DNA from: Psychromonas sp. L1A2
Lineage (GTDB): Bacteria; Pseudomonadota; Gammaproteobacteria; Enterobacterales; Psychromonadaceae
DNA length: 64,000 nt
Assembly: GCF_009828855.1 (NCBI RefSeq)
Contig: NZ_WUAG01000002.1
Span: forward strand, 1 to 64,000
Direction of reading: 5' to 3'
Shown: one piece after another, positions 1 to 64,000 of the stretch
How the letters are laid out: every line of letters begins with the position of its first letter
How positions within the stretch are numbered: the first letter of the stretch is position 1
Made by a program: the position numbers and the translations under genes
The notes under the pieces: model-generated
The model's input: only the letters and a program-made list of their open reading frames with translations
Database searches by the model: none
Told to the model about the DNA's origin: nothing

Positions 1-1075
1 AACCGTGTCATCGGTTACCGCGTCAACGGTGACAGTCACTGTTTCAGTGGTGCCATCTTCATTGGTATAAGTAAACGTATCAGTGCCGTTGTAATCGGTA
101 TTCGGTGTGTAAGTCACGGTGCCATCGTCGTTGATCGTCACCGTACCGTTCTCGCCATCGGTCACAGAAGCGACGGGTGAAACCACACCATCAGCATCGG
201 TATCGTTGGCTAACACATCAATCGTGATTGGCGTGTCTTCATTAGTCGTAGCGTTATCCGCAGCCACAACCGTATCATCGGCTATCGCGCCAATGGTGAC
301 AGTCACTGTTTCAGTAGTGCCATCTTCATTGGTATAAGTAAACGTATCAGTGCCGTTGTAATCGACATTCGGTGTGTAAGTCACGGTGCCATCGTCGTTG
401 ATCGTTACCGTACCGTTCTCGCCATCGGTCACAGAAGCGACGGGTGAAACCACGCCATCAACATCAGTATCGTTCGCTAACACATCAATCGTGATTGGCG
501 TGTCTTCATCAGTGGTTGCGTTATCCGCAGCCACAACCGTGTCATCGGCTACCGCGTCAACGGTGACAGTCACTGTTTCAGTAGTGCCGTCTTCATTGGT
601 ATAAGTAAACGTATCCGTGCCGTTGTAATCGGCATTCGGTGTGTAAGTCACGGTGCCATCGTCGTTGATCGTTACCGTACCGTTATCGCCATCGGTCACA
701 GAAGCAACAGGCGAGACCACGCCATCAACATCAGTATCGTTCGCTAACACATCAATCGTGATTGGCGTGTCTTCATCAGTGGTTGCGTTATCCGCAGCCA
801 CAACCGTGTCATCGGCTACCGCGTCAACGGTGACAGTCACTGTTTCAGTGGTGCCATCTTCATTAGTATAAGTAAACGTATCAGTGCCGTTGTAATCGGC
901 ATTCGGTGTGTAAGTCACGGTGCCATCGTCGTTGATCGTTACCGTACCGTTATCGCCATCGGTCACAGAAGCAACAGGCGAGACCACGCCATCAACATCG
1001 GTATCGTTCGCTAATACATCAATCGTAACCGAGGTATCTTCACTCGTTGTAGCAGTATCAGACGTTACAATAGTT
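1..1075 (-). repeat. Tandem 267-bp (89-residue) coding repeats in the adhesin
   Basis: The same segment recurs with exact 267-base spacing (for example at 119, 386, 653 and 920), giving four nearly identical copies inside the adhesin reading frame. Each encodes a Big_9/tandem-95-like domain with DEDTPITIDVLANDTDVDG and DGTVTYTPNADYNGTDTFTY. The array continues past the left edge. The near-identity implies recent homogenisation by recombination. Confidence 0.9.
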
Positions 1076-3039
1076 GGATCATCTACCGTGGTCACACTTG
1101 GATCATCACTGACGGTGTCACCATCGGCGGTGCCGTCGTTCACGGTTAAGGTATAAGCAGGTAGCTCTTCACCACTATTAACTAATGCTGCGCCAGCTTC
1201 GGTTAAGACAACTGTATTACCCACAATTTCGTAATTAATCGTATCGCTTAAGGTAACCGTGACGTCATCGCCATCTTCATCGGTTGTTTCAAACGTTGAT
1301 ACCACTGCGCCTTCTACGGCACTGCCATCATCTTCAGTAAAGTCATTTGAGCTGGTAATAGTGATCGTTGGGATATCGTTTACTGTCGTGACACTTGGAT
1401 CATCACTGACTGTGTCGCCATCAGCGGTGCCGTCGTTCACGGTTAAGGTATAAGCAGGTAACTCTTCACCGCTATTAACAAGTGCAACGCCAGCTTCGGT
1501 TAAGACAACGGTGTTACCCACAATTTCATAATTAATCGTATCGCTTAGGGTAACTGTAACGTCGTCGCCATCTTCATCGGTCGTTTCAAACGTTGATACC
1601 ACTGCGCCTTCAACGGCACTGCCATCATCTTCAGTAAAGTCATTTGAGCTGGTAATGGTGATCGTTGGGATATCGTTTACTGTCGTGACACTTGGATCAT
1701 CACTGACCGTGTCACCATCAGCGGTGCCGTCGTTCACGGTTAAGGTATAAGTAGGTAGCTCTTCACCACTATTAACTAATGCTGCGCCAGCTTCGGTTAA
1801 GACAACCGTATTACCCACAATTTCGTAATTAATCGTATCGCTTAAGGTAACCGTGACGTCATCGCCATCTTCATCGGTTGTTTCAAACGTTGATACCACT
1901 GCGCCTTCTACGGCACTGCCATCATCTTCAGTAAAGTCATTTGAGCTGATAATAGTGATCGTTGGGATATCGTTTACTGTCGTGACACCTGGGTCGTCAC
2001 TGACCGTCTCGCCATCCGTTGTGCCATCGTTCACGGTTAAGGTATAAACAGGTAACTCTTCACCATTATTAACTAATGCTGCGCCAGCTTCGGTTAAGAC
2101 AACGGTGTTACCCACAATTTCGTAATTAATCGTATCGCTTAAGGTAACTGTAACGTCGTCGCCATCTTCATCAGTCGTTTCAAACGTTGATACCACTGCG
2201 CCTTCTACTGCACTGCCATCATCTTCAGTAAAGTCATTTGAGCTGGTAATGGTGATCGTTGGGATATCGTTTACTGTCGTGACACTTGGATCATCACTGA
2301 CGGTGTCGCCATCGGCTGTACCGTCATTCGCGGTTAAGGTATAAGCAGGTAACTCTTCACCGCTATTAACTAATGCTGCGCCAGCTTCGGTTAAGACAAC
2401 CGTATTACCCACAATTTCATAATTAATCGTGTCGCTTAAGGCAACCGTGACGTCGTCGCCATCTTCATCGGTCGTTTCAAACGTTGATACCACTGCGCCT
2501 TCTACGGTACTGCCATCATCTTCAGTAAAGTCGTTTGAACTCGTGATGGTTAGAGTAGGTACTGAATTATCAATTACACCATCAGCAGTAGCATTGATAT
2601 TGTTTAAACTATCATCTGTAAATGTGACGATTGGGGAAGCGTCATCATCTAAGCCTGTAGTTTGAAAATTAGTGGTTGCGATTGTTTCTTGTGCATCTCG
2701 CTCGAAATCAACAATTGTAAAACCACCGCCTGATTCTTCACCAGCCGCGGTTTCGATATCTAAATCAAAAACTTCTTCACCAAGTGCAAGTATCGCTTCG
2801 AGATCATTCACATCAATGTCAGGGTTTATGTCACCTGGAGCAGCAGATTCAGGCACATTAGGTTTCGCAGCATCAGAATTGACAGTTTCGTCATCGACTA
2901 GTGGGGGGAATTGTGGTTCGGCTGAGGTTAATGCTTCTCCAGACTGATTTAATTGCTCTTTAGCTTGATTTAACTGCTCTGTCGTTAATTCAACATCAGT
3001 ATCTTTACTTTCATTAACTGGATTATTCTGTTCGGCCAT
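1..3039 (-). CDS. LapA/BpfA-type giant repeat adhesin, N-terminal part (C-terminus outside window)
   Basis: The frame is open from an ATG at 3039 down to base 1 (1013 codons, no stop), so the C-terminus lies beyond the left edge. An in-frame stop lies about 50 bases upstream, and GGGG sits 7 bases before the ATG. Residues 1-95 are acidic and low in hydrophobics, with no signal peptide, as expected for a type I secreted protein. Residues 97-100 are TAAG, followed by a Gly-rich stretch and GGGFTIVDFERDA. This matches the dialanine site cut by the LapG protease in LapA/BpfA adhesins. Five 99-residue Ig/VCBS-like repeats follow, then at least four 89-residue repeats of the tandem-95/Big_9 type (motif DVLANDTDVDG). 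Expected role: surface attachment and biofilm formation, held at the outer membrane under c-di-GMP control. The usual beta-rich retention module before the TAAG site is not apparent. Family assignment is firm; the exact role is inferred. Confidence 0.85.
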   Translation of the reverse strand, partial: MAEQNNPVNESKDTDVELTTEQLNQAKEQLNQSGEALTSAEPQFPPLVDDETVNSDAAKPNVPESAAPGDINPDIDVNDLEAILALGEEVFDLDIETAAGEESGGGFTIVDFERDAQETIATTNFQTTGLDDDASPIVTFTDDSLNNINATADGVIDNSVPTLTITSSNDFTEDDGSTVEGAVVSTFETTDEDGDDVTVALSDTINYEIVGNTVVLTEAGAALVNSGEELPAYTLTANDGTADGDTVSDDPSVTTVNDIPTITITSSNDFTEDDGSAVEGAVVSTFETTDEDGDDVTVTLSDTINYEIVGNTVVLTEAGAALVNNGEELPVYTLTVNDGTTDGETVSDDPGVTTVNDIPTITIISSNDFTEDDGSAVEGAVVSTFETTDEDGDDVTVTLSDTINYEIVGNTVVLTEAGAALVNSGEELPTYTLTVNDGTADGDTVSDDPSVTTVNDIPTITITSSNDFTEDDGSAVEGAVVSTFETTDEDGDDVTVTLSDTINYEIVGNTVVLTEAGVALVNSGEELPAYTLTVNDGTADGDTVSDDPSVTTVNDIPTITITSSNDFTEDDGSAVEGAVVSTFETTDEDGDDVTVTLSDTINYEIVGNTVVLTEAGAALVNSGEELPAYTLTVNDGTADGDTVSDDPSVTTVDDPTIVTSDTATTSEDTSVTIDVLANDTDVDGVVSPVASVTDGDNGTVTINDDGTVTYTPNADYNGTDTFTYTNEDGTTETVTVTVDAVADDTVVAADNATTDEDTPITIDVLANDTDVDGVVSPVASVTDGDNGTVTINDDGTVTYTPNADYNGTDTFTYTNEDGTTETVTVTVDAVADDTVVAADNATTDEDTPITIDVLANDTDVDGVVSPVASVTDGENGTVTINDDGTVTYTPNVDYNGTDTFTYTNEDGTTETVTVTIGAIADDTVVAADNATTNEDTPITIDVLANDTDADGVVSPVASVTDGENGTVTINDDGTVTYTPNTDYNGTDTFTYTNEDGTTETVTVTVDAVTDDTV
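1094..2578 (-). repeat. Tandem 297-bp (99-residue) coding repeats in the adhesin
   Basis: Landmarks such as the ACACTTGGATCATCACTGAC segment recur at 1094, 1391, 1688, 1985 and 2282, exactly 297 bases apart, so there are five units. Each encodes a domain beginning around PTITITSSNDFTEDDGS and ending AYTLTVNDGTADGDTVSD. Differences between units are mostly synonymous or conservative (for example D/G in the DDPSV motif). Confidence 0.9.
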
Positions 3040-3803
3040 GATTATTCCCCACGTGACTTTTAAAACTTCTAATAATTATGTACGACATAATTGACAATAG
3101 AGTCAGCATTAAAATTAACTATTTATGCTGTCCTTTTTAATATGATTTACTTATTTTTTAATAAAAAAGTAAAGCACTCCTAAAGTAATAACTATAGACA
3201 AATCTTTTGTAATAGTAAATTTGGTTATTAATTAACATTTAAACAATTGAAAAAATAGCTAGAAAACAAAATATATCAATGAGTTAGAAATTTATTATGT
3301 TTTATAAAACCTAGATAGACTAACTTTTGGGATACAAACTAAAAGAAAAATATAACTAAAATTTACTCATTATTAACTATTACGAATTATAGAGCACATA
3401 AGTTCACATTAAAATATAAAAATTGACTTTAAATTGCTCATTATTGACTTTTATAAAGATTATAAAATACACAAAAGATCTTAATTAGTCTTTTATCGAA
3501 ATAATTATGCATGTAGAAATGAATAAAAAACGATATTTTAAATTTTTTATAATAATCACCAACTCTAAAAGTTCTTTTAAAATAGCATGAGTAATCAATT
3601 AGTTTGATAATAAAAAATAGGTAACTAGAAGTGATTTGACAAAGTATAAAAACATCTAAAAAATGAAAAATTAAATTTAAAAGGATAAAAGTAAGAATAA
3701 TTAACAGAGAAAATATAGAAGATAAACGACATTCTATTGAATAAATGTCAAATATGTATATGAAATTGAATAGATAAGTAATTGCAGTAATTTAGATTAA
3801 AGA
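3040..3803. other. AT-rich intergenic region between adhesin and tRNA array
   Basis: About 760 bases, very AT-rich, with no convincing open frame, tRNA or strong inverted repeat. It must contain the adhesin promoter (minus strand) and the end of the tRNA-Val transcript. I could not identify a clear terminator after the last tRNA or a clear -35/-10 pair for the adhesin. Confidence 0.6.
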
Positions 3804-3879
3804 TGGTGGGCGATACTGGGTTCGAACCAGTGACCCTCGCCTTGTAAGGGCGATGCTCTCCCAACTGAGCTAATCGCCC
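3804..3879 (-). tRNA. tRNA-Val(TAC), copy 5 in transcription order
   Basis: A 76-nt tRNA with encoded CCA. It has acceptor stem GGGCGAT/ATCGCCC, D-loop AGCTCAGTTGGGAGAGC, anticodon loop CTTACAA (anticodon TAC, valine) and T-loop GGTTCGAACC. The sequence appears identical to the other four copies. Flanking bases AAAGAT and ATCTTT are complementary across the tRNA. Confidence 0.97.
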
Positions 3880-3905
3880 ATCTTTAAATCTGTATATAAA
3901 TATCA

Positions 3906-3981
3906 TGGTGGGCGATACTGGGTTCGAACCAGTGACCCTCGCCTTGTAAGGGCGATGCTCTCCCAACTGAGCTAATCGCCC
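3906..3981 (-). tRNA. tRNA-Val(TAC), copy 4 in transcription order
   Basis: Identical in body to the neighbouring copies, with anticodon TAC and encoded CCA. The spacer to the next copy (3880-3905) is 26 bases. Leader TATCAT and trailer ATGATA are complementary and differ from those of the neighbouring copies. Confidence 0.97.
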
Positions 3982-4016
3982 ATGATAGATATATTGTTAT
4001 AATAATAAATTAAAGA

Positions 4017-4092
4017 TGGTGGGCGATACTGGGTTCGAACCAGTGACCCTCGCCTTGTAAGGGCGATGCTCTCCCAACTGAGCTAATCGCCC
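4017..4092 (-). tRNA. tRNA-Val(TAC), copy 3 in transcription order
   Basis: Identical in body to the neighbouring copies, with anticodon TAC and encoded CCA. The spacer 3982-4016 follows it. Leader TTAAAGAT and trailer ATCTTTAA form an 8-bp complementary pair outside the acceptor stem. Confidence 0.97.
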
Positions 4093-4125
4093 ATCTTTAA
4101 ACTTTATTCTTATAACATTTGAAAG

Positions 4126-4201
4126 TGGTGGGCGATACTGGGTTCGAACCAGTGACCCTCGCCTTGTAAGGGCGATGCTCTCCCAACTGAGCTAATCGCC
4201 C
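4126..4201 (-). tRNA. tRNA-Val(TAC), copy 2 in transcription order
   Basis: Identical in body to the neighbouring copies, with anticodon TAC and encoded CCA. Leader ATTTGAAAGT and trailer ACTTTCAAAT are perfectly complementary over 10 bases. This is the longest such flanking pair in the array. Confidence 0.97.
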
Positions 4202-4248
4202 ACTTTCAAATTTCAAAGTTTTAATTCTTTTGAAAAGAATCAGCAATA

Positions 4249-4324
4249 TGGTGGGCGATACTGGGTTCGAACCAGTGACCCTCGCCTTGTAAGGGCGATG
4301 CTCTCCCAACTGAGCTAATCGCCC
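4249..4324 (-). tRNA. tRNA-Val(TAC), copy 1 (promoter-proximal)
   Basis: First copy of the array in transcription order, with the same 76-nt body, anticodon TAC and encoded CCA. The flanks AATAT and ATATT are complementary. It lies about 55 bases downstream of the -10 element at 4380-4385. Confidence 0.97.
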
Positions 4325-4379
4325 ATATTACTCTTTACTAACAAAAGCATTAAATCGAATGCCGTTGTTTGTGGGGCGT

Positions 4380-4407
4380 ATTATAGGGATCGCCTTTTTT
4401 CAGTCAA
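4380..4407 (-). promoter_or_regulatory. Sigma70 promoter of the tRNA-Val array
   Basis: On the minus strand there is TTGACT (4407-4402), a 16-base spacer and a perfect TATAAT (4385-4380). It is followed by a G+C-rich discriminator (ACGCCCC). A GC-rich discriminator is typical of stable-RNA promoters under stringent (ppGpp/DksA) control. No competing open frame lies here. Confidence 0.85.
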
Positions 4408-4597
4408 GCCATTTTTGAATAAAATTGTTGTTTTTTGTTTAACTGCTCAAAGGGTAAACAATAAATGCTTATTATTTAAGATTTGATGCCTTTTCTGAAG
4501 CAAATATGGCTTCTCGATAAATAGTTAATGTAATTAGATGGGGTTTCGTTAAAATACGGACACTATTCTTCAAGCCGTATTATAAGGAAGCTATTTA

Positions 4598-6022
4598 ATG
4601 ACAGTTAAAACACGTTTTGCCCCTAGCCCAACTGGCTATTTACACGTTGGTGGTGCGCGTACTGCACTATATTCATGGTTACATGCTAAAAGTAAAGGTG
4701 GTCAATTCGTTTTACGTATTGAAGATACCGATATCGAACGTTCTACTCAAGAAGCGGTTGATGCAATATTAGAAGGTATGGAATGGTTAGGATTAGATTG
4801 GGATGAAGGTCCATATTACCAAACTAAGCGTTTCGATCGTTATAATGAAATGGTTGATAAATTATTAGCAGAAGATAAAGCTTATAAGTGCTATGCACCA
4901 AAAACACTACTTGATGAAATTCGTGCTGAACAAGAAGCAAATAAAGAGATGGCACGATACGATGCAAGCCATCCTAAAATTATTGCTGTTAATGAAGCTG
5001 CAACAGAAGATCAACCTTGTGTTATTCGTTTCCGTAATCCAAAACAAGGAAGCGTAGTTTTTATCGATGAAATCCGCGGTAAAATCGAAATAGCTAACGA
5101 ACAATTAGATGACCTTATCATTCGTCGCAGTGACGGCTCCCCTACTTATAATTTCTGTGTTGTTGTTGATGACTGGGATATGGGTATTACAAATGTTGTT
5201 CGTGGTGAAGATCACATCAACAATACTCCACGTCAAATCAATATCTATGAAGCATTAGGTGCACCAGTCCCTTCTTTTGCACATTGTTCAATGATCTTAG
5301 GTGATGATGGTGCAAAACTATCTAAACGTCACGGTGCAGTATCAGTAATGCAATATCGCGATGAAGGTTATTTACCAAATGCATTAAATAACTATTTAGT
5401 ACGTTTAGGTTGGTCACATGGCGACCAAGAAATATTTTCAGAACAAGAAATGATTGACCTATTCAAATTAGAGAATGTTAGCAAATCAGCTTCTGCATTT
5501 AATACCGAAAAACTATTATGGTTAAATAACCATTACATCAAAACATCTGAACCAGAATACGTTGCAGGCTATTTACAATGGCATATGGACCAACAAAATA
5601 TCGACACTTCTACTGGTCCAGCTTTAACTGACGTCATTACTGCTTTAGCTGAACGTGCTAAAACATTAGTCGAGTTAGCAAGTTCTAGTCGTTACTTCTA
5701 TGAAGAATATAAAGAATTTGATGCAACAGCTGCGAAAAAACATTTACGCCCAGTAGCGAAAGAAGCATTAGTATTAGTACAAAGTAAACTGCAAGCAACT
5801 GATGATTGGTCAATTGAAAACTTACATCAAGTAATTGAAGATACAGCAACTGAGCTAGAAGTAGGCATGGGCAAAGTTGGTATGCCGTTACGTGTCGCTA
5901 TTACAGGGGCAGGACAGTCTCCTTCACTTGACGTAACACTTGCATTAATTGGTAAAGAACGTAGCGTACAACGCATCTCACGTGCAATTGAATTTATCGA
6001 AGCACGTGAAAATGCAGCATAG
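4598..6022 (+). CDS. gltX: Glutamyl-tRNA synthetase
   Basis: Charges tRNA-Glu with glutamate in the cytoplasm. The 474 residues match the length of E. coli GltX and align with it nearly throughout. Class I signatures are visible: [13 protein letters not shown] at 9-19 (HIGH region) and KLSKR at 240-244 (KMSKS). [20 protein letters not shown] and RGEDHI are also conserved. The start has AAGGAAG 8-9 bases upstream. The E. coli zinc ligands are largely lost: Cys98 is kept, but position 100 is Ala, and the later Cys/His pair is replaced in the ARYDASHPK stretch. It stands alone, divergent from the tRNA-Val array, with its own bidirectional terminator. Identity is certain; loss of zinc binding is inferred. 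Confidence 0.98.
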
Positions 6023-6080
6023 GTAAGATGATTTAATGGTCCTACTATTATTTAGTGATCCTATCAAATGATACTAGCTA

Positions 6081-6130
6081 AAAAGCCCAGTATGAAAAGA
6101 ATGTAGATTCGACTCATACTGGGCTTTTTT
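6081..6130 (+). terminator. Rho-independent terminator after gltX (likely bidirectional)
   Basis: A perfect 15-bp inverted repeat, AAAAGCCCAGTATGA (6081-6095) and its complement at 6114-6128, with flanking A and T runs. It can end gltX on the plus strand and the converging 6200-6844 gene on the minus strand. Confidence 0.9.
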
Positions 6131-6199
6131 ATATTTACATTATTGATGCACAGGCTTATCAAAGCCGAGTTATAGATTGTATCTCTAATCTATTCAATA

Positions 6200-6844
6200 T
6201 TACTTTGATGCAAACTGAAGTATTTCAGTAATTTTAGAATAGGTTTTTTGCCAATCTAAATACTCTAATGCTAATGGTATATTTTTCCCCTCAATTGACA
6301 AAACTAATGAAGGAAAGCCTTGAATAGGCAATTGACGGCTTGTATTAATTTCTTCAAATAACTGTTTATTAACAGCATCATCATGTAATTGCTGTTTAAA
6401 CCATGCTTTATCAAACCCAATGCCCTCAGCTAACTCAGCTAACTCATCCGTTAAAGAAGGGTTTTTTGCCTGTAAGTAATACCCTTGCTGAATAGCAAAC
6501 AACATCTCTTTTTCTTTATTCTCCGTTCTTGCAACCAAACAAGCACGACAAGCTGGATACGTTGAACGCTGTGGTTTACATTCAGTCCAGAAATCAAAGT
6601 TAAATTGAGTACCTAATTTTGCATGAATATTTCGCCAGATATTCTGTAATGTTTGCTGTAAATCCACAGGCATCACAACATCAGAGTCAGGAGCTAATCC
6701 ACCTAATTGATAGCGAATTTCCAATGGGTGTTCTGGTTCTAGCTCAGCTAATTTAGCTGATAACTTCAGCCAACTATCTCGGTATCCCCAACACCAGCTG
6801 CACATAGGATCATATACGTAATATAATATAGGTTTACTCATCAT
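6200..6844 (-). CDS. DsbA-family (FrnE-like) thioredoxin-fold protein
   Basis: 214 residues with CSWCWGY at 15-20, placed after the first beta strand (KPILYYVYDPM). This is the active-site arrangement of the cytoplasmic DsbA/FrnE-like family (predicted protein-disulfide isomerases, COG3531). There is no signal peptide, so it is probably cytosolic. A second conserved element, LPIQGFPSL, holds the cis-proline loop before the last strand. Two other cysteines (the YPACRAC region, near 97-100) are also typical of this family. Two adjacent ATG codons start the frame (6844 and 6841), with AAGGA just upstream. The gene is monocistronic and converges on the gltX terminator. The substrate is unknown. 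Confidence 0.85.
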   Translation of the reverse strand: MMSKPILYYVYDPMCSWCWGYRDSWLKLSAKLAELEPEHPLEIRYQLGGLAPDSDVVMPVDLQQTLQNIWRNIHAKLGTQFNFDFWTECKPQRSTYPACRACLVARTENKEKEMLFAIQQGYYLQAKNPSLTDELAELAEGIGFDKAWFKQQLHDDAVNKQLFEEINTSRQLPIQGFPSLVLSIEGKNIPLALEYLDWQKTYSKITEILQFASK

Positions 6845-7044
6845 TTATTCCTTAAGTATTAATCTTATGTTTAAAACAAGACCTTCCCATTAAATTAAAT
6901 TGATATAAAAACTATCTATGGGCAAGGATTAACATAAAATTCTATTTGGTAATGCTATTATAAGCTATACGCCCTACTATCCATAAAAGTTATTTTTCAA
7001 TGAATACATAGGGTTATTAATGATATTGATTATAGGATCACATT

Positions 7045-7629
7045 TTGGCACAACTCTATTTTTATTACTCTGCAATGAATGCAGGTAAATCAACCTCTCT
7101 TTTACAATCATCTTATAACTATCGTGAACGCGGAATGAACACATTTGTGCTCACCGCTGCAATAGATAATCGATCAGGTGTAGGTAAAGTGTCATCACGT
7201 ATTGGTATTGAAAGTGATGCACATATTTTTTCAGACACAGACGATCTAGCAGAAATGATTGGCAACATTCATCAACAACAAAAACAACACTGTATCCTAA
7301 TTGATGAATCACAATTTTTAAGTAAGCAGCAAGTTAGGCAGTTAACTTACGTGGTTGATATACTCGGTATTCCAGTCTTATGTTACGGTATTAAAACTGA
7401 TTTCCAAGGTGAACTTTTCCCTGGTAGCCAATATTTACTTGCTTGGGCTGATAAATTAGTAGAGTTAAAAACAATTTGTCACTGTGGGCGTAAAGCAAAT
7501 ATGATATTGCGTATGGATGAAAATGGTCAAGCGATACAGGAAGGAGCACAAGTTGAGATTGGTGGTAATGAAACCTATGTTTCTGTCTGTCGTAAACACT
7601 TCCGTAAAGTCTTCTGGGATAGTGAATAA
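7045..7629 (+). CDS. tdk: Thymidine kinase
   Basis: Phosphorylates thymidine with ATP in pyrimidine salvage. The 194 residues follow E. coli Tdk closely: P-loop SAMNAGKST at 9-17, ILIDESQFL (catalytic Glu, Walker B), the lasso region [20 protein letters not shown], and the zinc-site cysteines in CHCGRK and VCRKH. The start is TTG at 7045, with AGGA about 8 bases upstream. No nearer ATG would keep the conserved [15 protein letters not shown] start. The gene is single and flanked by non-coding DNA on both sides. It has the same size as, or is slightly shorter than, E. coli Tdk (205 residues). Confidence 0.97.
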
Positions 7630-7690
7630 GAACTCCGATAAAACACGCTAATCAACCTTTATGACTTTTTCTATTACAACTATCCAGCTA

Positions 7691-7853
7691 ATACCGATTA
7701 CATTAAATAATGTGATCTAAATTTTGCGCAGGAAAAATGAGTTAGTTCAAGGCGAAAATTGAGCTAAATGGTTGTTCCCTTTACGAAATTTACAACGAAG
7801 AAATAAGTTATTTTAACAAGTAAAATAGATAACTTAATTAGTGTGATTGGTAT
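7691..7853. repeat. MITE-like element, about 163 bp, with imperfect terminal inverted repeats
   Basis: The left end ATACCGATTACATTAA (7691 onward) matches the complement of the right end (TTAATTAGTGTGATTGGTAT, ending 7853) at about 16 of 20 positions. No open frame is present inside. A short non-coding element with terminal inverted repeats next to TA-rich flanks fits a miniature inverted-repeat transposable element. Copy number elsewhere in the genome is unknown. Confidence 0.65.
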
Positions 7854-7890
7854 AAAACAACTCAGTTTAAAAATCATAAAAAATAAGCAT

Positions 7891-7916
7891 AAAAAAAGCG
7901 GCTCAATGAGCCGCTT
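7891..7916 (-). terminator. Rho-independent terminator after ppiD
   Basis: On the minus strand the stem AAGCGGCTC/GAGCCGCTT (7896-7916) with a 3-base loop is followed by seven T. It lies 30 bases after the ppiD stop codon. Confidence 0.9.
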
Positions 7917-7945
7917 AATAAGTTTACACTTCTTACCTACTTTAA

Positions 7946-9844
7946 CTAATTACCAACATTATATTCAATGTCTGCATTTGCTAATAGGTTAGTAACCAAT
8001 GCTTGATAAGTTGCTTCAGAAGTACTGCGCTCTAACATCGTAGTTAATTGCGTTTTAGTTTGTTCATTCGCAGTGCTCACATCAAGCTCAATAACCTCAG
8101 ACAGCTCAATCAATGCAAAATCATTTTGTGCAGTCACAACGTAATCACGTGTTACTTTATCAGCTTCAGGTTTTGCTAATTGGAATAAACGTTGAATCAC
8201 TTGTGTATCGTAATCACGACTATAACGAGCAAGTGTCAGCGGAGAGGTGAAAGAAATACCTTTCTCAGCTAACTCACTATCAATTGACTCACCAGCAGCT
8301 AATTTAGCCATTAAAGAATCAACAAACTGTTTTGCAGCTTCAGCTGATTTTTGTTCTTCAAGCTGTAATGTAATTTGTTCAGAAACTTCAGCTAACGGTT
8401 TAGTTGCTGCATCTTTATGATCTTTAATATGAACAACAATAGCTTGAGCATCACTCAATTCAATAACTTCAGAGTTCAAACCTTCACTACGGAAGTTTTC
8501 ATCAAATACTTGATTAAGCACTTTACTATCATTCAATGCCTCTGGTGCATCGTTAACTGAAAATAAACCACTTGTTTGTATATCAACAGCAACCTCAGCA
8601 GAAGCTTCTTCTAAGCTATCTGGAGATTCAAATGCAACTTCACTGAGACGTTGATATAAGTTGTCGTATAGCTCTTTAGTTTTTTCAGCTTTTAACGCAA
8701 CTTCAATTTGCGACTTAACTTCGCTTAAAGGCAATGTTTCAGTTTCTTGCGCTTCAATTAATTTGATGATGTGAAAACCAAATTCTGATTTAACAATATC
8801 AGAAACAGGATCTGCAGAAGTTAATGTGAACGCACTTTTATCAAATGCAGGATCCATCACTCCGCGTTCAAACCAATCTAATTCGCCGTTGTTTTTAGCA
8901 GAGTAAACATCTTCTGATTTAGTTTTCGCTAGCTCAGCAAAATCAGCACCAGCTTTAACTTCAGCTAAAATAGCTTCTGCTTTTTCTTTTGAAGCAGCTG
9001 AATCACCTTGAATAAAGATATGAGCAACTTTACGACGCTCTTGGCGTTGATATTCACCTTCATGTTGTTCGTAATAAGCTTGAATATCGGCATCGCTTAC
9101 TGTTACTTCTGAAGTTAATGATGCAGAATCAAGTAAAACATACTCAACATTAACTTGTTCTTCATCTTGGTATAACTCACTGTTATCCGCATAGAAAGCT
9201 TCAACTTCTTCAGGTGTAACTTCTTCAGTAGCAAGGAAGTCATCGCTTTTTATGTTTAAGATACGTGCAACACGTTTTTGGCCCTGCAATTGGCTTGCTT
9301 GATCGACTTCAGATGGCAAAACAAACTCACTACCAACGAGTGTTTCTAGTAACTGAATACGCACTAAATCAGTTTTGAAATTTTCACTAAACTGAGATGG
9401 AGATAAATTATTGTTACGTAACAATGATAAGTATAAGTTGTTATCAAATTTACCATCAACTTGGAAATCTGGTGTGTTACGAATCGCTTCTTTTACTTGT
9501 TCATCGCCAACACGTAATCCCATTTCTGCAACAGCTTGTGCAATCAAACGTTCAGTAATTAATGTTTGTGTTGCTTGAAAACGAACCTGTTGTGCAAAAT
9601 TTGGACTTGAAGCAATTAAATCAAATTGTTCGCCATATTGCTGTTGTAAGCGTGCTCTTTCATTTTGATAAGCTTGTTCAACACTTTGTTGCGAAATAGC
9701 TTCACCGTTAACAGTAACCGCAGCATTTTCAGATGTAGTCCCTAAATAACCACTCACCCCTGCTAACGCAAAAGAAAGTATGATGACAATCAAAATACTT
9801 TTAGCAACGACTCCTTGAGAGCCTTCGCGTAATCTTTCTAACAT
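7946..9844 (-). CDS. ppiD: Periplasmic folding chaperone PpiD (SurA/parvulin-like, membrane anchored)
   Basis: Assists folding of proteins emerging from the Sec translocon. The 632 residues fit the family (E. coli PpiD 623). A short cytoplasmic N-terminus (MLERLREGSQG) is followed by one membrane segment at about 16-34. Then comes a SurA-like N-terminal domain and a parvulin (PPIC) domain at about 265-360 containing ARKVAHIFI-like, ELDWFERGVMDPAFD and SEFGFHIIKL signatures. The C-terminal half is helical and charged. It follows hupB in the conserved lon-hupB-ppiD order. A hairpin between hupB and ppiD suggests partial uncoupling. Confidence 0.95.
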   Translation of the reverse strand: MLERLREGSQGVVAKSILIVIILSFALAGVSGYLGTTSENAAVTVNGEAISQQSVEQAYQNERARLQQQYGEQFDLIASSPNFAQQVRFQATQTLITERLIAQAVAEMGLRVGDEQVKEAIRNTPDFQVDGKFDNNLYLSLLRNNNLSPSQFSENFKTDLVRIQLLETLVGSEFVLPSEVDQASQLQGQKRVARILNIKSDDFLATEEVTPEEVEAFYADNSELYQDEEQVNVEYVLLDSASLTSEVTVSDADIQAYYEQHEGEYQRQERRKVAHIFIQGDSAASKEKAEAILAEVKAGADFAELAKTKSEDVYSAKNNGELDWFERGVMDPAFDKSAFTLTSADPVSDIVKSEFGFHIIKLIEAQETETLPLSEVKSQIEVALKAEKTKELYDNLYQRLSEVAFESPDSLEEASAEVAVDIQTSGLFSVNDAPEALNDSKVLNQVFDENFRSEGLNSEVIELSDAQAIVVHIKDHKDAATKPLAEVSEQITLQLEEQKSAEAAKQFVDSLMAKLAAGESIDSELAEKGISFTSPLTLARYSRDYDTQVIQRLFQLAKPEADKVTRDYVVTAQNDFALIELSEVIELDVSTANEQTKTQLTTMLERSTSEATYQALVTNLLANADIEYNVGN

Positions 9845-9870
9845 AATATTTACTCTTTAAGACTAAAAAC

Positions 9871-9896
9871 AAAAAAGCGCATCATAGGACGCGCTT
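9871..9896 (-). terminator. Terminator between hupB and ppiD
   Basis: Minus-strand stem AAGCGCGTC/GATGCGCTT (one G-U pair, 4-base loop) followed by TTTTTTG and TTTTT. It lies 27 bases after the hupB stop and just upstream of ppiD, so it may end hupB or attenuate read-through into ppiD. Confidence 0.75.
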
Positions 9897-9922
9897 AATG
9901 CATAACGGTGCTACAGAAACGA

Positions 9923-10198
9923 TTAAACGTTGATAGCATCTTTTAATGATTTACCAGCTTTAAATGCAGGTACTTTAGCAGCTGCGATTTGAATTGGTTC
10001 ATTAGTTTGTGGGTTACGACCTGTACGAGCAGCACGTTCTTTAACTGAGAAAGCACCAAAACCGATTAGAGATACGCTGTCGCCTTCAACTAAAGCAGTA
10101 GTTACACTATCGATGAATGCATCTAATGCACGACCAGCAGCAGCTTTAGAGATATCTGCGCTTTCTGCGATGTTATCGATTAATTGTCCTTTATTCAT
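9923..10198 (-). CDS. hupB: DNA-binding protein HU, beta-type subunit
   Basis: A small histone-like nucleoid protein that binds and bends DNA as a dimer. It has 91 residues (E. coli HupB 90), starting [21 protein letters not shown]. The HU signature runs [20 protein letters not shown], with the intercalating Pro in RNPQTNEP on the DNA-binding arm. AGGGGA lies upstream of the ATG. It sits between lon and ppiD as in E. coli and has a terminator immediately downstream. Its high expression is not directly visible, but a separate 150-base upstream region leaves room for its own promoter. Confidence 0.97.
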
Positions 10199-10351
10199 TT
10201 GTAAATCCCCTGTCTATAATAAATTGGTGCTATTTTAATTTTGAATGGCACATAGTAAAAAACTTGAGCTAGGCTACTGCGGTATTCAAATTCAAGCAAG
10301 TAAATTTCAATAAAATTAGGTAGCTAGCCCAGATTGTATGCGATTAATCAC

Positions 10352-12709
10352 CTATTTGTCGGTTTTTCCAACAGAAAAACCTTTAATACTATCTTGTAAG
10401 GCGATTTCTAGTACTTCATCTATCCAACGTACTGGCTTAATTTCGAGTTGGTCCTTAATATTATCAGGGATTTCCTCTAAGTCACGCGTATTTTCAAATG
10501 GAATCAATACAGTTTTGATACCACCGCGTCGCGCAGCCAGTAATTTCTCTTTCAAACCACCAATAGGGAGTACTTCACCACGTAGCGTAATTTCACCTGT
10601 CATGGCGACATCAGCACGTACAGGAATGCCCGTTAAGCTTGATATTAGCACGGTACACATTGCCGCACCGGCGCTCGGTCCATCTTTAGGCGTAGCGCCC
10701 TCAGGAACGTGCACATGAATATCACGTTTTTCATGGAAGTCGCTATTAATACGCCATTCTTCTGCTTTTGCACGTACAACTGTCATTGCAGCTTGAATAG
10801 ACTCTTTCATTACATCGCCTAATGAACCAGTGTAAGTTAACTTACCTTTACCCGGTACAGAGGTAGCTTCGATAGTTAATAAATCACCACCAACTGATGT
10901 CCATGCAAGTCCTGTCACTTGACCCACTTGATTTGCAGAATCAGCTTTACCAAAGTCATAGCGACGAACACCTAAATAATCTTTCAAATTATCAATAGTG
11001 ACATCTATTTTTTTCAGCTTTTTATCTAATAAAATATCTTTCACTACTTTACGACAAATCTTAGAAATCTCACGCTCTAAAGCACGAACGCCAGCTTCAC
11101 GCGTGTAGTAACGAACAATACCGATAATAGCGCTATCATCAATTGATATTTCAGATTCTTTTAACCCATTACGCTTAATTTGTTTGCTTAATAAATGTCC
11201 ATTAGCAATGTTAAGTTTTTCATCTTCTGTATAACCCGATAAATGAATCACTTCCATACGGTCTAATAATGGACCAGGAATATTCATTGAGTTTGACGTT
11301 GCAACAAACATGACGTCAGACAAGTCATAATCAACTTCAAGATAATGGTCATTAAAACTGTTATTTTGTTCTGGATCTAATACTTCTAATAAAGCAGAAG
11401 CGGGATCACCACGCATATCAGATGCCATTTTATCAATTTCATCTAATAAGAATAATGGGTTTTTAACGCCAACTTTAGTCATCTTCTGAATTAACTTACC
11501 AGGCAATGAACCAATGTAAGTACGACGATGTCCACGGATCTCAGCTTCATCACGAACGCCACCCAATGCCATACGAACATATTTACGACCTGTAGAACGC
11601 GCGATAGATTGACCTAAAGACGTTTTACCAACACCAGGAGGACCCACTAAACATAAGATAGGACCTTTTAGTTTATTAATACGTGTTTGAACGGCTAAAT
11701 ACTCTAAGATACGTTCTTTCACTTTTTCAAGACCGTAATGATCTTCGTCTAATATTTCTTGTGCTTTTGCTAAGTTCTTTTTAACAGGACTACGCTTCTT
11801 CCAAGGTACATTGACTAAGCTTTCAATATAAGTACGAATAACGCTTGCTTCTGATGACATTGGCGACATCATTTTTAACTTTTTAAGCTCAGATATTGCT
11901 TTTTCTTTCGCTTCTTCAGACATGCCAGCAGCTTCGATCTTATCGGCTAATTGATCAAGATCGCTTTGCCCTTCTTCGCTATCACCTAACTCTTTTTGAA
12001 TCGCTTTCATTTGCTCGTTAAGGTAATACTCACGTTGGCTACGTTCCATCTGCTTTTTAACACGGCTACGAATGCGCTTTTCAACTTTTAGAATATCTTC
12101 TTCATTTTCCATCATACCCATCAGGTATTCAAAACGTTCTGTAACATTCGTAAGTTCTAGTGCCGTTTGTTTATCTTCTAAACTTAATGGCATATGTGCA
12201 GCAATCGTATCCGCAAGACGTTCTGGTTCATCGATACCATTAACCGATGCAAGTACTTCAGGTGGAATCTTTTTATTAAGTTTAATATAAGATTCAAACT
12301 GCCCTAATACACTTCGAATAAGTGCTTCTTCTTCTTTATCATCAACGCCTTCACTTTCTAACAGCTCAATCTCTGAAAAGAAATACTCTTCGTTTTCGAT
12401 ATTGCGAAGAATATTCGCACGTTGCACACCTTCTACTAATACTTTCACAGTACCGTCAGGTAGTTTTAATAGTTGTAAAATATTAGCAACCGTACCAACC
12501 GTGTATAAATCTTCTATTTTAGGATCGTCTAAAGAAGCTTCAGTTTGTGCAACTAATAATACTTTTTTACCCTGCTCCATCGCAGCTTCTAGGCAGCTAA
12601 TTGATTTTTTTCTGCCAACAAATAATGGAATAACCATATGCGGATAAACGACAACATCACGAAGTGGTAAGACAGGTAACGTCAACAGCTGATCTGTTTC
12701 TAATTTCAT
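10352..12709 (-). CDS. lon: ATP-dependent protease La
   Basis: A cytosolic AAA+ serine protease that removes damaged and regulatory proteins. It has 785 residues (E. coli 784). An N-terminal substrate-binding domain (LPVLPLRDVVVYPHMVIPL) and a coiled region lead to the Walker A motif GPPGVGKTS near 356-364 and Walker B LFLLDEIDKM. The sensor region follows, then the C-terminal protease domain with DGPSAGAAM holding the catalytic Ser (about 679) and the Lys in the GGLKEKLLAA context (about 722). It is transcribed on the minus strand behind a sigma32-type promoter at 12811-12836, with an approximately 100-base leader, and is separated from clpX by a terminator. Confidence 0.98.
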   Translation of the reverse strand: MKLETDQLLTLPVLPLRDVVVYPHMVIPLFVGRKKSISCLEAAMEQGKKVLLVAQTEASLDDPKIEDLYTVGTVANILQLLKLPDGTVKVLVEGVQRANILRNIENEEYFFSEIELLESEGVDDKEEEALIRSVLGQFESYIKLNKKIPPEVLASVNGIDEPERLADTIAAHMPLSLEDKQTALELTNVTERFEYLMGMMENEEDILKVEKRIRSRVKKQMERSQREYYLNEQMKAIQKELGDSEEGQSDLDQLADKIEAAGMSEEAKEKAISELKKLKMMSPMSSEASVIRTYIESLVNVPWKKRSPVKKNLAKAQEILDEDHYGLEKVKERILEYLAVQTRINKLKGPILCLVGPPGVGKTSLGQSIARSTGRKYVRMALGGVRDEAEIRGHRRTYIGSLPGKLIQKMTKVGVKNPLFLLDEIDKMASDMRGDPASALLEVLDPEQNNSFNDHYLEVDYDLSDVMFVATSNSMNIPGPLLDRMEVIHLSGYTEDEKLNIANGHLLSKQIKRNGLKESEISIDDSAIIGIVRYYTREAGVRALEREISKICRKVVKDILLDKKLKKIDVTIDNLKDYLGVRRYDFGKADSANQVGQVTGLAWTSVGGDLLTIEATSVPGKGKLTYTGSLGDVMKESIQAAMTVVRAKAEEWRINSDFHEKRDIHVHVPEGATPKDGPSAGAAMCTVLISSLTGIPVRADVAMTGEITLRGEVLPIGGLKEKLLAARRGGIKTVLIPFENTRDLEEIPDNIKDQLEIKPVRWIDEVLEIALQDSIKGFSVGKTDK

Positions 12710-12810
12710 ATTGTCTCCGGAAAAGAATTGAAAATTAATTCATCAATAATCACCAGTCTATAAAGTTTATTATTTAACTGATGATAAAAATATTTTAAGT
12801 TAGTTTAATA

Positions 12811-12836
12811 CTGGGGATGGTTTGTTTTTTTTCAAG
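12811..12836 (-). promoter_or_regulatory. Heat-shock (sigma32) promoter of lon
   Basis: The minus strand reads CTTGAAA (12836-12830), a 13-base spacer, then CCCCAG (12816-12811). The sigma32 consensus is CTTGAAA-N13-15-CCCCATNT. It lies about 100 bases upstream of the lon ATG and downstream of the clpX terminator, so it should drive lon under heat shock. Confidence 0.8.
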
Positions 12837-12845
12837 CATTTAAAC

Positions 12846-12876
12846 AAAAAAAGAGAGCATAAAGCTCTCTTTTTTT
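12846..12876 (-). terminator. Terminator between clpX and lon
   Basis: Inverted repeat AGAGAGC/GCTCTCT (12852-12870) extended by A and T runs on both sides. It lies just after the clpX stop codon and before the lon promoter. Confidence 0.88.
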
Positions 12877-12896
12877 ATGATACAGCGATTAATTGC

Positions 12897-14192
12897 TTAT
12901 TTATCAGACGATACGAGCTTATTTTCTTCTTCTGAGTAAATTAATAATGGCGATGCGTCACCTAAAATAACATTCTCATCAACCACTACTTTGCTTACAT
13001 TTTCAACAGAAGGTAAGTCATACATAGTATCGAGTAATACCGCTTCAACGATAGAACGCAAACCACGAGCACCGGTTTTACGGCTCATTGCTTTCTTAGC
13101 CATCGCCGTTAATGCTTCTGGGCGGAACTCAAGTTCTACATCTTCTAAGCCAAATAAAGCAGCATATTGTTTAGTAATTGCATTTTTAGGTGCAGTTAAA
13201 ATTTCAACTAATGCTTCTTCATCTAATTCAGTTAATGTTGCAACAACAGGCAAACGACCGATAAATTCAGGAATTAAACCATACTTTGCTAAATCTTGAG
13301 GTTCAACTTTCTTGAACGTATCGCTCAACGAATCTTTGTTGTCTTTGTCTTTAACCGTTGCGCCAAAACCAATACCAGCACCCGTATCAATACGTTGTTC
13401 AATAATGCTATCTAAACCAGAGAATGCACCACCACAGATAAATAATATCTTAGACGTATCAACTTGAATAAACTCTTGATTTGGATGCTTACGTCCACCT
13501 TGTGGCGGAATAGAAGCAACAGTACCTTCAATGAGTTTTAATAGAGCTTGTTGAACACCTTCACCAGATACATCACGTGTGATTGATGGATTCTCAGATT
13601 TACGCGTAATTTTATCGATTTCATCAATATAGATGATACCGCGTTGCGCTTTCTCAGGATCGTAATCACATTTCTGTAATAGTTTCTGAATGATATTTTC
13701 AACATCCTCACCAACATAACCAGCTTCAGTTAATGTTGTTGCATCTGCCATAGTAAAAGGTACGTCTAATAACCTTGCCATTGTTTCAGCGAGTAATGTT
13801 TTACCACTACCTGTTGGGCCAATTAACAAAATGTTAGATTTACTTAACTCTACACCGTCAGCCATATCACCGTACTTCAAGCGTTTATAATGATTATAAA
13901 CAGCAACAGATAGCACTTTTTTTGCTAAATCTTGACCAATAACATAATCATCTAATGAAGCACGAATCTCATGTGGTGTTGGTAATTTTTTCTTACTATT
14001 ATTCGTTTCAACAGTACTTGTAAGTTCTGCTATTTCTTCTTTAATGATGTCATCACAAAGATCAACACACTCGTTACAAATATAGACAGAAGGTCCAGCA
14101 ATTAATTTTTTAACTTCATGCTGACTTTTACCACAGAACGAACAATACAATAAACTGCTGTTATCAGCATCATTGTTGTTTTTATCCGACAT
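12897..14192 (-). CDS. clpX: ClpX ATPase, unfoldase subunit of ClpXP
   Basis: Recognises, unfolds and feeds substrates to ClpP. The 431 residues include an N-terminal zinc-binding domain ([10 protein letters not shown] at about 15-24 and [10 protein letters not shown] at about 37-46, four Cys). The AAA+ module has Walker [13 protein letters not shown], Walker [11 protein letters not shown] and the pore loop [10 protein letters not shown]. The IGF loop for ClpP docking appears as GIGFGA. The C-terminal small domain contains [14 protein letters not shown] with the sensor-2 Arg. It lies 18 bases after clpP, forming a clpP-clpX operon. Confidence 0.98.
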
Positions 14193-14210
14193 AATTATAG
14201 ATATCCTTAA

Positions 14211-14834
14211 TTATATTCTACGAGTTAAGACTGAATCGACAATACCATAATCAACTGCTTCTTGAGCTCGCATAAAGTTATCGCGGTCAGTATCACGAGC
14301 AATAACTTCAATATCTTTACCCGTATGGAATGCTAATAACTCATTCATACGCTGTTTTGTTGCAATAATTTCTTTAGCATGGATTTCAAAATCAGATGCC
14401 TGACCTTGGAAACCACCTAATGGTTGGTGAATCATAACCTTAGCATTAGGTAAAACGTGACGCTTACCTTCCGCACCACTTGCTAATAAGAATGCGCCCA
14501 TACTCGCAGCCATTCCCATACAAATAGTACTTACATCAGGTTTAATAAACTGCATAGTATCGTAAATGGCCATACCAGCGCTAATTGAACCACCTGGAGA
14601 ATTAATATAAATGTAAATATCTTTTTCTGTGCTTTCTGATTCTAAGAACAATAATTGTGCAGTAATCAGATTCGCCATGTGATCTTCAACAGGGCCTGTT
14701 AAAAAGATAACTCGCTCTTTTAATAGTCGAGAATAGATATCATATGAACGCTCACCTTTTGCTGTTTGTTCAACAACCATAGGGATAAGCGCGTTACTGA
14801 TTTGTTCCGTATTTCCAGCAAATGGGTTGGTCAT
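14211..14834 (-). CDS. clpP: ClpP protease, proteolytic subunit
   Basis: A serine peptidase that forms the tetradecameric chamber of ClpXP/ClpAP. It has 207 residues (E. coli 207). The catalytic triad is in the canonical places: Ser111 in GMAASMGAF, His136 in VMIHQPLGG, Asp185 in DTDRDNFM. The short N-terminus before [10 protein letters not shown] corresponds to the cleaved propeptide. It is co-transcribed with clpX (18-base gap) and separated from tig by a hairpin terminator. Confidence 0.98.
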
Positions 14835-14875
14835 ATTCCATCCTAATTATTTGTTTTTATTATATATACTAAAAA

Positions 14876-14910
14876 TGAAAATGGCCCGAGTGAAATCACT
14901 CGAGCCATCA
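14876..14910 (-). terminator. Terminator between tig and clpP
   Basis: Minus-strand stem ATGGCTCGAGTGA/TCACTCGGGCCAT (14881-14907, one G-U pair) followed by TTTTCATTTTT. It lies 40 bases after the tig stop codon. Confidence 0.8.
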
Positions 14911-14948
14911 AAATGCATAACCAATTGAATTAATAGTTTAATAAACTA

Positions 14949-16256
14949 TTAAGCAGCAGGTTTATTCATCACTTCGTCGAAAGATTTCTTCACTTCAGTT
15001 ACTTTAGCTTTTTCAATGATAAAATCAACTGCTTGCTCTTCTAATGCAACATTTTCCATGTTTTGCATTAGCTCTTTGTTGTTTTTGTAGTACTCAACAA
15101 CTTCAGCAGGATTTTCGTAAGCAGAAGCCGCATTTTCAATTAGAGAAGCCACTTTATCTTGGTCAACTTTTAATTCGTTAACTTTAATTACTTCACCTAG
15201 TAAAAGACCTACTTTAACGCGCTTTTCAGCTTGTTCAGTAAATAATTCAGCAGGTAATTCTGGTAAGTTATTTGGATCCATTTGCTTACCGTAACGTTCC
15301 ATAGCTTGTTTACGTAAAACGTTAACTTCACCATCGACTAATGCTTTAGGCACTTCGATTTCGTTATTTTCAACTAATGCAGTTAATACGTTGTCTTTCG
15401 CAGTATTTTTCAATACTTGGTCAAGTTCACGTTGCATGTTTTTCTTAACGTCTTCTTTAAGTGCTTCTAAATCACCGCTTTCAACGCCGAATTTTTTAAC
15501 AAATTCTTCAGTTAACTCAGGTAAGATTTGCTCTTCAACTTTCGTTAAGTTGATTTTAAACTGTGCAACTTTACCTTTCAATTCTTCTGCATGGTAATCT
15601 TCAGGGAAAGTAACATCGATGTTGAACTCTTCACCTGCTTTTTTACCAACGATGCCTGTTTCAAAACCAGGAATCATACGCTCACTACCTAGTACGATTT
15701 GGAAACCTTCAGCTTTACCGCCTTCGAAAACTTCACCGTCGATAGAACCTTCAAAATCAACCGTTACTTGGTCATCATTTTTTGAGTCACGTGCTACGTC
15801 TTTCCATTCAGCGTGTTGCTTTTGTAGTGTTACTAACATGTTATCTAAGTCAGCATCTTCAATTGTTGTTGCAACAGTATCTACAGCTAAAGAGTCTAAT
15901 GCTGTTAATGCTACTTCTGGGTAAACTTCAAATGTTGCAGTGAAAACGAAATCTTCACCTTTCTTGCGAGCAAGAGGAGCAACAGCAGGCGCACCAGCTG
16001 GGTTTAATTTTTCAGCTACGATTGCTTCGTAAAAGTTGCGTTGCATGATTTCGCCGCCAACTTCTTGTTCAACAGCAGCACCAAAACGCTTAGCTATAAC
16101 TGATGCAGGTACTTTACCAGGACGGAAGCCATCAACACGTTGTGTTTTAGATAGATGACGTAGACGAGCATCAAATTCTTTATCGAATGCTTCAGCGGCA
16201 ACAGTAATTGTTAATACGCGCTCTAGACCTTGTGTAGATTCAACAGAAACTTGCAT
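14949..16256 (-). CDS. tig: Trigger factor, ribosome-associated chaperone and prolyl isomerase
   Basis: Binds ribosomal protein L23 at the peptide exit tunnel and holds nascent chains. It has 435 residues (E. coli 432). The N-terminal ribosome-binding domain carries the signature [17 protein letters not shown] at about 43-59. The FKBP-type isomerase domain ([21 protein letters not shown] to [15 protein letters not shown]) spans about 150-245. The helical C-terminal domain ends in a low-complexity tail. It is the first gene of the conserved tig-clpP-clpX-lon-hupB-ppiD block. A promoter candidate lies about 170 bases upstream. Confidence 0.98.
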
Positions 16257-16424
16257 TTTATTTCCTTTATCTTTTACGTTAAAAATTGTTTTTACTGATA
16301 AAAAGTGTTGTTTTTTCGTTCACTTTCATCACTAAGGTGTATTTGCTTGGACTACCGCATTATAAAAATGACACCTTAATTAAAAATTAGTTTGTAATTT
16401 CTATGGTGAAATTTAAGACGCGCC

Positions 16425-16453
16425 ATTATAGACACTGTTATAGCGTTAGTCGA
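16425..16453 (-). promoter_or_regulatory. Candidate sigma70 promoter of tig
   Basis: The minus strand shows TCGACT (16453-16448; 4 of 6 matches to TTGACA), a 17-base spacer and a perfect TATAAT (16430-16425) followed by GGCGCG. It lies about 170 bases upstream of the tig start. The perfect -10 and correct spacing support it; the -35 is weaker. Confidence 0.6.
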
Positions 16454-16827
16454 TAGGCAGTCCATAGGAAAAACGACATGCAAGCTCTATTTTTGTAGAT
16501 CCGTCTCTATTTCGTACAATTAACGTTTAATTTTTAACAAAAATAAACCTGATTATTTCATTAACCATAATCACATTGGTTGATAATCAAACGATTTTTA
16601 TTTAAGAATGAAATGCTAAAGTAAAAAGAAGTGATAAAGTATTAAACAAAAATGACTATAAAGCACACAAAATGGCTTCAGTTTTAGTAGATAAGTAAAT
16701 ATCAAAATGTTCATGCTAAAAGATAGCAATAAACAATGACATAACGTTAATGGCAGATTATTTGCTTTGATAAGGTTATTGCAAATTGGATACTTTATAT
16801 AGGTGCATTTACATACCCATTACCATT

Positions 16828-16896
16828 CAGTAATCAGTAATCAGTAATCAGTAATCAGTAATCAGTAATCAGTAATCAGTAATCAGTAATCAGTAA
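16828..16896. repeat. Heptanucleotide tandem repeat (CAGTAAT)n
   Basis: Nine perfect copies of CAGTAAT plus a partial tenth (69 bases) lie in the gap between tig and the marC-like gene. The rest of the 16257-17130 gap has no supported gene. Only the tig promoter and this microsatellite stand out. Confidence 0.95.
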
Positions 16897-17130
16897 AGTG
16901 AACAGAAGCTAGGCAGAAAGTGAAAGTTATAACGGCTTAAATAGACACTTTCTAACAATGAAGATGTTTATTTCACTGCTTCTCCTCTGAGCCGTTAGCT
17001 TAAAAACCAACGCTGCGGTGCAACCTTCAATAAGGACTAGCCATTATCATCAAGTTACGCCTTGATTTGGAGTGCAAGTTAACGACTGAACAAAGCACCT
17101 TGAACGCTAACGGGAATATTATGGAAAATA

Positions 17131-17162
17131 ATCACTAGTGTCGCTTTATAAACACCAGTGAT
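17131..17162 (-). terminator. Probable terminator of the marC-like gene
   Basis: Minus-strand hairpin ATCACTGGTGT/ACACTAGTGAT (one G-U pair, 10-base loop) followed by TATTTT, starting 16 bases after the stop codon. The mismatch is a G-U pair only on the minus strand, which supports that orientation. Confidence 0.6.
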
Positions 17163-17177
17163 GTCATTAATGGTCAT

Positions 17178-17813
17178 TTAGTGAAGTAATAACGACTCAA
17201 CAAAAAAGCCTTGAATGCCTGAGAATACAATTTGTGCACCAATAGCCGATACGAATAAACCCGTTATTTTTGGTAACACTTCTAAACCTTGTTGCCCAAG
17301 TAAACGCTGTATTTTACTTGAAAAGAGTAAAACAATAGCTAATGAGGCAACAGCAGCAAACAATGATAAACAAACAATCACCGTATCCATCACGCCGTTT
17401 AATTCTGCTCCCATTACCATTAAAATACCAATCAGACCTGGGCCAACAGTGACGGGAATGGCCAACGGCACTATCGCAAAGTCAGCGCTACGCTTAATGG
17501 TATTTTCAGGGCCTTCTGGCACTTCAGTTCCGCCTTTAATCATTTCCAATGCACTTAAAAATAATACAGTACCGGCGCCGATTTTAAAGGCATCTAAAGT
17601 AATGCCAAATAAGCTGAAAATATACTGTCCAAAAACAAGGAAAACTAAGCTAATAATCACCACCGTCACGCTCAATTTTAAAATCACCTTCTTCTTTTCA
17701 GATGAACTTAATTTTTTGCCTAAAATCAGGAAAACAGACAACACAAAAAAGGGTGTCATCATAAAAAATAGTTTTAAATATAGGGTAAAAAAGTGTTCCA
17801 TTTGCAATCTCAT
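17178..17813 (-). CDS. MarC family (UPF0056) inner-membrane protein
   Basis: 211 residues with about six hydrophobic segments. The beginning (LKLFFMMTPFFVLSVFLIL) and the motif FKIGAGTVLFLSALEMI, followed by FAIVPLAIPVTVGPGLIG, are typical of MarC/YchE-type proteins. These are integral inner-membrane proteins of unclear transport function, and the old link to multiple antibiotic resistance is not supported. The frame can start at 17813, but the ATG at 17801 (MEHFFTLYL) has a better-placed GAG upstream and gives 207 residues. I favour the shorter form. It stands alone on the minus strand. Confidence 0.85.
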   Translation of the reverse strand: MRLQMEHFFTLYLKLFFMMTPFFVLSVFLILGKKLSSSEKKKVILKLSVTVVIISLVFLVFGQYIFSLFGITLDAFKIGAGTVLFLSALEMIKGGTEVPEGPENTIKRSADFAIVPLAIPVTVGPGLIGILMVMGAELNGVMDTVIVCLSLFAAVASLAIVLLFSSKIQRLLGQQGLEVLPKITGLFVSAIGAQIVFSGIQGFFVESLLLH

Positions 17814-18204
17814 TAACAGTATAAAAGTGGCTTAAATTCACGACTAGGAATTTTCAGCGCGATGCTAACACAGAGTGATTTATAAGATCTGAACTATTTT
17901 ACAAAAAACTAATTTTCGATGATCGGTTTATGATTAAAATCATAAAAAAACCACTACTTTGGTATTTAAACAACTGATATAAAATAAATAGAGAAGGAAA
18001 TAGAGAGGGGCTTTAATAAATAAAATTTAAAATCTTTTATTTCGATATAGCAATCACCATTAAAACACTTTGATTCAGATAATAAGTACATAACTTAAAA
18101 TAGCTAAATAACTAAATAACTAAATAACTAAATAACTAAATGTCAGTCTTTCAATTGTAAAAGCCACATAAAGGTTAACTGAAGTTTATTACTATCTCTT
18201 ATTA
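17814..18204. other. Intergenic region with an octanucleotide repeat
   Basis: No gene is supported. At 18105-18141 there are 4.6 perfect copies of TAAATAAC. The remainder is AT-rich and featureless apart from the presumed promoter of the marC-like gene. Confidence 0.7.
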
Positions 18205-18666
18205 CTATGTTAAAGCCACAAACTCAGCAGATAACATATCAGCAAGATCTTGTGCTTTTAATTGTATTTCTAAACCTCTTTTACCCGCGCTGACATAAAT
18301 GTCTGGATGGTCCGTTGCCGTACTATCAATCAAGGTTGTTAAGCGCTTCTTTTGCCCTAACGGACTCACGCCACCTAAAACATAACCTGAAGAGCGTAAC
18401 ACATCATTTTTATCAGCCATTTGTGCTTTTTTGCCTTTCAAAGCCGATGCGACAGCTTTCAAATTTAACTGCTCCGTAACAGGTAAAACCGCCACGACTA
18501 ACTGCTTATCAACTTCAACCACTAAAGTTTTAAACACTTGTTGTGCATCGACATTCATTTTCTCAGCGGCTTCTAAACCATAAGATGCATGCTTTTTATC
18601 ATGTTTATATTGATGAACCTTAAATGTGATTTTATGTTTTTCAGCTACTTTAATCGCAGGTGTCAT
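18205..18666 (-). CDS. ybaK: YbaK-type Cys-tRNA(Pro)/Cys-tRNA(Cys) deacylase
   Basis: Hydrolyses mischarged Cys-tRNA(Pro) in trans as a translational editing factor. The 153 residues match YbaK/EbsC in length. Conserved elements include ASYGLEAAEKM, QVFKTLVV (the catalytic Lys in the FKTL motif) and GGVSPLGQKKRL. The substrate-pocket segment YVSAGKRGLEIQL is also present. The start MTPAIKVAEKH is typical of the family. It is monocistronic, 126 bases downstream of recD, with no clear terminator visible between them. Confidence 0.95.
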   Translation of the reverse strand: MTPAIKVAEKHKITFKVHQYKHDKKHASYGLEAAEKMNVDAQQVFKTLVVEVDKQLVVAVLPVTEQLNLKAVASALKGKKAQMADKNDVLRSSGYVLGGVSPLGQKKRLTTLIDSTATDHPDIYVSAGKRGLEIQLKAQDLADMLSAEFVALT

Positions 18667-18792
18667 AATCTTTATTTGCCTTTATTGTAAATCTAATTTT
18701 ACTATCGCTTAATGCATATCTAATCAACGACTGTTTAATACTTTTCAAAAAACGAGTGTCATTTTAATTTGGGTTTTAAATCGTTTACTAAC

Positions 18793-20904
18793 TTACTGTA
18801 AAGTCAGACGCTCTGTTAAACGACTATTTCGACTTGCTCTGTTTCTAACCGAACTAGCAACCAATGATAAGTCAGCGATTAATGTTAACTGCTTTTTAGC
18901 ACGTGTAATACCAGTATAAATTAACTCTCTATTCATCACTGGTAAAGCGTAATCTGGTAATGCTAATAACGTATGTTTAAACTCAGATCCTTGGCTTTTA
19001 TGTACGGTCATCGCAAATACGGTTTGATTCGCTGGTAATCGACTCGGTTGAAAATCAGCGACTGAGCCATCAGGCATCACAAAATACACTCTTAATTGGC
19101 CAGTTAGATCTTGTAAGCACAAGCCAATATCACCATTAAATAATCCAAGGTGATAACTATTTTCAGTGACCATCACTGGGCGTCCGATATACCAAGTTTG
19201 TGTTTGGTCAAATCGTCGCGCTAGCAAACCTGCTTTTTGTAATATCTTTTCACAACGATGATTTAAATTATCAACGCCCCACTCTTGCTCTCGAGTGGCA
19301 CATAATATTTTAAAATCATTAAATTGTTGTAGCAATTGTTTGGCACGTTCTCGGTTATCTTCATTAATCACAGGTAAATCTGATAAATAAGGTCCATAAC
19401 CGTCAATGACTAATTGCTCAAAGATAGTTTCACTTTCTGCGTCATTTAAATAATGGTTTAAATCATCATATTTAGCACACAAAGCAGCTAATTTAGCAGC
19501 GGTTACGCCACCTTTATTAATAGCAGAAGCTAAATAACCAATACCTGAAAACTGATCAAAACGATAACTTTTTTGTAATAAACATAAATTATCAGACATG
19601 CTCACTTGCGTATGCTTTGCTTGATCTAGTAAACAATCAAACCCTGTTAAGTCGACTAATTGCTGCGCTTTTTGCTGACTATAACCAGATTCAATAAACG
19701 AACAGATATCACCCAATACCGCACCGGCTTCAACAGAGGCTAATTGATCTTTATCTCCTAGCAATATTAAACGCGCATGATCAGGCAACGCGCTTAATAG
19801 TTTGGCCATTAATGGTAAATCAACCATGGAGGCTTCATCCACCAGCAGGAGATCTAACACTAACTTGTTATATTCATTGTGACGGAAATGCGCACTGTTA
19901 TTTCGTACACCTAATAATCGATGAATGGTGCTCGCATCAGTAGGAATATGTTGTGCGACTACTTTATCTAAAGACAAATCAGATAACGCATTGGTAATCG
20001 ATTCCGTTAAACGTGCCGCAGCTTTACCCGTCGGGGCAACCATTTTAATAATCAAGTCAGGCTGTGAATGTAATAAGAGCGCTAATAACTTCACAACAGT
20101 TGTGGTTTTACCAGTACCAGGGCCACCAGAAATAACACAGCGAGCAGAAGTTAGCGCTAGTGCCGCACTTATTTTTTGCCAATCACAACGAACATGGTTA
20201 GTAATCAAAGACGCTAAGGGTGCTAAGTCATCCGCTGATGTTGCATTGTTAAAAACAGTTTGTACCGATGGCCAATCCACCACCGCATTATTAATAACGT
20301 CTAAATACTTTTCACATAAAGCTTGAACAGATTGAGTGGACTCGTTTTGCCATGCTTGCCATAAATACTGATATTGTGGTTTGAATAGTAGCTCTAAGTA
20401 TTCTTTACTTTCATCACTTACTTGCACTGCGATAGGTTGTAATAACTTATCTGAAATGAGTTGTTCAAATTCAGCATAACGCGCCATAAATAAAGCATTA
20501 TATTGCAAACGCAAAGGTGCATCGTCACCGCAACAGAGACTTTCATTTAATAAAGCATGTGTTTGTTGAAGATCATGAAAAATACAAGATATTTGCAAAC
20601 GTTCACTTTCTGCTTGTGAATCCAACCCCAACTGCAAACAATGCTGATGGAATAAATTACCTATTTTATCGATGGGTAAACAAATATGCCCACCACCAAG
20701 CTGTTGACTGACTAATGCCGATGCTAATTGCATTAAGTTATCCGCGCCTAATTGCGCCATAAATTTAGCAAAGTGAAAATCAATAGGACGAATTTGTTGA
20801 TTTAACTGCCATTGTTTTAACAGAGTGAGCATGCCATCTGTTTTTGCAGCATCAAGCCCATGACTGCTTATTACCGAATCAAGACTATTTTTAGTATCAC
20901 TCAT
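18793..20904 (-). CDS. recD: Exonuclease V alpha subunit (RecD helicase)
   Basis: The 5'-3' helicase of RecBCD. It has 703 residues, longer than E. coli RecD (608). Walker A GGPGTGKTTT is at 260-269. Helicase motifs LLLVDEASMVDLPLM (II), LLGDKDQLASVEAGAVLGD (III) and, near the C-terminus, TVHKSQGSEFKHTLL and YTGITRAKKQLTLIA (V/VI) are all intact. The start codon overlaps the recB stop in ATGA, which indicates translational coupling. The extra length lies mainly in the N-terminal domain and in insertions between motifs III and IV. Confidence 0.97.
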   Translation of the reverse strand: MSDTKNSLDSVISSHGLDAAKTDGMLTLLKQWQLNQQIRPIDFHFAKFMAQLGADNLMQLASALVSQQLGGGHICLPIDKIGNLFHQHCLQLGLDSQAESERLQISCIFHDLQQTHALLNESLCCGDDAPLRLQYNALFMARYAEFEQLISDKLLQPIAVQVSDESKEYLELLFKPQYQYLWQAWQNESTQSVQALCEKYLDVINNAVVDWPSVQTVFNNATSADDLAPLASLITNHVRCDWQKISAALALTSARCVISGGPGTGKTTTVVKLLALLLHSQPDLIIKMVAPTGKAAARLTESITNALSDLSLDKVVAQHIPTDASTIHRLLGVRNNSAHFRHNEYNKLVLDLLLVDEASMVDLPLMAKLLSALPDHARLILLGDKDQLASVEAGAVLGDICSFIESGYSQQKAQQLVDLTGFDCLLDQAKHTQVSMSDNLCLLQKSYRFDQFSGIGYLASAINKGGVTAAKLAALCAKYDDLNHYLNDAESETIFEQLVIDGYGPYLSDLPVINEDNRERAKQLLQQFNDFKILCATREQEWGVDNLNHRCEKILQKAGLLARRFDQTQTWYIGRPVMVTENSYHLGLFNGDIGLCLQDLTGQLRVYFVMPDGSVADFQPSRLPANQTVFAMTVHKSQGSEFKHTLLALPDYALPVMNRELIYTGITRAKKQLTLIADLSLVASSVRNRASRNSRLTERLTLQ

Positions 20905-23900
20905 GACAAATCCTCTAACAATTGTTGCGCACTTAATTCGCCACTTAATAACTTATCTAATTGTTCAATTAACTCGAAAGCGGGCTTAATAAAATAAGAC
21001 CCTGCATTTTCTTCACCTTGCATGCCACGTAAGAAGGTATAGAACACGCCACCGATATGTGTTTCATAATTGTAATTATCTAAACGTGATTTTAATAAAC
21101 GATGCAATGCCAATGTGTACAACTGATATTGGAAATCATAACGATGTTCAATGATCGCCTCTGCCATCGCGTCATCATTGTAATCTTGCAAGCTATCGCC
21201 TAAGTAATTTGATTTATAATCCAATACAAAATATTGCCCTTCGTATTCAAACGTTAAATCGATAAAGCCTTTTAACATTCCCTGCACTTGATTGAACTGC
21301 AATAACCCGGCACGCGCAGATAATGGGTCATAATGCATGATCAGCTTATTAATAGAGGACGCTTCAATCGGTTGCATCGGAATAAAGAACTGCATCTCTA
21401 CTTTCTTTTGCTGCTCTGTTAATGACGATAACGTTAATTCAGGATACTCACTCGCCACTAAACGATGTTCTAAAATATGCGTGATCCATTGGCTAACAAT
21501 CGGCGCCCACTCTTCTACAGGTTCATAATTATTAATGGTTAAGCGCTCTGTTAACCATGGAATTAATTTATCTGACGGGCTATCTTGAAAATCGATTTCT
21601 TCAAATAGTTCATGTAAGAATGTCCCGTGTTTAGCGCCTCTCGGAAAGTTAAACACATTATAAGCTGAGACTTCTGTTTGTGGGTCTTGAGGCAAGCCCG
21701 ATGGCGAAGCAACTAAAGGTAATGAGCTTGCTAAAGATGGCTGAGATAAAATATCACCTGTTGCTTTGACACTTTCCTGTGGGATTTTCTTAGTGTTTTT
21801 ATCTTCAATAGTAGGCGCGCTGTGGAATCGAGATAAAGCTGAGTAACTTGTTACCCACCAGTTTTTCTCAATCGCCCCCGTAAACAGCCTAGGAGCAATT
21901 AATTGTTCAGGAGACTGACTCAAGGCTTGATAGGTTTCAGTCATTAACGCTGGCGCATTACGTAACCCGATATTTTCTGACATATCGCATACACTTTGTA
22001 ATAAACGTTTTAAGTTTTGGTCATCACCCGCTTGTAGTTCTTCACCGGCTTTAATAGATAAATAACCCAATGCACTTTTAGTGAGTGGCGTCGCTTTAGA
22101 GCGCCCTTTCTTATACGGCCCAATCCCTAAGTAACAACGATACACACTGCGTGTTAAACCAACGTATAACAGACGAATATCTTCCGCTAAAAGTTCTTTA
22201 GCCGTCAGCTCTTTATTCGCATCGTCCGCTTCTAAATCAAATACCAAACGTTGTTGATTATCATGGAATAAACATTCTTTAGGTTCACGATATAAACCAC
22301 TGAATGGAATAAATACAATATCGTACTCTAACCCTTTGGATTTATGTAACGTACTCACCTGTACTAATTCTTTTTCACTTTCTAAACGTTGTTTCTGTTC
22401 GCCTTGCTCGTTTTTAGCATTACTAATTTGTTCACTGAACCAACGTAATAAAGCAAATGAACCTTCATAGACCATGCTATTTTTTTGTAATAACTCAGCA
22501 AGGTGTAATAAATCTGTTAAAGCACGCTCACCTTGGTTTTGTGATAATAATTTAGCGCTAATACCTTGCTCATGAAAACACTGCTGCAACATCAATAATA
22601 TACCGCTGTCTTCCCACACGGTTTTATAACGTGCAAAATCAGCAATTTTCGCTTCCCAACTAGCGGTATCAGAAAAAGTACGATGAATTTGATAAGGCGT
22701 AAGCGAAAACAACTTACAAGCAATGGCTGAACGCAAATAACGTTCATTGCTTGGATGCAAACAAGCGCTTAATAAGCGTAATAAATCTTGGGCTAAGGTA
22801 CTGGCAAATACACTTTCTTTTAGTGACAAATACACACTGTTAATATTTTCTTCTAACAAGGCTTTACGAATAATATTCGCTTCATTACCCGTACGTACTA
22901 ACACCGAAATATTGTTCGCTAAAATAGGTAATTTATGACCGTCACTATCTTCTAAATAAGCTTGGCCTTGCTGTGCTAACAACAATAACGCTTTAATCTC
23001 ATTGACTGCTGCTTGTGCGCTAGCATATCTAAATGCATCACTGCTTAAACCGCCATTAATATGCAAAAACTGTAACGCAGTTTGTTGATCATCGTCGGGA
23101 TTATTAACCACCAGCTTTTTACGTTTTATCGGTGGTGCTTTTACAGGGAAAAAAGGAATATCTTGATCGTAAATAAATGGCGCCGTTTTATGATTAAAGA
23201 ATCCATTCACCGCATCAATCATTTCAGCACTAGAGCGATAGTTATTATCTAAACTGTAATGCGCAGTCACAGCATTACGCGCTTTCATATAAGTGAAGAT
23301 ATCTGCACCACGGAAACTATAAATCGCCTGCTTAGGGTCGCCAATCATGAACAAACCAGATTGATTAAACAACGGCAGTTCGCCGTTAACATGCTCATTT
23401 GAACTAGCATCTTCACCAAGGCCTGTATCACTGTCTTCAACATAGCTGCCTTCAACATAGCTGGCATCAGCATAAATCGTATCAAAAATACGGTATTGTA
23501 CTGGGTCGGTATCTTGGAATTCATCTATCAAAGCAATCGGATATTGTTGTTTTATTTGTTTGCCTAGATGTCCTTCTGGAGACACTTGTAAGGCATGATC
23601 TAAACGCGTTAATAAATCATCAAACCCTAATAGCATGTGCTGCTGTTTAGTGGTTTGTAAGTTATCTTTTATCCAATGCGTTGCTTTAATCAATAAGGTA
23701 TTTTTGATTGAGATATCTTGCTTAAGCAAGTCTTCAATTAACACAAAGGTTGCATGTGTGGGTGCTTCACCTTTTTTAGTTTTAGTGTGTAACTCCTCCT
23801 GTGAAAATTTAACTAAGTTTTTAGGCAAAGTTAACTCTAAACTATCTGACGCAGCCCAAGCACTCACTTGATCAAACCAATTAGGTAAATTCTTTTTGCT

Positions 23901-24851
23901 GTAACTGCGTTTATCAACACCAGAATGCGTAATGATATCTTGGTAATCATCTTTATCAGCATTCCAAGCTTGTTTCACCTCGGCAATTACATTTAAGCTT
24001 TTTTCATATTTACTTTTAAAATCAAAATCAGTAATCGCAGGAATAAAGGTTAAATCATTACGTGACAACCATTGCTGTAACTCAGATTTAAGTGCTTCAG
24101 GATGCGCCCAATAACTATAAATAACTTCAGTTAACGGCGTAGAGAGTTGGTAAAAATGTGCTCGCCAAAAATCATTGCACGCTTGGCTTAAAATATCAGA
24201 GTCATCTTCTAATAATGTTTGTTGAAATAAACTGCCCGATTCAAAGGCATTTTGTTGCAACATACGTTGACAAAAACCATGAATCGTAAAAATAGACGCT
24301 TCGTCCATTTGCAACTCTGCAAAACGTAACAAACGAATATCATGCTCAATACTGATGCTGTCTTCAATTAATTGCTGGCAGTAATCATCTTTACTTGAAC
24401 CAGCAATAAAAGCTAAACGGGTTTCACGAATGCGTTCGCGTATACGACTTCTTAATTCCGCTGTTGCCGCTTCGGTAAAGGTCACCACTAATATTTTATC
24501 AACGGTTAAGGGGCAATGATGCGCTGTTTGCTTTTCTTTGTTTTCATCAGATTGATCATGCTCTAACTCTTGCTTACCATGCCCTAACTCTTGTTTACCG
24601 TGTCCTAACTCTTGCTTACCATGCCCTAATAAAAGACGAATAAACAAGCTGGCAATAGTATAGGTTTTCCCTGTGCCTGCAGAAGCTTCAATTAAACGAC
24701 GCCCAAATAAGGGGAAGGTCAACGCTTCTAAAGGCGTAACTGAAATATGGCTGCAGCTCTCAGTTAAATTACCGCTAACATCTATACCAGTGTTTCCACT
24801 TTCACTATTAGCATCAAGGCTAAGATCGAGGTTTAGATTATATTCACTCAT
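20901..24851 (-). CDS. recB: Exonuclease V beta subunit (RecB helicase-nuclease)
   Basis: The 3'-5' helicase and nuclease of RecBCD, acting in double-strand break repair and degradation of linear DNA. I place the start at 24851 (MSEYNLNLD), with GGAG 8 bases upstream and 2 bases after the recC stop. An in-frame upstream ATG at 24869 would overlap recC. The protein has 1316 residues (E. coli 1180). Walker A ASAGTGKT is at 56-63, and IALIDEFQDTDPVQYRIF and SFRGADIFTY follow. The C-terminal nuclease motif is GFIDLTF...YFVLDYKSNYLG with the catalytic Asp and Lys. Directly after the Walker A helix there is an insertion with three exact GHGKQEL repeats (76-96). A second low-complexity insertion is rich in YVEGSYVEDSD. 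Confidence 0.97.
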   Translation of the reverse strand: MSEYNLNLDLSLDANSESGNTGIDVSGNLTESCSHISVTPLEALTFPLFGRRLIEASAGTGKTYTIASLFIRLLLGHGKQELGHGKQELGHGKQELEHDQSDENKEKQTAHHCPLTVDKILVVTFTEAATAELRSRIRERIRETRLAFIAGSSKDDYCQQLIEDSISIEHDIRLLRFAELQMDEASIFTIHGFCQRMLQQNAFESGSLFQQTLLEDDSDILSQACNDFWRAHFYQLSTPLTEVIYSYWAHPEALKSELQQWLSRNDLTFIPAITDFDFKSKYEKSLNVIAEVKQAWNADKDDYQDIITHSGVDKRSYSKKNLPNWFDQVSAWAASDSLELTLPKNLVKFSQEELHTKTKKGEAPTHATFVLIEDLLKQDISIKNTLLIKATHWIKDNLQTTKQQHMLLGFDDLLTRLDHALQVSPEGHLGKQIKQQYPIALIDEFQDTDPVQYRIFDTIYADASYVEGSYVEDSDTGLGEDASSNEHVNGELPLFNQSGLFMIGDPKQAIYSFRGADIFTYMKARNAVTAHYSLDNNYRSSAEMIDAVNGFFNHKTAPFIYDQDIPFFPVKAPPIKRKKLVVNNPDDDQQTALQFLHINGGLSSDAFRYASAQAAVNEIKALLLLAQQGQAYLEDSDGHKLPILANNISVLVRTGNEANIIRKALLEENINSVYLSLKESVFASTLAQDLLRLLSACLHPSNERYLRSAIACKLFSLTPYQIHRTFSDTASWEAKIADFARYKTVWEDSGILLMLQQCFHEQGISAKLLSQNQGERALTDLLHLAELLQKNSMVYEGSFALLRWFSEQISNAKNEQGEQKQRLESEKELVQVSTLHKSKGLEYDIVFIPFSGLYREPKECLFHDNQQRLVFDLEADDANKELTAKELLAEDIRLLYVGLTRSVYRCYLGIGPYKKGRSKATPLTKSALGYLSIKAGEELQAGDDQNLKRLLQSVCDMSENIGLRNAPALMTETYQALSQSPEQLIAPRLFTGAIEKNWWVTSYSALSRFHSAPTIEDKNTKKIPQESVKATGDILSQPSLASSLPLVASPSGLPQDPQTEVSAYNVFNFPRGAKHGTFLHELFEEIDFQDSPSDKLIPWLTERLTINNYEPVEEWAPIVSQWITHILEHRLVASEYPELTLSSLTEQQKKVEMQFFIPMQPIEASSINKLIMHYDPLSARAGLLQFNQVQGMLKGFIDLTFEYEGQYFVLDYKSNYLGDSLQDYNDDAMAEAIIEHRYDFQYQLYTLALHRLLKSRLDNYNYETHIGGVFYTFLRGMQGEENAGSYFIKPAFELIEQLDKLLSGELSAQQLLEDLS

Positions 24852-24853
24852 GA

Positions 24854-27800
24854 TTATTCTCCGCCCCATTGCTCATAAATTAAATCATTCAAATTACATA
24901 ATAATGGCATAAATACCTGTAGTGCTATCGACTCAAATTGTTGCCAATGATCTTCAATATTTTCAAAAACACGATTAATGTAAGGGTCATTTGCTTCCGC
25001 ATAACCACGGCTATTATTAAAGACTTTTAACGCCGCTTGTTGGCCAGCAGCGCGCGTATCAAAACTTAACTCATCTAGCACAAAGACATTTGCTTGTAAT
25101 TTACAAACCGCTTCACACCACTGGTAAGCACTTTCCACAAAGAAAGGTAACGCTTGCTGTAACCCCTGTTGATATAAAGCTAATAATTCAGCTAAACGCT
25201 GATGAGCATAATCAGCGGGAATTTCCTCAAAATAATGCCCTTTTGTTTGACCAAACAAGGTCGCGTTAAGGTGTTGACCATGCACGATGCAATAACTTAA
25301 ATGCTCCACCCATAAATTAAGCAGATCTTTTCCTTTAATATTGCCCGGTTTAATACGCACTAATCCATTTTCACAATGGTCATCAAGCGCGCCCACTAAA
25401 CGTTTTTGGTCAAACGGAATATCAACATTTATCTGTTCAATATCACCAATAAAGTAACCGCTGTAAACGCCTGCTAAATCGACCATGACTTGTAAGTCTT
25501 TATTAAAAATCAATGTCGCAAACTCACCCACGGGTAATTTACCTTGTGCTTGTAAACCCACGTATAAATCCGTTAAAGCTTGGTCATCGAGTCCATTTTC
25601 AAATTGTTGTTTTTTGAGCATGTATTGCTGCAAATTATCCAAAGCAAAGGGTTCATCATTTTCTTGGTCAATGTCATCAATCTCAAAATACACATTTAAA
25701 CCTTGATTAAAAAACGCCTTACAAGGATTTTGTAAAAATCGAATCAGCGACGTTAACTCTATCAACTCACTTTGTAATAAAGGCAAAGGTTGATTAATCT
25801 CAGCTTGATCCGCCGATAATTGAGTAGCGGCATTCCACCAAGATTGTTGATAGGTAATTTGCTTACCTTGAAAATACTGTTCACTAAAACTTTGCATTGG
25901 GTAATGATGTATTAACGAAGCCAATAACTGTTTTTCCAATTGGCCATTATCCAATGATTCGCTCTCAAGCAAACTTTCATGCTGGCTGGTTAATATAAAG
26001 CTCTGTTGAATATAGTTAAGCAGCTCGCTGACTAACACGCTCGGCATTTTTTCACTGTTATCACTGATATCTTTACCGATGTAACTAACGTAAAAATTTG
26101 ATTGTGCCGATAACAGCGCCTCTAAAAATAGATAACGATCTTCATCTCTGCGTGAACGGTCACCACGTTTTCTATGGCCGACCATCAAATCGAATCCCAT
26201 TGGTAACAACGAACGAGGATATAAACCATCATTCATGCCTAACAGGCAGACCACTTTAAAAGGAATCGAGCGCATTGGCATTAACGTACAAAAGTTCACC
26301 TGCCCTGCTAAGAAACGTTGGCTATTCGATTGGCTAGACAAATGCTCTTGTAAATATTCAACCAATACCATTAACGATAAAGGCTGATCGAACTTAGCCT
26401 GTGCAGTTTGCTCCGACAACATTTGCATTTGTTGTCGTATTTGGCTGAACAACACACTATTATCTTCATCTTCAAGGTAGAAATCGTCGATTAAGTGATT
26501 AATGAACAGTTGCCACTCAGCACAACTCACTTCTTTATTTAAATTCGCTTCTAAATCAATCAAGGTATCAATAAATTCAATAAACCGACCGAGTAAATCG
26601 CCTTGTAAACCTTGTACTTCATCGTAAGGGGCAATGCCTTCAAAAAGATTGTCACTCATGGCATAACCCAACAACATACGTTTTAAACCAAACAGCCAAT
26701 TATTTTGTGTTAACGCAGGGAGTTCCCACTGTGTCGCGGATTGATCATTAAGCCCCCATCGAATACCGCTTTCGGTGATCCAATGTTGTAATAAATCAAA
26801 TTCAGATTGCTTGATAGAGAATCGATTTAAAATCGCAGGTACTTCTAATAATGCTAAAATATCTTCTCGCGTATAACGGCTTTGTTGTAAATTCAACAAT
26901 TGTAAAAAGCTCGCTAAAATCGGATTTTCCTGTTGCGCACTGACATCAGAAATAGAGAATGGAATGGTAATGCCCGTGCCAGAACGGCTAAATACCGCTT
27001 CTACATAAGGCGCATAAGCATCGATATTAGGCACCATCACAATAATATCTTTAGGGGTCAGCTTAGGATCTTGCTCAAACATGGTTAATAAGTTGTCGTG
27101 TAATACTTCGACTTCTCGCATCACACTATGGCAAGCATGTAAGCTCAGCGAATTATCATGGTCATCAATTTCAATACGCAGTGAGGGATCTTTTAATGTC
27201 TGCGTTGAGCTATCGGTTAAATCTAAAATATCAGCCTGTAAATTATGTAATAAGCTGTCACGGTCAATATCAACAAAGGCATCAATTTCTTGTTGCTCAA
27301 GGCTATACAGTTGATATAAAAAATCACGTCCCATTTTACCCATTGAAGCCAATAATGGGTTACCCACTTCACTTTCAATATCGCCACTGCTCGCCCAGGC
27401 TAAATGCGCTTCATCTTTTTGCCAACTACTTGCTTTTAACTGTTCAACTTCGCCCGCTTTCACACTCACTTTAGGACGAGACTGAGCAAAACGTTTCGCT
27501 AGTAGTTTAGGGTCAACAATGTCTCCCCAATAATAACGACAAGGATTCGTTAATAGAAAATGCACATCACAATGTTCAGCTAACCCTAATAACGCTTGCA
27601 GGTAAGATTCAGGCAAAGAAGAGATACCAAAAACAAAAATACGTTTTGGCAAATGCGTTAACTGCTCGGTAGTTTTAGTCGCCAACGTACTTAAAAAGTC
27701 TTGGTACAAACCTGCACGATGATAAGCTTTACCTTGAGATTGGAACCCTTCTTTAATGCTGTTTACTAATAAACGCCATAACTTAGCCTGCCAAAGATGT

Positions 27801-28315
27801 GTGTCTAGCCACTCTGGTTGTAAATGATCTAAGCTGACTTGGCTGTCTTCCAATGTTTCCCAATTATCAATCCACTCTGGGCGATATACTAAATATTGGT
27901 CAAATATATCGGCGACTTTCCCACTTAACTGGAAACGTTTGCGCAGGTGTTGATCGTCTTCTAAATACTCTTTTAACGCACTAAAGTCTTCGTCTTCTAA
28001 ACAATCAGGCAATAACTTCATTATTTGCCACGTCATCGATTGTTTATTGAATGGACTGTTATCAGGCACATCGTCTAAAACATGTTTAAACTGCTGCCAA
28101 ATAAAACTCGCCGGTAACGGGAAATCAATATTCGCTGCGATACCAGTAGATTGTGCAATCTCCAATTGCAACCATTGCGCCATACCCGGGCTTTGCACTA
28201 ATACGGTTTCATTTTCAAAAGGATGGCTCAAGGGAGATTGTTTCATGAGCGCTAGCAGCAGGTCTTTAAGCAAGCTTATTTGATTGGAATGATAGACTTT
28301 AAACACACGCGCCAC
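24854..28315 (-). CDS. recC: Exonuclease V gamma subunit (RecC, Chi recognition)
   Basis: A nuclease-dead helicase-like subunit that scans for Chi and splits the duplex. The 1153 residues match E. coli RecC (1122). The N-terminus MARVFKVYHSNQISLLKDLL and the stretch VLVQSPGMAQWLQLEIA are characteristic. So are CLLGMNDGLYPRS and RRGDRSRRDEDRYLFLEALLSA-type motifs further on (conserved RDEDRYLFLEALLSA). It is the first gene of recC-recB-recD. Unlike E. coli, no ptrA lies between recC and recB. Confidence 0.96.
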   Translation of the reverse strand: MARVFKVYHSNQISLLKDLLLALMKQSPLSHPFENETVLVQSPGMAQWLQLEIAQSTGIAANIDFPLPASFIWQQFKHVLDDVPDNSPFNKQSMTWQIMKLLPDCLEDEDFSALKEYLEDDQHLRKRFQLSGKVADIFDQYLVYRPEWIDNWETLEDSQVSLDHLQPEWLDTHLWQAKLWRLLVNSIKEGFQSQGKAYHRAGLYQDFLSTLATKTTEQLTHLPKRIFVFGISSLPESYLQALLGLAEHCDVHFLLTNPCRYYWGDIVDPKLLAKRFAQSRPKVSVKAGEVEQLKASSWQKDEAHLAWASSGDIESEVGNPLLASMGKMGRDFLYQLYSLEQQEIDAFVDIDRDSLLHNLQADILDLTDSSTQTLKDPSLRIEIDDHDNSLSLHACHSVMREVEVLHDNLLTMFEQDPKLTPKDIIVMVPNIDAYAPYVEAVFSRSGTGITIPFSISDVSAQQENPILASFLQLLNLQQSRYTREDILALLEVPAILNRFSIKQSEFDLLQHWITESGIRWGLNDQSATQWELPALTQNNWLFGLKRMLLGYAMSDNLFEGIAPYDEVQGLQGDLLGRFIEFIDTLIDLEANLNKEVSCAEWQLFINHLIDDFYLEDEDNSVLFSQIRQQMQMLSEQTAQAKFDQPLSLMVLVEYLQEHLSSQSNSQRFLAGQVNFCTLMPMRSIPFKVVCLLGMNDGLYPRSLLPMGFDLMVGHRKRGDRSRRDEDRYLFLEALLSAQSNFYVSYIGKDISDNSEKMPSVLVSELLNYIQQSFILTSQHESLLESESLDNGQLEKQLLASLIHHYPMQSFSEQYFQGKQITYQQSWWNAATQLSADQAEINQPLPLLQSELIELTSLIRFLQNPCKAFFNQGLNVYFEIDDIDQENDEPFALDNLQQYMLKKQQFENGLDDQALTDLYVGLQAQGKLPVGEFATLIFNKDLQVMVDLAGVYSGYFIGDIEQINVDIPFDQKRLVGALDDHCENGLVRIKPGNIKGKDLLNLWVEHLSYCIVHGQHLNATLFGQTKGHYFEEIPADYAHQRLAELLALYQQGLQQALPFFVESAYQWCEAVCKLQANVFVLDELSFDTRAAGQQAALKVFNNSRGYAEANDPYINRVFENIEDHWQQFESIALQVFMPLLCNLNDLIYEQWGGE

Positions 28316-28776
28316 CTTTTGAGAAAGTTGTTTTTTAGCTGTTTATTATAGTAGCTCTAAAATACCATAACTATCATAAGAGTAATCAACAGAGTGATGA
28401 AAAAAGTAAATTTAATCATTGGGTTGGGAAGTTAAAAATAACTAGCTGCTTTACCCCTGCTTTCTGTAACAATAAATAAAGCCGACTCCTTTTAAAAATT
28501 GAATATTGTTTTATAAGCCAATAAAAAATAGCGCACGAAATAAGTCAAAAAATAGAACATAAATACAAATCATAATGTTCAGTATTTCCGATGTTAATAC
28601 GGATCTTTACTATCGTTCCACATGATAACTTTTTTAGTTTTTATGTTAATCGTTTGATTAGTCTGTTAAATTTAACCTTCAATATCAAATTCAAATAATT
28701 AATAGCATTCTACATAGCCACTGGAAATACGAAATAATTTTGGTTAGTTATGCTATTACAAGTCAATGGAGCTTCA
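28316..28776. other. Intergenic region at the left border of the accessory segment
   Basis: About 460 AT-rich bases between the divergent recC and the small gene at 28777. No open frame, tRNA, integrase or obvious direct repeat is visible. Promoters for both neighbours must lie here but none is clear enough to call. Confidence 0.5.
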
Positions 28777-29067
28777 ATGAAATTACGTACTTTTGTAAAA
28801 GAAACACTAAAAGATGTTCTTGGCGGTATCCATGATGCTCAAACTGAAATTGAACACGGAGAAGTTGTTCCTTTAATAAATGAAACCGATTGGAAAGGCT
28901 TAGAAACAGGATTAACTAGTTTCCAAGCAATTGAATTCGAAGTATCTGTTAATGCTGTCGAAAAAGAAGGTAGTGAAGCTAAATTAAATGTTGTAGCAGC
29001 CGTTATTGGAGGACATGTAAAAGGTGATAGCTCAAATGTGGCAGAGCATACTGCAAAGTACCTGTGA
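28777..29067 (+). CDS. Small protein of unknown function, C-terminus possibly frameshifted
   Basis: 96 residues from the ATG at 28777 (MKLRTFVKETL), which has GGAG 6 bases upstream. An in-frame ATG at 28750 lacks a binding site. An N-terminal amphipathic helix (VKETLKDVLGGIHDAQTEI) is followed by a predicted beta region (QAIEFEVSVNA, KLNVVAAVIGGHVKG). This layout resembles a common family of small accessory-region proteins that end in a strand of the type R(I/V)KF(K/S)VPV. Here the frame ends AEHTAKYL, while another frame immediately continues KVPVKLPLSSK to a stop at 29088-29090. A single-base shift near 29050 may therefore have cut off the last strand. I cannot assign a function. Confidence 0.6.
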   Translation: MKLRTFVKETLKDVLGGIHDAQTEIEHGEVVPLINETDWKGLETGLTSFQAIEFEVSVNAVEKEGSEAKLNVVAAVIGGHVKGDSSNVAEHTAKYL

Positions 29068-29268
29068 AATTACCATTATCAAGTAAATAAACTTATTAAA
29101 TCTAATATAGAATATTGTTCTATTTTGTTCTTAAAATAAAAAATTACGCAAAAAAGCTTCTAACATGTTCTGTAGTTTACGAGGGCGTTAAGCTCCTAGA
29201 ATAACTAGTTTTTCTTAACATAAAGAAATCCTACAGCTTTGTTAAATACCAAGGAGATACCCAGATAA

Positions 29269-29802
29269 ATGTCTATTTCATTAAATAATTTTAAACTTGC
29301 AATATCAGATGCAAAAGAGCTAGCTGAGTGTTACGACTTATTGAATACTAAAGATAATATATCGCCACCTGAAGCATTAAAACGTGCAGCATTAATAATG
29401 ACGATGACCGCTTGGGAAACCTATGTAGAAGATATTGCAACTGAGCTATTTACTAATAAATTTGGTGTCCTACAAGGTTGTCATATCGGTAATTATCTTG
29501 ATCGTCAATTCACATTAAAATTGAAAACATTTCACAATCCAGGCTCACAGAAGACCAAAGAGATCTTTGAAGAGTTTTTTGGAGTTAATGTTACTGAAAG
29601 CTGGGTTTGGAATAGCTACCAAACACCAAAACAAGTTAAGCAAACTCTTGATGCTTGGTTAAGGCGTAGAGGCGAGGCAGTTCATCGTTCTCAAGTCGAT
29701 ATTACTAAACCTGATTTGATTAAAAGAAATGAATTAGACAAATGTGTAAGATTTATATCAGATCTGGTCGAAAGAACAGATAAAGCTTTAGAGTCGGTGT
29801 AG
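29269..29802 (+). CDS. HEPN-domain protein (RiboL-PSP-type)
   Basis: 177 residues, all-helical in character, with no signal peptide. ALKRAALIMTMTAWETYVEDIATEL (split here at about 36-60) is the first conserved helix of RiboL-PSP-HEPN-like proteins. WLRRRGEAVHR at 130-140 contains the Rx4H motif (Arg134, His139) found in catalytically active HEPN ribonucleases. Such proteins occur as toxin or abortive-infection effectors and as ribosome-linked stress RNases. AAGGAG lies 12 bases upstream of the ATG. The stop codon lies inside a GGTGTA microrepeat. The neighbours are an unknown small protein and a broken lipoprotein gene, with no obvious antitoxin next to it. The family call is moderate; RNase activity is inferred. 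Confidence 0.7.
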   Translation: MSISLNNFKLAISDAKELAECYDLLNTKDNISPPEALKRAALIMTMTAWETYVEDIATELFTNKFGVLQGCHIGNYLDRQFTLKLKTFHNPGSQKTKEIFEEFFGVNVTESWVWNSYQTPKQVKQTLDAWLRRRGEAVHRSQVDITKPDLIKRNELDKCVRFISDLVERTDKALESV

Positions 29803-29833
29803 GTGTAGGTGTAGGTGTTTCAAAGAAATTATC

Positions 29834-30199
29834 ATGCAATTTAAATTTTTAGCAATCATATTATTAAGTTTAATGAGTAGCTGTCAATTTACTCCCCAAA
29901 AGGTCGAGTCAGAAAAAGATTTATTAATTGGAGAGGATTCTTCAAATGTAAAAGTCCTAATTCGACAAATAGATAAAGGCGAAATATTATGAACTAAGAA
30001 TTATCAATTAGGTACTACAGCGTCTATCGAAATAGGCACTCATACAGTTTCAATAATATCTGAATTCTCACACTCATGGGGTAAAGTATTGTCTCCTGGT
30101 AACCTGGATATTAATATAAAACCAAATGCCACTTATAAAATTTCAGGCATTCTTTCAAAGAGTGATGATACATGTTTAGTTTCAACTAACATCAAATAA
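29834..30199 (+). pseudogene. Lipoprotein gene interrupted by an in-frame TGA
   Basis: The ATG at 29834 begins a lipoprotein signal peptide (MQFKFLAIILLSLMSSC, lipobox ending at Cys17). The frame meets TGA at 29990-29992 after 52 codons, then stays open in the same frame to TAA at 30197-30199, 121 codons in all. The second half (NYQLGTTASIEIGTHTVSII, then NLDINIKPNATYKISGIL) has beta-sandwich character like small stress-type lipoproteins. It is clearly the continuation of the same protein. This is best read as a nonsense mutation in a once-intact gene. A sequencing error or stop read-through are alternatives. Function unknown. Confidence 0.65.
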
Positions 30200-30600
30200 G
30201 ATGATCAAGAATTAACATTTACATATTAGATTTTCTGTCTCTGTTCAACATTTTAACTAAAAAAATGGTGCTAGATGTACCTATAAAAGTAAAAAATATT
30301 TAACACCATTCTTGCGCATATAAAAATCACTGGACATATATGGTCACTCTTTGTAAATCAAGATTAGATTGATTTTTATTTGCTGCTTAATAATCGATTA
30401 TGTACAGAAGACTCGTCCCACTTATTAATAAAGGGGTGTTTTCCTGGTTAAACTTGTCTTTTGTACAGGATCGTTTTAGTCGATAAATCACCTTTGTCTA
30501 AACTGCTCTTTACATCATAGAGATAACGGTTTCTTGACATATATCCGGCGTCTTAATGGCTACTTTATGGGAAGCCGCGCCCTCCTGAATTCCAGAAGAA

Positions 30601-30667
30601 GTCTTACTCGCCTTTGCACCCATTATGCCTTAAAAGGCAGAAGTCCAGCTGAGGTTCCGAGTAAGAC
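30601..30667 (-). ncRNA. Candidate IS110-type bridge RNA hairpin in the non-coding end of the IS
   Basis: Within the non-coding end downstream of the transposase, GTCTTACTCG (30601-30610) pairs perfectly with CGAGTAAGAC (30658-30667). The enclosed 47 bases hold a second hairpin, TGCCTT/AAGGCA. IS110-family elements encode a structured bridge RNA in a non-coding end, and for IS1111-like members this is the end after the gene. Position and nested stems fit; the guide loops were not mapped. Confidence 0.4.
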
Positions 30668-30757
30668 AAACCGCTTTAAATCATCAATGCTTATTACCGT
30701 TTAGGGTGGTGGATTAATTAAATCGTTTTTCATATTCTATCTGTTCATTGTGCTTTA

Positions 30758-31780
30758 TCATGCACAAGCTTTAGTCACATCAAAGGGCTGTTTAGTCGTT
30801 AATACCGACCAAATTATTCTGGCTAGCTTATTCGCCAAAGCAACCACTGCTTTACACCCATGCATTTGCTCTTTTAGAGTTTTCAGCCAACAACTCAATA
30901 CATCGTCTTTTTTCTCACACCAGTTCAGTACCGTGCGCGCACCATGAATTAGATACTTTCTAAGCGAACTATTGCCCCGCTTACTTATTTTACCCATTCG
31001 ATTTGTTTCACCACTAGCATATTGTGTCGGTGTTAGGCCAATCCAAGCGGCTAGCTGCCTGCCATTTTTAAAGGCCCCCGCATCACCGACTGATGCCATT
31101 AAAGCGGCTGAAATAATGGCCCGATACCTGGTATGCTTTGTAACAATGCATATTCATCTTTGTCTTTAATTAGGTCGACAACTCTGTTTTACTGCTTCAA
31201 TTTGAACACTTATTCGTTGTATATTACGATAAATACGTAGGATAAAACTGCGTGCTATCGACGTTAATTCATTATTCGCATCTTCAACGATATCAGGTAC
31301 TGCGTTCATCAAAGTCGTGATACCCGTTCCAACCACTACACCGTATTCAGATAATAAACCTCTTAACTGATTCACGTCACCCGTTCTTGTTTTTACCAAT
31401 CGTTCAGCAATCCGTTGTAGTGATTGAATGTCTTGTTGCTCTGTCGATTTAACCGCAACAAAACGAACTGTTGGTCTTAATGAGGCTTCAGCAATAGCGA
31501 GAGCATCATTGGCATCATTTTTATTGCCAATCACAAAAGGTTTAACGACAAAAGGCGGAATTAATCTGACAGTATGCCCTAGCTTTTCAATTCTTCTTCC
31601 CCATGGATTTGAGCTATAACAAGCTTCCATCACGACTAACGTAGGTTCAAACTGCCTTAGTTCGTGTAACAGTTCAGAGCGTTTTACTTTTTTGTTAAAC
31701 AGCACTTTTCTATTTTCATCTAATACACATATTTGAAAAATATTCTTTGCTAGGTCGATACTAATTACGCTACATTTCAT
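30758..31780 (-). pseudogene. IS110-family transposase, frameshifted
   Basis: The frame starts at the ATG at 31780 (MKCSVISIDLAKNIFQ), with the DEDD nuclease N-terminus: Asp in SIDLAK, Glu in VVMEAC, and NDANDALAIAEA. It breaks after EAVKQ near 31180, continues in another frame as VVDLIKDKDEYALLQSIPGIGP, and shifts again near 31115 into MASVGDAGAFKNGRQLAAWIGL. The last stretch is the C-terminal transposase_20 region with its conserved Ser-rich helix. At least two frameshifts separate the halves, so an intact transposase is not made. Upstream in-frame codons to 31873 belong to the IS end rather than to the protein. Confidence 0.88.
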
Positions 31781-31862
31781 TTTGGTCACTCCATGGTTAG
31801 ATTGATTTGCTGAACACTTATCCAATCTTGGCACATTGTGATGCCTTCGTGGAGTGACCATC

Positions 31863-32204
31863 TCAGCATCCACTTATTGAAGTAAGCAATATCAAATAGT
31901 TACAATAAAACCTTGCCCAATGTGGCTGCAACTCCCACACCGTTGAACTTTCCCAAATCATTCATTGATTTTAGCAAATGCCAAACAGGATGTTTGGCTT
32001 AGGCTCGTTCTGGCCATGGATGCCCAGCAAGAGCCGGTGCGTTATAAAAGCAATGAAGGATTTGGATCAGAAAGTGATTCGGTGGTCAGTTTCTTTGAGT
32101 TCTTTGTAGGTATAGGTCTTTTCTGATAAAAGAAAGTTTGGTCGCCGCTAGGGCGAAAAAACTGACAATAAACATCAAGCAGACTGGACGAGCACAGACG
32201 AGCT
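31863..32204 (+). repeat. Structured dispersed repeat, copy A (right part, interrupted by the IS)
   Basis: The longest copy of a non-coding repeat seen again at about 32215, 33300, 35669 and 38390, all in the same orientation. An outer stem pairs 31953-31967 with 32051-32065 (14 pairs, one mismatch). Inside are hairpin GCCAAACA/TGTTTGGC (31980-31998) and hairpin GGCTC...GAGCC (32002-32035). A downstream stem GTCAGTTT/AAACTGAC joins 32095-32102 and 32159-32166. No convincing protein is encoded on either strand. The probable left end of this copy lies before the IS, around 30325-30339. Confidence 0.8.
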
Positions 32205-32214
32205 AAAAAAAAGT

Positions 32215-32306
32215 GCCTGCAACTCCCCCACCGCTGAACTTTTCCAAATAATTCATTACTTTTAGAAAATGCCAAACAGGATGTTTGGCTTAGGCTCGTT
32301 CTGGCC
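32215..32306 (+). repeat. Structured dispersed repeat, copy A' (internally deleted)
   Basis: Directly follows copy A and repeats its first half (from CAACTCCCCCACCG to the GCCAAACA/TGTTTGGC hairpin and GGCTCGTTCTGGCC), then breaks off. The sequence after the break resembles the very end of copy A (AAAAAGTGC), so the middle was probably deleted. Near 32391 an isolated match to the IS end (ATGGTCACTC) also remains. Confidence 0.75.
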
Positions 32307-32622
32307 AGAAAAAGTGCAAGGCTCCCATTAATTTTGATAGCTAGAAAACACAACTTTATCATACATATTGGTCTACTTTATTAAGGTTGAAATGGTCACT
32401 CTACGAAGGGATATAATTAAGTTATCAAAAACAATAAAATATATTTCAACTAGTATTATTTATATCGCAATGCACATATTACTTAAATTCAAGAATTCAA
32501 GAGCGGTAATAAGTGGAGATAAGTCTTTAATCAACTCTGTTACCACCTTATTTTTACTCTTATTAAATTCAATTTTTATATAAGTTTATTTATATTGAAA
32601 ACATACCCTGCTGGAGTATACT

Positions 32623-32994
32623 TTGATCTATAAAACCAAGGTTTTTGCTTCTTTAACAAAAAAAGAAGCTTTATCTGATAACGATCTTATTAATGCCTGT
32701 AAAGAAATGAGCCAAGGGCTTTTTGATGCAGACTTAGGTGGTAGTGTTTATAAAAAACGTATTGCTGCTGGAAATAAAGGGAAAAGTGCCGGCTATCGAA
32801 CCATTATCGGGGCTGTTATCAACGATAAATATTTTTTCTTATACGTCTTTGCCAAGAGTGATAAAGCGAATATTAATTCTAAAGAGAAATTAGCACTAAA
32901 AGAGTTAGCTAAAGAATTTTTGGGATTTGATAAGAATGCACTAAACAAACTTGTAAATGATGGCGAACTTATTAAGGTAGAAAACGATGAGTGA
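32623..32994 (+). CDS. RelE-type toxin of a toxin-antitoxin pair
   Basis: 123 residues. GNKGKSAGYRTIIGAVIN and FLYVFAKSDKANINSKE match the RelE-like family of toxins (PF06296 type, HigB/RelE superfamily), which inhibit translation by mRNA cleavage. The frame starts at TTG (32623), with GGAG 8 bases upstream. No ATG lies near enough to replace it. The stop overlaps the start of the following Xre-type gene by 8 bases, the toxin-first order seen in higBA-like modules. It sits between copies of the structured repeat in the accessory region. Toxin family is well supported; activity is inferred. Confidence 0.82.
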   Translation: MIYKTKVFASLTKKEALSDNDLINACKEMSQGLFDADLGGSVYKKRIAAGNKGKSAGYRTIIGAVINDKYFFLYVFAKSDKANINSKEKLALKELAKEFLGFDKNALNKLVNDGELIKVENDE

Positions 32995-33289
32995 TATTTT
33001 AAAAGCAGTACATAAAACAGCTAAAGGCTTACAGAAATCTGGTTCGATAGATAAAACCACTATGCGCAAGTTTGATGCACTTTGTTTAACTAGTGTGCAT
33101 GAGTTTACACCAGATCAGGTTCGAGCACTCAGACTTAAAAATAAACTTTCTCAACCCGTATTTGCTCGTTATTTTAATGTGAGTGACAAGTTAGTAAAGA
33201 AATGGGAACAAGGAGACAGTAAACCAAGAGGTGCGGCCTTAAAAATGCTATCACTCGCTGAAAAAAAAGGCCTTGATATTATAGCTTGA
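32987..33289 (+). CDS. Xre/HigA-type antitoxin
   Basis: 100 residues with a C-terminal helix-turn-helix: FTPDQVRALRLKNKLSQPVF, then VSDKLVKKWEQGDSKPRGAA. This is the arrangement of COG2944-type antitoxins and regulators. It overlaps the RelE-type toxin gene by 8 bases, so the two are translationally coupled. It is expected to bind the toxin and repress the pair's promoter. The N-terminal 40 residues (KAVHKTAKGLQKSGSIDKTT) likely form the toxin-binding part. Confidence 0.85.
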   Translation: MSDILKAVHKTAKGLQKSGSIDKTTMRKFDALCLTSVHEFTPDQVRALRLKNKLSQPVFARYFNVSDKLVKKWEQGDSKPRGAALKMLSLAEKKGLDIIA

Positions 33290-33299
33290 TCAGAATAAA

Positions 33300-33615
33300 A
33301 GTACTGGACAGTAACTAACTTAAGCAATGAATATCAATTAGATACAATAAGACCTTGCCCAATGTGGCTACAACACTCTCACTCTTCAACTTTCCCAAAT
33401 ACCCCATTGCTTTTAACAAAGCCAAATAGGATATTTGGCTTAGGCTAGTTAGTAAAGCAATGGATTATTTGGATCAGAAAGTGATTCGGTAGTCAGTTTC
33501 TTTGAGTTATTTGTAGGTATAGCTTCTCTGCTGGCAAAGAGAAAGTAAAGTCACCGACAGGGCGAAAACACAGTCAATAAATATCGAAATGACTGGATGA
33601 GCGCAGACGAAAAAC
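33300..33615 (+). repeat. Structured dispersed repeat, copy B
   Basis: Aligns with copy A over its whole length (from GTACTGGACAGTAACT to GACTGGATGAGCGCAGACGA). The outer stem is kept as CCAAATA (33395-33401)/TATTTGG (33466-33472) and CCATTGC/GCAATGG. The inner hairpin is kept as GCCAAATA/TATTTGGC (33421-33439). Compared with copy A, both stems carry paired changes (C-G to A-T, and C-G to T-A). Hairpin 2 is deleted here. Confidence 0.8.
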
Positions 33616-33762
33616 TTATCCTCCAATCATGAAAGGAATCAAGAAACCAATACGGCTATGCCTATTTTTTCTTTTTAAGATTTTCAGTAAATTAAAATCA
33701 ATCACAGTAAATGACACCTCCTCCTAAAAATACAAAACCTGAACTCGATAACGCCTTATTTC

Positions 33763-33776
33763 ATGATGTGGATCAT
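33763..33776 (+). promoter_or_regulatory. Candidate FNR/CRP-type operator upstream of the DASS transporter
   Basis: ATGATGTGGATCAT contains the FNR core TGAT-N4-ATCA as a perfect dyad, about 80 bases upstream of the transporter start. FNR control would suit an anaerobic dicarboxylate or citrate/tartrate exchanger. A CRP-type reading is less good. Confidence 0.45.
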
Positions 33777-33855
33777 TCCCTGTGAAAGTAAGCAAGTTAC
33801 TATCATATTAAACTTTCTTACTGACGGGTAAGAGGTAAAAAGTTTAGGATATTAT

Positions 33856-35322
33856 ATGAAAGTCACTGATGTTCGTATTTTTCCAGGGTTAATCTCCATA
33901 GCGGTTATTTTATTACTTTGGTTTTTTATACCCGTACCCGATGGTGTTTCCGATAATGCATGGCACTTACTGGCTTTGTTTGTGGGGACAGTAGTCGCAA
34001 TTATTGGTAAGGCAATGCCCATTGGTGCCGTAGGTATTCTGGCCATCACATCAGTGGCACTTACTGGCGTCACCAGTGATAACCCTTCCATCGCAATTAA
34101 AGATGCATTGAGTGGTTTCTCAAACTCGCTTATTTGGTTAATTGGTATTGCCATTATTATTTCCAGGGGATTGGTTAAATCAGGTTTAGGCAATCGTATT
34201 GGTTATTATTTTATTTCTGTATTTGGTAAAAAAACCATCGGTATTGGTTATGCATTAGCGCTTTCTGAATTAGTGATTGCGCCAGTAACACCCAGTAATA
34301 CTGCTCGTGGTGGTGGCATTATCCATACAATTATGAAATCAATTGCGACCAGCTTTAATTCTTCACCTGAGCAAGGAACATCTCGTAAAATTGGCCATTA
34401 TCTTGCTCTGGTTAACTATCATATTAACCCCATTACTTCCGCTATGTTTATTACAGCAACCGCGCCAAACCCGTTAATTGTAAAACTGATTTCAGACGCG
34501 ACAGGTTCAAGCATTAATATTACTTGGGGAACTTGGGCATTGGCTGCGCTTTTACCTGGTTTAGTCTGTATTGCCTTAGTGCCTTTGGTCGTTTATCTCA
34601 TTTACCCACCAGAAATTAAAAGCACACCTGATGCAAAAAGGTATTCTCAAGCCAAACTTAAAGACATGGGTAAGATGTCCTATAACGAAAAAATCATGAT
34701 TGGCGTTTTTACTTTACTACTCACTTTGTGGGCTGGTGTACCAGCGATGTTGTTTGGTCCAGATTATGCAGTCAATACAACGGCCGTTGCTTTCTTAGGG
34801 TTGTCTATTTTATTGATAAGCGGTGTGTTGAGTTGGGACGATGTACTGAAAGAAAAGTCAGCTTGGGATACCGTTATTTGGTTCTCGGCATTAGTGATGA
34901 TGGCAACCTACTTAAATAAACTCGGTTTGGTGGAATGGTTCTCACACATAATGGGCAGCAATATTGATCGACTTGGCTTTGGTTGGATTACTTCTATTGT
35001 TATTTTAGTTGCTGTGTATTTTTACGCACATTATTTTTTTGCTAGTACGACCGCACATATTACTGCCATGTTTGCTGCTTTTTATGGCGCAGGTTTAGCA
35101 TTAGGCGCACCACCTTTATATCTTGGTTTATTACTCGCGGGAGCATCTTCGTTGATGATGTCGTTAACACATTATGCAACAGGCACCTCCCCCATCATTT
35201 TTGGTTCAAGTTATGTTTCCATGAAGGATTGGTGGTTAATGGGCTTTATAATGAGCATCGTTAACTTATCTGTCTGGGGTATTGTGGGTGGACTTTGGTG
35301 GAAAGTGTTAGGATACTGGTAA
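33856..35322 (+). CDS. DASS/CitT-family dicarboxylate or tricarboxylate transporter
   Basis: An inner-membrane carrier of the SLC13/DASS family (CitT, TtdT, plastid 2-oxoglutarate/malate type), moving citrate, tartrate, succinate or malate. It has 488 residues with about 12 membrane segments. Both substrate and cation motifs are visible: APVTPSNTARGGG (SNT) in the first half and YATGTSPIIFGSSYV in the second. The stretches LIWLIGIAIIISRGLVKSGLG and NYHINPITSAMFITATAPNP are characteristic. The gene stands alone between copies of the structured repeat, so horizontal acquisition is possible. A candidate FNR box lies upstream. The exact substrate cannot be read from the sequence. Confidence 0.9.
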   Translation: MKVTDVRIFPGLISIAVILLLWFFIPVPDGVSDNAWHLLALFVGTVVAIIGKAMPIGAVGILAITSVALTGVTSDNPSIAIKDALSGFSNSLIWLIGIAIIISRGLVKSGLGNRIGYYFISVFGKKTIGIGYALALSELVIAPVTPSNTARGGGIIHTIMKSIATSFNSSPEQGTSRKIGHYLALVNYHINPITSAMFITATAPNPLIVKLISDATGSSINITWGTWALAALLPGLVCIALVPLVVYLIYPPEIKSTPDAKRYSQAKLKDMGKMSYNEKIMIGVFTLLLTLWAGVPAMLFGPDYAVNTTAVAFLGLSILLISGVLSWDDVLKEKSAWDTVIWFSALVMMATYLNKLGLVEWFSHIMGSNIDRLGFGWITSIVILVAVYFYAHYFFASTTAHITAMFAAFYGAGLALGAPPLYLGLLLAGASSLMMSLTHYATGTSPIIFGSSYVSMKDWWLMGFIMSIVNLSVWGIVGGLWWKVLGYW

Positions 35323-36084
35323 AAGTACTGCGAAGATCTTGCGGACAAGTATTGCCTTTTTATTTTAAGTTAACCATAAGACCTTAGCAAATTTGACTAC
35401 GTCTATTCACCCCATGAAAAAATCAACTGGCTCAGATGTTTCATATTGATGAAATATCTCGACGACTTTTATCAATAAACGTCTATAGATGAATTTTAAC
35501 TTATCTTGCTCATGGTTGACCTAAAAAATAGTATTTTTTAAAAAATGAAATACCTAACAACTTTTATTAAGCACTAAATAATTAGTTTGAAGCTTAATGA
35601 GCTTATCAATAATGAATGACTAACTTTCTAGGAAAGAAGTAAATGAAATTTTCGACTTTAATAAAAAAGGCATTGGATAGTCACTAATTTAAGTAATAAA
35701 TATCAATAAGTTACAATAAAACCTTACTCAATATGGCTACAACTCCCCCACCGTTGAACTTTCCTAACCAATTAAAACCTTTCAGTAACAACAAACAGCC
35801 ACAACTGTCTCTCATTAACTTTGATAACCAAAATATCCCTTTCTCATACTGCAGTTTGACATCATCGAAAGATTTAACAAAAATTAATAATGCAAATTTA
35901 AAGCGTTATATTTCTGTAGTGCTATAGTCTTACTGCATTGATTTGAATCGTATTTTTAAAAATATCCATTAACTTAACAAAACATTAACGTTTTTGGACT
36001 TCATATCCTCAGCACGCTATTAAATATTTTTAAACTTTTCCTTTTAAAAAATATTAATAATCTACATCTGACAAGTAGAAAGTA
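35323..36084. other. Intergenic region with a truncated copy (C) of the structured repeat
   Basis: The stretch 35669-35766 (GGCATTGGATAG to CGTTGAACTTTCC) aligns with the first about 100 bases of copies A and B and then stops before the stem region. The remainder is AT-rich. A 64-codon frame over the repeat is a by-product of the repeat and not a credible gene. Confidence 0.7.
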
Positions 36085-38238
36085 ATGAATAAAATAATAA
36101 TATTAATGACAATAATATTTAATACATCGGCGTTTGCAGCAGAAGAAACTAACCTTTTTACTGCTTCAGAAAAAGCCTATATTGCATCACATGTATTTAC
36201 GTTAGGCACTATCTCCGATAATTACCCGTTTAACTTTGAAGATAAAGGGAAATTATCTGGTTTTTCATATGATTATATAAATTTAATAAAGAAAAAAAGC
36301 GGATTAAAGATAAAAATTGAGGTGGCAAGCTGGACTGAGACGCTTGGCAAATTTAAAGCTAAAAAAATTGATTTGATTGATCTTATCTCTTACAAAAAAA
36401 GCAGAGAAATATTTACAAATTTTACAAAGCCTTACTTTGAAATACCAAGCGTTGTTTTTGGTAGAAAAGGTGAGTTCAATAATTACCTCGGATTTGAATC
36501 TTTAAAAGGTAAAAAAGTTGGTATCACTAAAGATCTTTATTATTACGATGAGATTAAATCTTTGAATCTTTTTGATATTGTCATCTTTGAAAATTCAAAA
36601 GAAAAATTGAAAGCATTAGCCTATGGACAAGTAGATGCAGTATTTAATAACCTCATTACAGGTCAAAGGCTTATTAAAAATTTTGGGTTTTCTAACATAA
36701 AAATCCTTGCTGAACTTGATAGCCATCTAGTAAAAAAAGAAGACCTAAGATTGGGCGTGAAAAAAGAAGATAATATGTTATTTTCAATAATAACAAAATC
36801 CATAAATTCAATTTCAAGAGAAGAATATGAGTCGTTAATTGATAAATGGTTTGCAGCTAAAGAAACAGTAACATTAACTGATACAGGTTTGGTATTAACC
36901 GAAGAAGAAACAAATTTTCTTAAAAATAAACAAGTAATTACTATATGTGTCTCTCCAGATTGGCTTCCTTTTGAACGAATCGATAAAGAAGGAAGCTATA
37001 AAGGTGTTGGTGCAGATATTACTAAAATAATATCAGAAAAAATTAATACACCTTTTATTTTAGTACCAACTAAAAAATGGTCTGAGTCACTACAAAATAT
37101 AAGAAATCGAAAGTGTGATATTTTACCTGTTGCTATGGATGTTCCCTCTAGAAAAAATTCAATGAATTTTACAATTCCTTTTATATCGGAGCCTTTTGTT
37201 ATAGCCACAAAATCCGAAGAGTTATTTATTAAAGACATTGCGAGTATAGGAAGTCGTAAGATTGGCATTGTAGAGAGTTATGCATTCTCTGAAGTATTAA
37301 AAAATAATAATCCGCTACTTAATATTATTGATGTTAAAAGTGCTAAAGAAGGTTTATCTAAAGTTCAGAGTGGTGAGCTTTTTGGGTACATCGATATTAT
37401 GCCAGCTGTCGGATATAACATCCAAAAATATTCTTTTGTTGATTTAAAAATAGCGGGAAGATTAGAACACAATGTTGATTTGAGTATTGCATCACGAAAT
37501 GATGAACACCTTTTAAATTCAATAATGCAAAAATCATTAAATAGCATAGGTGAAAATAAGCTTAGAGCCATAGTAGGAGAATGGATTAAAATAAAAGTAG
37601 AGCAATCTATTAACTATGAAAAACTTTTTTATATCTCAGCGGCTTTTACTGTTGTATTTTTACTCCTCTTACATAGAAGTCGATCAATAAAACAAACAAA
37701 TGCGCAATTAGCATTATTAAATAAAGAAATAAAAGAAAAAAATATAGCACTTGAACAGTTAGCAAGAACTGACAAATTAACAGCACTTTATAATCGCGTT
37801 AAATTGGATGAAGCATTAATTTCAGAAAGTGATCGGGCTAATCGATTTTCTCATGGTTTTGGAGTTATTCTAATTGATATTGACTATTTTAAGAAAGTGA
37901 ATGATGAATTCGGTCATCAAACTGGCGACACTGTACTACAAGAATTTAGTCGTATTATTGAATCACACTCAAGAAAGACAGATGTTGTTGGCCGTTGGGG
38001 GGGAGAAGAGTTTCTCATTATTTCGCCAGAAATAAACTTAACTGATTTATTATCCTTGGCCAATAAACTACGTAAAGAAATTTGTAGTTATAAATTTGTA
38101 AATAATGAATATAAAACAGCTTCTTTTGGAGTCTCTATTTATGAAAAAAATGAAAATATCAATAAATTAATAAAAAGAGTGGATGAAGCATTATACAAAG
38201 CAAAGAAAAATGGTAGAAACAGAGTTGAAATTGGTTAA
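36085..38238 (+). CDS. Sensor diguanylate cyclase with two periplasmic solute-binding domains
   Basis: 717 residues. A signal peptide (about 1-19, ending SAFAA) is followed by two tandem SBP_bac_3 (PBPb) domains: about 35-265 (YPFNFEDKGKLSGFSYDYINL) and about 285-510 (DWLPFERIDKEGSYKGVGADI). One membrane helix lies at about 515-535, then a short coiled coil (LLNKEIKEKNIALEQLART), then a GGDEF domain. The active-site loop is GGEEF at 639-643, a functional variant. RKTD five residues before it is a complete RxxD inhibitory I-site. It should make c-di-GMP in the cytoplasm in response to a periplasmic ligand such as an amino acid. Low GC and repeat-rich flanks suggest an accessory origin. A link to the LapA-type adhesin is possible but only inferred. 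Confidence 0.93.
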   Translation: MNKIIILMTIIFNTSAFAAEETNLFTASEKAYIASHVFTLGTISDNYPFNFEDKGKLSGFSYDYINLIKKKSGLKIKIEVASWTETLGKFKAKKIDLIDLISYKKSREIFTNFTKPYFEIPSVVFGRKGEFNNYLGFESLKGKKVGITKDLYYYDEIKSLNLFDIVIFENSKEKLKALAYGQVDAVFNNLITGQRLIKNFGFSNIKILAELDSHLVKKEDLRLGVKKEDNMLFSIITKSINSISREEYESLIDKWFAAKETVTLTDTGLVLTEEETNFLKNKQVITICVSPDWLPFERIDKEGSYKGVGADITKIISEKINTPFILVPTKKWSESLQNIRNRKCDILPVAMDVPSRKNSMNFTIPFISEPFVIATKSEELFIKDIASIGSRKIGIVESYAFSEVLKNNNPLLNIIDVKSAKEGLSKVQSGELFGYIDIMPAVGYNIQKYSFVDLKIAGRLEHNVDLSIASRNDEHLLNSIMQKSLNSIGENKLRAIVGEWIKIKVEQSINYEKLFYISAAFTVVFLLLLHRSRSIKQTNAQLALLNKEIKEKNIALEQLARTDKLTALYNRVKLDEALISESDRANRFSHGFGVILIDIDYFKKVNDEFGHQTGDTVLQEFSRIIESHSRKTDVVGRWGGEEFLIISPEINLTDLLSLANKLRKEICSYKFVNNEYKTASFGVSIYEKNENINKLIKRVDEALYKAKKNGRNRVEIG

Positions 38239-38632
38239 AGTGGCGTGTTCAATCAAGCTATTTGGATATAATTGATAAAGATTTATATCGATATAAACCT
38301 TTATCATAGGCCCTATTATTAGAGCTATAGCTACTATTTTTATTTTTCTTTAAGATTAAAAATAAGGTCACGTTTTGCCTTTAATTTAACAATAAAATCT
38401 TACTCAATATAACTGTAACTCCACTAGGGCTAAAGCTAAACTTTCCCAAGCCATTCACTACTTTTAGCAAATCCAAATAAGGTGTTTAATTTAAGCATCA
38501 TTCCTACTGTTTCAGCCGATATAAATCTGTGTATGGCGTGCTATTTTTTCAATAAACCGATAGTCAAAATTCAATTAAGGCGTAAACTTAAATATGTTTC
38601 ACACATTTGTGATTTTATTTTTAGGTTATTTT
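38239..38632. other. Intergenic region with a diverged copy (D) of the structured repeat
   Basis: 38388-38506 aligns with the first half of copies A and B (CAATAAAATCTTACTCAATA, AACTTTCCCAAGCCATTCAC, TTTTAGCAAATCCAAATAAG). The inner hairpin is degraded. The rest holds the cbpA upstream region without a clear promoter. Confidence 0.65.
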
Positions 38633-39586
38633 ATGGAATTCAAAAATTATTATAAAATACTCGGTGTCAGCAAAAATGCTGATGTTAAAGATATTAAAAC
38701 AGCTTATCGAAAACTTGCCCGACAATATCACCCTGACTTACATCCAGAAGAAGGTGGAGGTGACAAATTTAAAGAAATCACTGAAGCTTATGAAGTATTA
38801 AAGGATGCAGGCAGAAGAGAAAAATTTGATGAGCTGCTTGAATATGGAGATCAATCAAGTCAAGGATTTCAGCCTCCACCTGGATGGCAACAAAACCATC
38901 AGACTTCTAAAGGAGATCCTGCTGCTGATCAGGACTTCTCAGACTTTTTCAATTCCATCTTTAATGGTGGATTTGATCAATCCCAATTTAATGGTAGAGC
39001 TCAACCACATCACGCTAGAGGCCAAGATGTTGAAACAGAATTGGCTATTTCATTACAAGAAACACTACATCAACAAATTAAAATGGTTCACTATCAATTG
39101 CCTGTTTCCGAAGGTGGAAAAGTACGCCAGATTAAAAAACAATTAAATATAAAAATACCGCAAGGTGTTATTAATGGTGAGCGTATTCGTCTTAAAGGCC
39201 AAGGAAAGCCGGGTTATGGCGGAGGTGAACCGGGTGACCTTTATCTACATATTCATGTAAACAATCATCCCCTTTTTGATGTTAAAAAACATGATTTAAT
39301 ATTAACCTTGCCACTTGCACCTTGGGAGGCGGCATTGGGAACTAAGGTTACCGTACCGACACTCGATGGCAAAGTAACGTTGACGATAGCCGCGAATACT
39401 CAATCAGGTAAAAAATTGCGTGTTAAAGGTAAAGGCTTAAAAAGAAAAGATAAGTTGGGCGATCTCTATGTCATCATTAATGTGATTATACCGCCTGTCA
39501 GCAATGATAAAGCAAACCAGTTATGGCAAGAGCTTGCAAAAAATTCAGCTTTTGACCCTAGGGTTTCATGGGGAGAATATTTATGA
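38633..39586 (+). CDS. cbpA: DnaJ-like co-chaperone CbpA
   Basis: 317 residues from the ATG at 38633 (MEFKNYYKILGVSKNADVKD). The in-frame ATG at 38594 would add a hydrophobic 13-residue tail foreign to the family. The J-domain has the HPD motif at 33-35, a short G/F-like linker follows, and two beta C-terminal substrate domains hold IPQGVINGERIRLKGQGKPG and DLYVIINVIIPP. There is no zinc-finger, as expected for CbpA rather than DnaJ. It works with DnaK and binds curved DNA in E. coli. The stop overlaps the start of cbpM by ATGA. Confidence 0.95.
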   Translation: MEFKNYYKILGVSKNADVKDIKTAYRKLARQYHPDLHPEEGGGDKFKEITEAYEVLKDAGRREKFDELLEYGDQSSQGFQPPPGWQQNHQTSKGDPAADQDFSDFFNSIFNGGFDQSQFNGRAQPHHARGQDVETELAISLQETLHQQIKMVHYQLPVSEGGKVRQIKKQLNIKIPQGVINGERIRLKGQGKPGYGGGEPGDLYLHIHVNNHPLFDVKKHDLILTLPLAPWEAALGTKVTVPTLDGKVTLTIAANTQSGKKLRVKGKGLKRKDKLGDLYVIINVIIPPVSNDKANQLWQELAKNSAFDPRVSWGEYL

Positions 39587-39915
39587 TGCGCAGATTAACG
39601 GTCATTTCACTCAGTGAATTATGTCAATTAGAAAGAATTGAAAATCATCATATTATTGAAATCGTTGAGAACGGCATTGTTAACCCCATTGTTAATACAA
39701 ACAGTGCGGATGCTACCGATAACAACAAAAAATCTGATTGGGAGTTTGAAACGGCCAGTGTTTATTGGATAAAAAAAGCAGTACGGCTACACCAAGATTT
39801 AGAAATTGACTGGCTTGCGGTGGCCTTGCTTATCGATTTAATTCAACAAAGAGATGCATTACAAAAAGAAAATGCATTTTTTAAACAACAGTTGAGCCGT
39901 TTTACTGAGTATTAA
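39583..39915 (+). CDS. cbpM: CbpM, modulator of CbpA
   Basis: About 110 residues from the ATG at 39583, which overlaps the cbpA stop and has GGGGAG 7-8 bases upstream. An in-frame ATG at 39568 inside cbpA is less likely. The MerR-like helical start (LTVISLSELCQLERIENHHI), the segment YWIKKAVRLHQDLEIDWLAV and the C-terminal heptad helix are typical of CbpM. CbpM binds the CbpA J-domain and blocks its activity. A terminator follows directly. Confidence 0.92.
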   Translation: MMRRLTVISLSELCQLERIENHHIIEIVENGIVNPIVNTNSADATDNNKKSDWEFETASVYWIKKAVRLHQDLEIDWLAVALLIDLIQQRDALQKENAFFKQQLSRFTEY

Positions 39916-39931
39916 TAATACGAGAATAATA

Positions 39932-39960
39932 AACGAGGAGCTTTTAGCTCCTCGTTCCTT
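39932..39960 (+). terminator. Terminator after cbpA-cbpM
   Basis: An 11-bp perfect stem AACGAGGAGCT/AGCTCCTCGTT (39932-39956) with a 3-base loop, followed by CCTTCTTAT. The T run is poor but the stem is strong and well placed, 17 bases after the cbpM stop. Confidence 0.75.
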
Positions 39961-40339
39961 CTTATATTATTAATCAGCTTTCTTAATAATGAGTTTCTTA
40001 ATCATCATCTTTCTTAATAACCAGCTTTCTTAATAATCAGTTGTTTCAGCAGATGAAATATCAGAAAATAAGTAAGCTAACAGTAACAGTCGCAGCTCTC
40101 CTCCTCTTATGACACTAAACTTGCCTAACTCGCTATACGCATTAACGTCAAAAAAGCATCGGAATAAAAAGTAGCTACATAAAAAGCACCGATATAAATA
40201 AGCATCGATATAAAAACAATAGAAGAGAAGACTATAAAACACTGTTCAACGCGGCTCACCTTTCACCATTGAGCTTTACTAAACGATGGAAGGAGTGAAC
40301 CATTAACAGGTATGAAAAGTATTATAGAATATAGTATTC
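39961..40339. repeat. Intergenic region with imperfect short repeats
   Basis: Between the converging cbpM and glgC. Around 39962-40040 the unit CTTTCTTAATAATCAG recurs about four times with variation. Around 40146-40215 short GCATCGATATAAA-like units recur. A 70-codon minus-strand frame over the second set is low complexity (Phe, Tyr, Cys rich) and I do not accept it as a gene. Confidence 0.55.
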
Positions 40340-41602
40340 CTATTTTTTTAGTGCCTCAATCATGGCGCTAGTGACCAAGGTAATACCTTTTTCAGACACT
40401 CGAAATCCTCTCGCAACGTCTTTTTCTCTATCGAAACCAATCGTTAATTCGGCAGGAATGTGACAATTAGCATCTACAATAACTTTAAATAATTTACAGT
40501 TTTTACCGATATCACACTCAGGCATTAATACTGATTGTTCAATGACACTATGAGAATGAGTATGTACGCTCGAATATAATATCGACTTACGAATAGTGGA
40601 ACCTGAAACAATACACCCACTAGCAACCGTTGAGTCCAATGCAGTCCCTCTGCGAGTGGCATTATCAAATATAAACTTAGCGGGCGGTAGCTGACTTTGG
40701 TAAGTAAAGATTGGCCATGATTGATCGTAAAGATCAAATTGAGGCTTGGGCTCTATTAATTCCATATTAGCCTCCCACAATGCATCAATAGTTCCTACAT
40801 CACGCCAATAAGGTGGTTTACTTGCATCTGGATCTTCGATCGGATAAGCAAAGATATCATGCTGTTTAATAATTGAAGGAATAATATCTAAGCCAAAGTC
40901 ATGCTTTGAAGTAGGATTGAGTGCATCTTTATTTAACTGTTCAAATAGAAACTCTGTATTAAAAACATAATTCCCCATCGATGCCAAACATACACCTGGT
41001 TTACAGGGTGTTTCTTTAGGGTTGGCTGGTTTTTCATTAAATGCGATCACTTTATTTTTTTCATCTACCGACATCACACCAAAACTTCCCGCGGCCTCTT
41101 CGACACTTGCCTCAATACAACATACTGTCATATCCGCTTTATTCTCAACATGTTGTATCAGCAACTTACCATAATCCATACGGTAAACATGGTCACCCGA
41201 TAAAATTAATATGTATTTTGGTTTATGGCTGCGAATAATATCTATATTTTGATAAACCGCATCAGCGGTACCTGTATACCAATCGTTTAATTTATGGGGG
41301 GATGCAGGAAGTACTTCCACAAATTCTGACAAATCAGCTTTAAAAGTCCCCCACCCGCGGTGAATATGACTAATTAAAGAATGTGATTTATATTGTGTTG
41401 CGACGCCAACACGACCGATACCTGAGTTTAAACAATTAGAAAGAGGAAAGTCGATAATACGAAATGTGCCGCCAAAGTAGACCGCTGGTTTAGCGCGGCG
41501 GTCAGTCAACTCAAATAAACGACTCCCACGACCTCCGGCTAAAATGATTGCATAGGTGTCTTTACTTAAACTACTGATATATCGATCATCGTTATTTAAC
41601 AT
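40340..41602 (-). CDS. glgC: Glucose-1-phosphate adenylyltransferase (ADP-glucose pyrophosphorylase)
   Basis: Makes ADP-glucose, the committed step of glycogen synthesis. I choose the ATG at 41602 ([10 protein letters not shown]), which has GGAGGA 6 bases upstream. The in-frame ATG at 41647 adds an unconserved leader. This gives 420 residues (E. coli 431). The nucleotide loop [22 protein letters not shown], the catalytic region [13 protein letters not shown], the sugar-binding FNEKP and the C-terminal left-handed beta-helix ([13 protein letters not shown]) are intact. No other glg gene is in the window, so this may be a dispersed or second copy. Confidence 0.95.
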
Positions 41603-41999
41603 ATGTCCTCCAGCTAATTTAAAGATTTTCATTGATATTTTTATCACATCAAGCCTATATCATTTGGCGCTTAATTATTTAAACAAGCAAGCTTAATTTA
41701 TGAACAATAGAAGGTCTATTGACTTGCATCAATGAAGAGAATAAAGGCTAATTGAAGAGCGTTTTTATGGAGATTTTTATCAAGGAAGTGATTAAGAAAA
41801 AGAAGAGTCAGCAATGGCTTACATCACAATAAATAATTCAAGTGCAAGCGACCTAAACAACTCAAAGTCTAATACATGTGGCTTATATAATTTGGCTACC
41901 GTTGTTACACACAGAACGACTTATTCCAATAACGCATCACATTGACTACGTAATGCCTCTTAACCAATGTTTATAAATAAGAGGTATTGAAAAATTTGA
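41603..41999. other. Intergenic region upstream of glgC
   Basis: About 400 bases between the glgC start and the MITE. It must contain the glgC promoter. I see no open frame, RNA gene or strong inverted repeat. Confidence 0.5.
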
Positions 42000-42255
42000 C
42001 TAGGGTCTGTTGATCTTTCGAGTTCGTTTTTACAGCAATTTGTTGGCTATTTATACAGAGCTGAGCTTATGTAATGTGGTTGTCCCACATAAATAAGCGA
42101 AACGCACTATAAATTGTCAACAAATACTGTTCTCAGGATTGTTATGCTCTTCGTTAGGCAAGATTTGCTTAGAATCACTAAGTACACCTTACTAGCCCTG
42201 ATCAAAACGTGCTAGATTGAACAAAATTCGAACGGCAAAGATCAACAGCCCCTAG
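42000..42255. repeat. MITE with about 27-bp terminal inverted repeats
   Basis: The left end CTAGGGTCTGTTGATCTTT (42000 onward) and the complement of the right end, CTAGGGGCTGTTGATCTTT (ending 42255), agree at all but one of the first 19 bases. Partial agreement continues for several more. The 256-base unit has no open frame. Both ends carry CTAG, which may be the target duplication. The right end supplies the TAG stop codon of the adjacent lipoprotein gene. Confidence 0.8.
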
Positions 42256-42509
42256 TTTAACGACGTAACAAGTTGAGTTTCTTTTTCTTGATTCACTTTA
42301 TGCTGACTGATCATTTCGTTTATAACTTGGTGTACATCTTCATTTTTACCTTCATAAAGGTATGACTGCTGTTCAGCAAATTTCGGTACATTATGCCCAC
42401 CATGTCGACCGCCATGAAAAAAAGGAGCACATCCTGTTGTGACTAAAAGAACGATGGTTGCCATCAATAATGTTAGTTTTTTCATACCTTTTTGCATCGA
42501 CTTTCTCAT
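42252..42509 (-). CDS. Small lipoprotein of unknown function with MITE-provided stop
   Basis: 85 residues from the ATG at 42509 (MRKSMQKGMKKL), which has GGAG 6 bases upstream. A further ATG at 42485 (MKKLTLLMATI) is also possible. The signal peptide ends in a lipobox (VTTGC), followed by HGGRHGGHN, a His/Gly-rich stretch that could bind metal. The remainder is a helical, charged tail (YEGKNEDVHQVINEMISQHK). The stop codon TAG lies in the terminal CTAG of the MITE, so the original C-terminus may have been longer or different. No known family was recognised. Confidence 0.65.
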   Translation of the reverse strand: MRKSMQKGMKKLTLLMATIVLLVTTGCAPFFHGGRHGGHNVPKFAEQQSYLYEGKNEDVHQVINEMISQHKVNQEKETQLVTSLN

Positions 42510-42744
42510 GAAGTACTCCAATAAATTTAATGCTATTGCTTAACATATAATAAGATTGTGCAAATAATGTGCAGAGATAAAAAATAACAACAATTATTTA
42601 TTAGCGACTATATGTTTATTATCAAGTACGTATTTATTAACCAAGGACAGTGTTAACGACATTCTTAAATACACTCATACAGAAATAGAAATGCATTCAA
42701 TCCTAAACACAGTTAAATGTAAGTAAAATAGAATGTAAATTGTA

Positions 42745-42783
42745 GGCAAAAAAAATCCGCACTTGTTAAACAAGCACGGATTT
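42745..42783 (-). terminator. Terminator after glyA
   Basis: Minus-strand stem AAATCCGTGCTTG/CAAGTGCGGATTT (13 pairs with two G-U pairs), with a 5-base loop, followed by a run of T. The G-U pairs form only on the minus strand, which fits glyA direction. It begins 64 bases after the glyA stop. Confidence 0.85.
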
Positions 42784-42846
42784 AAAATAGTGAATAAGTT
42801 TTTATAACAAGCTTAACTTATCCGACTATTGAGAGTCATTTAAGAC

Positions 42847-44112
42847 TTAAGCGTAAACTGGGTGTTCACCACAGAATTTAGCAACTTTAACTTTAACGGC
42901 TTCAATTGTTGCAGCTAGTTTTTCTTCATCTTTAATCGCATCAAGCACGTCACAAATCCAAACAGCTAATTCAGCAGCATCGGCAGTGTTTGCACCACGA
43001 CGAGTGAATGCTGGTGTACCGATACGTAAACCAGATGTAACAAATGGAGAACGTGGATCGTTTGGTACAGAATTCATGTTTACAGTGATGTGAGCAAGAC
43101 CTAGTGCAGCATCAGCTTCTTTACCTGTGATGTCTTGAGCAATCAAGTCAACTAGGAAAAGGTGGTTTTCAGTCCCGTTAGATACGATTTTGTAACCGCG
43201 ATCTTGGAATACTTTAACCATTGATTTAGCGTTGTCTAACACGTTTTGTTGATACACTTTAAACGCAGGTTCAGCACATTCTTTAAATGCTACCGCTTTA
43301 GCAGCGATAACGTGCATTAATGGACCACCTTGACCGCCTGGGAATACAGCTGAGTTTAATTTTTTCTCAAGTGCTGGATTCGCTTTAGCAAGGATAAGAC
43401 CACCACGTGGGCCGCCTAATGTTTTATGCGTAGTTGTTGTTACAACGTCAGCAAATGGTACAGGGTTAGGGTAAAGACCCGCAGCCACAAGACCAGCAAC
43501 GTGTGCCATGTCAACAAACAGGTAAGCACCTACTTTGTCAGCAATTTCACGGAATTTAGCCCAATCAACAATACCTGAGTATGCAGAGAAACCTGCAACA
43601 ATCATTGTTGGTTTATGTTCAACGGCTAGACGCTCAACTTCAGCGTAATCTAAAACACCTGTATCTGGGTTGATACCGTATTGAACAGCATTGTACATTT
43701 TGCCAGAGAAGCTAACTGATGCGCCGTGCGTTAAGTGACCGCCGTGAGCAAGGCTCATACCTAAAACAGTATCGCCAGGTGCACATAATGCAGCGTAAAC
43801 AGCACTGTTTGCTTGAGAACCTGCATGTGGTTGTACGTTTGCGTAGTCTGCACCAAATAAAGATTTAGCACGTTCAATTGCTAGAGACTCTGCAACGTCA
43901 ACATATTCACAACCACCGTAGTAACGCTTGCCAGGGTAACCTTCAGCGTATTTGTTTGTTAATTGACTACCTTGTGCTTCCATAACACGTGGACTAGTGT
44001 AGTTTTCTGACGCAATAAGCTCGATGTGATCTTCTTGGCGTTGTACTTCATCAGTCATTGATTGCCATAATTCTGGATCGTAATCAGCAATATTCATATC
44101 TCGGTTAAACAT
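42847..44112 (-). CDS. glyA: Serine hydroxymethyltransferase
   Basis: Interconverts serine and glycine with tetrahydrofolate, feeding one-carbon metabolism. The ATG at 44112 ([12 protein letters not shown]) has AGGAG 6 bases upstream and matches the E. coli start. The ATG at 44118 overlaps that site. The protein has 421 residues. [35 protein letters not shown] and the PLP-binding Lys in [16 protein letters not shown] are all present. It is monocistronic with its own terminator. No glycine riboswitch-like structure is evident in the 230-base upstream gap. Confidence 0.98.
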
Positions 44113-44342
44113 GTGCATCTCCTGCTAGGAATTGTAAGTATAAGTCAATTTGATGTAGCGCATTTTACGCAATCTTTGTGCTATTGCATAGAGCAAATGA
44201 TGTGAAATATATCTGAGATGAACGTGAAGAATAATAATGTGGGGCAATAAAAGAAACAGATGAATGATTCGTCTATATAAGAATCAATCATCCATTGCCT
44301 TTTTAATTGAAATACGACTTAAATTTAAGCTTTAAAAAGCCC

Positions 44343-46646
44343 TTATACAATACGTTCTGGTAAAGGATTTTTTGCTGCACAGATAACAATAGCAATCGAT
44401 TTTGAATTAGGTGTAAAGGTAAAATCACCATAATTAGCCAGTGCCACTAATGGGTTTGCTTCAGGATAATAAGCAGCGGCATTACCACTAGGAATATCAT
44501 AAGCAAGCATTGTAAAATTAGTGACTTCTCTGACCACTTCATCGCCCCATAATGCTTCGATATCGACTTTATCACCAGAGCTCAAACCTAGCGCCGTAAT
44601 ATCACTTTCATTCAATAGTATAATATTACGGTCACCGCTTAAGCCGCGATATCTATCTTTAAATCCATAAATCGTTGTATTGTACTGATCATGAGAGCGC
44701 AGTGTTTGTAACACAAAGATACGATTTTTAGTTAAGGCTCGTTGTGACGCTGACACAATTGAATCGGGTAAAGGTGAACTATGGAATTGTGCTTTTTGAT
44801 CATTTGTATTCCATACTCGTTGCCCTGCAGCATTACCTAAATAAAAGCCTCCAGGTGCTTGCAAGCGTTGGTTCATATCAGAAAAACCTGGGATAGTTTG
44901 ACTAATATAATCACGAATCAAATCATAATCTTTAACCGTGTCTAACCAATTAATAGGTGAACTTCCTAAGGTTGCTTGCGCAATACCAGCTATAATCACG
45001 GGCTCTGAACGCATTTGGCGAATATCACTTTTAATGACACCTTGAGAACTATGCACCATAGAGAATGAGTCTTCTACGGTGATTTTTTGAGACTTCCCTT
45101 GTTGCAAATCGATATCCGTACGCCCTAAACAAGGTAAAATTAATGCTGTTTTACCTGGGTATAAATGCGTTCGGTTTAGTTTAGTGGCGATATTAACCGT
45201 TAAATCACAGCGGCTCATAGCTTGACGCGTGATCTCTGTATCAGGCATTGCAGCCACAAAATTTCCGCCTAAACCAATAAACACTTTACTGTCACCTCTT
45301 AGCATTGCCTCCACAGCTTGAACGGCATTATGTCCGTGTTCTGCTGGCGGCGTAAAGTTAAAGGTTTTCTCTATGTTATCCAACAATACACTATTGGGTT
45401 GTTCATCAATTCCCATCGTGCGGTCACCCTGCACATTTGAGTGTCCTCGAACAGGGCATAAACCAGCGCCCTTTTTACCTATATTACCAAACAGTAATTG
45501 TAAGTTAGCCATTTCATTAATGGTTGGAACAGAATGTTTGTGTTGAGTAATCCCCATTGCCCAAGTGAAAATAACGCGTTTTGATTGTTGATAAACATCA
45601 GCCGCAGATTTTATCTGTTTTTTTGACAAACCTGACTGCGCAGTAATGTCAGACCAAGGTGTGGCATCCACTTGTGCTAAATAAGCTTTTAATCCACTCG
45701 TATGCTGCTCAATAAATTTAACATTAAAGACACGGTCACCATTTTCAAGTGCTTGGTTATGTCGTTTTAATAAAACTTTAACCATGCCACGTACGGCAGC
45801 CATATCGCCACCTAGATTGGGCGTGAAATATTGACTAGTTAATTTAGTTTCTCCACCTAGCACCATGTGAGCTGGCGATTGTGGATTGGCAAAGCGCTCT
45901 AAACCTCGCTCTTTTAAGGTATTAAAGGTGACAATATTCGCACCACGTTGTGCAGCATGACTTAATGTATGCAACATACGCGGATGGTTAGTCCCTGGGT
46001 TTTGACCAAACACAAAAATGGCATCGGCATGGTCGAAATCTTCCAGTGTTACTGTTCCTTTACCGACACCAATCGCTTGTTTCATAGCATAACCACTGGC
46101 TTCATGGCACATATTAGAACAATCTGGAAAATTGTTAGTACCAAATTTCCTAATCATTAATTGATATAAAAAAGCAGCTTCATTGCTAGCACGGCCAGAG
46201 GTGTAAAATTCAGCTTGGTTAGGATCGGTTAAACCATTTAAATGCTTGGCAATTAATGCAAAAGCATCATCCCAACTGATAGCGACATATTTGTCTGTCT
46301 CAGCTTGATAAACCATAGGATCAGATAGGCGACCTTGATCCTCTAAATAATAGTCACTTTGTTTACGTAATGCGGACACTGAATACTCAGCAAAGAATTC
46401 AGGTGTTAAACGACGTGATGTTGCTTCCCAGTTCACTGCTTTTGCACCGTTTTCACAAAATTTGAAACGATCTTTTTTGCTGTCTTCACCCCAAGCACAA
46501 CCCGGGCAATCAAAACCATGGTCTTGATTGGTTTTCATTAGATTTAATATGTTTTTAGCTACGTTTTCGCTGTGTAGCAAATGTTTAGCTGTACTTGCGA
46601 GTGAACCCCATCCACCAGCTGCTGCAGTATATTTTTTAACCGTCAT
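44343..46646 (-). CDS. YdeP-like molybdopterin oxidoreductase (FdhF/YdeP family)
   Basis: A cytoplasmic bis-MGD-type oxidoreductase of the family that includes YdeP, which is linked to acid resistance in E. coli. It has 767 residues with no Tat signal. The N-terminal FDCPGCAWGE (Cys47, Cys50) and KFCENGAKAV (Cys64) are conserved in this subfamily. SGRASNEAAFLYQ and NNFPDCSNMCHEASG place Cys180 at the position that is Sec or Cys Mo ligand in formate dehydrogenases. GLGGNF, HPRML and the C-terminal molydop-binding domain are present. fdhD lies 219 bases upstream on the same strand, consistent with a need for Mo-cofactor sulfuration. The substrate is unknown. Confidence 0.9.
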   Translation of the reverse strand: MTVKKYTAAAGGWGSLASTAKHLLHSENVAKNILNLMKTNQDHGFDCPGCAWGEDSKKDRFKFCENGAKAVNWEATSRRLTPEFFAEYSVSALRKQSDYYLEDQGRLSDPMVYQAETDKYVAISWDDAFALIAKHLNGLTDPNQAEFYTSGRASNEAAFLYQLMIRKFGTNNFPDCSNMCHEASGYAMKQAIGVGKGTVTLEDFDHADAIFVFGQNPGTNHPRMLHTLSHAAQRGANIVTFNTLKERGLERFANPQSPAHMVLGGETKLTSQYFTPNLGGDMAAVRGMVKVLLKRHNQALENGDRVFNVKFIEQHTSGLKAYLAQVDATPWSDITAQSGLSKKQIKSAADVYQQSKRVIFTWAMGITQHKHSVPTINEMANLQLLFGNIGKKGAGLCPVRGHSNVQGDRTMGIDEQPNSVLLDNIEKTFNFTPPAEHGHNAVQAVEAMLRGDSKVFIGLGGNFVAAMPDTEITRQAMSRCDLTVNIATKLNRTHLYPGKTALILPCLGRTDIDLQQGKSQKITVEDSFSMVHSSQGVIKSDIRQMRSEPVIIAGIAQATLGSSPINWLDTVKDYDLIRDYISQTIPGFSDMNQRLQAPGGFYLGNAAGQRVWNTNDQKAQFHSSPLPDSIVSASQRALTKNRIFVLQTLRSHDQYNTTIYGFKDRYRGLSGDRNIILLNESDITALGLSSGDKVDIEALWGDEVVREVTNFTMLAYDIPSGNAAAYYPEANPLVALANYGDFTFTPNSKSIAIVICAAKNPLPERIV

Positions 46647-46865
46647 AATGCCTACCTATGAGTTGTAATGATGCTAATTGTTAAACTTTTCTTGTTGTAC
46701 TTTTTATTGTTCTATTTTTTTTATTGCTGAATTTTTATTGCTAAATTCGTATTTACTCTTGTTATTAACACGACCACTTCTCTTAAAATGATTAAGGCTG
46801 TTGATGCTTTTATTCCTTTTAAGACTGTCGTTGACGTTACAATTCTATTGACTTCATCCGTTTTA

Positions 46866-47708
46866 TTATTGTTTTTTTAAACGAAAATCACCGTGATAAA
46901 CATTGCAAGCATGTTCGCTGACAAAGCCAATTAAAGTGATGTTGAACTGTTTTGCGACAGCAATTGCTAAACTAGACGGAGCCCCTATCGCAACGACCAC
47001 CGGAATTTTCGCAGCAACGGCCTTTTGCATTAACTCAAAACTGATCCGCCCACTTAACACTAAAATGGATTGAGCGGAGAGTTCCCCACGAGTCAGTAAA
47101 TCCCCAATAACTTTATCGACAGCGTTATGTCGCCCCACATCCTCTTTAGTTGATAAGCAGGTATTTAGTGTGAATATACCTGCACTATGCACGCCACCCG
47201 TCACTGTAAATAAAGATTGTTGATCTCTTAACTGCGATGAAAAAGTCAATAAAGTGGAAAGAGGCAACCAGTGTTGAGTTTCGTCGATAGCAATATTAAA
47301 AGTATGAGCTAACTTTTTAACATTACTGGTGCCGCAGATACCACAGCCAGAATGACTAATAAAATGACGGGTCAATGTTTTCCAGTCAACAGTCACATTA
47401 TCAGCTAAAAAGACATCACACTGATTATGCTCAATAGTCTCGATGGATTGGATTTGTTCGATACGCTCAATAACGGCATGAGAAAGTAATAAACCAGTCA
47501 CTAATAAAGCATCTTCACCTGGTGTTCTCATGGTAACCATTAAAGGTTTTTCAAGGACTTCTCCGGTTTTTTGGCAAGTCCAATGTAATACAATATTGAG
47601 AGGTTCTTCACTGATAACTATGTCTTCACTCAACCGCACATCAACAGTCCCTTCCGGCGTTAATCGATAGCGTTGACGATTAACATACTGATATGATTTT
47701 GAACTCAT
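46866..47708 (-). CDS. fdhD: FdhD, sulfur carrier for formate dehydrogenase-type enzymes
   Basis: Transfers sulfur from IscS to the molybdenum cofactor of formate dehydrogenase-like enzymes. The 280 residues match E. coli FdhD (277). The essential CGICG motif is at 122-126 (Cys122, Cys125), followed by GVHSAGIF and KEDVGRHNAVDKVIG, both strongly conserved. It precedes the YdeP-like gene on the same strand with a 157-codon-free gap of 219 bases, so it may be co-transcribed with it. Confidence 0.96.
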   Translation of the reverse strand: MSSKSYQYVNRQRYRLTPEGTVDVRLSEDIVISEEPLNIVLHWTCQKTGEVLEKPLMVTMRTPGEDALLVTGLLLSHAVIERIEQIQSIETIEHNQCDVFLADNVTVDWKTLTRHFISHSGCGICGTSNVKKLAHTFNIAIDETQHWLPLSTLLTFSSQLRDQQSLFTVTGGVHSAGIFTLNTCLSTKEDVGRHNAVDKVIGDLLTRGELSAQSILVLSGRISFELMQKAVAAKIPVVVAIGAPSSLAIAVAKQFNITLIGFVSEHACNVYHGDFRLKKQ

Positions 47709-48166
47709 TAACCACCCTACGTAAGGTTATTCTTTTAAACAAATGACTCAGGCTGATATTCAAATTAAGAAGTCTTAACTGTTTTCTATTAATGAATAAC
47801 GGATCACTTAGCGGAGATCAGCTTTATATCACATTTATCACAATAATTTTAGATAAATGTCTTAGGATTATGGTCAATTTTTTGTCTTCTTTAATTTTCC
47901 GCCTCATCTTGTTAGCCAATTCATTAGCTTTTTTGGCGAATGAATTCACTTATCGAAGTCTGAATGCTCACCAGAATAATTCATAAATACATCATCACCC
48001 CACTCTGCATTTATTCATAAACTCGTCTATTTCAATATATAAAAATCATTTCATTGGCGTATTTATTTGCAACCTAAATCAATAATCAAATCACATGACT
48101 AATGATTTAGTTTAAAGACACAAACCTTGATCAATAAATATCCTTTCCCATTAATCGATAGAAAAT
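47709..48166. other. Intergenic region between fdhD and the LysE-type gene
   Basis: About 460 bases. A 64-codon plus-strand frame (47792-47986) has no ribosome-binding site of note and no recognisable domain, so I do not call it. No terminator or riboswitch is evident. Confidence 0.5.
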
Positions 48167-48772
48167 TTACATCGCAATTGAGATAGCAATACCAATAAAA
48201 ATGATACCAAACATAAAGTTTATATTGCGCATCGTCTGCACCTCTGAAAAAAAGCTTTTAAAAGAGCTAGCCCCAAGACTATAAAGGAACATAACGATTG
48301 TATCGATCAGGACGACTATACTGCCCAGTAACAAATATTGAGTAGCAGCTTGTGAATTTTCATTAACGAATTGTGGTAGAAATGCAGTCAAAAAAATGAT
48401 TGATTTAGGATTTGTTAAATTGACTATAAACCCTTGACGCATCAACACCTGCTTACTTTTTTTAGCTTCATCAACAATAAAAAAATCCTTAGATTTAAGA
48501 CTACCCATTATTTTATCGACTCCAAGATAGGCGAGATAAGCAATGCCTAGATATTTAATAGCACTGTAAAGTAGTGGTGATTGTGAAACCAACATTCCAA
48601 TACCAAGATAAATAAAAAACAAGTGCACGACTAGAGCCGCCTGTAATCCTAAAACACCAAAACTTGCACCTTTCAACCCGTTCACTATGACATTATTGAT
48701 AGACACTACGGCACCACTCCCAGGAGAAATACTAAAGAAAATGCAAGCAACAATGAATCCTATAAAGTCCAT
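48167..48772 (-). CDS. LysE/RhtB-family amino-acid or metabolite exporter
   Basis: 201 residues with about six membrane segments. The N-terminal FSISPGSGAVVSINNVIVNG is the LysE signature (PG motif), and FIVNLTNPKSIIFLTAFLPQF is the second conserved block. It is an inner-membrane efflux carrier for amino acids or similar small molecules. GAGGAG lies 8 bases upstream of the ATG. It is divergent from a LysR-type regulator across a 190-base gap, like ArgP and ArgO, so the neighbour probably regulates it. The substrate cannot be determined. Confidence 0.92.
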   Translation of the reverse strand: MDFIGFIVACIFFSISPGSGAVVSINNVIVNGLKGASFGVLGLQAALVVHLFFIYLGIGMLVSQSPLLYSAIKYLGIAYLAYLGVDKIMGSLKSKDFFIVDEAKKSKQVLMRQGFIVNLTNPKSIIFLTAFLPQFVNENSQAATQYLLLGSIVVLIDTIVMFLYSLGASSFKSFFSEVQTMRNINFMFGIIFIGIAISIAM

Positions 48773-48962
48773 AATTTTCTCCTCAAAGAATGTTTATATT
48801 TTTATCTAATTTGGCTCTTTCTATGACACGTTTGTCTCGCTGCATTGTTCTTATATCCTTAATTAGCACTATTAGTAACGTTTTGATGTTTAACTATTAA
48901 TATCACTATGTGGTATGTTTTGAGTATTCATCATTGCTAAATTGGCAATAAGGAAAAACTTA

Positions 48963-49862
48963 ATGCTTTCTTCATTGGATTTACATTTTTTTTATGCTGT
49001 TGCCACAAGCAATAGTTTGTCAGCTGCTGCTAAGAAATTAAACGTGACACCGCCGACCGTGACTCAAAGACTGCAAACCTTAGAGGCAAAACTTTCATTA
49101 AAACTCGTCGAGAGAGACTTTCGACGTTCAAAATTAACAACAAGTGGTAAAAAGTTGGCGAGTCGATGTAAGTTAATACTGGATGAAATTGACTTATTAA
49201 CAGACGAATTAAAGGAAGACCAAACATCCCTTGCAGGTAAGCTAACGGTACTTGCACCTCTTGGTTTTGGTGAAAAGTATATTGCATCGATCATTGGTGA
49301 CTTTTCTATTAAATACCCTAACCTTAAAATAAAGTTACTACTGTCTGATCATCCAGATAAAGCATCGTCACCGGAAGCGGATATTATTATTTATATTGGA
49401 GAGTTGAAAGACTCATCTATGAGAAGAGTTGTGTTAGCGAAGAATCGGCGTCTTGTATGTGCCTCCCCATCTTATTTAGAAAGCACTAATAAAATTGAAA
49501 GCCCTGAATTATTAAGTAACCATAAATGCATCGCATTAGTAGAAAATAACGAAGACACCATGCAATGGTCATTCAAACATAAAACCAGCGGTAACATTTC
49601 TAATATTCGTATAAAACCAAGTTTAGTATGCAACGTTGCTGATGCAGTTAAACTTTGGGCATTGAAAGATTTAGGTATTATTCACCGTTCTGAGTGGGAT
49701 GTAAGACAAGAGATTGAAAGTGGCAGGTTACAAGAGATTCTTACTGATTATAAACTGCCAGACGCTGATGTTGTTGCTCTCCTAAATGATTCAGAGAAAG
49801 ATCGACCTCGACGAGTTAATATGTTTATAAATTATTTAAAATCGTCATTGAAGGAGCTGTAA
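48963..49862 (+). CDS. LysR-family transcriptional regulator
   Basis: 299 residues from the ATG at 48963 (MLSSLDLHFFYAVA), with AAGGA 8 bases upstream. The TTG at 48942 would use up that binding site. The N-terminal winged HTH is typical: SLSAAAKKLNVTPPTVTQRLQTLEAKLSLKLVERD (conserved core LNVTPPTVTQRLQTLE). It is followed by a LysR substrate domain at about 90-290 with GKLTVLAPLGFGEKYIASII. It probably controls the divergent LysE-type exporter. Confidence 0.93.
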   Translation: MLSSLDLHFFYAVATSNSLSAAAKKLNVTPPTVTQRLQTLEAKLSLKLVERDFRRSKLTTSGKKLASRCKLILDEIDLLTDELKEDQTSLAGKLTVLAPLGFGEKYIASIIGDFSIKYPNLKIKLLLSDHPDKASSPEADIIIYIGELKDSSMRRVVLAKNRRLVCASPSYLESTNKIESPELLSNHKCIALVENNEDTMQWSFKHKTSGNISNIRIKPSLVCNVADAVKLWALKDLGIIHRSEWDVRQEIESGRLQEILTDYKLPDADVVALLNDSEKDRPRRVNMFINYLKSSLKEL

Positions 49863-49994
49863 TAAAATGATTGCTTGATCATTAATCTACTTTTATAACT
49901 TTTGATTACCTAAGCTATTCCCGTCTGTTGCTTGTTGATTGGTAGATACTCTACAATAGCTAACAATTATTTTATTCATTATAAAGGATTCCCC

Positions 49995-51674
49995 ATGGCT
50001 CAAGCATTGCCTGATAAGTTCATTTATTCTATGTCACGCGTTTCTAAGGTCGTTCCACCTAAACGTACGATTTTAAAAGATATTTCATTAAGTTTTTTCC
50101 CTGGCGCTAAAATCGGCGTATTAGGTTTAAATGGTTCAGGTAAATCAACTTTATTACGTATTATGGCTGGCATCGATCAAGAGTTTGAAGGTGAAGCTCG
50201 CGCATTAAACGGCACTAAAATCGGTTACCTTGCACAAGAACCTGTATTAGATCTTGAAAAAAATGTACGTGAAGTGGTTGAAGAAGCAGTATTTGAAGTT
50301 AAATCTGCACTAACAGAACTCGATGCCGTTTACGCAGCTTATGCTGAGGAAGATGCAGACTTTGATGCCTTAGCAAAACGCCAAGGACAACTTGAAGATA
50401 TTATTCAAGCACATGACGGACATAATCTTGATAATCAATTAGAACGTGCTGCCGATGCACTACGTTTACCAGCTTGGGATCAACCGATTAAAGTACTGTC
50501 TGGTGGTGAACGTCGACGTGTTGCGTTATGTCGTTTATTACTTGAAAAACCAGACATGTTATTACTAGACGAACCAACCAATCACTTGGATGCGGAATCT
50601 GTTGCTTGGTTAGAACGTTTCTTACATGATTATGAAGGAACTGTTGTGGCCATTACCCATGACCGTTACTTCCTTGATAATGTAGCAGGTTGGATTTTAG
50701 AGTTAGACCGTGGTTACGGCATTCCATGGGAAGGTAACTACTCGTCTTGGTTAGAGCAAAAAGATGAGCGTTTAAAACAAGAAGCAGGACAAGAGAAAGC
50801 ACGTCAACGCCAAATTGAACAAGAACTTGAATGGGTTCGTTCAAACGCGAAAGGACGTCAGTCTAAAAGCAAAGCTCGTTTATCTCGTTTTGAAGAGCTT
50901 AATAATCAAGATTTCCAAAAACGTAATGAAACCAATGAGCTATTTATTCCAACAGGCCAACGTTTAGGTGATCAAGTTATCGATGTTAATAACTTAACTA
51001 AATCATTTGATGGCCGCGTGTTAATTGATGACTTAAGTTTCAGTATTCCTAAAGGTGCGATCGTTGGTATTATTGGTGCCAATGGTGCGGGTAAATCTAC
51101 GTTATTTAAAATGTTAGACGGCACTGAAAAACCTGACTCTGGTGAAATCATTGTGGGTGAATCAGTACAAATGGCGAGTGTTGATCAGTTCCGTGATCAC
51201 ATGAATGATAAATTAAGTGTTTTTGAAGAAGTCTCTGGCGGCAGCGATATTATTCAAGTGGGTAATATTGAAATACCAAGCCGTGCTTATTTAGGTCGTT
51301 TTAACTTTAAAGGTTCTGACCAATCTAAAATCGTAGGTGATTTATCAGGTGGTGAGCGCGGACGTTTACATTTGGCTAAACTGCTTAAATCTGGTGGCAA
51401 CTTATTGTTACTCGATGAGCCAACCAATGATTTAGATATCGAAACATTACGTGCACTTGAAGATGCCCTGCTTGGTTTTGCTGGTTGCGCCATGGTTATT
51501 TCGCATGACCGTTGGTTCTTAGACCGTATTGCAACGCACATCATTGATTACCGCGATGAAGGTAAGGTTAACTTTTATGAAGGTAACTACAGTGATTATG
51601 AAGCATGGATGAAGAAAACATACGGTGCAGCTGCTGTTGAGCCAACACGTATTAAATACAAACGTATTAGTTAA
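49995..51674 (+). CDS. ettA: Energy-dependent translational throttle protein EttA (ABC-F)
   Basis: A soluble ABC-F ATPase that binds the ribosomal E site and gates the first elongation step according to the ATP/ADP ratio. The ATG at 49995 (MAQALPDKFIYSMSRVSKVV) has AAAGGA 7 bases upstream. The longer frame from 49932 is unconserved. It has 559 residues (E. coli 555). Two ABC domains carry Walker A GLNGSGKST and GANGAGKST, signature LSGGERRRVALCRLL and LSGGERGRLHLAKLL, and Walker B LLLLDEPTNHLD and LLLLDEPTNDLD. The arm and the P-site tRNA linker lie between them. It is single-gene with its own terminator. Confidence 0.97.
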   Translation: MAQALPDKFIYSMSRVSKVVPPKRTILKDISLSFFPGAKIGVLGLNGSGKSTLLRIMAGIDQEFEGEARALNGTKIGYLAQEPVLDLEKNVREVVEEAVFEVKSALTELDAVYAAYAEEDADFDALAKRQGQLEDIIQAHDGHNLDNQLERAADALRLPAWDQPIKVLSGGERRRVALCRLLLEKPDMLLLDEPTNHLDAESVAWLERFLHDYEGTVVAITHDRYFLDNVAGWILELDRGYGIPWEGNYSSWLEQKDERLKQEAGQEKARQRQIEQELEWVRSNAKGRQSKSKARLSRFEELNNQDFQKRNETNELFIPTGQRLGDQVIDVNNLTKSFDGRVLIDDLSFSIPKGAIVGIIGANGAGKSTLFKMLDGTEKPDSGEIIVGESVQMASVDQFRDHMNDKLSVFEEVSGGSDIIQVGNIEIPSRAYLGRFNFKGSDQSKIVGDLSGGERGRLHLAKLLKSGGNLLLLDEPTNDLDIETLRALEDALLGFAGCAMVISHDRWFLDRIATHIIDYRDEGKVNFYEGNYSDYEAWMKKTYGAAAVEPTRIKYKRIS

Positions 51675-51711
51675 TAGAATAATAGATTAATAGATTAATA
51701 AAGCAGAAAAC

Positions 51712-51740
51712 AAAAAACCATTCAAATTGAATGGTTTTTT
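51712..51740 (+). terminator. Bidirectional terminator between ettA and the PEP-CTERM-like gene
   Basis: Perfect inverted repeat AAAAAACCATTCAA/TTGAATGGTTTTTT around a central A (51712-51740). It serves ettA on the plus strand and the converging gene on the minus strand. Confidence 0.9.
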
Positions 51741-51759
51741 TATGTTCTGACTTTCTAAT

Positions 51760-52398
51760 CTAGCTGTTAGATAAGTTTCTTTTACGGCGATTAATAGCAA
51801 ATAATCCAAGGATCGCTACTGCAAATATCCCCAATGATGCAGGCGCTGGAACTGAGATTGGATTTGAAACAGAAATATTATTAACTACCAATTTTGATTT
51901 GACAGTATTGTCATTAACATTGAATACCCCTAGGGTATAAGTTAACAAACCAGACTCTGTTGCAGTCCAAGAAAAGTTGCCTGTTGTCCAATCTGCTGTC
52001 GACGTATCAGCAAGCCAATTTAGATCACCTAAGTTCAAGTTAACAAAGGCAAAATCATTAAAAATTGAATTTGAATTTTCATCGCTATACCACAGCCAAT
52101 CAAATGAAAAAACTGAGCCAGTATCCACGGTAACGGTATTTTGATAAGCAGATCCAGAGTTTACGTTACCCGTTGAAATGTTATCAAAAGCACTCTTATC
52201 TGTACCAGTAAAAGCGGCAACTTTGCTATCACTTTTACCGCCATTTGAATATATAAATAAACTATCGTTATATTGTGTAACAGTACCAATGGCATAAGAG
52301 CTAGATACTTGCTGCCCAATTGTATTATGACTAATGACAGTTGCTTGTGTAGCCATTGAAAATAACAATGGCATTATAATTGAGATGATTTTTCTCAT
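51760..52398 (-). CDS. PEP-CTERM-like sorted surface or exopolysaccharide-associated protein
   Basis: 212 residues from the ATG at 52398 (MRKIISIIMPLLF), with AAGGAAT upstream. The longer frame from 52443 adds a non-signal leader. Signal peptide about 1-19 (ATQA), then a beta-rich domain (LNLGDLNWLADTSTADW). The C-terminus is PEP-CTERM-like: VPAPAS, a hydrophobic helix (LGIFAVAILGLFAI) and a basic tail NRRKRN. Such proteins are processed by an exosortase and linked to EPS or biofilm in the family. No exosortase gene is in the window. Function of the mature domain is unknown. Confidence 0.8.
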   Translation of the reverse strand: MRKIISIIMPLLFSMATQATVISHNTIGQQVSSSYAIGTVTQYNDSLFIYSNGGKSDSKVAAFTGTDKSAFDNISTGNVNSGSAYQNTVTVDTGSVFSFDWLWYSDENSNSIFNDFAFVNLNLGDLNWLADTSTADWTTGNFSWTATESGLLTYTLGVFNVNDNTVKSKLVVNNISVSNPISVPAPASLGIFAVAILGLFAINRRKRNLSNS

Positions 52399-52590
52399 TA
52401 ACTTTATTCCTTTAATATTTAACTGGGCAAAAACTACCCACAAAGAAATAAAAAGCCAAAATCATAATAAATTGAAATTAAAGAGATTAATTAAATTTTT
52501 AAAAGTAAAAAAGGAAAAATGTTAAATAAACCGACAGTTCAAGAAAATAGAGAGCAACTACTATACATATAGTGATTTTATAATAGCTGC

Positions 52591-52610
52591 TCTGTTGGGT
52601 TTACAACAGA
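52591..52610 (-). terminator. Weak hairpin after the di-haem peroxidase gene
   Basis: TCTGTTG/CAACAGA with a 6-base loop, 38 bases after the stop codon of the 52648-53844 gene. There is no good T run, so the role as terminator of the iron cluster is uncertain. Confidence 0.35.
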
Positions 52611-52647
52611 AAGCGACTGAGATTAACCAGTAAAGAGGGCTGGATAA

Positions 52648-53844
52648 TTAGTGAATCGCCTTCTTCTTATTTTCAAGCTTGTCTTTTTCGAATTTTTCTT
52701 GTGCTTCTAATAACGGCTCATAACGTTTATCTGTCAAGATTTTCATGAAAGCAACTAAGGCGTCGATTTTACGATCGGATAATGCATGTGCGGTAAGATC
52801 TTCTTTGTCTACTGTAGTAGGCACTTCTGGCGCTCGCCAAGGTTTACCTGTTTCAGGGTTAATAGAGCGTTCAACATTATTATAATGGTCATAGAATTCC
52901 ATCACGGTACGCAATTCTTTAAACACACCATTATGCATATAAGGTCCAGTAACCGCGACGTTACGTAATGATGGGTTCTTAAATTTACCATCATATTTTG
53001 GGTCGTCTACTGCTGGATTTTCTAATAAACCATGGTCAATAAAATCAGCTTTTAAATGCCCTAAACTTATTAAATCGATGCTAGCAGGTACTCCAATATT
53101 ACGATATTGATGGTTAGTAAAAGGTTCTTTTTTACTGTCTTCTGTTTTCAATAAATGGCAACTATTACAATTCACATTGTTATTTGAGAAAAATAAGGTA
53201 CGGCCTAGATCTTCTAATACCGTTAGATCATATTCTCCTTTTAAAAAACGATCATATTTACTATCGTAAGTCGCAAACTGATCAGTATTTTCAAATGCTT
53301 GTAATGCATTAGCAAATCCTTGAAAAGCCGGTAATATTACACCTTTAGATGATGGTTCAAAAACGTTATCACCATATAAACGTTTGAATGTAGACACGTA
53401 AAAAGGGTTTTCTTTAATACGTTCAACTAATGTTTCAGCATTAGGCAATCCCATTTCTACTGGGTTTAATGGTGGTCCCATGGCTTGATCTGCTAATGTA
53501 TTGGCACGACCATCCCAGAATTGTCCTCCCACATATTCTTTTAAAACCTCATCAAAATGAAACGACGGTGAGGTATTTGAATAGGCTGCCATCGGCGTAT
53601 TACGCGAGCCTAGTGATGCGTTATCATCGCCTAGTGACACGATGCTTTTTGATGCATTTTCACGATGATCAGTAAATCCTTTTGCTGGTTCATGGCACGT
53701 AGCGCAAGACATCGTTCGGTTAGTAGAAAAGGCCGTATCTAAAAACAATATCTGTCCTAATTCTGCTTCAGTGAGTTGATTGGCAGCATTCGCTGCGTTG
53801 CTACAAGTGACTAATACTAATAAACAATAAAATAGTTTTTTCAT
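52648..53844 (-). CDS. Di-haem cytochrome c peroxidase / MauG-family protein
   Basis: 398 residues from the ATG at 53844 (MKKLFYCLLVLVTC), with GGA upstream, one base after the previous gene's stop. A signal peptide to about residue 21 sends it to the periplasm. The first haem site is CATCH at 47-51, preceded by LGQILFLDTAFSTN, a CCP/MauG signature. The second is CNSCH near residue 200. GPYMHNGVFKELRTVMEFY is the conserved distal region near the C-terminus. Family members reduce peroxide or oxidise protein side chains. It is the last gene of the seven-gene iron cluster, where iron oxidation or peroxide removal is a plausible job. Substrate inferred only. Confidence 0.9.
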   Translation of the reverse strand: MKKLFYCLLVLVTCSNAANAANQLTEAELGQILFLDTAFSTNRTMSCATCHEPAKGFTDHRENASKSIVSLGDDNASLGSRNTPMAAYSNTSPSFHFDEVLKEYVGGQFWDGRANTLADQAMGPPLNPVEMGLPNAETLVERIKENPFYVSTFKRLYGDNVFEPSSKGVILPAFQGFANALQAFENTDQFATYDSKYDRFLKGEYDLTVLEDLGRTLFFSNNNVNCNSCHLLKTEDSKKEPFTNHQYRNIGVPASIDLISLGHLKADFIDHGLLENPAVDDPKYDGKFKNPSLRNVAVTGPYMHNGVFKELRTVMEFYDHYNNVERSINPETGKPWRAPEVPTTVDKEDLTAHALSDRKIDALVAFMKILTDKRYEPLLEAQEKFEKDKLENKKKAIH

Positions 53845-53845
53845 T

Positions 53846-54760
53846 TTAATTCCGTCTAATACTTCTATAAATATCAAAAAATGGCTGAATAATAATTTTT
53901 ACAATGCCATCAAATTTTTCCCTTTTACCTCGCCCTAAACCAAACTTTTGATCTAAAGGCACGTCTTTTGATAACCTTAATGTTCCAAATACCCAGTCCC
54001 ATAGGGCTAATACACTACCTAAGTTTTTGTGAATATTTTTCTGTTGATGATGAACTTGATGTTGTGCTGGCGATATTAATAAACGCTCTAACCAACGCCC
54101 ATAACTTAAGCGAATATGGCTGTGTCTCAAGTTACCAGTAAAAGAAAATAGAATGACAACAAAGGCATTCCCACCTAATACCGAATAAAGATTAAGTCGC
54201 GCGCCAAAACAAAAAACAAAGATCCCCGTTACCACACCAGCAACCAATGCATTACGTAATGCAAACAGCATAATTTCTACGGGATGCAAACGATAAAAGG
54301 TCAATGGGTTCAATGATTCAGCACTATGATGCACCTGATGAAACTTCCATAACCAACGATTAGTATGCAGCCAACGATGTAACCAATAGCGGCTAAAATC
54401 TCCGAGTACAAATAAACTTAAGGTATACGCCACAATAATATCGCGATAATACCAAGACAAAAATAAAGGTTCCGATATTGAATTCAACCAATTCAATATC
54501 CATAGGGCAACGGTGTTCGCTGACAAGAGAACAGGCACAATAAATAATGCTTTGAATACCCAGTTGAATACAAAATAACGGTAATCTAATTTTGAGTCAG
54601 CATTAAACCAATAAGCCTTTAACGTGGGTGCTGAAATAGCTCCCACTTTAAAGACGTACCATATTATCGCAATGACAGCGCTAACAATCAGGTAACCCCA
54701 GAATATGCGGTTACTGCCATTCATTAATAACGCTAAGGGTGTATCAATCGCCATCTGCAT
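53846..54760 (-). CDS. Fatty-acid hydroxylase / sterol desaturase-family membrane di-iron protein
   Basis: 304 residues from the ATG at 54760 (MQMAIDTPLALLM). Another ATG at 54754 is equally possible. Several membrane segments surround the histidine clusters of the family: HRWLHTNRWLW (HxxxH), HQVHHSAESLN (HxxHH) and AQHQVHHQQKN (HxxHH), with another His in RHSHIRL. These bind a non-haem di-iron centre for hydroxylation of lipids or alkyl chains. The start lies inside the end of the imelysin-like gene, and the stop is one base before the next start. This indicates tight coupling in an iron cluster where such an enzyme is not usual. Substrate unknown. Confidence 0.88.
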   Translation of the reverse strand: MQMAIDTPLALLMNGSNRIFWGYLIVSAVIAIIWYVFKVGAISAPTLKAYWFNADSKLDYRYFVFNWVFKALFIVPVLLSANTVALWILNWLNSISEPLFLSWYYRDIIVAYTLSLFVLGDFSRYWLHRWLHTNRWLWKFHQVHHSAESLNPLTFYRLHPVEIMLFALRNALVAGVVTGIFVFCFGARLNLYSVLGGNAFVVILFSFTGNLRHSHIRLSYGRWLERLLISPAQHQVHHQQKNIHKNLGSVLALWDWVFGTLRLSKDVPLDQKFGLGRGKREKFDGIVKIIIQPFFDIYRSIRRN

Positions 54761-55745
54761 CAATTAAATTCGCCGATACGCCAATTTGACTCACTAAGTG
54801 TCTGTAAAAGGCTTTTTGAACATCTAACAATCCTTGAAATATTGGGATCATGTCATTTAAATTAAAGTTATGATCAACAGGTGTATTTTTATAAGCTTCC
54901 AATGAAGACGCTAATGCCACTTGCACTGCATGAATACCTTCTTTACCGTGCTTTTCATAAGCAATAGTTGCTACATTCGGTTGTTGATCTTCACCTAAAA
55001 GTTGTTTATTGGTTTCTAAAACACCACCGATAAATGCCCAAGATGCTTCACTGTATGGGTATTGTTGATGCTCAGGTTTAGTCTCACCAAGATTTGCTTT
55101 TGTTAATCCACTCACTTGTGCAATACGCCAATCTCGTGTTTTATAAATATGTTCAATCTCAGCATTCACGACTAATGACAGCCCTCTGTCCACATCGAAA
55201 AGAAACGCATCACGATTGGCTTTATAACCATCACTAATCTGTGTAAATCGTTTACAAACGTTTGCAACCATCACTTCTGCAAACTCTTTTCTACGTTCAG
55301 ACCATTCTCCGCTAAACATTACAGAGTCAATCGCCCCCATGGTTTTATAAGAATTTTTATACAATGCGGTTGATGGTTTTGAATCACGAGCGACTAAGCG
55401 CTCAATGCTTTCATGAATATCTTCATTGCCACTATGGAAGTAATCGACCATTAATGGATAGTCCATCGCATTCATATCATAATCACCAAGAATGTAACTT
55501 GCTTGGACTCGTCCCCAGCCTTCAGCAAGTTGTACAAATGCTCGGTGACGCACATCACTTGATTTGCTATCTAAAGACGTTTGCAAATCTGTACAATATT
55601 GCACTGCGTTATCTGCATTATGTTGAATCACATGGTCATAGATAGAAGCATAAGGGTCTTTTTCCTGTGCATTACTCAGCTGTGCATGACTAACCAAAGG
55701 TACGCTAAGTAAACAAATAGCAGACAGGGGGGTAAAAATTTTCAT
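54744..55745 (-). CDS. Imelysin-family (peptidase M75-like) periplasmic protein
   Basis: 333 residues with a signal peptide of about 21 residues (SHAQ). Helical throughout, with the layout of imelysin/insulin-cleaving-like proteins tied to iron uptake: VQLAEGWGRVQASYILGDYD early and LNDMIPIFQGLLDVQKAFY near the end. The GxHxxE metal motif is not obvious, so it may be a divergent partner of the classical IrpA encoded two genes upstream. The start overlaps the stop of the di-haem oxidoreductase (ATGA). The stop overlaps the next gene by about 17 bases. Iron binding is inferred. Confidence 0.72.
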   Translation of the reverse strand: MKIFTPLSAICLLSVPLVSHAQLSNAQEKDPYASIYDHVIQHNADNAVQYCTDLQTSLDSKSSDVRHRAFVQLAEGWGRVQASYILGDYDMNAMDYPLMVDYFHSGNEDIHESIERLVARDSKPSTALYKNSYKTMGAIDSVMFSGEWSERRKEFAEVMVANVCKRFTQISDGYKANRDAFLFDVDRGLSLVVNAEIEHIYKTRDWRIAQVSGLTKANLGETKPEHQQYPYSEASWAFIGGVLETNKQLLGEDQQPNVATIAYEKHGKEGIHAVQVALASSLEAYKNTPVDHNFNLNDMIPIFQGLLDVQKAFYRHLVSQIGVSANLIDADGD

Positions 55746-57175
55746 AATTGCTCCAGAAAGTGTAACAAGGCCAAACGCTCAGTTTGGTTTAGTTTAATAA
55801 ATTTTGATTTAGCTGTTTCAGCTTCTCCACCGTGCCAAAGAATCGCTTCTTCCGGTGTTTTAGCTCTCGCATCATGTAAGAAACGATGTTGTGCACGAAC
55901 ACGTGCTCCTACACCCCATAAAGGCGCAGTACGAAATTCTCGTTCAGTTGCGAGAAACTCTGGACGTCCGTCTTGTAGTGCTTCCCCCATATCGTGCAAC
56001 AATAAATCAGAATAAGGGTGGAATTCAACTCCTTTAGTCGTCGTTAATGTTGAGCGATGACAACCGCCACAACCAACTTCTTCAAATAATGCTTTCCCTT
56101 GACGCGCAGTGGTATCTAACGCAACAGATTGAGGTGCTTTATGATCGCGAATAAAAGAAGCAATGGCTTGTAAACGCAACATAGGTAAATCTAAACTACC
56201 CAATCTTGTTTCATCGCCTCGAGGTGCAACCAAACAATCTGCTTGTGCTGGTTGGCAAAGTTCTTCAGGGAAAAAAGGATTGGTTAGACCCAAATCATGC
56301 GCAGCGGCATTGGCCGTTTGCCCTACAATATTCGGTGCACTGGCTTTCCAATTCATACGCCCTAATATTTTTTCAGCTCCTGGTGCGTTTAACCAATTTG
56401 CACGGCCACTAATGCCATCTTTGTTCGCATCAAGTGGGTCTTCCCATGCAAGTATTTGTTCATTTGAAACTTGTTCTATTAATCTTAAACCTGCTAATGT
56501 CGGTGGTTGTCTTAGTGCAATCACCGTTTCTTTTGCTAGCGGTCCGTAGGCTAATTTATCTAAATACGGAATGAAAGAAGTTAATGTCAATGCTTGACCG
56601 TCAGGGTAGCTAAAAGGATGAGATTCAGTCTTTAATCTTGCTTGCGCTTCTGGTTTTACCTTACCGTTGCCTCTGATTGACACTTGAGCACCGTAAACGG
56701 GATCAGGCACACTATCGTTCATTGGCGTATCAAGGTTATTCACTAACCAACGGGATGCGTGTTTGCTCGGCTGTGTTAACTTAAATACTAAACTGCGTAA
56801 TGGTTGATTTTCATCACTAATGGTTGGCGCACTGCCGTTATTGACATGGCAACTCACACAGGTATTCGAACTGAAATGTGGACCTAGCCCATCACGTGCA
56901 GTTGTTGCACTGGGTGCTTCTACCCATGGGATAGTAAAAAAAGAACGGCCAAGAATATACTGATCAAATTCTGTATCGTTCATCTTGATCTGATGAGAAA
57001 ATGGCTTACTGACGCCTGCATTAATAAATTCATCCGCATTAATATTGCTAGCAGTCTTGCTTGTCGTATTATTTGTACTGACGTTCGTTTCACTATGAAC
57101 AATGTGACTCGATACAAGAAACAAAAAAATGCCTTTGAGTGTATTTTTTACTGTCTTATTAAAATTGATTTTCAT
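55742..57175 (-). CDS. Di-haem oxidoreductase (DHOR / COG3488 family)
   Basis: 477 residues with an N-terminal signal anchor (GIFLFLVSSHIVHS, about 15-28). Two haem c sites are seen: CVSCH at 106-110 and CGGCH at 369-373. The segments GLGPHFSSNTC, DGISGRANW and FRTAPLWGVGARVRAQHRFLHDA are typical of the family found next to imelysin genes in iron-regulated clusters. It is periplasmic and probably oxidises iron or an iron chelate before uptake; this function is inferred from context. It overlaps the following imelysin-like gene by four bases and lies 142 bases after irpA, with a hairpin in between. Confidence 0.9.
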   Translation of the reverse strand: MKINFNKTVKNTLKGIFLFLVSSHIVHSETNVSTNNTTSKTASNINADEFINAGVSKPFSHQIKMNDTEFDQYILGRSFFTIPWVEAPSATTARDGLGPHFSSNTCVSCHVNNGSAPTISDENQPLRSLVFKLTQPSKHASRWLVNNLDTPMNDSVPDPVYGAQVSIRGNGKVKPEAQARLKTESHPFSYPDGQALTLTSFIPYLDKLAYGPLAKETVIALRQPPTLAGLRLIEQVSNEQILAWEDPLDANKDGISGRANWLNAPGAEKILGRMNWKASAPNIVGQTANAAAHDLGLTNPFFPEELCQPAQADCLVAPRGDETRLGSLDLPMLRLQAIASFIRDHKAPQSVALDTTARQGKALFEEVGCGGCHRSTLTTTKGVEFHPYSDLLLHDMGEALQDGRPEFLATEREFRTAPLWGVGARVRAQHRFLHDARAKTPEEAILWHGGEAETAKSKFIKLNQTERLALLHFLEQL

Positions 57176-57214
57176 ACTTCACTTTCAAAATAAATTACAC
57201 CTACAGGTAACGAG

Positions 57215-57248
57215 AAACGCCACCAACCGATTCCGGGTAGTGGCGTTT
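57215..57248 (-). other. Intercistronic hairpin between irpA and the di-haem oxidoreductase
   Basis: AAACGCCAC (57215-57223) pairs with GTGGCGTTT (57240-57248), with partial inner pairing of ACC/GGT. No T run follows on the minus strand, so it may be a stability or processing hairpin rather than a full terminator. Confidence 0.6.
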
Positions 57249-57317
57249 AAACTAATAACTTTACTGTATGTTATTTATTGCAATAACATTGAGGACAGTA
57301 TCATCAGTTAGATCGTT

Positions 57318-58733
57318 TTAAAGTTGTGTTTCTTCAGCGTCAGTAACATCATTAGTGGTTAATGAAATTCCGTACGCTTTAGACACAGTCACCATTTGGT
57401 CACCTAGGCGACGTAATTGGTTTTTAAGCGTTACAATGTTTTGTACACTTTCTTCGTTTTCTGGACGAATCTGGTAATCAAAATGCATTGATGTTGTTGC
57501 TAATGTGTTGATGGTAGCAATACGCGTTTCAATATCAGCCATTAATGTAGCAATTTCTGCTTGCTCTTCAGTTGATAAGTTATCAATGAAAGCTGGACCT
57601 ACTTTTTTGCCTTTGTATTCACCTAGTAATACGTTCTTAATGCCTTGATAGTTCAATGCAATATCACGATGCGTATTATCAGAGAAACATGAATGCTCAT
57701 CTTCTTCGCTTGGCGTTAATACTGCAACAGCAATACGTTCGTTAGCTAGTTCTGATTTAGAGAATACACCAACACCTGCAAAGATTTGTTTTAACGCAGT
57801 AGATAGTTCGATATTTTTAGACGCTTGATCACCTGTTAATTGATCTAATAAAGCGGCACGGTAAAGACCTTTATCACCACTTACTTTATCTTCCCAAGCA
57901 CTTGCTACAACTGATAAATCATCAACCATTTTTTCTGCAACAGAACCAAGGTAAGCAAGGCGACGTTCAGCTAGTTTATCTATTGTGAAATCAGTTAATG
58001 GGCGTTGACCGGCAGTCATTGCACCATTGCTGATAGTATCTTCAATCATGTTGTTGTAATCTTGATCTTGACCCCAAAGCATGAATTCAATGGCATGGTA
58101 ACCAGCTGCTACGTTTGCATCGCCACCGTTAGTATTTAATTCACCTAATACTTCAGCTGAGAGTGTTGTTACGTCAACAGCTGTTACGTCTTCACCGCCT
58201 GGTGTAAACATTCCAACAGTATCAATAATGTTACCGCTAGTGCGTTCATTGTTAGCGTCAACAGTGTAATCGATCATGTTTTCATCTAAAGGCCATGAGT
58301 TAAGCTCACCCTCTACACCACCGTAAGTTTCAGCTACCCAACCATCTTCAGCGTCGATAGGACCATTTGAAAGACGGAAAATTTCTGTTGTACCGTAACT
58401 TTCACGAGACACTAACCAAGCATCTTTAGCTGCTTGTAGTGTTGCCTCTGTCGGTGCTTTTACAAAAGCACTAATTGCTGTTTGTAATGTTTTTGCATCT
58501 TTCACAGCATCTGAGTAGTTAGCTGAGGCAATATTTGCGTAAGTTGATAATGTCGCTAGCTTATCACTCTGAGATAGACCCGTTACTGCTTCAGTCTTCG
58601 CTACCACTTCTGTTGCGACAGCTTCAACTGCTGGCACTTCAGTTTGCGATACTGCTGGTTTTTCTGATTCTGCGTTACAAGCTGAAACTAATAAGGCACC
58701 CGCGATCATCGTGCTTAACATTGTCTTTTTCAC
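57318..58733 (-). CDS. irpA: IrpA-type iron-regulated imelysin lipoprotein
   Basis: 471 residues. A lipoprotein signal peptide ends in VSAC (Cys19), followed by a low-complexity Ala/Val/Glu/Thr linker to about 52. Two imelysin-type helical repeats follow. The family motif GxHxxE appears as GYHAIEF at 211-217, followed by LWGQDQD. The conserved IYRLSNGPI-like element is IFRLSNGPID. Its members are iron-repressed and associated with FTR1 or di-haem proteins. It is outer-membrane or periplasmic. The gene lies 171 bases after the FTR1 gene, with an inverted repeat between them that could tune its expression. Confidence 0.92.
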   Translation of the reverse strand: MKKTMLSTMIAGALLVSACNAESEKPAVSQTEVPAVEAVATEVVAKTEAVTGLSQSDKLATLSTYANIASANYSDAVKDAKTLQTAISAFVKAPTEATLQAAKDAWLVSRESYGTTEIFRLSNGPIDAEDGWVAETYGGVEGELNSWPLDENMIDYTVDANNERTSGNIIDTVGMFTPGGEDVTAVDVTTLSAEVLGELNTNGGDANVAAGYHAIEFMLWGQDQDYNNMIEDTISNGAMTAGQRPLTDFTIDKLAERRLAYLGSVAEKMVDDLSVVASAWEDKVSGDKGLYRAALLDQLTGDQASKNIELSTALKQIFAGVGVFSKSELANERIAVAVLTPSEEDEHSCFSDNTHRDIALNYQGIKNVLLGEYKGKKVGPAFIDNLSTEEQAEIATLMADIETRIATINTLATTSMHFDYQIRPENEESVQNIVTLKNQLRRLGDQMVTVSKAYGISLTTNDVTDAEETQL

Positions 58734-58767
58734 TTTTATACTCCTGGATGTACATTAAAAACGTTAG

Positions 58768-58795
58768 TGAGTTTTATCGTTATCAATAAAACTCA
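58768..58795 (-). other. Perfect inverted repeat upstream of irpA
   Basis: TGAGTTTTAT (58768-58777) and ATAAAACTCA (58786-58795) are perfectly complementary around an 8-base loop. It starts 35 bases upstream of the irpA start codon and 110 bases after ftr1. It could be an operator (a weak Fur-box-like core TATCGTTATCAATA lies inside) or an RNA hairpin. Confidence 0.6.
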
Positions 58796-58904
58796 TTGTG
58801 TTAATTGCTTCCTGCAACTGTGTAAATTGTGTTCTGCAATTTGTGTATATAATTTCTTTCTTTAACTTTCTATATCGCTTTTTATATCGCTTTTTATATA
58901 GCCT

Positions 58905-59777
58905 TTAAGCCTGTTCAGCGGTTACATACGCAATGGGTTCAGACTGCTTATTTGATTGCCATTTAAGCAACAGTAATACTGCAACCCAAAAAGTACTTAA
59001 TATCATCAGATCCCAACCAATCGGTTGTGAGCGATAAGCAAAGAGTGAAGCTAATAAATTACCAAAAATAGAGCTATCACTTAGCACATTACTCATATCC
59101 CAAATGTTGCTATATAACCAACTTGGTAAATCTGTCGCCGCTAACGGGCCACCTAATAATTTTTCTGATGCTGCTAAAAACAATGCAGATCCAAGGAAAA
59201 GCAACATAATCTCAGTGACTTTAAAGAACCATTTCCAAGAAATAAATTTTCCACCTAACTGCAAGGCATAAAACATTACCATCGCTAGTGCAAGACCAAT
59301 TGCAACAGCGCTGAAGAAACTTATATAAGAAGCCAATGTCCCCAATTGTAAAAGTGAACCGTATAGGAACATGACCGTTTCAGAGCCTTCACGCCCCACC
59401 GCAATCATTGACAAGAAGAACACTCCCCACCAGCTTTTTTTACCCTGCAGACTTTTTTCTAACCCTGCTTCAAGATCATTCTTCAATGTACGTCCATGGA
59501 CTCGCATCCATAGCACCATTTGTACAATCAAAGCACTTGCAAGTGCTAACATGCCGATTTCAAACCACGCTCGACTGTCACCACCTAATAAATCTGAAAC
59601 ACCAATTAACGTTAATGTTAATAACGCCGCTAAACCAAATCCTGCTGCAACTCCTGCAAACAACCATTTTTTACCTGTTGCTGCATCCGCTCTTCCATCC
59701 ATCCAAGCATAAAGAATTCCGATCACTAAGAGTGCTTCAATGCTCTCTCTACAGACGACAAAAATTGTTTGTCCCAT
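58905..59777 (-). CDS. FTR1-family ferric iron permease
   Basis: An inner-membrane high-affinity iron permease like EfeU. It has 290 residues with about seven membrane segments. The two REXXE iron-binding motifs are RESIE at 10-14 and REGSE at 129-133, in FVVCRESIEALLVIG and VGREGSETVMFLYG. The start follows the cupredoxin-like gene with a 3-base gap. In EfeUOB, oxidation and peroxide handling are done by EfeO and the DyP peroxidase EfeB. Here no DyP peroxidase is present, and two di-haem proteins occupy the same cluster. Confidence 0.94.
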   Translation of the reverse strand: MGQTIFVVCRESIEALLVIGILYAWMDGRADAATGKKWLFAGVAAGFGLAALLTLTLIGVSDLLGGDSRAWFEIGMLALASALIVQMVLWMRVHGRTLKNDLEAGLEKSLQGKKSWWGVFFLSMIAVGREGSETVMFLYGSLLQLGTLASYISFFSAVAIGLALAMVMFYALQLGGKFISWKWFFKVTEIMLLFLGSALFLAASEKLLGGPLAATDLPSWLYSNIWDMSNVLSDSSIFGNLLASLFAYRSQPIGWDLMILSTFWVAVLLLLKWQSNKQSEPIAYVTAEQA

Positions 59778-59780
59778 CTT

Positions 59781-60197
59781 TTAATCCTTAGCTTTAACTA
59801 TTATTTTACCGTGTGTTGTTGGCGCAAAGTCATCAAAATAATCATAAGTACCAGCGTCTAATGGAATAATCACTAGTGTTGTTTCAGCATTCATAAATAA
59901 CACTTTTTCTTGACGCAACTGATTACTTTCGAATTCAGCGGGTTTATTACCAAGATTACGTACCACTAGACGGAACTTAGTTTTTTCTGGTACTACTAAT
60001 TCAGTCGGCGTTAAAACACCATCTTTCATTTCAACAAGGTAGGTTTTTAATTTAGTGTAACGGGGGTCATTCATTTCGACACTAAAACCATCAGCATCTA
60101 ATTGTGAAGTATTCGGGGTTTCGCTTGCTATAACGAAAGAATTAACCGCCATTACAGCGACAAAAGAAAAAAGCAATACATGACGAAAAAGTTTCAT
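59781..60197 (-). CDS. Periplasmic cupredoxin-like protein (EfeO-type N-domain)
   Basis: 138 residues with a signal peptide of about 25 residues. The rest is a cupredoxin fold: LTPTELVVPEKTKFRLVVRN, NKPAEFESNQL and DAGTYDYFDDFAPTTHGKI. The family residues PAEFES and the absence of a Cys ligand resemble the cupredoxin domain of EfeO/FtrB-type proteins, which support ferrous iron oxidation or delivery to FTR1. It is the first gene of the cluster, 3 bases before ftr1, behind a Fur-like box. Confidence 0.85.
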   Translation of the reverse strand: MKLFRHVLLFSFVAVMAVNSFVIASETPNTSQLDADGFSVEMNDPRYTKLKTYLVEMKDGVLTPTELVVPEKTKFRLVVRNLGNKPAEFESNQLRQEKVLFMNAETTLVIIPLDAGTYDYFDDFAPTTHGKIIVKAKD

Positions 60198-60297
60198 TGA
60201 AAATATCCAAATATTTGTTTATAAAAGTGAGGCGCACCCCTCAACTTCGTTATTTTTATTAACACTACAGATCATAAAGTAATAAAAGATCATAAGC

Positions 60298-60316
60298 AAT
60301 AATAACAATCATTACT
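60298..60316 (-). promoter_or_regulatory. Fur box upstream of the iron cluster
   Basis: AATAATAACAATCATTACT matches the consensus GATAATGATAATCATTATC at 14 of 19 positions. It lies about 100 bases upstream of the first cluster gene, so iron-dependent repression is expected. Confidence 0.65.
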
Positions 60317-60821
60317 ATTTGCAATAATTATATTTATTTCACCATCGTCTAAATAAGGCGTCATTTTTTGTCAAAATAATCATTTAACGCTTTTGCTTAT
60401 TTACCTGATTATTCTCTTTTTAAAATAGAATTAAACGGTTCCTAAAATAAATTCACTATAAGATCGCTTACCCTACTAATTAGTTTATCGAGTATCGATA
60501 TTAAAAATTCTACGTTTTATTCAGGCTTTTTTATTTCTTGCTGATAACGAATACTGGTAACATACGCAACTTAATTCAGTGGGTAAGTCCGAAGTAACAT
60601 AGTGATCGCTATAGAGATGAATAAAAATTTTATAGGTACCCCTATAATCAAGCTCTTTTAAAATAAATACATTAAACGTCATAAACAGTGCATTTATTAA
60701 CGAGCCAGATACGTCCCACTTTGAAGTTGCAATGAAACGCGGCGTGAATGAGTAGCGTAATTAATGCCATATCTTAGATTCGAATATAAAAAAATATAAT
60801 AAAAGTTAAAGGAAATATTTC
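60317..60821. other. Intergenic region between the iron cluster and folE
   Basis: About 500 bases separating divergent transcription units. No open frame or RNA gene is supported. It must hold the folE promoter, which I cannot pinpoint. Confidence 0.5.
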
Positions 60822-61394
60822 ATGGACAAAAACATAGAGTTCGAGAATTCGGTTAAAAAAATGCTTGAACATGTAGGTGAAGATCCAACGAGAGAAGGTC
60901 TAATAGACACCCCTTCTCGAGTAAGAAAAGCCTTTGAATTTATGTGTGGTGGTTATACTCAAGATCCAAAAGAGATTCTTCAAAAAGCCCTTTTCACTTC
61001 TACCAATGATGAAATGGTTGTTATAAAGGACATCGAGTTTTATTCACAATGTGAACATCATATGTTGCCAATTATTGGTAAAGTGCATGTTGCTTATATT
61101 CCCAATGGTAAGGTTGTTGGCTTATCTAAAATCCCTAGAGTGATAGATGTATTCGCAAGACGTCTACAAATTCAAGAGCAATTAACAGAACAAATTTGTG
61201 ATGCCTTAAATGAGCACCTTCAACCGAAAGGCGTTGCAGTAATGATCGATGCTAGACACATGTGTATGGAGATGCGAGGTGTTCAAAAAATCTGTTCAAC
61301 CACCGTGACTTCGGCATTGAGAGGTTTGTTTAAATCGAATAAAAAGACTAAAGATGAGTTCTTATCAATCGTGTCATCTTCTTTAAGAAAATAA
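60822..61394 (+). CDS. folE: GTP cyclohydrolase I (FolE, type IA)
   Basis: Converts GTP to 7,8-dihydroneopterin triphosphate, the first step to folate and queuosine. It has 190 residues. The zinc ligands are Cys77 and His80 in [11 protein letters not shown], and Cys148 in [10 protein letters not shown]. The GTP-site stretches [20 protein letters not shown] and RGVQK...TTVTSALRG are conserved. The start [13 protein letters not shown] is short, like bacterial one-domain enzymes. AAAGGA lies about 8 bases upstream. It is monocistronic and ends in a run of short repeats and then a terminator. Confidence 0.97.
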
Positions 61395-61445
61395 GCTTTT
61401 TAATAGGTTTTTAATAAACTTTTTAATAAGCTTTTTAATAAGTAA
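61390..61445 (+). repeat. Imperfect short repeats after folE
   Basis: The unit CTTTTTAATAAG and variants recur about four times between the folE stop and 61445. Just below, the N-terminal region of the outer-membrane protein gene also carries TTTTTTAAG repeats, so the pattern may come from slippage in AT-rich DNA. Confidence 0.6.
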
Positions 61446-61496
61446 TGGTAAGCCCTTTCTTAATTAAAAGTCTGACTTAACAGTAAAAATAAACAC

Positions 61497-61527
61497 AAAA
61501 AAGCCTGATATTAATCAGGCTTTTTAT
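61497..61527 (+). terminator. Bidirectional terminator between folE and the outer-membrane protein gene
   Basis: The stem AAAAAAGCCTGAT/ATCAGGCTTTTTA with a short ATTA loop has A and T runs on both sides. It fits termination of folE (plus) and of the 61576-62289 gene (minus). Confidence 0.88.
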
Positions 61528-61575
61528 TAGCTTAAAACGATTGATTCAGCTAGCATTTCACATCAATATGAAAGA

Positions 61576-62289
61576 CTAGAATGCAAAAGTTACATTTGCA
61601 GTAAATTCTTCATCGTCATTCGCGCTAACACTAAAACCAAACGTATCAGATAATTGGACACCTGCGTCTATCGTTGCTTCCCATTCGTTAAGGTCGGCAC
61701 CTTTAAAACCATGTGCATAGCTTGGCGTAATACCAACCCAATACATACGATTAAATGTATACCGTGTCGTCGCATCAAATTTAACATAGGTAGTGTCTTC
61801 GATATCACCATCCCACAAATAACCAACACTCACTTTCGGGTAAAAGTTAAGATGATTATCCATAAAAGCAAGCTTGGCAAAGAAACCAATAGAGGTATCA
61901 TTTACATCATCGAAATCATTACCATCAGCACGGATATCTTCACTCCAACTACTATCAAAAGTAACACCTGAATTAGACGTTGCATTTAATAGTAAATAAT
62001 TTACTTCGTAAAAATCTAAGTCATGTTTTGCAGAGACAGTAAAACGATGTTTATACACACCACTTAAATAACCACCGTAAGATGCAGATAAATCAATACC
62101 TTCCGTACCACCTCCAATAGTTGCACTTGAGTAAACCGCTGTCGGATCGCTCATATCCACCCATGGTTGTTCTGTTTCATCGGCTGCTAATGCAGCAAAA
62201 GATGATAAACCAACCAATGTGCCAACCGTCGCTTTTAAGGCGCAGCTTTTTAAGACACTATTTTTTAAGGTATAGTTTTTTAAGATCAT
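61576..62289 (-). CDS. Outer-membrane beta-barrel protein of unknown function
   Basis: 237 residues. A long signal peptide (about 1-36) ends in AALAA-DE, preceded by an odd repetitive leader, MILKNYTLKNSVLKSCALK, encoded by TTTTTTAAG-type repeats. The mature part alternates polar and hydrophobic residues (ASYGGYLSGVYKHRFTVSAK, SIGFFAKLAFMDNHLNFYPK) and ends in Phe (VTFAF), the usual Omp C-terminal signature. It resembles the porin-like/omp family of small outer-membrane proteins, without a match I can name. It is 12 bases downstream of tyrS on the same strand but may have its own promoter. Confidence 0.75.
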   Translation of the reverse strand: MILKNYTLKNSVLKSCALKATVGTLVGLSSFAALAADETEQPWVDMSDPTAVYSSATIGGGTEGIDLSASYGGYLSGVYKHRFTVSAKHDLDFYEVNYLLLNATSNSGVTFDSSWSEDIRADGNDFDDVNDTSIGFFAKLAFMDNHLNFYPKVSVGYLWDGDIEDTTYVKFDATTRYTFNRMYWVGITPSYAHGFKGADLNEWEATIDAGVQLSDTFGFSVSANDDEEFTANVTFAF

Positions 62290-62301
62290 ATGGATTCTCT
62301 T

Positions 62302-63573
62302 TTATTTCCAGATAAATAGATTAAATAAACGCTTACCACGTTTAACCAATGTATAACGTGAGAATAATGCATCTACTTTTTGAATAGTTGCTTCAGTATC
62401 AGTGACTTTGTCTCCATTCACCATCACTGCACCATTATTAACAAACTCTCGCGCCATTTTATTCGATGCAGCTAATTCGCAACTTGTTAATAATTCAACA
62501 ATAGAAGCGCTTTCAGTTTCAACATCGGTAGCAGGCAGTCCATCTTGTGCTAATTGTGCTAAATCAGACTCGCTTAAACTACTTAAGTTCCCAGAAAATA
62601 ATGCTTCAGTAATACGTTCTGCTGATGCTAACCCTTCTTCACCGTGCACTAAACGTGTTACTTCACGGGCTAAAATAGCTTGTCCCTGTGGACGCCCTTT
62701 AATGGTTTTATCTTTCTCTTCAATTTCTGCAATTTCTTCAACAGATAAGAAAGTGAAGTATCGTAAGAATTTGTAAACATCAGCATCTAACGTCGTTATC
62801 CAGAACTGAAAGAAAGCATATGGTGATGTTTTGGTCGGATCTAACCAAATAGTACCTGATTCCGTTTTACCAAACTTAGTCCCGTCAGCTTTAGTTACCA
62901 ACGGCATAGTAATACCAAATACTTTTTCTTGGTTCATACGGCGCGTTAAATCGATACCACCGGTAATGTTACCCCATTGGTCAGAACCACCAATTTGTAA
63001 CGTACACCCTTTCTCTTTATTTAACGCTGCAAAATCATAAGATTGTAATAACATGTAACTGAACTCAGTAAACGAAATACCAGCCCCTTCACGGTCGATA
63101 CGTTGTTTAACTGATTCTTTTTGGATCATGGCATTGACACTAAAATGTTTACCTACATCACGTAAAAACGAGATGCTATCCATTTTGCTAATCCAATCTA
63201 AATTATTAACGACTTCGGCAGCATTGTCTTTTTCACCAAACTCAATAAATGCACTCACTTGCTTTTTAATTGAATCTACCCAGTTTCCGACAATCTCATC
63301 ACTGTTTAATTTACGTTCTGCCGCTTTAAAACTTGGGTCACCAATCAAACCAGTTGCGCCACCCACTAAAGCCAACGGCTTATGGCCAGCTTCTTGAAAA
63401 CGCTTAAGAATCAATAAAGGCACTAAACTACCGATGTGTAAACTATCAGCCGTTGGGTCAAAACCACAATATAAGGTACGACTCGCGCTAGATAGATGTT
63501 CGTGTAGTTCTTCATCTGCGGTTGTTTGGGCAATTAGACCACGCGCTTTTAAATCTTCGAGTAAGGCATTCAT
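62302..63573 (-). CDS. tyrS: Tyrosyl-tRNA synthetase
   Basis: Charges tRNA-Tyr. It has 423 residues (E. coli TyrS 424). Class I motifs HIGS at 46-49 ([11 protein letters not shown]) and KFGKT in [13 protein letters not shown] (KMSKS position) are intact. The segment [12 protein letters not shown] is typical of bacterial Tyr[20 protein letters not shown] binds tyrosine. The C-terminal S4-like RNA-binding domain ends the protein. It precedes the outer-membrane protein gene by 12 bases on the same strand and diverges from mtnN. Confidence 0.98.
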
Positions 63574-63713
63574 TTACTTTTTCCTAGTTTGCTAGCAATA
63601 TTAATTACACAGGATTTTACACAGTTACTTGTCACAAAAAAACCTTAGAGTGAAGATATAGCAAACAATATGGTAGCATTACATCTTTATTGATATAACA
63701 AAGAGAAAATCAC

Positions 63714-64000
63714 ATGAAAATAGGCATTATTGGAGCAATGGATGAAGAAGTTAGCATCCTAAAATCGGCAATGAACAACGTAACAACAACTAGCATTGCA
63801 GGTTGTGAGTTTTACCAAGGTGACCTTAACGGCAAACAAGTTATTTTAACAAAATCAGGTATTGGTAAAGTGGCAGCAGCCGTTGCAACGACTTTATTGT
63901 TAGAAAAGTTCTCACCTGACACTGTTATTAATACCGGTTCAGCCGGTGGTTATGATAAAAACTTAAACGTTGGAGACATTGTTATTTCAACAGAAGTAAG
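63714..64000 (+). CDS. mtnN: 5'-methylthioadenosine/S-adenosylhomocysteine nucleosidase, partial
   Basis: The first 95 codons are present and the gene runs off the right edge. It recycles SAM by-products and supplies the ribosyl product for AI-2 synthesis. The start [20 protein letters not shown] is the family signature (Glu12), and [17 protein letters not shown] and NTGSAGGYD are conserved. GAGAAAA lies upstream of the ATG. It diverges from tyrS across a 140-base gap. Confidence 0.95.

Follow-up and report, generated by a model that had tools for sequence, protein, structure and literature searches.

Repeat copies around a likely toxin-antitoxin pair

The window, a 64-kb stretch of the Psychromonas sp. 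L1A2 genome, contains a RelE-family toxin gene and an HTH_3 partner gene, likely the antitoxin, amid plus-strand copies of a ~340-nt non-coding unit (Table 1). One copy is full (copy A), one is internally deleted (copy B), and four are partial. Copy A abuts an IS110-family transposase gene that is split over two frames, and inspection by eye shows its initial few bases to be replaced at the IS110 junction. Copy B begins 12 nt past the stop codon of the HTH_3 gene. We located the copies with nhmmer and a profile of HMM length 339, built from 30 copies of the same genome, copy A itself included. A sequence-only reading of this DNA had reported five copies, all on the plus strand; with this profile all five are recovered in that orientation, and the observation as a whole is confirmed. 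A relaxed search of 25000-45000 gave no minus-strand copies, save one 1.2-bit match.

The stems named in that reading are present when checked letter by letter, and its paired exchanges are correct: C31959/G32059 in copy A corresponds to A33401/T33466 in copy B, and C31986/G31992 to T33427/A33433. Its statement that copies A and B fold alike holds for these stems and exchanges, but not for hairpin 2, which copy B lacks. The window would represent a decayed plus-strand stack around the RelE/HTH toxin-antitoxin pair.

Table 1. Repeat copies, structural elements and neighboring genes in the window
Feature	Position	Strand	Evidence
IS110-family transposase, split over two frames, abutting copy A	30758-31873	-	PF01548 E 2.6e-19, PF02371 E 3e-18
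Copy A, full ~340-nt unit (arm)	31862-32202	+	nhmmer, HMM 6-338 of 339, E 8.3e-80
TwoAYGGAY RNA core (RF01731) in copy A	31930-32092	+	cmscan 52.8 bits, model 1-168 of 168
Outer stem of copy A, CCAAATCATTCATTG opposite CAATGAAGGATTTGG	31953-31967 with 32051-32065	+	letters checked; also paired in Rfam alignment
Hairpin 1 of copy A, GCCAAACAGGATGTTTGGC, GGA in loop	31980-31998	+	letters checked
Hairpin 2 of copy A, loop CATGGATG	32002-32035	+	Rfam alignment; positions counted by eye
3' GC hairpin of copy A, TCGCCGCTAGGGCGA, beyond the Rfam model	32142-32156	+	position by eye; stem predicted on 90 units
Outer tip of copy A, GACGAGCACAGACGAG, with covarying C-G / T-A position pair	32187-32202	+	95-tip comparison
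Partial unit directly behind the tip of copy A	32211-32307	+	HMM 68-163, E 1.1e-16
RelE-family toxin gene (PF06296), cargo-like	32623-32994	+	E 3.3e-40
HTH_3 partner gene, likely antitoxin	32987-33289	+	PF01381 23.1 bits, cut-off 23
Copy B, unit with hairpin 2 deleted	33301-33611	+	nhmmer, HMM 3-338, E 1.8e-48; hairpin 2 columns empty
5' fragment of unit	35670-35798	+	HMM 3-135, E 2.4e-17
Unit fragment	38375-38484	+	HMM 36-139, E 1.2e-5
Unit fragment, absent from the sequence-only reading	40232-40290	+	HMM 51-112, E 3.7e-6

Two side observations concern the window. Inverted copies resembling IS110 ends (GATGCCTTCGTGGAGTGACC at 31842-31862 and GGTCACTCTACGAAGGGATA at 32392-32412, by eye) bracket copy A together with the partial copy behind it, and the split IS110 gene lies just outside; this IS110 element may target the repeat. 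Elsewhere, at 3807-4324, the minus strand carries a tandem run of five tRNA genes with identical Rfam scores of 71.2 bits.

A known RNA family with variable copy number

Copy A matches the Rfam family TwoAYGGAY (RF01731) end to end, with 52.8 bits against a gathering score of 43, and hence the repeat is not a new RNA. The suggestion of a possible new RNA, for which an Rfam match had been named as counterevidence, is thereby ruled out. The rest of that description, a dispersed, structured, non-coding RNA with compensatory changes, is borne out in 90 distinct units. The expectation that no protein lies behind the repeat also stands, as at most three of these units are without stops in any given frame, which rules out a hidden protein. 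The idea of a non-autonomous element also pointed the right way, as the repeat behaves like an end of such an element.

Weinberg and co-workers listed TwoAYGGAY in 2010, judging it a probable RNA that is unlikely to be cis-regulatory (PMC2864571). A 2014 paper still treats it as a family of unknown function and proposes that its loops bind CsrA (PMC4333381), and the Rfam 15 paper reports covarying pairs added to the family (PMC11701678).

At the gathering score, copy A is the sole RF01731 match in the whole window; copy B lacks hairpin 2 and the others are fragments. Within 30700-38700, copy A stays alone even at E 5, where copy B too gives no match. The L1A2 genome (4.34 Mb, two contigs) contains 34 RF01731 matches, 25 of them above cut-off, copy A included. 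At E 1e-4, matches were found in 22 of 41 genomes, our own included (20/24 in the genus, 2/17 in other families of the order), and copy number within Psychromonas ranges from 0 to 39. A class-wide draw gave matches in at least 19 of 369 genomes, again with our own included, a floor because only seven candidates per genome were scored. No copy was found in the plasmid and phage collections by blastn with one unit as query. The ORFs of L118, a locus in another family, include FSCLSKK..EKKDTP-type peptides, and similar hypothetical proteins presumably occur in Xanthomonas and Lysobacter; given these, the element may reach beyond the range found with the Rfam model.

Selection acts on the outward strand as RNA

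In an alignment of 30 copies, the ~340-nt unit starts with a 5' part, followed by the TwoAYGGAY core, additional 3' hairpins and, last, a tip, GAYGAGCGCAGACGAR. Like RF01731, the unit has two stem-loops with GGA, with 25 genomic copies above the curated score. It differs in being about twice the length of the model, in adding the 3' hairpins and a covarying tip, and in a first loop that is mostly CAGGAY rather than AYGGAY. Among 95 tips, the Y and R positions covary (C-G 47, T-A 35, C-A 9, T-G 3, G-A 1). A pattern combining the tip with the end of the 3' hairpin occurs in 75 stretches of the genome collection, all 75 from Psychromonas.

Within the core, the stems vary, yet each loop retains its GGA in 88 of 90 units; loop 2 reads AYGGAY in 70 units and loop 1 CAGGAY in 76. 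Covariation extends to this larger alignment, in which many pairs occur in two or three Watson-Crick forms. With kinship among the 90 units ignored, the predicted pairs comprise 2572 Watson-Crick, 89 G-U, 28 A-C, 158 other and 33 gapped. Two sets of arms from other families, again with kinship ignored, gave G-U to A-C counts of 54:9 (20 arms) and 85:4 (15 arms; a sixteenth, L127R, aligned poorly and was left out). Selection on a DNA duplex should tolerate G-T and A-C equally, so the excess of G-U over A-C identifies the outward strand as the one selected, as RNA. Promoter-like sites were no commoner than in shuffles.

The loops suggest a partner for this RNA. The CsrA SELEX consensus is RUACARGGAUGU, with the GGA in a hairpin loop (PMC4347634). 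Loops of the units read, for example, ACAGGAUGU or ACAUGGAUGU, and the ACAGGAUGU type fits this consensus; by loop counts over the 90 units, ACA and GGA are both present, with the GGA in a hairpin loop. The CsrA family is found in all 12 carrier genomes tested. Judging from these motifs, CsrA is the most natural partner of the arms and probably binds them. CsrA-sequestering sRNAs of the CsrB/RsmZ type share the ACA-GGA core of the CsrA consensus in their loops; in contrast to them, the arms have two candidate sites per RNA, occur in many dispersed copies and border accessory genes.

Arms face outward around inserts

We then considered how neighboring arms are oriented. In six Psychromonas genomes, neighbors within 12 kb comprise 29 outward (-,+), 1 inward (+,-), 34 ++ and 33 -- cases; this count uses 184 of 186 hits (150 of 152 from five relatives, chosen for many copies or for completeness) and ignores kinship and orthologous loci. 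The lone inward case links two adjacent outward pairs. For six genomes from four other gammaproteobacterial families, the corresponding numbers are 25 outward, 3 inward, 1 ++ and 2 --, likewise with kinship and orthologous loci ignored, all outward pairs being in four of these genomes (G126, G197, G307 and G401). All 23 pairs closer than 300 nt in these families are outward, back to back and too close for a gene. Eighteen of the 23 were fetched and read by eye, and each consists of one arm of each of two subtypes (10/10 in G126; 8/8 in G307, G401 and G197). A rule that pairs always join two subtypes fails in Psychromonas, where by our tally about half of the pairs have both arms of one subtype.

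Accessory genes, many of them uncharacterized, usually fill the space between arms in Psychromonas, and cargo-free pairs also occur (G014). Same-strand arms stack on each side of the inserts with their 3' tips outward. In our own genome, the order -...-+...+ holds in 12 of 12 stretches, of which two contain a single orientation; the relatives' loci were mostly fetched for holding an outward pair, and stretch patterns are unbiased for our own genome only. Stacks of one orientation are seen in L093, L094, L095 and the window. L094 and L095 are tandem arrays, of five plus units and of four minus units with a minus fragment, at ~360 nt spacing and with no opposite-strand partner within the stretch. 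These arrays suggest local amplification, and the -...-+...+ stacks could likewise stem from tandem duplication. Judged by eye, the outward pair L075 has apparent apt and dnaX genes between its arms.

Cargo differs between genomes at the same site

What one chromosomal site holds depends on the Psychromonas genome: cargo of different kinds, one arm only, or nothing. We compared the nrdD-nrdG site in 15 genomes, naming genes by eye unless a family search is given. In our own genome, two arms enclose an AAA protein of 887 aa whose PHP match is sub-threshold. G009 and G014 have one arm each, G003 and G012 have a spacer of 220-302 nt with apparent degenerate inverted tips (by eye), and seven genomes have no arm there (G001, G002, G005, G006, G008, G011, G015). 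Of the remaining three, G010 carries other genes, in G007 an insert between arms lies further upstream, and nrdD is not seen in the G013 stretch. Downstream of ubiG, our genome carries a Septu-like pair (best PADLOC matches PDC-M01A then PtuA, and PDC-M01B); in G012 its place is taken by a type I-B retron pair, in G009 and G003 by other genes. No arm is found at this site in G001, G005, G006, G008 or G011, and the rest have arms, fragments or a stretch of insufficient length for a call.

To assess the cargo, we scanned proteins with PADLOC. At E 1e-5, 17 of 50 cargo proteins matched, compared to 6 of 20 flanking controls; at E 1e-20, the numbers were 15 of 50 and 3 of 20, a modest difference. 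The 50 were hand-picked, mostly from the innermost spaces, among 101 ORFs of at least 100 aa between the outermost arms in fetched loci. The 20 controls were also hand-picked; one of them (L078:4965-5897) is located within the outermost stack, though not within the innermost pair. Cargo matches include AbiH, Shedu SduA, Ppl-like, the Septu-like pair, HEPN, two PDC-S31, NsnA and PDC-S49, as well as OLD/AriA-like, LmuB-like, SIR2, HerA, a retron RT with its ATPase-TOPRIM, and Hp3. Control matches are mostly housekeeping-like (helicase, methyltransferase, chaperone), plus one AbiD. The last 10 cargo proteins scanned gave no PADLOC match. With Pfam at E 0.01, 13 of 20 cargo-region proteins remained without a match; one of the 20 is the product of a RAYT-like gene that lies beyond the arms.

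Genome-wide, 7 of 24 long frames (≥370 aa) with AAA_21 lie within 3 kb of a copy, compared to 2.6% of the sequence; for short frames the figure is 1 of 18. One caveat here is that these counts use 42 of 82 hits (E ≤1e-6) and that the family was picked after its sighting among the cargo, with some near cases known beforehand, so that the p-value of this comparison is a rough guide only. By coordinates, one of three TIR_2 proteins is near a copy. Cargo is likely biased to defence genes.

Possible origins of the arms

Judging from sequence, we consider it fairly probable that each TwoAYGGAY copy is an arm, the end module of a non-autonomous insert, and that it binds CsrA. Each arm would be transcribed outward, and the two GGA hairpins of the RNA would hold a CsrA/RsmA dimer. 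Arm pairs would spread via a recombinase or transposase acting in trans, and after insertion homologous recombination between arms would swap the cargo. Such exchange would explain how cargo turns over at fixed sites without a dedicated enzyme. The best-supported steps are the outward-read RNA of each arm and the variation at one site, where a block of arms and cargo can be present, missing or of another kind.

Searches for signs of the mover gave the following. Target duplications showed no excess over shuffled pairs in sets of 6, 7 and 40 pairs, and no candidate mover gene common to all carriers was found. ORF lists read by eye show no transposase between the arms in L117 and L118, two larger spaces in other families, which speaks against a common autonomous element. 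In our own genome, three apparent IS91-type elements with an adjacent tyrosine integrase (L035:5169-7102 and 8435-10368, L042:4973-6906; by eye) lie near TwoAYGGAY units.

Alternatively, the units could be a family of small RNAs that sequester CsrA, in many cases produced as divergent pairs from a single intergenic spot, with no role in mobility; accessory genes would have gathered later between the RNAs because the spot tolerates insertion. The GGA hairpins, the presence of CsrA in every carrier tested, the earlier proposal of CsrA binding (PMC4333381) and the cargo-free divergent pairs of other families would all fit. However, copies are both scattered and stacked, with two near-identical pairs ~1 kb apart in L088 (by eye), copy number swings from 0 to 39 within one genus, and several arm sites are arm-free in relatives. 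We regard this explanation as unlikely.

A second possibility is that the arms form a giant REPIN-like system with a RAYT (Y1) transposase as its mover. A RAYT-like gene in our own genome (L033:7756-8775; PF01797 21 bits, below the cut-off of 23) adjoins units and has relatives in 15 of 25 genomes searched. It is flanked by GGACACCCA, as found at unit inner ends, and some inner ends carry GGACANCC sequences resembling those beside the gene. The GGGGTCAGGTCTT at some inner ends is, we assume, RAYT-associated. Type-A inner ends (GGACACCCA-like) occur in 26 of 132 units and type-B in 12, but 94 have neither. The inverted doublets recall those of REPINs (PMC3116915), whereas arms of ~340 nt are far longer than the REPs described. 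A Y1_Tnp (PF01797) match is present in seven of eight carriers tested; the exception, G401, has 10 TwoAYGGAY matches and four outward pairs, with no Y1_Tnp match at E 0.01. G010, also with 10 TwoAYGGAY matches, has none to the L033 RAYT, though three other Y1_Tnp matches occur there. RAYT as a necessary mover is ruled out for G401 and doubtful for G010, and we judge this origin to be quite improbable overall.

Least probable of all is that the arms are insulators or terminators shielding chromosomal neighbors from foreign genes. In favor of this, every arm has strong 3' hairpins, and 31 units lie behind a codirectional gene, 13 of them overlapping it or at most 40 nt from its stop codon. Against it, the gene on that side is opposed in 36 units, terminator-like sites in two stretches are close to shuffled means (3 versus 1.6, 3 versus 1.3) with none on the outward strand at an arm 3' end as read from coordinates, and the near-invariant GGA loops and cargo-free pairs are left unexplained.

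Relation to known systems

Viewed as ends of non-autonomous inserts, the arms resemble several known systems in part. As in REPIN/RAYT systems, a palindromic extragenic repeat forms inverted doublets and is present many times per genome, and the close pairs, outward in 23/23, have the form of such doublets. REPIN doublets are thus a precedent for part of the picture (PMC3116915). The differences are the ~340-nt RNA-like arms, the possibility of cargo between them, and a carrier genome with no Y1_Tnp match. With MITEs and composite transposons the arms share two inverted ends, the lack of a common transposase of their own, and sometimes cargo; here, in contrast, no target duplication was found, and the ends share structure more than sequence. 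In integron cassette arrays, too, exchangeable accessory genes at fixed sites are separated by structured sequences, whereas here the cargo has a structure on either side, the two in opposite orientation. A further partial precedent is sRNA-Xcc1, a family of sRNAs found on integron cassettes (PMC12444791).

The RNA family itself is already known. In the titles, abstracts and passages searched, we found no description of its border role around stacked gene inserts, of the outward-flanking arrangement or of a matching system. A bolder extension, which we put forward tentatively and hold to be possible rather than probable, is that TwoAYGGAY may mark undescribed RNA-bounded mobile cassettes in Gammaproteobacteria. 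Their ends would be two divergent CsrA-binding RNAs, they would insert only inside older cassettes, and in Psychromonas they would serve as a platform for the delivery and exchange of anti-phage genes. If so, unknown genes between arms would be candidate defence systems.

Implications

In this marine bacterium and related genomes, outward-facing borders of inserts provide a first genomic context for the orphan RNA TwoAYGGAY, and the swappable inserts between these borders include some apparent anti-phage genes. Given a consistent genomic role, TwoAYGGAY becomes testable, in terms of CsrA binding, outward transcription and cargo exchange. Island finders that rely on integrases or transposases may miss genes bordered in this way. 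The arms would give a sequence handle on such accessory, possibly defence, genes where no integrase or transposase is present.
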